This document shows positions 1 through 35,087 of a DNA stretch of 35,087 nucleotides, one piece after another. The notes under the pieces were generated by a model, which worked only from the letters and a program-made list of their open reading frames with translations, was not told the origin of the DNA and did not search any database. Each line of letters opens with the position of its first letter. Position 1 is the stretch's first letter. The DNA is from Magnetococcales bacterium (GTDB lineage Bacteria; Pseudomonadota; Magnetococcia; Magnetococcales; JADFZT01): the NCBI GenBank assembly GCA_015232395.1, contig JADFZT010000053.1, forward strand, positions 1-35,087. The letters run 5' to 3'. The position numbers were made by a program, and so were the translations under genes.

Positions 1-887
1 CGCGAACCTTTCCAAACCTTCAGTAACTTTCTGCAAAATAAGCAACTTACAGAACATTTTGTTTTTTCCTTGAGGGTTGTGATTCTCTCTCTGGATCCCC
101 GCCTTCGCGGGGATGACGAGTCAGGGAAAAGTGTCCAACTCTGAGGTAGACCTACTATATTTTTTACAAAACGGAGCTTTTTGATCCGAGAGAGGGGATT
201 TTTTCCGATATTGGGAATTTTTGAATCTATTTACAGTCTATTTCAGTAGAGAGTATTTACAAAAAGGCAGGCAAAAAGCTCTCTGGATTGGAATCCAGCC
301 AGGAAGGTTGATGAAAAATCCGGATGGCTTGCTGAAACGCTCAGAGTGCGTTGCTCTCCCTGCCTGGACAAGCAATCCCCCCCTTTCCAAAAGAGCGAAA
401 ACAACCTTCAATCAGTGTGCTTTTTTCTGGGCCAGATGGCTGGAAAAAAGGATTTGGAACTCATTTTCATTTACACTGTTACAAATTTGATATAAATCTT
501 TCAGACAAGCTTGGGAAACTTTCTGGTCTATCCCTGAAAAAAACAGCTTCCATGGGCTGGAGCATGGCCTGATTTTCAGAGGCTGTTGGGGGACGGATTT
601 GGAAGATTTAAGCAACAACAATTTTTTTTATCTCCCCATCCTCGACCGCTTTTGAGGAGTGAAGCTGGTCGGTTGAGAGAGGCTCCTGAAATCTGCCTGC
701 ATCTGCTTGATGGAAAAAGGTGACATCCTCTTGCAAAAATGGGTTGTGGCTATTTTTTTGGACCATTTTCATACATTGGCCCGGTTACGGTTTAATTTCA
801 TTATTTTTTAGAATAAAATTCGATCAATAGCGTGTATCTCCTTAAATTAGCGCGTCCCCCCTCAATAAAGAGGAAAGAGAAACGCCC
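1..887. other. Intergenic region, no convincing gene
   Basis: About 0.9 kb at the left edge with no gene I can support. The longest open frames (up to 89 codons) have no clear ribosome site and unnatural composition. It holds one compact GC-rich hairpin at 95-114 and an AT-rich stretch at about 790-860 just before the first gene, which is the likely place for that gene's promoter, although no convincing -35/-10 pair can be picked. Confidence 0.5.
95..114. repeat. REP-like hairpin
   Basis: ATCCCCGCCTTCGCGGGGAT is a perfect 8-bp stem with a CTTC loop, flanked by GG on the left and GACG on the right. Hairpins of this type (GGATYCCCGC-CTTC-GCGGGRATGACG) are a dispersed intergenic repeat in many proteobacteria. 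No T-run follows, so it is more likely a REP-type palindrome than an intrinsic terminator. Only one copy lies in this window. Confidence 0.6.
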
Positions 888-1514
888 GTGAAAGATATCC
901 TCATTGATGCGATCGATCAGTCCGTTCAGGAAATCGCCTCGACCATGCTTTTTTTGGATGTGATCTCAGGACCGGGCATTGCCAAACCATCGGGCGTTCC
1001 TTACATGCCAGCCCCTTCCGAAGTCTCTTCCATCGTCGGTTTGAGCGGCGGGGTGGGTGGGGGAGTGCGTTTGGCTTCCACCAAAGTGGTCGCGTGCCAG
1101 CTCTCCAATGCCCTGGCTGGTGAAAATCTGGGCTCTTTTTCCGAAGACACCAAAGATGCCTTTGCCGAAATCTGCAATATTCTGGCGGGGGGCATCAAGG
1201 GCAACATGGAAAAGAGTGTCGGCGAAATTCATCTCTCTCCCCCTTCAGTCATTCTCGGCAGCGATTTTCTCATCAACTATAAAAGCGACCTGGAGAGCGT
1301 CCGGCACTTTTTCAGTCTGGATGGGGACTCCTTCTATGTGGAAGTCTTTTTCCAACAAGAGAAAAAAAAGGATCTCCGGATAGATATGGCCCTGACCGAA
1401 ACAACCGTCACCATCCTCGATGATCTGTGCGAAAAAATGGGCATGACCCGGTCAGAGGTGATTATCAAATTTATCGAAAGCGGCAACAGCTTTCTCAGTC
1501 AGTTCAAGACCTGA
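888..1514 (+). CDS. CheX/CheC-family phosphatase-like protein with C-terminal helix extension
   Basis: A 208-residue cytosolic protein starting with GTG, placed behind an AGGAAAGAG ribosome site. Residues 1-160 resemble the CheX/CheC/FliY fold, which dephosphorylates receiver domains. The helix with E94 and N97 (motif AEICN) matches the E-x-x-N catalytic pair of that family. Residues about 164-208 (ETTVTILDDLCEKMGMTRSE onward) have the look of a ribbon-helix-helix or similar small helical module, which is not usual for CheX. It lies 412 bp upstream of an operon with seven receiver domains, so a role in draining phosphoryl groups from one of them is a reasonable inference. No flagellar or CheA gene is visible nearby. 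The family call is fairly secure; the role of the tail is unknown. Confidence 0.75.
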   Translation: MKDILIDAIDQSVQEIASTMLFLDVISGPGIAKPSGVPYMPAPSEVSSIVGLSGGVGGGVRLASTKVVACQLSNALAGENLGSFSEDTKDAFAEICNILAGGIKGNMEKSVGEIHLSPPSVILGSDFLINYKSDLESVRHFFSLDGDSFYVEVFFQQEKKKDLRIDMALTETTVTILDDLCEKMGMTRSEVIIKFIESGNSFLSQFKT

Positions 1515-1926
1515 ACCCGGGCCAATGGGTCGATTTTCCCGGCAACCATTTCTGGCCAACCCGTTTCTATCCGAACTTTCCAAAAGGGCGGACCAAGACA
1601 AGCACCAATTGATGACAGATGAATCCAAGGAAACTCGTGGGTTGGAGGAGATGGCGGGAAAAACTGCCTGGCTGAAAGGCGAGGGATTTTTCCCCGGTGG
1701 GATTTTTATGGGTCTACAGCGATAAACAAAGCTTATCTGGGCAAAAACCCTCCTAGGTTGTTTATCTTTAACCTGACTGCCAACCAAAACAACTTTATCT
1801 TATGTTTTGATTGCAACTTCTAAAGTCCAAACGAACCCTCCACCACACCTATTGACCATGATCAGTTTGATTTTTTTCCAAGCCACCCGTCACCAGGCCG
1901 CCCAGAGTTCAAGCTAAGAGGGAGGA
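1515..1926. other. Intergenic region upstream of the phosphorelay operon
   Basis: A 412-bp gap. The short open frames on both strands have no recognisable content. The stretch at about 1780-1900 is relatively AT-rich and is the likely site of the operon promoter. A GAGGGAGGA ribosome site at 1917-1925 directly precedes the next gene. No strong terminator hairpin is visible after the CheX-like gene. Confidence 0.5.
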
Positions 1927-4900
1927 ATGCTGCAATTTGCCACCGATGGAATGGAGAAGAGCCTGGCCTACCCGAGTTTTTATGACCCGGCGTTGGTCAT
2001 CCTCTCCCTGTTTGCCGCCTATTTGGGGGCTTATTCCGGGCTCGCAGTGGTCCAACATCTGCGCCGGGAGAAAGAAGCACGGGCCTACTGGGCGTGGCTC
2101 GCTTTTGGTGCCCTGGCCCTGGGGAATGGTGTTTTTGGCATGCACTTTATCGGCATGCTCGCCTACACCCTGCCCATCCCGGTCCGTTTCGATCTATCCC
2201 TGACCGCTCTTTCCATTTTACCTGCGCTGCTTACTTCCGGCTGGATGCTCCATCTGGCTGGCCGCCAGAAGAAGAAAGGATCTCTACACTGGATCGGTGG
2301 TGCCATTGGCGGGGCAGGGATTGGTCTCATGCACTATACCGGCATGATGGCCATGGATCTGGAAGCCCGGATGGTGTTCGATCCCATCCTGTTAGTCCTC
2401 TCCCTGGTGGTAGCGGTGGTACTGGCTATTTTGGCGATTGAAGCACGGCCTGTTTGCCGAAGAGCAGGCCTTGATCCGGACAAGGGGTGGGGCCGCCACA
2501 TCAGCCCCATGATCATGGGGGCCGCCATCTCCGGCATGCATTATATCGCCATGGGGGCCACCTGGTTTATACCTGGATCAGGACTATGCCAGCCGTCGGA
2601 ACAGCTTCTTGACCCTCTCTCCATGGGGATGGGGCTTGCCATCACCTTTTTCATTCTGATCGCCTCGGCGATGTTGGTTCATTATATGTATGGGGGGCGG
2701 CAAGGGACCCAAAAGCGGGTCGAAGGGTTGGCCAATCTTTTTCAAAAGGAAAACAAATCCCTTTTTATCCGCAATCTGTCCATCATTTTGGGGGGATTTG
2801 CCCTTATTTTATGGGTGACCGCCTATATTCACGACGCTTCGGAGCAGACGGCGCAGGAATATGCCGGACAGCAGGAACTGCAGCGGGTTCTCAAGGGAGC
2901 CGCCCACGATCTTGAAGAGGTCATCTTCGATCTGGATCTGTTGACCAGAAGTGATGATTTGGCCGATTTTTTACGGAAAGTGGATGAAGAGAGCAAAGAA
3001 TTTCTCACCCATCAGTTGCAGTTTCTGGCTCAGGAAAAGCGGGTGTACGACCATGTGCGCTTTCTCAATGAGGAGGGCATGGAGTTGATCCGCATCAACT
3101 CCGATCATTCCGGCAAAACCACCACTGTGCCCATCTCCAAGCTGCAATCCAAAAGTGAACGAGACTATTTCAAGGGTGCCATCAATCTGTCCAAAGGGGA
3201 GTTCCACATCTCCCGTTTTGATCTCAACGTGGAACATGGTCAGATACAAGAGCCGCACATGCCGATGATCCGTTTTTCAGCCCCGGTCTTTGATGGGGAC
3301 GGTCGCAAGCGGGGCGTGATCGTACTGAATTATCTGGGAAATACGATATTGGATTCGATCCGGGATATTTTCAAGGATTCCGACAATCAGGTCTATCTCA
3401 TCGACCAGGAGGGCTATTTTCTTCTGACTCCCCATGCCGGAGAGGCCTGGGGGTTCCTGTTTAAGCATGAGGCGACCTTTGAATCACGCTATCCGATGAT
3501 GTGGAGCTATCTCCAACAGCGTCCCTCTGGCGCTTTCAGAACCCTCAACGGCCACTTTATTTTTGACACCCTGACTGTCTACATGCGGGACGACTTGAAA
3601 AAAAGGATCGAGCGTAACGAGCAAAAGTGGACGACCATCATCCATATCGATCACAACATGTGGTCGATGCAAAATCTGCGGGATCATCCCATCGCAGCCA
3701 TCATTCTGCTGTGCAGCGGTTTAATGGCTTTTGCCATCGCCTGGATCGTGAGCCTGATCATGATTGCCCGCCAGCGTGCGGACCAGGCCAAAAAGGAAGT
3801 GATGCGGGAGCTGGAATTCCAGAAGCTGGCCCTGGACGAACATGCCATCGTTTCCGCTACCGACGTCAAAGGCAACATTACCTACGTCAACGACAAGTTT
3901 ATCGCCATCAGCGGCTACGACGAAGCGGAGTTGATAGGCCAAAACCACCGCATGGTCAAGTCGGACGAGCACTCCCTGGCTTTTTACAAGGAGATGTGGA
4001 AAACCATCGCCAACGGTCGCCCCTGGCATGGCGAGGTGCGCAACTATAAGCAGGATGGCAGCTCCTACTGGGTCCGAGCCACCATCGTTCCTTTCCTGAA
4101 CGAAAAGGGTAAACCCTTCAAATATGTCTCCATCCGCACCGATGTCACCGCCATGAAGGCGCTGGAAGCCGGGCTGTTGGAAGCCAAAGAAGCCGCAGAG
4201 GCGGCGGGCCGGGCCAAGAGCGATTTTTTGGCCAACATGAGCCACGAAATCCGCACCCCCATGAATGCCATCATCGGCTTGAGCCATCTCTGCCTGCAAA
4301 CCCGCCTCACCAACCGTCAGAAGGATTACATCCACAAGGTTCACAACTCCGCCACCTCCCTGCTGCGCATCATTAACGACATTCTCGATTTTTCCAAGAT
4401 CGAAGCGGGTCGGCTGGATATGGAGGCGATTGAATTTACCCTGGAGGAGGTGTTGGGCAACATCTCCTCCATGATCTCCCTGAAGGCCCAGGAAAAGAAA
4501 CTTGAATTTCTCATGGAAACAGACCGGGAGATCCCACCGAGCCTGGTAGGGGATCCCTTACGTTTGGGGCAGGTGCTGATCAATCTGGCCAACAACGCCA
4601 TCAAGTTTACCGAAGAGGGAGAGGTAGCGGTTATCACCGAGGTGCTGGAACAAGAGACCGAATCCGTCCATTTGCAGTTTACCCTCAGAGATACCGGCAT
4701 CGGCATGACTCCGGAGCAGCAGGCGGGCCTCTTTCAAGCCTTTTCCCAGGCGGATAGCACCATCACCCGAAAATATGGCGGCACCGGTTTGGGGCTGACC
4801 ATCTCCCAGCGTCTGATCGAAATGATGGGGGGAAGCATCCGGGTGGAGAGTGAACGGGGCAAAGGTTCCCGGTTTATCTTCGATGTCCACTTGGGGGTTT

Positions 4901-6483
4901 CAAACCGGGTGGTGGAAAAGAACCTGATCCCCTCTACCGATCTGCGGGGCATGAAGGTTTTGGCGGTGGACGACAACGACAGCGCCCGGGGCATCATGGC
5001 GGACTATCTCACCTCTTTTTCCTTCAAGGTGACCAAGGCCCGGGATGGCAAGGAGGCGATCATCGCCGTACAAGAGGCGGAGCTGGCCGAAGAGCCTTTC
5101 GACCTGGTGGTGACCGACTACATGATGCCGGAGCTGGATGGCATCACCGCTGCCGCCAAAATCCGCAAGGAGCTTGATCTTAAAAAACCGCCGGTGGTGA
5201 TCATGGCCACCGCCTATGGGGAAGAGAGTGTCATCAAGCGTGCCGCCGAGGAGGCCCAGGTGTCGGGCTTCCTGGTTAAGCCCATCAGCCAGAGTCTCCT
5301 CTTTGAAGTGGTCATGGAGGCCTTTGGCAAAACCCGGCCAGATGGCAAAAAAGCGGGCAGGGATTATTCTGAAGGCAAGGATTTTCGGGCGGTGCTCTCC
5401 GGCGCAAAAATTTTGCTGGTGGAGGACAACGAGATCAACCAACAGGTGGCCCGGGAGCTGCTGGAGCAGGCCAACATCACGGTGGTACTGGCTGAAAATG
5501 GCCAGCAGGCACTGGATCTGGTGACCCGGGAAGAGTTCGATGGGGTGTTGATGGATGTGCAGATGCCGGTGATGGATGGCCTCACCGCCACCCAAAAGAT
5601 TCGTAAAGAGGCGCACCTGTGGGATCTGCCCATTCTCGCCATGACCGCCAACGCCATGTCCGGAGATCGGGAGCGGTGTCTGGAGGCGGGTATGCAGGAT
5701 CACATTGCCAAACCGGTCAATCCCAGCGACCTCTTTTCCACCCTGGCCCATTGGGTGAAACCCAGCGCACCCCAACCGCTGCCCTCTGCCACCGATTCGG
5801 CTGAAGGGACGGGAAAGGCTGCATCGACACAAGAAGCTGCAAACGAGCCGCCCCACATCCCGGGAGTGGATGTCCAAACCGGTTTAATGCGCATGGGGGG
5901 CAATCTCAAAGGCTATCTTTCTCTCTTGGGGCGCTTCCTTGAAAACCAGGGGGGAGCAGCAACAGCCATCCGCAATGCCCTGGAGATCCAGGATATGGAG
6001 ACTGCCCAACGCCTGGCCCACACCCTGAAGGGGGTTTCCGGAGCCATCGGTGCGGAAAAACTGCAAGATTTGGCGGAAGTGCTGGAGTTTGCCATCAAGG
6101 ATCGCAACCAAACGGTCAGTATTGATGGAGCCTTGGCTCAGGTGGGGGAAGCGTTGAGTGAAGTGTGTAGCGCCATCGACCAGGCCCTGCCAAAAGAGGC
6201 CTGTGAAATGGTGGTCCGGGATGAGACCGTCCCTGAGACACAAGAGTCGATCAGAGAGCGCAACAGCTGGCTACGAAAGGCCGCAGAACAATTGGCCATT
6301 TTTGATGCCGAGGTGGAAACCACCCTGGCTTCCCTGAAAAAAAGGCCTCTTTCCCCGGAGATGATCCAAGAGATAGCTGCCATCGAAAAAGCTGTTTCCC
6401 AGTATGATTTTGAAGGGGCTCTGGCCCAATTGGTCCAGTGTGCCCAACGGTTTGGGATCGATCTGGAGACAAGCGATGTCTGA
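1927..6483 (+). CDS. MHYT/Cache-PAS hybrid histidine kinase with two REC domains and Hpt
   Basis: A 1518-residue inner-membrane hybrid kinase. Residues about 20-250 form an MHYT domain: the three motifs [14 protein letters not shown] and GMHYIAM lie in membrane helices and may bind metal or sense gas. A further helix (about 283-302), a large Cache-like extracytoplasmic sensor (about 305-585) and another helix (about 587-612) follow. The cytoplasmic part has a PAS domain (about 629-745), HisKA with the phosphorylated His773 in SHEIRTP, HATPase (DTGIGM, GGTGLGL), REC1 (Asp1064), REC2 (Asp1210) and Hpt (His1365 in AHTLKG). About 90 residues after the Hpt are unassigned. Having two sensor types in one chain is unusual but seen in large hybrids. 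It starts the operon and overlaps the next gene by 8 bp, which implies translational coupling. Confidence 0.93.
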
Positions 6484-9400
6484 GACGGCAGAAAAACCCA
6501 TCATCCTGATCGTTGATGATTCCCCAGATAATTTGGACATCCTGAAAGCCACCCTGCGGGATGACTATATGCTCCGCCTGGCCATCAACGGCCCCCTGGC
6601 CTTGCGTCTTGCATCCATGATCCCCCAGCCGGACCTGATCCTCCTGGATATCATGATGCCGGAGATAGATGGCTATGAAGTGTGCCGCCAGCTTAAAAAA
6701 GATCCCGACACCCAGGAAATACCGGTCATTTTCGTCACCGCCCGTACCAGGGATGAAGATGAGCTGTTGGGGTTACAGATCGGGGCGGTGGATTATATCA
6801 CCAAACCCATCAGCCCCTATGTGGTGCAAGCCCGGGTGAAGACCCATCTGGCGGTGCGTCAATTCAACCGGGAGATGGATAAACAAAACCGTCGTTTGAA
6901 TGAAATCAACGATCGACTCACCGACAGCATGGAGCAGCTTTCTGCCTCTGAAGAACGATTTCGCAGCTTGGTTCAGACCATTCCCGACATCGTCTATAAG
7001 ATCGATGCCGAGGGGCGTTTCACCTTCCTCAACAAATCCATCGAGCGGTTGGGCTATCATCAAACAGACCTGATCGGCAAGCACTTTACCGAAATTATCC
7101 ATGGGAATGATGTCTCCCAGGCCTGCCTCACCAAGATTATCGATAAAATCGGCAAGGGCACACAGAACCCTGGACAAAAGGTGTTTGACGAGCGCCGCAG
7201 TGGGATGCGCATGACGGTGGGCCTGGAGTTGCGCCTGAAATCAAAATCCGGGGCGATGGCTGAAGCCATTGAGATCAAAAACATCACCCCCACCACCGTT
7301 AACGTCGAGGTCAACAGCACCGGGCTCTATGGCGACGTGGGGAGTGAAACCTCCTATCGCACCCGACAATATATCGGCACCGTGGGGGTGATCCGGGATG
7401 TCACCGACCGCCAGAAGGCCCAGAAGGCCTTTATGGAAGAGCGGATGCTCTTAAGACAACTGATTGATGCGGTGCCGTTACCGATTTTTTATCTGGAAAA
7501 TCAGGGGCAGCTGATCTTTTCCAACGATGCCTTCAGAAAATTTACCCGGGTGGACGGGGATGATCTGGAGGGGGCCTTTCTCAAGGATCTCTTCGGCGAG
7601 GCGGAAAAAACCAGCCTGGAGAGTGTGCTTTCAGAACTGCTGGCGGATTCTCAGGCCCACCGGAGCCAAATCGAGATAGAGCTGACGGCGGGGGATGGCC
7701 AGCTGCATACCATGGATTTCATCCTCTCCAAATTTGAAAAATCCAACGTGGCGGTCAAACCGTCGATCATCGGTGTGCTGGTGGATGTGACGGAACAAAA
7801 GGAGTTCACCGCCGAGCTGATCCAGGCCCGTAAAAAAGCCGAAGAAGCGAGCCGAACCAAGGGGGATTTTTTGGCCAACATGAGCCATGAAATCCGCACC
7901 CCCCTCAATGCGGTCATCGGTTTTACCCATCTGTGTCAGCTCACCGATCTCACCTCCCAACAGAGCGACTATCTCAACAAGGTCAACCTTTCCGCCAACG
8001 CCCTCTTATCCCTGATCAACGATATTTTGGATTTTTCCAAAATCGAAGCGGGCAAGCTCACCATGGAGCGGGCCTCCTTTTCCCTGGTCGAACTTTTGGG
8101 GGGGGTGGTGGCGATGATGGGGGTCAAAAGCCAGGAAAAAAACCTGGAACTGCTCCTGGACACCACCCAAGATCTCCCTTCCCATCTGATGGGAGACGCC
8201 CATCGTCTCAGTCAGGTTCTCATCAATCTGGTGGGCAACGCCATCAAATTTACCCATCAGGGAGAGGTGGTGATCGGCACTCGGGTGGTGGAGGCTATCG
8301 GGAAGGAGATCACCCTGGAATTTCGGGTAGAGGATAGCGGGATTGGCATGAGCCCGGGGCAGTTGGAAAATCTTTTTCAGGAGTTTTCCCAGGGGGATTC
8401 CTCCACTACCCGCAAATATGGCGGGACCGGCCTGGGGCTGGCCATCAGCAAGCGGTTGGTGGGCCTGATGGGGGGTAAAATCGAGGTGGAGAGCACCCCG
8501 GAAAGTGGCAGTACCTTCCGCTTTACCGCCAAGCTCAGCCTGGCCCCCGGCAAGGTTTATCCGACGCAACCCCCTTCAGTAGAGATGAAACCGCTGAAGA
8601 TTTTGGTGGTGGATGATAACGAAAGCGCCCGAACCATCCTGGCAGAGCATCTGAGCGCTCTTGATTGGACCATCCAACTGGCTGAAAGTGGTGAGAAGGC
8701 CCTGGCCTCTCTGGTGGCTGAAGAGAAGGCTGGCAAAGCATTTGATCTGGTATTGCTGGATTGGAAAATGCCCGGCTTAAACGGCCTGGAGATCGCTCGG
8801 CATATCAAGGAAGAGCTGATACTCTCGAAAAAGCCCAAGATCGTCATGGTGACCGCTTATGGTCAGGAGCAGGTGGATTCTGAGGAGTCGAGTGCCGCAT
8901 ATCTGGATGGCTATCTGCTGAAACCGGTCCTGCTCTCGACGTTGCTGGATGCCATCCTGACGGCCTTCGATGAGACCGCCTCGCTTCAGAGTCCATACCC
9001 CTCGGCAGAGCTTCAGCCTGCCATTGAAAAATTGGCTGGCAAGCAGATTCTTCTGGCTGAAGATAACGAAATCAATCAGCAGGTCTCCCGGGAGCTTTTG
9101 GAACAGGTGGGTATTCAGGTCACCCTGGCTGAAAATGGCCAGGAAGCGGTGGAGCTGGTCACCAAGGGAGGGTTTGACGGGGTTTTGATGGATTTGCAGA
9201 TGCCGGTGATGGATGGTTTTGAGGCCACCAGGCAGATTCGCAAGCTCTCAGGCACCGAAAAACTGCCGGTGATCGCCTTGACTGCCAATGTCATGACCGG
9301 TGACCGGGAAAAGTGTCTCCAGGCCGGCCTGAATGACCACGTCGGCAAACCCGTGGTCCCGGAACAGCTCTACGCCACCCTGGCCAAGTGGATTGTGAAT

Positions 9401-10192
9401 GCCGATGCGGCCTTTTCCCGGGAGGCTGGATTCGGGGATGAGCGTTCCCAGGCAACCCAACCGGATGCGGCCTCTTCTGCCTTGGTCGAAGCCGGGGAGG
9501 GAGAGGGAGAAGCCCAGGCCCAGCCCGTGGCATCGATACCCGTCAAAAAGAGAGCCGTCTCTCCTCCCTTACCCGCCGTTCGGGGGATTGATCTGGTCAA
9601 AGGGCTCGAAAATGTCGGTGGCAATGCGGTCCTCTACCGAAAAATTTTGCGCAAATTTACCCACAGCCAGGGCGGTGCCTGCTTGGAGATGGTGCGCCAC
9701 CTGGAAGCGGGAGATCACGCCGCTATCGTCCGAACAGCCCACGCTCTGAAGGGGGTGGCAGCCACCATCGGCGCCAAACAGCTGGCACAGCTGGCAGAGC
9801 AACTGGAAAAACAGGCCAAAACCCCGGAAAAAGCCACTGACTTCACAGCGCTTTTGCAAGAGACCGGCAGTGAACTGGCCCGTATCGCTTCCGCCATAGA
9901 TACCGCCTATCCCAAGGTCAAATGCACCTCTACCGGCGATGGATCAAACAAGCAGGATCAGGTGGCTCCAGCCATTTTTGAGCCCCTGTTTCGAAAAGCC
10001 AGGAAGTATCTCCTCGTGTTTGATTCCGCCGTGGAAAAAGTGGTGGATGAGATGACCCCCCTGGCACACCATGGCAGCCGCAGGGAACGGGTGAATGCCA
10101 TCCGTAAATCCCTGGATGCCTACGATTATGAAAAAAGCCTCTCTATCCTGGATGCCTGGGCCCAGGAAGAGGGGATCAACCTTGAGGATTAA
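6476..10192 (+). CDS. Soluble hybrid histidine kinase: REC-PAS-PAS-HisKA-HATPase-REC-REC-Hpt
   Basis: A 1238-residue protein with no membrane helix, so probably cytosolic. The start is the ATG that overlaps the upstream stop (ATGTCTGA), which gives MSETAEKP just before the first receiver domain; an in-frame ATG 72 bp upstream lies deep inside the previous gene. Order: REC1 (Asp58), PAS (about 159-320, with a long insert), a second PAS (about 322-445), HisKA (His471 in SHEIRTP), HATPase (DSGIGM, GGTGLGL), REC2 (Asp762), REC3 (Asp906), Hpt (His1089 in AHALKG). The N-terminal receiver suggests that it takes phosphoryl groups from another kinase, most simply the upstream membrane kinase. The HisKA to Hpt half is similar in layout and motifs to the upstream gene, pointing to an old duplication. 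Confidence 0.93.
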
Positions 10193-10198
10193 GTTTTG

Positions 10199-11263
10199 AT
10201 GTCCAATCTATCTCAAGCCAATAAAAAGACCATTCTCATCGTTGATGATACACCGGAAAACATCGACATCCTGAAAGAGATTTTGAGTCCTCTCTATCGG
10301 ATCCAGGTGGCGACCAATGGTCGGTTGGGCCTGAAAGTGGCCATGTCTCCCAGGCCACCCGATCTGATCCTGCTCGATGTGATGATGCCGGTGATGGATG
10401 GCTATGAGACGTGCCGACTGCTGAAGGAATCCGAGAGCACCCGGCATATTCCGGTTCTCTTTGTCACCGCCAAATCAGAGGTAGCCGATGAGACCAAAGG
10501 GTTTGAACTGGGGGCGGCGGATTATCTGATCAAGCCTGTCAGCCCCCCCATCGTGCTGGCCAGGGTGAAGACCCATCTGGCCATGAACGATCAGTACAAA
10601 CATCTGGCTGATCAGGTGGAAACCCGCACGGCAGAGCTGACAATCCGTAATATGGCCCTGGAGGAAACCCGTCTGGAGATGATTCACCAGCTGGGCCGGG
10701 CAGCGGAATTTCGGGACAATGAAACCGGCATGCACATTTTACGCATGAGCCATTTTACCCGGTTGTTGGCACTAAAAGCCGGGTTGAGTGAACCAGAGGC
10801 AGATCTGCTGCTGCATGCTGCTCCCATGCACGATATCGGCAAGATCGGCATACCGGATGAGATTTTGCTGAAACCGGCAAGACTCACCGATGAAGAGTTT
10901 GATGTGATTCGGACCCACCCCGAAATAGGCCATAAAATCATCGGCCCCCAAAGTGCCGACATTTTACGCCTGGGTGGAGTCATCGCCTATACCCACCATG
11001 AAAAATGGAACGGCAGAGGCTATCCACGGGGGTTGCAGGGAGAAGAGATTCCCCTGGCAGGCCGGATTACCGCTGTGGGGGATGTGTTCGATGCCCTGAC
11101 CTCGGCGCGCCCTTACAAAAAGGGCTGGGCGGTGGAAGATGCCCTGGCGTTGATCAACAGAGAGACGGGAGAACATTTCGACCCCACCCTGGCCCCTCTC
11201 TTCCTCTCCCTGCGCTCGGAAATTGCAGAGATTATGGATCGCTATCAGGAACAACCCGAATAG
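10199..11263 (+). CDS. REC-HD-GYP cyclic di-GMP phosphodiesterase
   Basis: A 354-residue response regulator. The ATG at 10199 follows TTGAGG and lies 6 bp after the previous stop; a TTG one codon earlier is less likely. Residues 10-130 are a receiver domain with phosphoacceptor Asp60 (LILLDVMMP). A coiled linker follows, then an HD-GYP domain with MHDIGK (His211-Asp212), the second metal-site signature THHEKWNGRGYP and the GYP triad at 274-276. Proteins of this build hydrolyse c-di-GMP to pGpG or GMP under phosphorylation control. All key residues seem intact, so it is probably active and is the only clear output effector in this locus. It is most likely translated from the same transcript as the two hybrid kinases. 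Confidence 0.93.
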   Translation: MSNLSQANKKTILIVDDTPENIDILKEILSPLYRIQVATNGRLGLKVAMSPRPPDLILLDVMMPVMDGYETCRLLKESESTRHIPVLFVTAKSEVADETKGFELGAADYLIKPVSPPIVLARVKTHLAMNDQYKHLADQVETRTAELTIRNMALEETRLEMIHQLGRAAEFRDNETGMHILRMSHFTRLLALKAGLSEPEADLLLHAAPMHDIGKIGIPDEILLKPARLTDEEFDVIRTHPEIGHKIIGPQSADILRLGGVIAYTHHEKWNGRGYPRGLQGEEIPLAGRITAVGDVFDALTSARPYKKGWAVEDALALINRETGEHFDPTLAPLFLSLRSEIAEIMDRYQEQPE

Positions 11264-11352
11264 CCAGTTGCTCCCGATCCCATCCGAATGCAGGGGGAAT
11301 TGATGGAAATCAGGGGTGGCACCCAGCAACGATTCAAATCCAGGATGGCCCC

Positions 11353-12549
11353 ATGGCGCTGCCGGATAATCCCCAAACCAAAAGAGAAACCATCCTGCTG
11401 GTGGATGATGAGCCAGCACTGATTGATGTCACCCGGTCGGCTTTGGGAGAACATTTTTCGGTACGGATCGCCACCAGCGGTGAGGTGGCCCTCAAACTGG
11501 CAGCTCTTGGGGGAATCGACCTGATTTTGTTGGATATCATGATGCCCGACTTGAGTGGTTATGATGTCTGCCAACGCCTGAAAGCCCAACCCGACACCCA
11601 GAATATTCCGATCATTTTTTTGACCTCCCGGGATTCAGCGGACGATGAAGCCTGGGGACTTTCCCTGGGCGCCGAGGATTACATTCGCAAGCCCACCATT
11701 CCCCAGTTGTTGCAGGCGCGGATTCGCAATCAGTTGGAATTGAAACGCCACCGGGAGCATCTGGAAACCCTTGTCCAGGAACGCACCCGGGATCTGGAAC
11801 AGGCGGTCTCCCAGTTGGAAAGCGCCAACCAGGTCAAGGAGGAGTTTCTCGCGGTCATCAGCCACGAAATGCGTACTCCCTTGAACAGCATCATCGGTTT
11901 TTCGGAATTTCTTCTGGAAGGAGATCCCCAAGGAGCCCCCCTCAGCCCCTCGATTCGGGAGCCGGTGCGCATCATCCATGAAAGCGGCGTCAACCTGCTG
12001 GGAAACATCAATGATATCATTGATTTTGTCCAGATGGATCAGCAGCGTTTCATCCTCTCGGACAAACCCTTCCAGATCGATTCATTCCTGGAAGAGACCC
12101 TGGCAGATCTGAAACAGGAGGCTGGACGCAAAGGGCTGACCCTGGAGATGGAGATCAAGGCCTCTGCCAGATGTAGCGTCCGGGGAGATTCCCGGCGCTT
12201 GGGGCAGGTTTTGAATCACTTGATCGGCAATGGCATCAAATTTACCAAGCAGGGTGGGGTCTCCCTCACGGTGGAAGCGACGGCCACCCCTGTACCAGAC
12301 AAAGCCCGCCTCACCTTTCGCGTGGCCGATACTGGATGTGGCATCTCCCCGGAAAAGCTGCAACTGATTTTTGAAGCCTTCACCCAGGTGGAGTCCCCCA
12401 AAACGAGACGCCATGGCGGCTTTGGGCTGGGCCTTGCGATCTGCAAAAAACTGGTCCAGATGATGTCCGGAGAGCTGGGAGTGGTCCAATCCGACAGCAG
12501 CGGTACCGTCATCGTCTTTTCGGTGATACTCGGCACGGAACAGGCTTAA
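11353..12549 (+). CDS. Response regulator-histidine kinase (REC-HisKA-HATPase)
   Basis: A 398-residue cytosolic protein. The start is the ATG at 11353 (MALPDNPQ) behind AGGAT; the frame stays open further upstream but overlaps the HD-GYP gene, so a longer form cannot be excluded. Residues about 14-130 are a receiver domain (Asp61), a coiled coil runs to about 160, HisKA carries His171 (SHEMRTP) and the HATPase has an N-box (HLIGNGIKF), DTGCGIS and GGFGLGL. It lacks a C-terminal receiver. Kinases of this form are often modulated by phosphorylation of their own N-terminal REC. It lies 89 bp behind the HD-GYP gene and ends the four-gene signalling block, facing the minus-strand RCC1 region. Confidence 0.9.
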   Translation: MALPDNPQTKRETILLVDDEPALIDVTRSALGEHFSVRIATSGEVALKLAALGGIDLILLDIMMPDLSGYDVCQRLKAQPDTQNIPIIFLTSRDSADDEAWGLSLGAEDYIRKPTIPQLLQARIRNQLELKRHREHLETLVQERTRDLEQAVSQLESANQVKEEFLAVISHEMRTPLNSIIGFSEFLLEGDPQGAPLSPSIREPVRIIHESGVNLLGNINDIIDFVQMDQQRFILSDKPFQIDSFLEETLADLKQEAGRKGLTLEMEIKASARCSVRGDSRRLGQVLNHLIGNGIKFTKQGGVSLTVEATATPVPDKARLTFRVADTGCGISPEKLQLIFEAFTQVESPKTRRHGGFGLGLAICKKLVQMMSGELGVVQSDSSGTVIVFSVILGTEQA

Positions 12550-12652
12550 AGTTTCACTCCTTCCATCCGAAGTCCCACCCCCAACCCGATCTTCCCCCGT
12601 CAGACTGGAGAAACCGATAAATGGTTTTCCCCCTTCCCAAATCTGGCCACCA

Positions 12653-13150
12653 TCAGAAGCCCTCACAAGAGGTGACCGCCAAATCCAGATCGTCGCTTTC
12701 GATGGTGGAATTGTTGGCCCAATCCAAAACCAGGACATAATAGGTTCCCGCCGGGAGGGGATCGTCGCAATCATAGCTGATGATGGAATAATCCTAAATC
12801 CGGCAGTTGGGCGTGTGTGGCTGGTACAGGATATTGGTTCACATAGTGAATTGGGAGAAACCGCCGTCACCTTGTTGGTCACAAGGCTTTCTTCCAATTT
12901 GCTTGGTGGATCAAAAGGCTGGGGCATGTGCGTACGCCCAACTGCCGGATTTAGGATAATAGTAGGAGAGGCCATCATCGTTGACGACCAAGGGCTGATA
13001 GGTGCTGTCGTAAAGCCACATGATGGTATCTCCTGCCACCACATCCCCCATTCCACTTGAAGTTTCCAGGGTGATCGCTGACCCTTCGGTCAGATCGAAA
13101 GTGGTCCAGTCGGCATCATGGAGGGGATAGATGCTGTGGGTAGGTGACTT
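12653..13150 (-). pseudogene. Relic of a PPC-domain protein, interrupted by a 163-bp element
   Basis: On the minus strand the two flanks of the inserted element encode halves of a pre-peptidase C-terminal (PPC) domain. The 5' half reads HSIYPLHDADWTTFDL and later NDDGLSYY; the 3' half reads [19 protein letters not shown] and ends SCEGF-stop at 12653. The intact neighbour at 13232-16708 has the matching segments ([30 protein letters not shown]). The fragment has no start codon: an in-frame TGA lies at 13151-13153. With the element in place, a TGA is read 17 codons into it. Taking out the element and one copy of its target duplication restores a continuous frame. It is therefore probably the 3' remnant of another surface protein of the same group. 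Confidence 0.8.
12793..12955 (+). mobile_element. 163-bp inverted-repeat MITE, copy 1
   Basis: The element starts CCTAAATCCGGCAGTTGG and ends with the exact complement; the terminal inverted repeat is 22 bp and perfect. It is flanked by a 5-bp target duplication ATAAT (12788-12792 and 12956-12960). It encodes no transposase. It inserted into the relic PPC gene. The other copy (17765-17927) is in the opposite orientation, has the same length and differs at 13 positions. Termini beginning CCT with 5-bp AT-rich duplications resemble IS1380-family behaviour, so mobilisation by such a transposase elsewhere in the genome is possible; that family link is a guess. Confidence 0.88.
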
Positions 13151-13231
13151 TCATGGCGGACTTCTCTCCCCGGTTTGGCCAGAGGAGAGAGCCCGCAACG
13201 CTGTTGGACGAAATCATCCGACCCATTACGA

Positions 13232-16200
13232 TCAATCAACCACCGTGGGATCGGTTCCCGCCTGGAACTCTTCCAGGTTGGTAGCGCCATCGCCATCGGT
13301 GTCATCAGTGGCATCATTGGCATCCAGGGAATCAAGCCCATACTGATCTTCGAAGGTATCGGTCATACCGTCGCCATCATCATCGGTATCGGCGTTGTCA
13401 CCGGTACCGTCCGAATCGGTATCCGTCGTTTCACTGCCATCCAAGGGGAAGGCGTCCGAGCCATCTTCCACCCCGTCGCCATCATCATCGGTATCGGCGT
13501 TGTCACCGGTACCGTCCGAATCGGTATCCGTCGTTTCAGTCGCATCCAAGGGGAAGGCGTCCGAGCCATCCTCTACCCCATCACCATCGGTATCGGTATC
13601 AGCGTTGTCGCCGATGCCATCACCATCGGTGTCGGTGGTTTCAGTCGCATCCAAGGGGAAGGCGTCCGAGCCATCCTCTACCCCATCACCATCGGTATCG
13701 GTATCAGCGTTGTCGCCGATGCCATCACCATCGGTATCGGTGGTTTCAGAGCTATCCAGGGGGAAGGCGTCCGAACCATCCTCTACCCCGTCGCCATCAT
13801 CATCGGTATCGGCGTTGTCACCGGTACCATCACCATCGGTATCGGTGGTTTCACTGCTATCCAAGGGGAAGGCGTCCGAGCCATCCTCCACCCCGTCGCC
13901 ATCGTCATCGGTATCGGCGTTGTCACCGGTGCCGTCCGAATCGGTATCAGTGGTTTCGCTGCTATCCAAGGGGAAGGCGTCCGAGCCATCCACCAAGCCA
14001 TCGCCATCGTCGTCGGTATCGGTGTTGTCACCGGTGCCATCCCCATCGGTATCGGTGGTTTCCGTGGCATCATTGGGGAAGGCGTCTTCGCTGTCGGATA
14101 CGCCGTCGCCATCGGTATCGGTGTCGGCATTGTCGCCCACGCCATCGCCATCGGTATCCGTGGTTTCGGTCGCATCCAGAGGGAAGGCATCCTCGGAATC
14201 TGCCACCCCGTCACCATCATCATCGCTGTCGCTGTTGTTACCGATGCCATCCAGATCGGTATCGGTGGTTTCCGTGGCATCCAGAGGGAAGCTGTCCAGG
14301 AGATCCGACACCCCGTCGCCATCGTCGTCGTCATCGCTGTTGTTGCCGATGCCATCCGAATCGGTATCAGTGATTTCCGTCGCATCCAGAGGGAAAGCAT
14401 CCTCGGAATCTTCGACCCCGTCACCATCATCATCGGTGTCGCTGTTATCCCCTATGCCGTCGCCATCGGTATCGGTGGTTTCGGTCTCATCGCTGGGGAA
14501 GGCATCCTCGGTGTCATCGACCCCATCGCCGTCGGCGTCATAACCGGAGCAGGTGGAGACGGTCAAATCGAGATTGTAGGCGGCGATGGTTTCGTCGTTG
14601 CTGCGCTCCTCGATGCGGACATAATAGGTTCCAGGGGCCAGGGGATCGTCGCAGTCGTAGCTGATTTGGGAAAATTCGCCTGTGCCGCTGTCGTCGTTGG
14701 TATAAAGCTCTTCGAGATCTTCGTCGTAGAGCATCATCAGGGTGTCGCCGCTCTCACCGGAGGTTTCCAGGGTGACGGCTGAGGTCACTGTCAGCTCAAA
14801 TGCGGCCCAGTCCAGATCCTCGACGGGATCGATGGAGTGGTTTTGGGTGGTACCGGCGGTGAGAATGGAAGCATCGTCGCTGGTGTCGTCGGATTCGAAG
14901 TCATCCAACCCTTCCTCGCCGTCGCCATCGCCATCCCCGTCGCCATCGCCACTGGAACCGTCTCCATCCAGATCAAAGGTTTGCACCAGGAAGACCGCCA
15001 TCTCCGCCCGGTTGATATCGAGGCTGGGACAAAAATAGCTCTCATCTCCACACTCCCGGCCCGATTCGATGGTGCCGTCGGCAAACCCCTCATTAGCCAG
15101 CTGCTCGATGAATCCCGCTGCCCAATAGTCAGCGGAAATATCATCGTACACCGTGCCGGTGGCCTCCGGTGGCACATAGTCAGAGCCATATTTGGTCCGC
15201 AGCAGGAAGATCGCCATCTCCGAGCGGGTGATCTCCCGGCTGGGGCAAAAGTTGTCGGAGTCGCAACCGCTGGTGATGCCCAGGCGGGAAAGCTCCTCTA
15301 CATAGTTGCCCGCCCAAAAACTGGCGGGAACATCGTCGAAATAGCTCCCCGTGGCATCCTCCGGCATCTCATCGGCACCATACTGGGCCCGAAGCAGAAA
15401 GATCGCCATCTCCGCCCGTTGCAGGGTGTTGTCCGGACAGTAGTTGCTGGCGTCACAGCCGGAGGTAATACCGGTATCGGCCATGATTTCGATCTCGTCG
15501 ATGGCCCAATGGCTCTCGTAGACATCTTCAAAGCGGGTGTTGGATTCCAGCAGGAAGGGGGTGCCACTGTCGGTCACCACCTCCACCGGTGTGGATTGAT
15601 TGACCTGGGTGCCGTCACCCACCTGGCCGTAGAGATTGTGGCCCCAGGCATAGAGGCTGCCGGAATCGTCCCAGCCCACGGTGTGATAACCACCGGTGGC
15701 GATCCCATCCATTCCGGTCACCAGGGTCTCCACCGGTAGCTTGCTGTCATCCTCGGTGCCGGTACCCAGCTGGCCTTTTTCGTTGTGGCCCCAGGCCATC
15801 ACCGTGCCGTCGGAGAGCATGGCCATGGTTTGGCCCTCACCCCCGGCTGAAATGGCAACCACATCCCCCAAACCGGTCACTTCATCGGGGTAGGCGCTGT
15901 TGCTCTGGGTGCCATCTCCCAGCTGGCCATAGGCGTTGTTCCCCCAGGTCCAGACCGTGCCATCGGTGCCCATGGCGACGGAGTGATAAAAACCGGCGTC
16001 TATGGCGATGGCATCCTCTACGTTGGAGACATGGACCGGGGTGTTGGAGTTGCTGGTGGAGCCGTTACCCAGCTGGCCTTTATTGTTGGAGCCCCAAGCA
16101 CGCAGGGTGCCGTTGGTTTTGAGGGCGATGGTATGGTTGGAGCCAGCTGCGATGGCGGAGACATAGAGCAGATTGCTCACCCGGGTGGGCATGGAGATGT

Positions 16201-16708
16201 AGGAGTTGACATAGCCGTTACCGATCTGCCCTGCGGCGTTGTCTCCCCAGGCATAGACCGTTCCGTCTGAGGTCAGCGCAGCGGAGTGTTGCTGGCCGGC
16301 TGCAACAGCGACCACATTGTCCAGGTTGTCCACCTCCACGGGGGTGTACCTATCCCGGGTGGTGCGATCCCCCAGCTGGCCGTATCCGTTGTAGCCCCAG
16401 GACATGACAGTGCCGTCGGAAAGCACGGCCAGGGAGTGGTAAAAGCCGGCGGATATTGCCACCACGTCAGAAAGCCCCTCCACCTGAACCGGCGTCAGGG
16501 CGTTATCGGTGGTGCCGTCCCCCAGCTGGCCAAAATCGTTGCGCCCCCAGCCCCACACCGTGCCGTCGGCGCGTAAAACCAGGGTGTGGGCGTCGTTGGC
16601 CGAAACCATGGACTCCACAGCTCCGGCGGGGGGTATCCATATAAACAAGGATAGAAGGGTGAAGAGACGAAAGGGGGTAGGGCGCGTACGCAAAGCATTG
16701 CTGATCAT
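13232..16708 (-). CDS. Exported RCC1 propeller protein with SLH, PPC and calcium-binding repeats
   Basis: A 1158-residue protein with a signal peptide (cleavage near PAGAVES, about residue 30). The ATG follows CAGGGAG. Residues about 33-385 hold seven RCC1-type repeats (WGxNxxGQLGDGT, SxGxxHSxAL), enough for a closed propeller. Residues about 393-590 hold three SLH-like modules (RAEMAIFLL), each with a cysteine pair such as GCDASNYCP. Residues about 610-722 are a PPC domain. From 724 onward comes a calcium-binding array of 35-residue units (DTDGDGxGDNxDTDxDGDGV, then [12 protein letters not shown]), and the last 44 residues resemble an EF-hand-like end ([13 protein letters not shown]). It is likely secreted or attached to the cell surface; its ligand is unknown. 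A 230-bp leader separates the start from paired inverted repeats at 16941-16975. Confidence 0.9.
13424..14473 (-). repeat. Ten 105-bp tandem coding repeats (calcium-binding DTDGDG units)
   Basis: Ten full 105-bp units, each coding for 35 residues, lie within the RCC1 surface-protein gene, with a partial unit on each side (14474-14539 and about 13364-13423). Units at the 5' end of the array differ more (NNSD, SDLLDSF) while those near the 3' end are close to identical: units 8 and 9 (13529-13738) encode the same peptide and differ by very few bases. This is the pattern left by recent duplication through recombination or slippage. Aspartates at alternate positions fit thrombospondin type 3-like calcium sites. 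Confidence 0.9.
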
Positions 16709-16940
16709 GAATCGACTCCCTGCATAATTGAACTGACCAAATAACGTGTAACGATAAGGTTTCGTGTGGCATTCAAACAGCGGCCAGGGGCTTTAACTGC
16801 CGAGGCCATTTCATCCAGCAATGGTTTGGGTGTTTCAGGTGGAACGACTCAAAAATGGAGCCGAACAGACCTGCATCAAACCAAAACCATGAAAAACCTG
16901 AGGCGAGACCAAACAACCTTAAATAAAACATTCAGTCGTT

Positions 16941-16975
16941 GTTAATGCACATTAACCCTGTTAACAAGCATTAAT
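16941..16975 (-). promoter_or_regulatory. Paired inverted-repeat boxes upstream of the 1158-residue RCC1 gene
   Basis: Two boxes lie 3 bp apart: GTTAATGCACATTAAC (16941-16956) and GTTAACAAGCATTAAT (16960-16975), both fitting GTTAAY-N4-RTTAAY. A very AT-rich stretch (TAATATAATATATTC) follows on the far side. The same arrangement occurs at 17438-17472 and in part at 19672-19687, upstream of other genes on the same strand. This looks like an operator for a dimeric regulator next to the promoter. The leader from here to the start codon is about 230 bp and contains no gene. Confidence 0.55.
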
Positions 16976-17143
16976 ATAATATATTCTATCGAATTCTCAG
17001 ATGAATTGCCATGAAAAAGATGACCATGTGCATTTTTTGCTCAATACAGGAATAAACGCCTATCCTGGAGACCAGAATTTCGACATTCAACACAAGCAGT
17101 CATCATACTGAATGATGCCGGCTATTTTTATTCTGATAGGAAG

Positions 17144-17182
17144 CCCTCCTGCAGCCACGAAAAATGCGTGGTTAAAGGAGGG
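17144..17182 (-). repeat. Hairpin of the CCCTCCT family, single form
   Basis: CCCTCCTGCAGCCAC and GTGGTTAAAGGAGGG form an imperfect stem, with a perfect inner stem CCACG/CGTGG. It is related to the hairpins at 17653-17692 and 17971-18007. It lies just downstream (minus strand) of the degraded frame at 17206-17422, as the third copy lies just downstream of the 511-residue RCC1 gene. A role as a transcription end or mRNA 3' structure is inferred from that position. Confidence 0.55.
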
Positions 17183-17205
17183 GAGGGAGAGGATGAAAAT
17201 GGGCC

Positions 17206-17422
17206 TCACTCATCCATACAGTGGATGACATCGAGGTTCGGGCCATAGGCAAGGATCGCTTCGTCGCGAAAAATGTCATAAACCATCATTTCCGCATCCC
17301 AAGGCCGACCACAACCGCTCCCGTACGGACAAGGCATCAGCTCCTGGATAAGGGGATGAAGCTCGAAAACGTCTCACCATCCGGTTTGGCGGAGATATTC
17401 CAGAACAAAAAAGTTCAAACAT
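17206..17422 (-). pseudogene. Possible frameshifted small ORF behind the orphan promoter-like copy
   Basis: On the minus strand an ATG at 17422 (MFELFCSGISPPNRMV) opens a 48-codon frame ending at 17276. In the next frame, open from 17373 to the stop at 17206, lies a protein-like stretch (RDEAILAYGPNLDVIHCMDE at its end). One single-base shift near 17375 would join the two into about 70 residues. I do not recognise the product, and it does not look like RCC1. It sits between an upstream inverted-repeat region and a downstream hairpin, just as the intact RCC1 gene does, which is the main reason to list it. It could also be chance. Confidence 0.22.
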
Positions 17423-17437
17423 TAACCATTAATTATT

Positions 17438-17472
17438 GTTAATGCACATTAACTCTGTTTACATGCAGTATA
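17438..17472 (-). promoter_or_regulatory. Second copy of the paired inverted-repeat boxes (orphan)
   Basis: GTTAATGCACATTAAC (17438-17453) is identical to the first box at 16941-16956. GTTTACATGCAGTATA (17457-17472) is a weaker version of the second box at the same 3-bp spacing. Similarity continues on the distal side (TATATA, ACATTCTACC, a TTACCAT segment), so a whole upstream region has been duplicated. The only frame behind it is the degraded one at 17206-17422. Confidence 0.5.
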
Positions 17473-17652
17473 TATACAACACATTCTACCCGTGCCTTCA
17501 ATAAATTACCATAATAAAGACAGTTGTGCGCTTTATTCTGTAGAGGGAAATCATGGGTACCACATTTTCACTGGAGGAGGGAAACGATCCATCTGAAAAA
17601 TGCATATATAGGTTAAGACTGTTCATCGAGGAGGTTGCCGGAAAAATGAGTG
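17473..17652. other. Spacer between repeat modules
   Basis: About 180 bp between the orphan inverted-repeat region and the next hairpin module. The first part continues the similarity to the upstream region of the 1158-residue RCC1 gene. The rest (about 17550-17640) shows no gene or repeat that I recognise. Confidence 0.4.
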
Positions 17653-17734
17653 CCCTCCTTCAGCCACTTGGCAGGGAGGTGGTGAAGGAGGGCAGGGAGA
17701 TCGTGAAAAGGAAGGATAAAGGTCACGATCTCCC
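17653..17734 (-). repeat. Double-hairpin module, copy B
   Basis: Hairpin 1: CCCTCCTTCAGCCAC (17653-17667) pairs with GTGGTGAAGGAGGG (17679-17692), with one bulged base. Hairpin 2: GGGAGATCGTGA (17695-17706) pairs perfectly with TCACGATCTCCC (17723-17734). The same two hairpins in the same order occur at 17971-18050, directly behind the stop of the 511-residue RCC1 gene. The bases following this copy (TTTGGAGTTACGCC) also resemble the stop-codon surroundings of that gene, so this is a duplicated 3' flank whose gene body is missing. Confidence 0.65.
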
Positions 17735-17764
17735 TTTGGAGTTACGCCGGATGTGTCTGTTAAA

Positions 17765-17927
17765 CCTAAATCCGGCAGTTGGACGTACGTACATGCCCCA
17801 GCCTCTTGATCCACCGAGCAAATCGGGAGAAAGTCTTGTGACCAATAAGGTGACAGCGATTTCTCCCAATTCACTATGCGAACCAATATTCTGCACCAGC
17901 CACACACGCCCAACTGCCGGATTTAGG
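17765..17927 (-). mobile_element. 163-bp inverted-repeat MITE, copy 2
   Basis: Same length and same 18-bp ends (CCTAAATCCGGCAGTTGG and complement) as copy 1, in reverse orientation. It is flanked by a 5-bp target duplication TTAAA (17760-17764 and 17928-17932). It lies between the two double-hairpin modules and does not break a recognisable gene. Compared with copy 1, all 13 differences are transitions (92% identity). No transposase is encoded. Confidence 0.88.
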
Positions 17928-17970
17928 TTAAATAACTTGAGCCAGCCCCCTTGAGAGGTAAAGAGGTGGT

Positions 17971-18050
17971 CCTCCTTCAGCCACGGACGCATCCTGGTGA
18001 AGGAGGGCAGAGAGATCGTGAAAAGGAAGGAGGAGGCGTCACGATCTCCC
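17971..18050 (-). terminator. Double-hairpin module behind the 511-residue RCC1 gene, copy A
   Basis: On the minus strand the stop codon at 18059 is followed after about 10 bases by a hairpin with arms TCACGATCT (18039-18047) and AGATCGTGA (18013-18021), then by a second hairpin with arms GGTGAAGGAGG and CCTCCTTCAGCC (17971-18007). There is no long T-run, so a classic intrinsic terminator is not shown; a transcript-end or 3'-stabilising structure fits the position. Confidence 0.5.
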
Positions 18051-18058
18051 CTTTGGGG

Positions 18059-19594
18059 TTATTCCAAAGGTGTACTTTTGGTCACGTGAAATTGATAGAT
18101 TTTCGGGGGATGCGATTGCAGAATCATGCTGACGGAACCATGGGGGCTCTCCACCCGGGGAATCCGCAGCACCCCCCCTTCCAGGGTAGCGCTTTCAGCT
18201 GTCACCTCTCCCCCCACCGTATCGGGGTTGGAGCGAGCATCCCCCGGATTGGTCAGGGCATCATACTCTTCCAGGTTGGTGTAGCCATCCCCGTCAAAGT
18301 CATCTTCGGCGTCGTCGGGATTGCAGCGGTCGAGGAGATTGTCGGCTTCAAACTCATCGGGCAGACCGTCGTTATCGTCGTCTTCATCCTCTTCATCAGC
18401 CAGCCCATCCTCATCGCAATCTTCGATCACCTCCTCGGCATGGAGGGAGAAGGGTTCGCCATTTGCATCTACGACCTGAACGGGGGAATAGCGCGTTGAA
18501 AATGTACCATCGCCCAATTCCCCATATCCATTGTACCCCCAACTCCAAACGGCTCCATTGTTGTCAACGACGACCATATGCATACCATTTGAAGAAATGG
18601 CCATCATATTGAAAAGATCAGGAACCTCCACAGGGGAATGGTGGACCTGGGCACTCCCCACACCCAATATACCACTGCTATTCTCTCCCCATGTCCAAAC
18701 GGTTCCATCGGATTTTAAGACGGCACTGCTTTGACAAAAGGCTGAAACAGTTTCTACATCCGTGATATCGAGTACAGCTACGGGATTTTCTTTCTCCTCA
18801 GTGGTTCCATCACCCAGTTGCCCGGTAAAATTCCCCCCAGAAGCCATCAGTTGGCCGTTGCTCTGCAGAGCGAGGGTGTGCCAGCACCCAACGGAAACAT
18901 CGATGATTTCCTCCCCAAAAGCTTCCGTGGAAACCGGAAGGGCATGAACACCGATCCCACCGGTGCCAAGTTGGCCATAAGAGTTATCTCCCCAAACCCA
19001 AAGCGTTCCATCTGATGCAACGGCAGCGGCATGTCCATCTCCCGCAGAAACAGAAACGATATCCTCTGGACCAACCACCTTTTCCGGTGAAAATCGGTAC
19101 TGATTAAAATCAATGGATCCATCTCCCAATCGGCCTGAGCTCCTGGACCCCCAAGCCATCAAGCCGCCATCTCTTTGCAGGGCGACGGCAAAGCTATTGC
19201 CGCCAGTAATGGCAACCACCTCTTCCAAGCCCGGAATCTGTAGAGGATCGGTGCTGAAGGATGTCACTGTTCCATTGCCAAGCTGCCCCAAGGCGTTGTT
19301 CCCCCATGCCCAAACAGTGCCATCGGACTTGACGGCATAACTGGCATTGTAGGCAGCACCAATGGCTACGACATCGGAAAGAGCTGGAACTTCAGCCGGA
19401 TTGAAATGATTGCGAGTCGTTCCATCTCCAAGCTGACCGTAATTATTGTATCCCCATGACCAAACAGTGCCGTTGGATTTCAACGCAAGGGTGTGATAGA
19501 TCCCCGTGGCCACCATCGGCTCCACAGCCATGGCCATTGAAGGCCCAAAGGCGAGCAGGAAAAGCAGGATGGAAAGAGGATATTTCATGATCAT
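18059..19594 (-). CDS. Exported seven-bladed RCC1 propeller protein with calcium-binding tail
   Basis: A 511-residue protein with a clear signal peptide (LSILLFLLAFGPSMAMA, cleavage before VEP at about residue 24). It starts MIMK; the ribosome site is weak and the third codon is an alternative start. Residues about 26-385 contain seven RCC1-type repeats ([15 protein letters not shown] and variants). Residues about 393-455 are an acidic DxDxDG region (DEDGLADEED, DFDGDGYTNLEEY) of the calcium-binding, EF-hand or thrombospondin-3-like type. The last 55 residues are a beta-rich end not recognised. It lacks the SLH and PPC parts of its neighbour, so it may be the simpler ancestral form or a separate secreted partner. 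GTTAAC inverted repeats lie about 80 bp upstream and double hairpins directly downstream. Confidence 0.9.
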   Translation of the reverse strand: MIMKYPLSILLFLLAFGPSMAMAVEPMVATGIYHTLALKSNGTVWSWGYNNYGQLGDGTTRNHFNPAEVPALSDVVAIGAAYNASYAVKSDGTVWAWGNNALGQLGNGTVTSFSTDPLQIPGLEEVVAITGGNSFAVALQRDGGLMAWGSRSSGRLGDGSIDFNQYRFSPEKVVGPEDIVSVSAGDGHAAAVASDGTLWVWGDNSYGQLGTGGIGVHALPVSTEAFGEEIIDVSVGCWHTLALQSNGQLMASGGNFTGQLGDGTTEEKENPVAVLDITDVETVSAFCQSSAVLKSDGTVWTWGENSSGILGVGSAQVHHSPVEVPDLFNMMAISSNGMHMVVVDNNGAVWSWGYNGYGELGDGTFSTRYSPVQVVDANGEPFSLHAEEVIEDCDEDGLADEEDEDDDNDGLPDEFEADNLLDRCNPDDAEDDFDGDGYTNLEEYDALTNPGDARSNPDTVGGEVTAESATLEGGVLRIPRVESPHGSVSMILQSHPPKIYQFHVTKSTPLE

Positions 19595-19671
19595 TCACCC
19601 ACAACGGCATCATAATGATTGGGCAGAAAAAAGTGAAAAAGTTAACAAAAAAACATGCGCATTCATTATTG

Positions 19672-19687
19672 GTTAACATGCGTTAAT
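19672..19687 (-). promoter_or_regulatory. Inverted-repeat box upstream of the 511-residue RCC1 gene
   Basis: GTTAACATGCGTTAAT fits the GTTAAY-N4-RTTAAY form found at 16960-16975. A degenerate partner (AACATGCGCATTCATT, from 19652) lies on the gene-proximal side. Further out, segments resembling the other two upstream regions continue (TTTAGAG, TTGCCAA in plus orientation). The shared layout argues that the two RCC1 genes answer to the same regulator. Confidence 0.45.
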
Positions 19688-20023
19688 ATTATTCACATTC
19701 ACTGTTAAACATACTCTAAACGATCACTGAAAAGATTGCCAACAAAAAATATCGTCGCGGATCATTTTTCCAAAAAAGAGGATCAATATACAATCAACAC
19801 AATGAGCCATACCATCATAATAGAAGATAAAAACATGCAAATTGAGGGAAGATGGGGATGGCTGGGGTGAGGCCGGTTTGGGAGTGCCTTTCCTGCCCCC
19901 ATCATCCCCTGGTCAAATGGGGGGCAGGGTGGGAGAGGGGTGAGGCGTGGGGGGGATTCGTGATATGGTGTTGTTTTAAGACGAATACGATAGCGATTTG
20001 GGATCCCCAAACCACACCACCCC
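19688..20023. other. Divergent intergenic region with a G/C hairpin
   Basis: This gap separates the minus-strand RCC1 gene from the plus-strand glycosyltransferase operon. The first half is AT-rich. At 19892-19928 the arms CCTGCCCCC and GGGGGGCAGG can form a strong hairpin with a loop of about 18 bases, upstream of the glycosyltransferase gene, where it could lie in the leader. No T-run follows and no gene is visible. Confidence 0.4.
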
Positions 20024-21580
20024 ATGCCCGATACCCCCCCCGCAGAGCCCCTGATGGATCGGGCGAGGCTTTATCAACACCTCAACTCCCCCTGGGCCTT
20101 CGTTCTGGTGATGGTTCTTTTGGGAGCCTGGTTCAGCTGGCTCCATCAGGATTATCCAAACGTCCGCAACAGTCTGCTCTATTCCGAGATTTCCCTGGCA
20201 GCCAACGCCTATGGCCCCCTCTCCCAAGAGACCCTGGAGCGGGCTTCCAACAAACCCATGGGCTTTTCCATTCTGGCCGCCCCCCTGGTGCAGTGGCTGG
20301 GGAGCGATCCCGGATTGAAGGTAGCCTCTGTGATCGGCACCACCTTTTATGGGGTGGTGTCGCTGCTGTTTCTGATACGTATGGTGGGACGTGAAGAGGC
20401 TTTCTCCGAGCAGGTGGTGCGTCTCGGGATCATTCTCACCCTCTTCAACCCCTTGCTCCTCTATCAGTTTGTCTCCGCCTATCCCGACACCCTCTTTGCC
20501 GGGCTCTTTCTGCTGGCCCTGCTACTGGCTGATCGATCTCTCTCCCGGGAAGCAAGCTTATGGCACGGAACAGGATTTGCCGGGATCACCCTGGCCAGCG
20601 TCTGGATCAAGCATCACGGTTTCGTGCTGATTCCGATCTTTATCTGGCTCCTCATCGCCCGAAGAGAGACGCTACAGTGGCAATGGCAACAGCATCGAGC
20701 CCGATTCTGGCAGGGGGTGATCCCCTTTTTGCTGCTCCTGATCTTTCTGCTGGCAGCTCACAAGGGGCTCCTCCCCACCTTCAACATGTCCAAAAATCAG
20801 GGCAATTTTCTCTCGGGGAAGGATCGATTGGAAATCCTGGGGGATAATCTCGAAAATCTCGGGCTCTATCTCTCCATCACCCTGGGGCTTCTCACCCCGC
20901 TGCTCCTGAGGCGACCTCCCCGGGCTTGGCGTCAAAGCTGGCAGTGGCCGGGAGTGGTGATCATTTTCACGCTACCCCTGCTCTTCTATCATGGGGCGAT
21001 CTACAACAGCCGCTACTATCTGCCCATCGCCCCGCTGCTCGCCTGGTGGGTGGCGGGGGGGCTCGCGCGCTTCAAGCCCCGGACACAAAACATCCTCCTG
21101 GCCGGATTCCTCTTCTGTAACGGCTTCACCATCGTTTATTATGATTTTCCAGAGGCCCATCAACTGCTCCAACCCCATCTCAGCCTGCCGGAGATGGACA
21201 ATCTGCGCCTGGCGACCGAGCAACCCCGGGAGAAGGAAAATCTCGACTTGATCAAAGCCCTGGCCCCAGCCCACGATAACACCCTGATTTTTTTAAGCCG
21301 CTATTATTGGGGCAAAGCCGCCCGAGCCTGGGAGCGGGCGGGGCTTTTTCCGGACAATCTCACCATCCACTACGCCTCCTCCTGGAGAGCCAGCCTGCCC
21401 CGACGCTTCCATTTCAAGCGGGCGGTGATCTATGAATATGTCGGCACCGGACCTGAGCGCAACAAGCTGGATCGGGATCGATCGATCAAGCGGTATCTGA
21501 AAAAAATCAACGACCGGCTCTACCTGCTCCAGCCCCTGCGCCGTATTCACCTCAAAAAAGCCCCTTCCCCCAAGGAGTAA
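20024..21580 (+). CDS. Polytopic GT-C-like (PMT/ArnT-type) glycosyltransferase
   Basis: A 518-residue inner-membrane protein with about ten hydrophobic segments (for example FVLVMVLLGAWF near residue 30, LGIILTLFNPLLLY near 140, TLFAGLFLLALLLA near 165). The pattern of a short N-terminal helix, a first periplasmic loop with acidic residues (HQDYPNVRNSLLYSE) and a C-terminal soluble part of about 130 residues fits GT-C enzymes that move a sugar from a polyprenyl-phosphate donor to a lipid or protein on the periplasmic side. The exact substrate cannot be read from the sequence. It is followed after 4 bp by a GT2 gene and a LAB_N gene; such trios make and use undecaprenyl-phosphate sugars. The ATG at 20024 has only a weak ribosome site. 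Confidence 0.72.
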   Translation: MPDTPPAEPLMDRARLYQHLNSPWAFVLVMVLLGAWFSWLHQDYPNVRNSLLYSEISLAANAYGPLSQETLERASNKPMGFSILAAPLVQWLGSDPGLKVASVIGTTFYGVVSLLFLIRMVGREEAFSEQVVRLGIILTLFNPLLLYQFVSAYPDTLFAGLFLLALLLADRSLSREASLWHGTGFAGITLASVWIKHHGFVLIPIFIWLLIARRETLQWQWQQHRARFWQGVIPFLLLLIFLLAAHKGLLPTFNMSKNQGNFLSGKDRLEILGDNLENLGLYLSITLGLLTPLLLRRPPRAWRQSWQWPGVVIIFTLPLLFYHGAIYNSRYYLPIAPLLAWWVAGGLARFKPRTQNILLAGFLFCNGFTIVYYDFPEAHQLLQPHLSLPEMDNLRLATEQPREKENLDLIKALAPAHDNTLIFLSRYYWGKAARAWERAGLFPDNLTIHYASSWRASLPRRFHFKRAVIYEYVGTGPERNKLDRDRSIKRYLKKINDRLYLLQPLRRIHLKKAPSPKE

Positions 21581-21584
21581 CCCC

Positions 21585-22394
21585 GTGGCTCACGCTGAAA
21601 CAACCTTTTCGGTGGTGATTCCGGTGCGGGACGAAGCAGGCAACATCGGTGCCCTGATCGACGAAATCCGCCGGGTGCTGGAGGGTCATTCCTGGTATGA
21701 AATCGTCGTGGTGGATGATGGCAGCCGGGATAACACCTGGGGGGAGCTACAGGCTCGGGTCGGTCATGGGGGAGCCAAAGGGGCTGAAAAAAATAGCGGC
21801 AAGGAGCAAGAAGGGAAGCGGGAAGGGGGGCTGCTACGACTCTGCCGCCACCGGGAGGCGTGTGGTCAGAGCCGGGCGCTTTTGACCGGTATTCAGGCCG
21901 CCAACCAGCCCTGGATCGTTACCCTGGATGGGGATGGCCAAAACGATCCGGCGGACATTCCCAAACTCTGGAACCAGCTCACCCGGCCGGGGCCGATTGA
22001 TCCCCTTCACGTTCTCATGGGTCACCGGGTCAACCGCCAGGACAGCATCTCCAAAAAGCTCGCTTCGCGCCTGGGCAACCGCATCCGCGCCCGGATATTA
22101 CAGGATGCCACCCCGGATTCCGGCTGTGGGCTCAAACTTTTTTCCCGTGCGCTTTTTTTGCAGCTCCCCTATTTCGACCACATGCACCGCTTTTTGCCCG
22201 CTCTTTTCAAGCGCCACGGGGCCACCTTCCGCTCCGTTCCAGTGAACCACCGACCCCGGCAGCAAGGACAATCCCACTACGGCATTCTGGATCGACTGGC
22301 AGCAGGCCTGGTGGATCTGCTCGGCGTCCTCTGGCTTCTCAAACGCAGCCACCTCCCGACCCTGATCGAAGAGGAAAGTAACCTTGAACGATAA
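21585..22394 (+). CDS. Family 2 glycosyltransferase (polyprenyl-phosphate sugar synthase type)
   Basis: A 269-residue GT-A enzyme starting with GTG behind AAGGAG. SVVIPVRDEAGNI opens the Rossmann-like fold, VVDDGSRDNT contains nucleotide-binding Asp44-Asp45, and TLDGDGQNDPADIP carries the DxD pair Asp115 and Asp117. SGCGLKLFSR and the HRPRQQGQSHYG region are typical of dolichol/undecaprenyl-phosphate mannosyl- or glucosyltransferases of the DPM1/ArnC/GtrB group. Unlike ArnC or GtrB it lacks C-terminal membrane helices. A charged, Gly/Lys-rich insert (about residues 60-83) interrupts the domain between the first motifs and looks like a flexible loop. It presumably makes the lipid-linked sugar used by the upstream GT-C enzyme. 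Confidence 0.87.
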   Translation: MAHAETTFSVVIPVRDEAGNIGALIDEIRRVLEGHSWYEIVVVDDGSRDNTWGELQARVGHGGAKGAEKNSGKEQEGKREGGLLRLCRHREACGQSRALLTGIQAANQPWIVTLDGDGQNDPADIPKLWNQLTRPGPIDPLHVLMGHRVNRQDSISKKLASRLGNRIRARILQDATPDSGCGLKLFSRALFLQLPYFDHMHRFLPALFKRHGATFRSVPVNHRPRQQGQSHYGILDRLAAGLVDLLGVLWLLKRSHLPTLIEEESNLER

Positions 22395-22680
22395 CGAAAC
22401 CCTCTGGCTCATGGTGGGCTTTACCGGGCAAGCGCTCTTTTCCGCCCGCTTTGTGGTGCAATATCTGGCGAGCGAAAAGCTGAAAAAAAGCGTCATTCCG
22501 GAAGCCTTCTGGTATTTCAGCCTGGCGGGGGGGGTGACCCTCTTCAGCTATGCCCTCCATCGCCTGGATCCGGTCTTCATCGTGGGGCAGGGGGCGGGTC
22601 TATTTATCTACGGACGCAACCTGCAATTCATTCTCCGGGAAAGAAAAGAACGCAAAACCCGGGAGGCGGTAGAATCATAG
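22384..22680 (+). CDS. LAB_N (lipid A biosynthesis N-terminal domain) membrane protein
   Basis: A 98-residue protein with three membrane helices (about 8-27, 41-60, 64-82). It starts with TTG at 22384, behind GAGGAAAG, and overlaps the previous gene by 11 bp. The pattern SARFVVQYLASEK, then IPEAFWYFSLAGG, then GQGAGLFIYGRNL matches the LAB_N family, found alone or fused to lipid A or undecaprenyl-sugar enzymes. Its biochemical role is unsettled, but the family goes with polyprenyl-phosphate glycosyltransferases such as the two genes upstream. Here it probably completes a membrane sugar-transfer module. Confidence 0.85.
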   Translation: MNDNETLWLMVGFTGQALFSARFVVQYLASEKLKKSVIPEAFWYFSLAGGVTLFSYALHRLDPVFIVGQGAGLFIYGRNLQFILRERKERKTREAVES

Positions 22681-22691
22681 GAGGAACGGCC

Positions 22692-24275
22692 ATGAAAAAA
22701 ACGCTTTCAGCCAGCCTCATCGCCCTGATTTTTTATCTCGGGGCCATCTCCGACAATTTGGCCTGGATGCCAAGATATCCGGGCACCCTCCAAGCCTCTG
22801 GAAAAAGCGTCCGCCCCTCACCCATTGCCGGTTCCTGGTATCCGGGGGAGCCCAAAAAACTCAACTCCTATCTGGACCGGATGATCCATGAAGCCGAGCC
22901 CGAAGCGCTCGCGCCAGAGGCTGGAAAAATCCGCGCCCTCATCCTCCCCCATGCCGGCTATCGCTATTCCGGTGCCACCGCCGCAGCCGGAATCAAGCAC
23001 CTCTCAGGCCAAAGCTTCAAACGGGTCGTGGTCGTGGGGCCGGGGCACCGCTTCGGCTTCAAAGGCTTTTCCACCCCCCAGGTAACCCACTATCAAACCC
23101 CCCTGGGAGAAATCCCCCTGGACCGGGAGGCCCAACAGCAGCTCCTAAGCCACCCCCTTTTCAACGCCATACCCCAAGCCCATCAGCGGGAACACAGCAT
23201 TGAAATGACACTGCCCCTGCTGCAAAAGACGCTTTCCAAGGGCTGGAAACTGTTACCGATTCTGGTGGGACGGGTGAGCGCCAAGGGGTATGCCGAAGCC
23301 GCCCTGCAACTAAAACCCCTGCTGGATGAAGAGACCCTGCTCATCATCTCCGGGGATTTTACCCACTACGGCCCCAACTATGATTTTCTACCCTTTCCCA
23401 AAGATGATCAGGTGGCCCAAAATATCCGCAAGCTGGATATGGGGGCTTGGGAGCAGATCGTTGCCCGAGATCCCGACGGCTTTCAAAACCATCGCCGGGA
23501 GAGCCAAATCACCGCCTGTGCCCATGGGCCGGTGATGCTGCTGTTGAATCTCCTCCCTCCTGACACCACCCCCACGCTGGTGCAGTATGATACCAGCGGC
23601 CAACTGACCGATGATTTTACCAACTCCGTCAGCTATCTCAGCGCCACCTTTCAAACCCCCCACCCCCTGAGCACCCTGCCGCCGGTGGCCGACCTCAGCG
23701 AAACAGAGATGCGCCTGCTCCATCAGTTGGCGACCCGCACCTTGAAAGAAGCGGTGGCAAAGGGCACACAAAAAATTTCAGTGGCCGATATCGCCCGGGG
23801 GTTTGATATTCCGGAACGACTCAAGCAACCGAGCGGCGCTTTTGTCACCTTGAAAAAAGAGGGAAATCTCAGAGGCTGCATCGGCGCCATCTGGCCCACC
23901 CAGCCCCTCTACCAGGCGGTGATCAAAAATGCCGTCAACGCCGCCTTGCGGGATCATCGCTTTCGCCCGGTGCAAAAAAGCGAACTGGCCGGGATGGAGG
24001 TGGAGGTGAGCGTTCTTTCCCCCATGAAAGCCATCGATTCCGCACAAGAGTTTCAGGTGGGGGAACATGGCATCCTGCTGACCAAGCGGGGACGCCGGGC
24101 GGTCTATCTGCCGGAGGTGGCCCCGGAACAGGGGTGGGATCGGGAGACCACCCTGGGCTATCTTTCCCGCAAGGCAGGCCTCCCAACCACCGCCTGGAAA
24201 CAGGGGGCCACCTTTGAAATTTTCACCTCCCAAAAATGGAGCGCCCCTTTCGACGCTCCAGAAAGCGAAAAATAA
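22692..24275 (+). CDS. Exported MEMO-AMMECR1 fusion (AmmeMemoRadiSam proteins B and A)
   Basis: A 527-residue protein behind GAGGAA. Residues 1-25 are a basic, hydrophobic leader (KKTLSASLIALIFYLGAIS), so the product is predicted to be exported or membrane-anchored. Residues about 38-320 are a MEMO domain: His87 (PHAGYRYSG), His119 (GPGHRFG) and Cys276 (CAHGP) line up with the metal ligands of human MEMO1 (His49, His81, Cys244), and Asp222/His225 (GDFTHYG) with its Asp189/His192. Residues about 335-520 are an AMMECR1 domain with the signature LRGCIG (393-398). The two domains are known partners of a radical SAM enzyme, which in this window lies at 33203-34183. The biochemical reaction of the set is not established. 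It sits 11 bp behind the LAB_N gene and so appears to belong to the same transcript. Confidence 0.92.
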   Translation: MKKTLSASLIALIFYLGAISDNLAWMPRYPGTLQASGKSVRPSPIAGSWYPGEPKKLNSYLDRMIHEAEPEALAPEAGKIRALILPHAGYRYSGATAAAGIKHLSGQSFKRVVVVGPGHRFGFKGFSTPQVTHYQTPLGEIPLDREAQQQLLSHPLFNAIPQAHQREHSIEMTLPLLQKTLSKGWKLLPILVGRVSAKGYAEAALQLKPLLDEETLLIISGDFTHYGPNYDFLPFPKDDQVAQNIRKLDMGAWEQIVARDPDGFQNHRRESQITACAHGPVMLLLNLLPPDTTPTLVQYDTSGQLTDDFTNSVSYLSATFQTPHPLSTLPPVADLSETEMRLLHQLATRTLKEAVAKGTQKISVADIARGFDIPERLKQPSGAFVTLKKEGNLRGCIGAIWPTQPLYQAVIKNAVNAALRDHRFRPVQKSELAGMEVEVSVLSPMKAIDSAQEFQVGEHGILLTKRGRRAVYLPEVAPEQGWDRETTLGYLSRKAGLPTTAWKQGATFEIFTSQKWSAPFDAPESEK

Positions 24276-24280
24276 CCACC

Positions 24281-24916
24281 ATGGATTATTCCAAGCTTTT
24301 CCAGGAACTTCAGGATGCCACCCTTTTTGATCTCTACCGCATCCAGGTGGGCATCGACAAAATGCTCGACCAACCGGAGCGGCTCCAAGCAGTCAAAAAC
24401 CGCCTGCGACCCGGCATGGAGATCGTCTATTTTGATGAAGGCAACAACCACCCGGTGCGAGGAGAGGTGGTGGAGCTACGCCGAACCCGCCTGGTGGTGC
24501 GCTCCCTGGAAGATAACAAGCAGTGGCTCATCCGCTTTCACATGATCGACCTGGATGGGGTCGATACCTCCATTCACACTTCCCAAAAACCCGACAAACT
24601 CGACCGCAACCAACTGAGCGTGGGAGATCGTATCGGGTTTTATGATCGCAAACGGCAAGAGCACTACGGAAAAATTCTCCGGCTCAACCAAAAGTCCGTC
24701 ACCATCCTCACCAAAGCAGGTACCCGCTGGCGAGTCGCCTATGCGCTGCTCTTTCGGGTGATGGATGGGGAAACAACACGCAACCAACAAACAACCCCTT
24801 CGGAAAACAGACAGATCGAAGGGTTGGGGGGACTCTTTGAGGGAGCGGAAGAGGTGTTGGAGGGGGAGGTGATCTTTGAAGAGGTTGGGGCTGATGCGAA
24901 GTTGGTGACACGGTGA
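24281..24916 (+). CDS. Hypothetical protein with two similar beta-rich modules
   Basis: A 211-residue cytosolic protein, not recognised. The ATG at 24281 follows the previous stop by 5 bp; an ATG at 24236 overlapping the MEMO-AMMECR1 gene is possible but less natural. After an N-terminal helix (about 1-42) come two similar segments: about 45-88 (PGMEIVYFD, GEVVELRRTRLVVRS, KQWLIRFHMIDL) and about 108-155 (VGDRIGFYD, GKILRLNQKSVTILT, RWRVAYALLF). Each reads as a small SH3- or KOW-like barrel, which suggests an internal duplication and perhaps nucleic-acid or protein binding. The tail is acidic and low in complexity. Last gene of the plus-strand operon. Confidence 0.7.
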   Translation: MDYSKLFQELQDATLFDLYRIQVGIDKMLDQPERLQAVKNRLRPGMEIVYFDEGNNHPVRGEVVELRRTRLVVRSLEDNKQWLIRFHMIDLDGVDTSIHTSQKPDKLDRNQLSVGDRIGFYDRKRQEHYGKILRLNQKSVTILTKAGTRWRVAYALLFRVMDGETTRNQQTTPSENRQIEGLGGLFEGAEEVLEGEVIFEEVGADAKLVTR

Positions 24917-24980
24917 GTTTTATGGCTGTTTAGGGGTTAGGGGCAAAGGAAAAATCAAAAGAAAAGTCAAAGGAAAGACC

Positions 24981-25169
24981 TTGGGGGCAAGCCCCCAAAC
25001 CCCCGGGAGTTGGAAATCAAAATCAAAAGAAAAATCAAAAGACAGACCTTGGGGGCAAGCCCCCAAACCCCCGGGAGTTGGAAATCAAAATCAAAAGAAA
25101 AATCAAAAGAAAAATCAAAAGATAAAAAAAATCAAAAGACAGACCTTGGGGAGGAAGAATCCTCCCCAA
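24981..25169 (+). repeat. 68-bp tandem hairpin repeat with A-rich spacers
   Basis: Two direct repeats of 68 bp (24981-25048 and 25049-25116) each begin with TTGGGGGCAAGCCCCCAA, a 7-bp stem with a 4-base loop, then ACCCCCGGGAGTTGG and an A-rich spacer made of AAAATCAAAAG units. A third, longer hairpin (TTGGGGAGG/CCTCCCCAA, 25146-25169) has the same flanks (GACAGACC before, ACCCCC after) but a different stem. The copies are almost identical, so amplification was recent. The stretch fills the 306-bp gap between the operon and the next gene; an open frame through it encodes only Lys/Asn/Gln-rich repeat sequence and is not a gene. Confidence 0.85.
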
Positions 25170-25189
25170 ACCCCCACCTCTTTTTTTTT
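25146..25189 (+). terminator. Rho-independent terminator
   Basis: The hairpin with arms TTGGGGAGG and CCTCCCCAA (25146-25169) is followed by ACCCCCACCTC and nine T residues (25181-25189). The 11-base gap before the T-run is longer than in the best terminators, but stem strength and T-run together support transcription stopping between the glycosyltransferase/MEMO operon and the SpmAB gene. Confidence 0.6.
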
Positions 25190-25222
25190 AATAGTTAAAA
25201 TCAAAACCAGATCGGACCCTGT

Positions 25223-26542
25223 ATGAATGCCATCTTTTTTGCCCTCGTTTTAATCGCCTTCCTCACGGCAGGATTTCGGCAACTCAGCTGGATTCCCAAC
25301 GATAACGCCTCACCCATGGAACTCCTGACCAACGGCATGGTGGATGCCGCAGGAGGCTCCGTGGATTTGGCGCTGGGATTGGTGGGCGTAATGGCACTCT
25401 TCTTGGGACTCATGAAAGTAGCGGAAGCAGGCGGATTACTCACCATCCTGGCCCGCCTGATTCGACCCCTCATGGTGCGACTCTTCCCCGAAGTACCCCC
25501 GGACCACCCGGCCATGGGAGCCATGATCCTCAATATGGCAGCGAATGCCCTGGGATTGGGCAATGCCGCCACCCCCTTCGGCATCCGCGCCATGCAGGAG
25601 CTGGATCGCCTCAATCCAGTCAAAGGCACCGCCACCAACTCCATGGCGCTCTTCCTCGCCATCAACACCTCCAGCGTCACCCTGCTCCCCACCGGAGTGA
25701 TCGCCTTGCGCGCCTCCGCAGGCTCCATGGATCCCGCCGCCATCCTCCCCACCACCCTCTTCGCCACCTTCTGCTCCACCATCGTCGCCATCCTGGCAGC
25801 TAAAACCTATCAGCGCTTTTTCCCCATAGAGCCCATAGCCGCTGAGGCTGATTCCACCGAATCAAACCAACCCACCTCCCAAACGACCACCAAAGAGAGT
25901 GATACCGAAACCTTGGCCGAGGCCCACGCCATCAGTGCCGGTTATCCCACCTGGGTTTCAGTGGTCGCCCTGCTCACCGTGGTGGGATTCATTCCCCTCA
26001 CCATCTTTCACGGACGAGCCATCTCCCCCTGGGTGATCCCCTCCCTGATGGTCGCGCTGCTGGGGTTTGGTGTGATCAAAGGGGTGCGGGTCTACGAAGT
26101 GTTTGTGGAGGGCGCCAAGGAAGGCTTTCAGGTGGCGATTCGCATCATTCCCTATCTGGTGGCCATCCTGGTGGCGGTGGGGATGTTTCGGGCGAGTGGC
26201 GCTTTGGGCTATCTGGTCAATCTCATCGGGCCTGCCACCTCTGCCGTGGGTCTTCCCGCCGAAGCCCTGCCCATGGCTTTGCTGCGCCCCCTTTCCGGCT
26301 CCGGAGCCTACGGCATCCTGGCCTCCCTGCTGGAAGATCCCACCATCGGCCCGGACAGCTATACCGGCTTGCTGGTCTCCACCTTTCAGGGCTCTACCGA
26401 AACAACCTTTTATGTGCTCGCGGTCTATTTTGGCGCGGTGCAGATCCGCCGCACCCGCCACGCCCTGGGGGCCGCCCTCACCGCAGATGTGACCGGCATC
26501 ATCGCAGCAGTGTTCATCTGCTCCCTGCTGTTTGCCGTCTGA
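25223..26542 (+). CDS. SpmA-SpmB fusion (nucleoside-recognition domain membrane protein)
   Basis: A 439-residue inner-membrane protein. The N-terminal half (about 1-200) resembles SpmA (NGMVDAAGGSVDLALGLVG, NMAANALGLGNAATPFGI, AINTSSVTLLPTGVIALR). The C-terminal half (about 230-439) resembles SpmB (VRVYEVFVEGAKEGFQVAIR, IIPYLVAILVAVGMFRASGAL, LRPLSGSGAYGIL, FQGSTETTFYVLAVYFGAV). In Bacillus the two are separate spore-maturation genes; fused or paired forms occur widely in non-sporulating Gram-negatives, where the function, probably transport, is unknown. A charged loop of about 35 residues (about 208-242) links the halves. It stands alone behind a terminator, with a weak ribosome site. Confidence 0.88.
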   Translation: MNAIFFALVLIAFLTAGFRQLSWIPNDNASPMELLTNGMVDAAGGSVDLALGLVGVMALFLGLMKVAEAGGLLTILARLIRPLMVRLFPEVPPDHPAMGAMILNMAANALGLGNAATPFGIRAMQELDRLNPVKGTATNSMALFLAINTSSVTLLPTGVIALRASAGSMDPAAILPTTLFATFCSTIVAILAAKTYQRFFPIEPIAAEADSTESNQPTSQTTTKESDTETLAEAHAISAGYPTWVSVVALLTVVGFIPLTIFHGRAISPWVIPSLMVALLGFGVIKGVRVYEVFVEGAKEGFQVAIRIIPYLVAILVAVGMFRASGALGYLVNLIGPATSAVGLPAEALPMALLRPLSGSGAYGILASLLEDPTIGPDSYTGLLVSTFQGSTETTFYVLAVYFGAVQIRRTRHALGAALTADVTGIIAAVFICSLLFAV

Positions 26543-26629
26543 ACGGGGTTGGGCTCTTGGGTAAGCTCTGATACACTTTGGCACTCTTTGGGCAACATCG
26601 GATTACCTTTTTTCAAGTAGAGACTCCCC

Positions 26630-27202
26630 ATGAACCTGTCAGGCTCACAAACCGAAAAAAATCTCCTCACCGCCTTTGCCGGGGAGTCCCAGGCCCGCAA
26701 CCGCTACACTTTTTTTGCCGGCAAAGCCAAAAAAGAGGGGCTGCAACAGATCGCAGCCATTTTTGAAGAGACCGCCAACCAGGAAAAGGCCCATGCGAGC
26801 CGTTTTTTCAAGCTTCTGGGTGGGGGAGAGGTGGAGATTACCGGCACCTTTCCAGCGGGAGGCAACGGCACCACCGAGGAAAATCTCCGGGCCGCCGCCG
26901 GGGGAGAAAATCACGAACATACCGTGGAATATCCCCGTTTTGCCCAGATCGCCCGGGAGGAAGGGTTTGACGAAATAGCCGGTGTGTTCGAAGCGGTCGC
27001 CATCGCCGAAAAACAGCATGAAAAGCGATTTCTGGATCTGGCGGAAAATCTCGCAGCTGGTCGGGTTTTCAAGCGCAATGGCCAGGTGGTGTGGAAGTGC
27101 CGTAACTGTGGTTACCTCCACGAAGCCCAGGCAGCCCCCGATCTTTGCCCTGCCTGCGCCCACTCCACCGCCTATTTTGAACTCCTCGGGGAAAACTGGT
27201 AA
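26630..27202 (+). CDS. Rubrerythrin
   Basis: A 190-residue non-haem iron protein that reduces hydrogen peroxide in anaerobic or micro-oxic bacteria. Residues 1-145 are the four-helix ferritin-like domain with diiron ligands in FAGESQARNRY, NQEKAHASRFF, REEGFDEIAGVF and IAEKQHEKRFL. Residues about 150-190 are the rubredoxin-type domain with Cys157, Cys160, Cys173 and Cys176 (CRNCGY, CPAC) that passes electrons to the diiron site. Length and domain order are those of classical rubrerythrin. It seems to be a single-gene unit; a peroxide- or iron-dependent regulator is usual in the family, but no PerR/Fur-like box is clear upstream. Confidence 0.95.
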   Translation: MNLSGSQTEKNLLTAFAGESQARNRYTFFAGKAKKEGLQQIAAIFEETANQEKAHASRFFKLLGGGEVEITGTFPAGGNGTTEENLRAAAGGENHEHTVEYPRFAQIAREEGFDEIAGVFEAVAIAEKQHEKRFLDLAENLAAGRVFKRNGQVVWKCRNCGYLHEAQAAPDLCPACAHSTAYFELLGENW

Positions 27203-27280
27203 GAGAGGGGTTTCAGTCAAAAACCAACCCCCTGAAAATCCGGGGTGGCGTCATTCAAACAGTCAAAGACGGCGATAAAA

Positions 27281-27841
27281 ATGGCAGAACTTTTGGATAC
27301 CAGGGATGGGGTAGTGGTTTCGGCGGCCTCCCTTCAGGAAGAGTGGCAGCGCAACATGGAACGGGTGAAGTGGGTCTCCCCGGTGGATTTTACCGCTGAA
27401 TTTTTGGACACCCTCTCCTATGGCCCCACCGAGGTGGAGTTTCGGGTGGTCAATCTGGAGCCGTTTCGTCTTTTGCGCAGGCGCACCTTCCGCAAGCATA
27501 TTTTCAATGCCCGAATTTATCTCTGGCAACTGGCGGTGAGCCAAACACGCCCCAAGCGCGCCCGGGAGATCAAACAGCGGTTTCGATCTCTTCTGCTAAC
27601 CAGCCTCAACAATTCCCAACCCCGCTTCGATGCCATCACCTCGGAACTCACCCTGCTGGACTCTCTCCTGGACAACCTCTCCGAAGAGGGATTTCTCTCC
27701 ATGGCCCACTACATCACCCAACGGGTGTGGGGGGATCTGGAAAAAAATCCCGGACTCCTGCCCCGCTCCATCCGTCTGGGCATGTGGCTCGATGAAATCT
27801 ATCAGGATTATGTAGAACGCGCCGAATGCCTGCGGCCTTGA
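27281..27841 (+). CDS. Hypothetical helical protein
   Basis: A 186-residue soluble protein I do not recognise. The ATG at 27281 is chosen because the reading frame looks protein-like from there (MAELLDTRDGVVVSAASLQ); a GTG 36 bp upstream is possible. It is mostly helical and rich in Arg, Leu and Glu, with a basic central segment (RRRTFRKHIFNARIYLWQLA) and an acidic C-terminal half. There are no cysteine pairs, membrane segments or signal peptide. It follows rubrerythrin by about 80 bp and converges with the toxin-antitoxin operon. Its composition and codon use look like a real gene. Confidence 0.65.
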   Translation: MAELLDTRDGVVVSAASLQEEWQRNMERVKWVSPVDFTAEFLDTLSYGPTEVEFRVVNLEPFRLLRRRTFRKHIFNARIYLWQLAVSQTRPKRAREIKQRFRSLLLTSLNNSQPRFDAITSELTLLDSLLDNLSEEGFLSMAHYITQRVWGDLEKNPGLLPRSIRLGMWLDEIYQDYVERAECLRP

Positions 27842-27881
27842 GGGAAGGCAACTGCTGATACGCTGACAACAGCACCACCCA

Positions 27882-28598
27882 TCAATCGGTTGTCCAATCA
27901 ACAGGTATCCACCGATCCCCCTCTTCTTCCCCATACCTGAAATATTTGTCGATACGCTGGCCATTCCAGTGATATTGGAAGTGGGGCCCCTGGATGGGAA
28001 TGGTCACCACATCAGGCCAAAAGGCCGCCAGGCACGTTCCTCCCGGATGGCGCACGCTGCGATAAACAAGGCCATCGCTTCCCCCCTCCCGGAGTTGTTT
28101 CCCCAGCGCCCAACCAGGTTGATAATCATCCGGATCATGGCAAGCATCATACCCTTGGCGAATATCATGGAGGGTAGCATCCAATCGGCCAATGAGGGTA
28201 CGGAAATCCTGGGCGTGGGGGGGATCGTTGGACTCACCATAAAACCGCCCCATGTGATGGATGGTTTCCCGTAAAGCGGTCTCCAACGCCTTGCCAGCAT
28301 AATAGATCCCATATGAACCATCACTAAAGCGGGAACCGTGAGGGTTTATATGGGTGAAGGGTGCCATGACCCAACTGGCTCCCGGCCCTCCTACACGCCG
28401 TTCGGGAGGAACCAGATGAATTTGGCCGATTTCATCACGCAGCCGATCATTGGTCATCCCTTCGAGTTCGGCCAGTAGTTCCCAATCTTCCGGGGGTGAG
28501 ACCCCTTCAAACAGATCGATGGGTGGATAGCGAGAGGGGATGATCCGATAGCTTTTTCGCCAACGAAATCGGTTGGTATCCGGAAAACTCAAGACCAC
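27882..28598 (-). CDS. RES-domain toxin (NAD+-degrading type)
   Basis: A 238-residue protein with the RES fold: WRKSYRIIPSRYPP near the N-terminus, GSRFSDGSYGIYYAGKALET (residues 88-107) with ALRETI after it, and GGSDGLVYRSVRHPGGTCLA near the C-terminus. RES toxins such as MbcT and the Xre-RES proteins deplete NAD+, and the conserved Arg, Tyr and Glu of that group appear present. The GTG at 28598 overlaps the antitoxin stop by 10 bp; a TTG at 28592 is an alternative. The frame stays open upstream through the antitoxin gene, but that part is not RES-like. Together with the gene before it, it forms an antitoxin-first type II pair. Confidence 0.87.
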   Translation of the reverse strand: MVLSFPDTNRFRWRKSYRIIPSRYPPIDLFEGVSPPEDWELLAELEGMTNDRLRDEIGQIHLVPPERRVGGPGASWVMAPFTHINPHGSRFSDGSYGIYYAGKALETALRETIHHMGRFYGESNDPPHAQDFRTLIGRLDATLHDIRQGYDACHDPDDYQPGWALGKQLREGGSDGLVYRSVRHPGGTCLAAFWPDVVTIPIQGPHFQYHWNGQRIDKYFRYGEEEGDRWIPVDWTTD

Positions 28599-28987
28599 CC
28601 GCCCCGGGTGGCATCCAACCATTGGCGGATAAAGGCCAGATCGGTGATTTCGCCTGCCAGAAGGCGCTCCCGGGGGGATTGCCCGTTGAGGCGGGTATTG
28701 GGCTGGTTTATCCAACGATTACCAAGCCCGGGATCCCGATAGAGGATCCGTAAATTTTTATATATTCCAAGGATATAGCTAATACGTGTCAAGGTATCGT
28801 GAGGAAGTGTTGCGGGCTGCTTTTTTTTCCAGTTGTAGAAGGTGGAGTTAGCAGGCCTCCCTAGCAAAACCCGCGCCTCATCCGAAGTGAGCCGCCACTC
28901 CTCCATAATTTTCATAAAGGCAGACAAACCAGCTTGCGCAATGGTTTTGCTTGGTTTTTTTGAAGGTATGGCCACGGCGACGGACAT
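28589..28987 (-). CDS. Xre/MbcA/ParS-type antitoxin (DUF2384)
   Basis: A 132-residue antitoxin with a good ribosome site (CAGGGAG). Residues about 20-75 are a helix-turn-helix region (LTSDEARVLLGRPANSTFYN), and residues about 80-132 match the C-terminal toxin-binding domain of the MbcA/ParS/Xre group (LGNRWINQPNTRLNGQSPRE, then FIRQWLDATRGGW). It should neutralise the RES toxin encoded behind it with a 10-bp overlap and repress their shared promoter in the AT-rich stretch at about 29000-29090. The N-terminal 16 residues (SVAVAIPSKKPSK) are a basic tail. Confidence 0.9.
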   Translation of the reverse strand: MSVAVAIPSKKPSKTIAQAGLSAFMKIMEEWRLTSDEARVLLGRPANSTFYNWKKKQPATLPHDTLTRISYILGIYKNLRILYRDPGLGNRWINQPNTRLNGQSPRERLLAGEITDLAFIRQWLDATRGGWS

Positions 28988-29106
28988 GAACGATCTCCCT
29001 GAATCAAATTACAATTCTGGAAATTATCAGCTATTTTTCCATATCCGTACAGAAAAAAATATTTATGCCAAACCATTCCTTATCCCATCAAACACCCGGA
29101 CTCGAC

Positions 29107-30885
29107 TCAGGGCACATTGATGGGCCGGGCGTGACGCCGCTTGCCCCGCTCCAGCAGCAGGGTATAAAAGCCCGCCGCAACCCCTTCCGGTTTCCAGGTG
29201 AGGGTTTGGGGGCCGGTTTTTTCGATCCGGTCATTGAGAATCACCGCAATCTCTTCTCCCGCCTGATCCAGCACCGACAGCTTGAGATCCCCTGATCGGA
29301 AATTGTTAAAGCCGATTTCCACGCTCTGTTTGGAAAAGGAGGTTCTGGGCTGGTAGAGGTTGAACCCCCGCCCCATGGCCCGATGATCCTCCCGCATGGT
29401 TTGGATGAACTCCTCGGAATAGGTCTTGGCATCAGAGTTGGCGGCACCACCGGTTTCATAAAAGGGGTCTCCCAGCTCCAGCCAGATCCAGTTGGAAAAG
29501 TCCGGGGCGTGGATCACATGGGCGTCCGAGGTGATGTGCAGGGTCAGGTGAGCGCTGTTGGGAATGTCGTCGATGGTGCCGTTTTCGGTGGTATAGGTGT
29601 GGCCATGGCGACCGGAAGCGTGGGTGATGGAGCCATCGGGAAAGCCCATGGCCACCACATAATAGCCGTCGATATAGTTGTCGGCAAAATAGGTATAGTG
29701 GACATATTTGGTCAGGATCAGCTCCCCCATATCCTCCAGGGTGAGGGGGACATCCAGGGAGGTGACCACCCCGGGCTGGAAGGGTTTGGAGTCGAGCCCT
29801 TCGGAGCCCACCGCCCGCTTATTGTGGGGGGTGATGAGTACATCGGTGAAAACCTTGGTAAAACTCGCCCGATCCGAGCCTTCGGGGTTGCCCTGAAATT
29901 CGCTGGGATCCAGGGTGATATCCACTGAGGGAATCACATGGCCCTGCTCGTTTTCCCGGATGATCTCTTCCAGATAAGCGGCCTTGATCTCATCCAGATC
30001 CTCTCCCTCCACCAGCTGCACATGGGCTCCGGGCCGCCAGAGGGTTTCGTCCCAGCGGTTGGCCCGGCGCATGATCAGCTCATCCTCAATGCCCTCCTGC
30101 ACATCATAGGAAAAGTGGAACCAATAATCCCCGGAGACTCCATTGACGGTGTTGATAAAATGGGTCTGATGCGCTTCACTGAAGCTGTAATCGATCTCGA
30201 TATTGTTGTCAGCAGCCACCGCCAGGAGGGCATCGAACATGGAAAAATAGCCGGGGGCGAAGATATCGGGGCGCACGGAAGTGATCGCGCCTTCTTCCGG
30301 CTCGAAGGGATACCACACCCCATTGATCTCCACCTGGGCGCCAGGGATGGGAATCGCCTCAGCAGTGCCATCCAGCACGCCGGGGGTGGCCAGTTGGGCC
30401 AGGGCCATGGTGGCGGGAAAGTGATGACAATCGGTACAGTCGTTATCGGCAGGAACCCGGGTGTGGCGCTCTGGAAACTGTTTGGTGCGGATCCCTTCCA
30501 GGTTGCCCCCTTCGATGTGGCAGCTGTTGCAGTTGGTCTGATCGGGAAACCAGTGCCAGGTGCGGCTCATCATCTCCCCGACCTTGACGATATAGGCCCC
30601 CTCTTCAAGATCGTTGACGGCGATGTTGCCCGCACTGTTGCTTTGGGTCGCCAGCACCTCTTCCCCAGCCTCATTATACCAGGAGAGGGCTACACTGGAC
30701 ATGACCGCGCCGCTCTCCCCCCCGGAAAACACGGTGCCAGCCGCCTTGAATTCATCGTGGCATTCGGAGCAGTCGGTCCCGGCAAAATGCTCCCGCGTCG
30801 ATCCCTCATCCTCACTCCCGCAGGTGGTGAGAACGAAAAGAAACAGACACCCCAGCAAAACAGTTCCCAAGCGATTGCGGACCAA
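29107..30885 (-). CDS. Trihaem c-type cytochrome lipoprotein of unknown function
   Basis: A 592-residue exported protein. It starts with TTG behind CAGGGAG. The leader ends in a lipobox-like LTTC (Cys22), so the mature protein is probably a lipoprotein. Three haem-binding motifs lie near the N-terminus: CSECH (39-43), CNSCH (119-123) and CTDCH (150-154); the stretch between the first two looks like a carboxypeptidase-regulatory-type beta domain (SAGNIAVNDLEEGAYIVKVG). Residues about 170-510 are unassigned. The last 80 residues resemble a FlgD/sorting-type Ig fold (LYQPRTSFSKQSVEIGFNN, GDLKLSVLDQAGEEI). It is likely a periplasmic or surface electron-transfer protein. It lies 14 bp behind a nucleotidyltransferase gene on the same strand, which is an odd pairing. 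Confidence 0.82.
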   Translation of the reverse strand: MVRNRLGTVLLGCLFLFVLTTCGSEDEGSTREHFAGTDCSECHDEFKAAGTVFSGGESGAVMSSVALSWYNEAGEEVLATQSNSAGNIAVNDLEEGAYIVKVGEMMSRTWHWFPDQTNCNSCHIEGGNLEGIRTKQFPERHTRVPADNDCTDCHHFPATMALAQLATPGVLDGTAEAIPIPGAQVEINGVWYPFEPEEGAITSVRPDIFAPGYFSMFDALLAVAADNNIEIDYSFSEAHQTHFINTVNGVSGDYWFHFSYDVQEGIEDELIMRRANRWDETLWRPGAHVQLVEGEDLDEIKAAYLEEIIRENEQGHVIPSVDITLDPSEFQGNPEGSDRASFTKVFTDVLITPHNKRAVGSEGLDSKPFQPGVVTSLDVPLTLEDMGELILTKYVHYTYFADNYIDGYYVVAMGFPDGSITHASGRHGHTYTTENGTIDDIPNSAHLTLHITSDAHVIHAPDFSNWIWLELGDPFYETGGAANSDAKTYSEEFIQTMREDHRAMGRGFNLYQPRTSFSKQSVEIGFNNFRSGDLKLSVLDQAGEEIAVILNDRIEKTGPQTLTWKPEGVAAGFYTLLLERGKRRHARPINVP

Positions 30886-30899
30886 GGGATACTCCCTGT

Positions 30900-31232
30900 T
30901 TATGAAGTTGAGCCCGATAACAGGAGATCGTAGATATTCACCAAATTTTCTTCCAAAGAGTCTTGAAAGTAGGGGTTCTGAATCGTCTGCTCCTCTACCA
31001 AATCCACTGGACAGCCAAAAAGCCTGCCCAAATCAGCCATCAAACCAAAAAAAGCGTCGGCATGAGCAACGGGAGAAAGCTCCTTGAAAACAACCAAAAA
31101 GTCGAGATCATCAAAACCCGAATCCAACGATTTTTTGCTGGCAGAGCCAAACAGACCAAGCCGCTGAACGCGATGCTGGACACATAAAGCAGCCACCTTG
31201 GGCAGTTTATCCGCAACGATTTGGGGAACCAT
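30900..31232 (-). CDS. MNT-family minimal nucleotidyltransferase
   Basis: A 110-residue protein with the MNT motif: GLFGSASKK (Gly29-Ser30) followed by the metal pair Asp42 and Asp44 (FDDLDFLVVF), and the strand CPVDLVEEQTI. In type VII toxin-antitoxin systems such proteins (MntA) add AMP to a HEPN partner toxin. No HEPN gene is next to it: downstream is the trihaem lipoprotein, and upstream is only an unassigned open frame. The catalytic residues seem intact. A strong AGGGAAGGG ribosome site precedes the ATG at 31232. It may be a solo MNT protein or the leftover of a pair. Confidence 0.85.
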   Translation of the reverse strand: MVPQIVADKLPKVAALCVQHRVQRLGLFGSASKKSLDSGFDDLDFLVVFKELSPVAHADAFFGLMADLGRLFGCPVDLVEEQTIQNPYFQDSLEENLVNIYDLLLSGSTS

Positions 31233-31551
31233 AACCCTTCCCTGTCACTCTATTCACAAGCCCCGAACAAAGCATGCTGGATTCCAGACTAGAGGGACAT
31301 CTCTTCCCATGCAAGCAGCGAGAGGCGACCCTTCCTGCCCGATAGCCCCGGGAAGAGGCACTTTTTCCACATTGAATGAACGCTTCCCCCGGTTCATCCT
31401 TAATACATTCACCATTTCCTTCAGCCTTGGGTCCGCCTCACCAGACGTGAAAAAATGGGTGCCAAAGTCCAGGCCCAATGGGAAGGCCCAATCGTGAAGA
31501 ATGGAATTAACGAGACGCTTTTAGAAAATCTATCCCACGAAGGAGATGACC
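31233..31551. other. Divergent gap with a protein-like minus-strand open frame
   Basis: About 320 bp between the divergent MNT gene and the cytochrome gene. On the minus strand a frame is open from 31520 to 31254 and reads protein-like at first (VNSILHDWAFPLGLDFGTHF, then RLKEMVNVLRMN). It has no good start: an ATG lies at 31478 and a TTG near 31487. It lies directly upstream of the MNT gene. It could be the remnant of a gene or chance; I do not recognise it. Promoters for both flanking genes should also lie here. Confidence 0.25.
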
Positions 31552-32871
31552 ATGGGCCGATGGCCGATGATGGTGTTGCTGGGGACGTTGATACTGGCAG
31601 GAGGCAGCGCCTGTGCCCAGCAGGAACGCCATGCCACGCTTTTTTATACCACCAACATGGAAGGCAATCTGGTCCCTTGCGGCTGTAATCCCGATGCCCA
31701 GCTGGGGGGGGTGCAGGCTCGGACCCATATGGTTCATCAGGTACGCCAAAGTGATCCCCGGGGATTTCTCCTCTCCGGCGGGGGGCTCTTTGGGGCGAAT
31801 CCGGTGACCAATCGCACGGTGGCGGAATTTATCCACAAGGGGTTGGTGCTGCTGGATTATGATGCCATCGGCTTGCAGTGGAGTGATCTCGTCTTCGGCA
31901 TGGAAGTCCCTGCAAATTCAGGACTGCCTTTCGTCTCCGGCAACGGCACGGGGGATCATTTTCCTTCGGAGCGGTTGATTGAGCGGGGGGGCGTGGCGCT
32001 ACTCTATTCCCAGTGGCTCAATCCAGCCAAAACCATCAAAGCGGGCAAGGGGCCTCCCCCCTATCCGGTGACCGATGATTTTAAAGCCTTCGTGGCCCGA
32101 TTGCAGGACAAAGCCCCCAAGGCGTTGATCGTGGTGGGGAGTGATCTGGAGCGCTCAGAAGCAGAAAAACTACCCCTGGCAGGCATTGATATTTTAATCC
32201 TGCGGGGAGCAGAAGTCGCTTCGGAGCCCTTTCATCTGGGTCAAACCCTGGTGCTGGCTCCGGAGCAGTGGGGGCGGTTTTTGGGTCGTCTTGATCTCAC
32301 TCTGGATGGGGATGGCCACATTCTCACCTTCAAACATATAGAAATTCCCCTGGAAGAGCCCAAGGAGATGCCCGCCTCCCTCACCCAGTGGCATGAAGCT
32401 TATCAGGCGCGCCTAGCTGAAAATCGTCAAAAACGCATGGCCCGCCGTCGCGCAGCCCGCAAGGGGATCGGGCTTTATGCCGGGATCGACAAATGCACCG
32501 CCTGTCATGAAAAAGAGGTCCATGGGTGGCGGGAAACCATTCACGAGGGGGCGTTTGAAACCCTGGAAAAACCGGGCAAGGGAGCGGATCCGGTCTGCCT
32601 GCGTTGTCATACGGTGGGGTTTGGTCAGGAGGGAGGATTTGTCGATATCACCCTGGATCGACATCTGGCCGGGGTGCAGTGTGAAGCGTGTCATGGTCCT
32701 TTAGGGGAACACGCCCGCACGGGGGAGGCACTTCCCCAAAAGCTGGGCCGAAAAAACGCCGAAGCCCGCTGTCGGGGGTGTCACGACGCCATGCACAGCC
32801 CCGAGTTCAATTGGGAAGAGTATACCCGTAAGCTGGATCATTGCGGCCTGAGCCAGGGGGCGGTCAAATAG
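31552..32871 (+). CDS. UshA-like domain fused to a tetrahaem cytochrome (c554-type)
   Basis: A 439-residue exported protein. The ATG at 31552 lies 6 bases behind AAGGAG; an ATG two codons earlier overlaps the ribosome site. The leader MGRWPMMVLLGTLILAGGSA ends near an Ala-Cys-Ala, so it is cleaved by signal peptidase I or is a weak lipoprotein signal. Residues about 28-275 resemble the metallophosphatase fold of 5'-nucleotidases (EGNLVPCGCNPDAQLGGVQA, DYDAIGLQWSDLVFG, LPFVSGN), but the usual NDxHG metal motif reads TTNMEGN, so phosphatase activity is doubtful. The C-terminal part has four haem motifs: CTACH (315-319), CLRCH (349-353), CEACH (377-381), CRGCH (407-411), like cytochrome c554-type proteins. 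A basic stretch (RQKRMARRRAARKG) joins the halves. Confidence 0.87.
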   Translation: MGRWPMMVLLGTLILAGGSACAQQERHATLFYTTNMEGNLVPCGCNPDAQLGGVQARTHMVHQVRQSDPRGFLLSGGGLFGANPVTNRTVAEFIHKGLVLLDYDAIGLQWSDLVFGMEVPANSGLPFVSGNGTGDHFPSERLIERGGVALLYSQWLNPAKTIKAGKGPPPYPVTDDFKAFVARLQDKAPKALIVVGSDLERSEAEKLPLAGIDILILRGAEVASEPFHLGQTLVLAPEQWGRFLGRLDLTLDGDGHILTFKHIEIPLEEPKEMPASLTQWHEAYQARLAENRQKRMARRRAARKGIGLYAGIDKCTACHEKEVHGWRETIHEGAFETLEKPGKGADPVCLRCHTVGFGQEGGFVDITLDRHLAGVQCEACHGPLGEHARTGEALPQKLGRKNAEARCRGCHDAMHSPEFNWEEYTRKLDHCGLSQGAVK

Positions 32872-32930
32872 CTGGAAAATAAAGCCCCTCTGGTCTGGCG
32901 TCATTCAGGGGTTCAAGAGTCGCCAAACCG

Positions 32931-33206
32931 CTATCCCGCCAGATCGTGGGGGGCATAAAAATCAGCTTCCTTCAGCTCCCGCTCCACAGGCCCCTGGCTC
33001 ACCCCACCAGGGGTCACCGTGGTGGCGACACCAGCCAATCCCAAAGCCCCGATTCCCCCCAAAAAGGCGCGGCGGGATTGATTCCCGGTTCCAACCGCTC
33101 CCCGAGACTCTTTTTTCCCGCAGCCTGGATCGTTAACCTCTGGATCAGCATCCGGTGCCATCGCGTTGGATGCCTCCCGACTTGGATCACTCCCTTGGGT
33201 GCTCAT
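32931..33206 (-). CDS. Small twin-arginine signal protein
   Basis: A 91-residue protein whose ATG overlaps the stop of the radical SAM gene by 4 bp (ATGA). After a polar N-terminal region of about 42 residues, SRRAFLGGIGALGLAGVATT is a Tat-type signal with the twin arginines, followed by only about 30 residues that end EADFYAPHDLAG. Its size resembles tiny Tat-signal proteins found next to formate dehydrogenase or other redox enzymes, which are thought to help export a partner or to anchor. The long N-terminal extension before the twin arginines is unusual. The tight coupling suggests that it works with the radical SAM protein or its product; this is inference. Confidence 0.8.
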   Translation of the reverse strand: MSTQGSDPSREASNAMAPDADPEVNDPGCGKKESRGAVGTGNQSRRAFLGGIGALGLAGVATTVTPGGVSQGPVERELKEADFYAPHDLAG

Positions 33207-34183
33207 GTCCAAACCCCTGCAATGGCCTGCTGGCAGGTGGGGCAGACTCCCCCTGGCAGCAGGTTGTTTTGTTGAATGCGAAAGCCCGCCCGCTCAATCA
33301 ACAGGGTGTTATCCCGGGGGCAGCGGGTGGACTCCCCTTCGTTACCCAGAAGATTGCCGATATAGACGTGTTCAAGCCCCACCTCCAGCGCTTCGTTGCG
33401 ACAGCGGATGAGAATTTCTCCGGGGGTGGGGGGAAGATTTTGCATGCGATATTGGGGGTGAAACCGGCTGAGGTGCAAAGGCACCCGGGGCCCCAACTCA
33501 TTGTGGATCCAGCGGGCCATGCGCCGCACCATGGAGAGGTCGTCGTTGAGGGTTGGAATGATCAGGTTGGTGATCTCCAGCCACACCCCGGCCTCTTTTA
33601 AAATCACCAGGGCATCCAACACCGGTTGCAGGGTGGCGCCACACACCTCTCTATAAAATCGATCATCAAACGCCTTCAGATCCACATTGGCCGCATCCAG
33701 CAGCCGACTCAGCGCTTGCAGCGGCTCCCGATTGACATAACCTGCTGAAACCAAAACATTCTTAAGCCCCACCTCCCGCGCTGCAAGGGAGGTCTCCCGG
33801 ACATATTCATAAAAAACAAGGGGTTCGGAATAGGTGTAGGCGATGGATTGGCATCTCTGCTGGCGGGCGGTGGCGACCACCCTCTGGGGAGGGGCGTTGT
33901 AGATCTCCTCCATTTCGGCGCCACTGCGTTGGGAGAGCTGCCAGTTTTGGCAATTTTTACAGTGGAGGTTGCAGCCGGCTGTGGCGATGGAAAAGATCGG
34001 CGAGCCCGGCAAAAAATGAAACAGGGGCTTCTTTTCCATGGGATCGATATGCACCGAGGAGGGACGGCCAAAGGTGGTGGCGATGAGCTTCCCTTCCAGG
34101 TTGACCCGCACCCGGCAATCCCCGGCCCCCCCTTCGGGGATGGCACAATAGCGGGGGCAGAGTTCACAGATAACGCTGGACAT
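33203..34183 (-). CDS. amrS: AmmeMemoRadiSam system radical SAM enzyme
   Basis: A 326-residue cytosolic enzyme. The ATG at 34183 lies behind AGGGAGG. An N-terminal cysteine group (CELCPRYC...GDC, Cys6, Cys9, Cys13, Cys23) precedes the radical SAM motif Cys71-x3-Cys75-x2-Cys78 (GCNLHCKNCQNWQLS), which binds the 4Fe-4S cluster. Typical family segments follow: AYTYSEPLVFYEY, VSAGYVNREPL, NVDLKAFDDRFYREVCGATL, LEITNLIIPTLND, HLSRFHPQYRM. The C-terminus has a zinc-ribbon-like pair (CPRDN and CPTCQ). This is the radical SAM member of the set whose MEMO and AMMECR1 parts are fused at 22692-24275. Its substrate is not known. It overlaps the small Tat-signal gene by 4 bp. Confidence 0.93.
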   Translation of the reverse strand: MSSVICELCPRYCAIPEGGAGDCRVRVNLEGKLIATTFGRPSSVHIDPMEKKPLFHFLPGSPIFSIATAGCNLHCKNCQNWQLSQRSGAEMEEIYNAPPQRVVATARQQRCQSIAYTYSEPLVFYEYVRETSLAAREVGLKNVLVSAGYVNREPLQALSRLLDAANVDLKAFDDRFYREVCGATLQPVLDALVILKEAGVWLEITNLIIPTLNDDLSMVRRMARWIHNELGPRVPLHLSRFHPQYRMQNLPPTPGEILIRCRNEALEVGLEHVYIGNLLGNEGESTRCPRDNTLLIERAGFRIQQNNLLPGGVCPTCQQAIAGVWT

Positions 34184-34222
34184 CACACACCTCCCTGGCG
34201 GGAGTTGACTCCCCGCTTGGGT

Positions 34223-34270
34223 GGACGCAGGGTCCGATGAGGGAATGGACGAAGGGTCCGACGAGAAGAG
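34223..34270. repeat. Two 24-bp imperfect direct repeats
   Basis: GGACGCAGGGTCCGATGAGG (from 34223) and GGACGAAGGGTCCGACGAGA (from 34247) are neighbouring 24-bp units with a few mismatches. They lie in the intergenic region upstream (minus strand) of the radical SAM gene. They could be regulator half-sites or a trace of slippage. Confidence 0.45.
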
Positions 34271-34362
34271 TATATCGTAAAGGAGCCGGGGGAGCGGAAA
34301 TTTTTCTCCGGGGTTTTCCGGGAACAGGCGAAATCGATGGGCTCAAAACCGATCTATTCCAT

Positions 34363-34401
34363 CTGCCCCTCCCCCCAATGGCCACTGGGAGGAAGGGGCA
34401 G
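34363..34401 (-). terminator. Hairpin behind the collagen-like gene
   Basis: CTGCCCCTCCCCCCA (34363-34377) pairs with TGGGAGGAAGGGGCAG ending at 34401, with a loop of about 8 bases. It starts about 25 bases after the stop of the minus-strand collagen-like gene. No clear T-run follows, so the terminator call is moderate. Confidence 0.45.
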
Positions 34402-34408
34402 ACTGAGA

Positions 34409-34420
34409 TGTATCGATACA
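34409..34420. promoter_or_regulatory. Perfect 12-bp palindrome
   Basis: TGTATCGATACA is a perfect palindrome 5 bases beyond the stop codon of the collagen-like gene and next to its hairpin. It might be part of the transcript end or a protein-binding site. Only its symmetry is directly visible. Confidence 0.3.
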
Positions 34421-34425
34421 GAACG

Positions 34426-35087
34426 TCAGTTGGATTCAGCGATCACATACCACTGTTCATCCGTACCCACGGCCAGGGTCACATAGCTATTCTGGCCCTG
34501 GAGAATATAAGGACTACGCTTGCCATCCAGAGTCACGCCGGAGGGGGGAGAAATCTCCACAATGCCGTCCCCACTATCGCTGCTCTTTTTGTAGAGAAGC
34601 AGTCCGCCAGGAACCTGTGAGGGGTAGGGGAGTATGATATTCCGGTTGTTCTGGATCTGCTCGACGGTGAGGCGGAAGAGGCTGCTCTCCCCGGCTGGTC
34701 CCTGCAAGCCCCGTTCACCCTGGATACCCTGAGGCCCCTGGGGACCGATGGGGCCCTGTTCGCCCCGTTCACCCTGGGCTCCCGGCTGTCCACGAACACC
34801 CTGCTCACCCCGTTCCCCTTTTTGGCCAGCGGCTCCGTTGAGGCCCCGCTCACCCTTTTCACCTTTGGCGCCCGTAGCCCCTTTGGCACCGGTAGCGCCT
34901 CTGACGCCCTGCTGGCCTCGCTCACCCTTCTCGCCCTTCTCGCCTTTGTCCCCTTTTTCACCCTTCTCACCTTGGGGGCCGGTGTCCCCTTTTTCACCCT
35001 TCTCACCTTGGGGGCCGGGGATTCCTTCTCCATCTCCGCTACCGGCGGGGCCTTGGGGACCGGTTTCTCCTTGTTCACCTTGGGGGC
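34426..35087 (-). CDS. Collagen-like Gly-X-Y repeat protein (5' end outside the window)
   Basis: A minus-strand gene that runs off the right edge; 219 codons are visible. From the edge to about 34697 it encodes about 43 Gly-X-Y triplets (GPQGEKGEKGDTGPQGEKGE, GERGLNGAAGQKGERGEQG, GPIGPQGPQGIQGERG) with one imperfect triplet (SGDGEGIPG). Charged GEK/GER triplets are typical of bacterial collagen-like proteins, which form triple helices on the surface or in appendages. The last about 88 residues (LFRLTVEQIQNNRNIILPYP to WYVIAESN) form a beta-rich C-terminal domain that probably starts trimerisation. Repeated GGTGAGAAGGGTGAAAAAGG blocks show recent duplication. Signal peptide and N-terminal domain cannot be seen. 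Confidence 0.9.
   Translation of the reverse strand, partial: PQGEQGETGPQGPAGSGDGEGIPGPQGEKGEKGDTGPQGEKGEKGDKGEKGEKGERGQQGVRGATGAKGATGAKGEKGERGLNGAAGQKGERGEQGVRGQPGAQGERGEQGPIGPQGPQGIQGERGLQGPAGESSLFRLTVEQIQNNRNIILPYPSQVPGGLLLYKKSSDSGDGIVEISPPSGVTLDGKRSPYILQGQNSYVTLAVGTDEQWYVIAESN

Follow-up and report, generated by a model that had tools for sequence, protein, structure and literature searches.

The question raised by this locus is whether a protein that joins a MEMO domain to an AMMECR1 domain, and begins with a hydrophobic segment, leaves the cytoplasm and is parted from a radical SAM partner that remains within. MEMO and AMMECR1, whose conservation extends to humans, have both been associated with disease; human MEMO1 has been described as cytosolic (PMC11081632). 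In the window (the whole stretch of DNA analysed, 35,087 nucleotides from a Magnetococcales bacterium), the gene concerned has the following features.

The fusion gene and its domains

22692..24275, forward strand: signal peptide-MEMO-AMMECR1 fusion gene (527 aa, ATG start)
22679..22684, forward strand: Shine-Dalgarno sequence AGGAGG, 7 nt 5′ of the fusion-gene ATG
22692..22751, forward strand: predicted Sec-type signal peptide, residues 1-20 (MKK and a hydrophobic core; cleavage at AIS/DN, the slash indicating the cut here and below)
22752..22811, forward strand: unstructured linker, residues 21-40 of the fusion (pLDDT below 50 for residues 1-34)
22824..23645, forward strand: MEMO domain (PF01875, TIGR04336), residues 45-318, from profile scores and a fold match
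22950..22952, forward strand: His87, metal ligand (human H49), from alignment with human MEMO1
23046..23048, forward strand: His119, metal ligand (human H81), from alignment with human MEMO1
23517..23519, forward strand: Cys276, metal ligand (human C244), from alignment; one of the two cysteines of the fusion
23724..24239, forward strand: AMMECR1 domain (PF01871, TIGR04335), residues 345-516, from profile scores and fold matches
23877..23879, forward strand: Cys396 of RGCIG, the sole cysteine of the fusion besides Cys276

The MEMO domain scored 214 bits with TIGR04336 (cut-off, 26) and 183 bits with PF01875 (cut-off, 27), and the AMMECR1 domain, with RGCIG at residues 394-398, scored 164 bits with TIGR04335 (cut-off, 99). 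A structure model of the fusion, obtained with an alignment of 35 relatives, had a mean pLDDT of 90.6, and its residues 1-34 were disordered, as would be expected for a leader followed by a linker. The modelled MEMO domain was matched by fold to human MEMO1 (7kq8, E = 3e-24) and the modelled AMMECR1 domain to 1zq7 and 1vaj, with archaeal AMMECR1 structures among the matches. The intact metal site described in an earlier note on this DNA was recovered by alignment, since H87, H119, and C276 correspond to H49, H81, and C244 of human MEMO1, the reported iron and copper ligands of that protein (PMC11081632). Assignment to the extradiol dioxygenases (LigB/DesB type, with His-His-Glu/Asp iron ligands) was considered and rejected, because the third ligand is Cys276 and the likeness is one of fold alone.

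The N-terminal leader

The leader sequence (MKKTLSASLIALIFYLGAISDNLA) was scored by rule and has the parts of a Sec signal peptide for signal peptidase I, namely a positive n-region (charge, +2), a hydrophobic core (mean hydropathy over 12 residues, 2.40), and small residues at positions -3 and -1. The earlier note had given it 25 hydrophobic residues; the leader is present, and this length was somewhat overstated, since signal peptidase I is likely to cut after residue 20 (AIS/DN, an ordinary rather than a textbook site) and the hydrophobicity is over by residue 24 (22763). The core hydropathy is similar to that of two clearly exported RCC1-repeat proteins of the window (2.34 and 2.15), and the values for the leaderless MEMO paralogue of the same genome and for the radical SAM enzyme of the window were 0.52 and 1.28, respectively.

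Homologues were searched in 48 genomes of the order and their N-termini were inspected, the close homologues being 47-54% identical. Contrary to the outcome set beforehand as speaking against export, namely that most close homologues have no leader, one is kept by 17 of the 20 assessable close homologues (window included), in 14 as a hydrophobic leader and in three (family f2, G002-G004) as a long hydrophobic N-terminal membrane segment with no clear cleavage site. The leader sequences differ and their physical pattern is common. Among the three exceptions, the leader is broken by a frameshift or stop in G045 and G035, and the protein on contig 1 of G014 is intact and without leader. Nucleotide substitution ratios of the leaders were too noisy for use.

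Leaderless MEMO/AMMECR1 paralogues, fused or separate and with 30-39% identity, are encoded in most of the same genomes. They begin 3-6 residues ahead of the MEMO domain. Good ribosome sites precede most of them, and in 11 of 30 fused ones an in-frame stop leaves fewer than 12 residues upstream, so that there is no room for a leader. The best 12-residue hydropathy upstream of MEMO had a median of 2.38 in the 20 close homologues versus 0.62 in 24 leaderless paralogues (Mann-Whitney p = 1e-6, indicative only because the compared sequences are related). In the window genome, leaderless MEMO and AMMECR1 are encoded separately by overlapping genes on contig 54, and a second radical SAM gene is located on contig 76; this genome holds a second, complete, leaderless cytosolic set beside the exported one. 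The leader was missing from nearly all members of two sets from other Pseudomonadota, and one scan of named genomes returned only two loci, both from spirochaetes and both leaderless.

Phylogeny and cysteine content

The tree unites the leader-bearing proteins with one degenerate family in a single group (support, 95/88), separated by a branch of 1.23 from the leaderless group (support, 100/98), and the leaderless proteins of the order group with those of other Pseudomonadota. The median number of cysteines was 2 (1-3) in 16 fusions of the leader clade and 6-9 cysteines were counted in 30 leaderless fusions of the order, with no overlap, a contrast that represents one evolutionary split and not 46 independent points. 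Exactly two cysteines are present in 13 of the 16 mature leader-clade fusions, the pair kept being the metal ligand Cys276 and Cys396 of RGC. The low number fits an oxidising compartment, where spare thiols would be a liability. Outside the order, four of about 25 leaderless fusions also have two cysteines, and a fusion from Segatella has a leader with its cysteines retained, which speaks against a universal two-cysteine signature; a membrane-anchored fusion from another class (G798), outside the clade, again has exactly two.

The degenerate family (f6: G008-G011; L024, L025, L027, L028) consists of exported-clade members without leader, metal ligands, or RGCIG. Its proteins have 3-6 cysteines, more than their leader-bearing relatives, despite the loss of the functional ones, and are nonetheless kept in four genomes.

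The radical SAM partner

33203..34186, reverse strand: AmmeMemoRadiSam radical SAM enzyme of the second type (rSAM2; TIGR04337, 387 bits; no leader)

This gene, located 9 kb from the fusion gene on the opposite strand, encodes no leader, in agreement with the earlier note, by which the partner has no signal. Leaderless rSAM2 proteins (TIGR04337, 367-397 bits) were found in 11 of the 48 genomes, all 11 of which have the exported protein, and the rSAM2 gene lies directly upstream of the fusion gene in nine of them (hypergeometric probability of the co-occurrence about 5e-7, calculated by hand and ignoring relatedness). In G035, G045, and G028, rSAM2 was not found and AMMECR1 is lost; the leader is broken in G035 and G045, and a decayed remnant of rSAM2 remains upstream in G028. 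In G007, rSAM2 is followed by a gene for AMMECR1 alone, itself provided with a signal peptide (MKWFSWLLLPWWMISLALA/QES), and a separate exported fusion has kept the metal ligands and has RGSMG in place of RGCIG, so that the two exported proteins would jointly make one complete set. Because of the rearrangement in G007 and the losses in the other three genomes, rSAM2, AMMECR1, and the leader tend toward joint retention or joint loss, and rSAM2 and the exported protein quite probably form one working unit. The exported protein occurs without rSAM2 in five genomes (G041, G040, G004, G003, and G002, two of them incomplete), so rSAM2 is not strictly needed; in these genomes the other radical SAM enzyme may serve, or rSAM2 may sit in unassembled sequence.

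Selenocysteine in rSAM2 was considered, as an in-frame TGA is present in nearly all matches, and was rejected, because the sequence past the TGA is not conserved among the 11 genes and the TGA is therefore a stop codon. No useful gene context was found for radical SAM relatives on plasmids without MEMO. At L133 1690-3183 and L134 8107-9612, radical SAM proteins of a third AmmeMemoRadiSam type (294-304 bits) were observed, which are extended at the C-terminus by about 150 residues without any Pfam family match.

Genes following the fusion gene

25223..26542, forward strand: integral membrane GATE-domain protein (SpmA-SpmB type; PF07670)
27245..27841, forward strand: uncharacterised protein family, located after the GATE gene in relatives (no Pfam family above cut-off)

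In 14 genomes, the GATE gene and the uncharacterised gene come after the fusion gene, and in family f14 there is an overlap of 4 bp. The GATE gene is present in 41 of the 48 genomes, with or without the exported protein; because it is order-wide, a role of the GATE protein as dedicated transporter of the system was not upheld and its link to the exported protein is suggestive only. A function as passage for the product is possible.

Proposed arrangement and alternatives

Export of the fusion protein, as predicted in the earlier note, is very likely, being supported by the conserved leader, the distinct clade, the loss of non-essential cysteines, and the decay together with the partner. We regard the fusion, with reasonable confidence, as a Sec-exported and probably periplasmic MEMO-AMMECR1 enzyme that forms one half of an AmmeMemoRadiSam module split by the membrane. 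The B and A parts of the system would be fused behind a cleavable signal peptide, and the order would keep this second module beside the ordinary cytosolic one. The inner membrane would divide the module, with rSAM2 on its cytosolic side and the metal-binding MEMO, together with AMMECR1, on its outer face. Radical SAM chemistry requires a reducing cytosol, so the two halves of such a module must communicate across the membrane. Most likely rSAM2 would carry out an early step on a compound that is accessible from the far side of the membrane or transferred there, and the reaction would be finished outside by MEMO-AMMECR1 in an iron- or copper-dependent redox step. The export and the compartment in this scheme, like its substrate and sequence of steps, are our reading of the leader, the intact metal site, the gene pairing, and the co-loss. 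Hand-over of the rSAM2 product across the membrane to the exported protein is put forward tentatively, as somewhat short of probable. A membrane-split radical SAM pathway, in which the cytosolic enzyme makes or primes something that the periplasmic MEMO-AMMECR1 completes, possibly with the GATE protein as passage, is rather doubtful; if it were true, the substrate of MEMO/AMMECR1 would be a compound that crosses the membrane or is linked to a lipid.

The association of rSAM2 with AMMECR1 is compatible both with the hand-over of a compound and with modification of the protein itself, a possibility missing from the earlier note, which had named action of MEMO on the periplasmic side or receipt of something made inside. 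In the case of modification, the MEMO-AMMECR1 precursor would be altered by the radical SAM enzyme while still cytosolic or during its passage through Sec, and would then work outside in modified form. The loss of AMMECR1 from three genomes without rSAM2 and the position of rSAM2 beside the exported AMMECR1-only gene in G007 agree with such a modification, as do the retention of Cys396 of RGCIG as one of two conserved cysteines and the weak similarity of rSAM2 to glycyl-radical activases, and precedents are the treatment of exported sulfatases by anaerobic sulfatase-maturing enzymes (PMC10154612) and of signal-peptide-bearing bufferin precursors by MNIO enzymes (PMC12452194). However, RGCIG is conserved to the same extent among cytosolic AMMECR1 proteins, which are free of export, and is thus no marker of the exported form; for this reason we lean slightly to a membrane-crossing compound. 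The leaders also share no recognition motif, and exported proteins bearing RGCIG occur without rSAM2, though rSAM1 could substitute there. Modification before export is judged rather unlikely.

Two further explanations dispense with export. The hydrophobic N-terminus could be an uncleaved anchor that holds MEMO on the cytosolic face near a membrane substrate, for which the long segment of family f2, with no clear cleavage site, might be cited, together with the link of MEMO systems to isoprenoid modification that is reportedly made in a comparative paper by Burroughs et al. 2019 (JBC). An anchor of this orientation is very improbable, since most leaders carry positive charges ahead of the hydrophobic core, so that the positive-inside rule places the N-terminus inside and MEMO outside, several leaders end in good cleavage motifs (THA/AE, VQA/AQ, and ALA/QE), and the cysteine depletion fits the oxidising side. 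Alternatively, the true start could lie downstream, at the ATG of residue 26, leaving the leader untranslated and the protein an ordinary cytosolic AmmeMemoRadiSam protein like the intact leaderless homologue in G014. This is scarcely credible, since a ribosome-binding site is found at the first ATG only and is absent at the alternative starts (residues 23 and 26), leaders of this kind are conserved in 17 homologues, and the AMMECR1-only gene of G007 has a leader despite encoding no MEMO domain.

Relation to known systems

All three components of AmmeMemoRadiSam (TIGR04335, A; TIGR04336, B; TIGR04337, radical SAM; amrB and amrS in RefSeq) were found here above curated cut-offs, and the pairing with a radical SAM gene is typical of the system, as in the Ideonella and Segatella plasmid loci. 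Unlike the usual system, the one here has a predicted exported B-A fusion and a predicted cytosolic S enzyme, and the fusion belongs to a clade apart from the cytosolic copies of its own order and of other Pseudomonadota. The components are those of a known, uncharacterised system; no description of an exported B-A with a cytosolic S was found in the literature searched, which lay outside Burroughs et al. 2019.

Human MEMO1 has the same fold as the window protein (TM-score, 0.85 over the human chain) and the same His-His-Cys ligands, and is matched by it with 108 bits (residues 6-254) versus 68 bits (residues 5-191) for a cytosolic fusion of the order; unlike the window protein, it has neither an AMMECR1 domain nor a signal peptide. 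Sulfatase maturase is a cytosolic radical SAM enzyme. The combination of such an enzyme with an exported one, as in the anaerobic sulfatase-maturing enzymes (PMC10154612), is the same arrangement as that proposed here, with no membership by sequence claimed.

MEMO proteins that are exported or anchored are also encoded by a Bacteroidota plasmid and by members of two other classes of Pseudomonadota, so that export is recurrent and not unique. AmrB of Segatella hominis starts with MRKIVLVVLLTMCMMMEA before MEMO-AMMECR1 and has amrS adjacent, the record naming the gene only as AmrB; the MEMO-AMMECR1 fusion of G798 has an N-terminal membrane anchor; G240 (L158, another class) has a leader and a MEMO domain fused to a PGA_cap (CapA-like) domain; and G637 (L183/L215, another class) has a leader on a MEMO-AMMECR1 fusion without the three metal ligands and RGCIG, which from its sequence is a predicted exported pseudoenzyme. 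The last three come from unannotated genomes. Each of these cases seems to be a lineage of its own or a degenerate form.

An exported MEMO-AMMECR1 with a partner inside would mean that the substrate, or the modified protein, is reachable from both sides of the membrane, which would narrow the possible chemistry of MEMO/AMMECR1. The occurrence of cytosolic and exported sets side by side, with natural losses and rearrangements, would make the question of communication testable, and a periplasmic enzyme would be an accessible place for seeking the product.

Other genes in the window

A three-gene set of the lipid-A type (20024-22680, forward strand) ends 11 nt before the fusion gene and encodes a hydrophobic protein of ArnT-like appearance with no match in Pfam, a family 2 glycosyltransferase, and a LAB_N protein; these genes were rejected as partners, since relatives do not keep them next to the fusion gene. 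A UshA-like protein (31546-32871, forward strand) has PCGC where the selenoprotein form has PCGU and is fused to a cytochrome c554-type haem domain, and its gene adjoins a multihaem lipoprotein-like gene (29107-30885, reverse strand). The UshA-like and multihaem cytochrome genes were likewise rejected as partners, being near the fusion gene in no relative. An exported protein of 1158 aa (13232-16708, reverse strand) combines RCC1 repeats with S-layer homology domains and an extended series of thrombospondin type 3 repeats of the calcium-binding type, and a second RCC1 protein is encoded at 18059-19594 (reverse strand). At 27882-28987 (reverse strand), a RES-domain toxin lies beside an Xre/MbcA/ParS-type antitoxin, the two forming a toxin-antitoxin pair of the typical RES-Xre kind.
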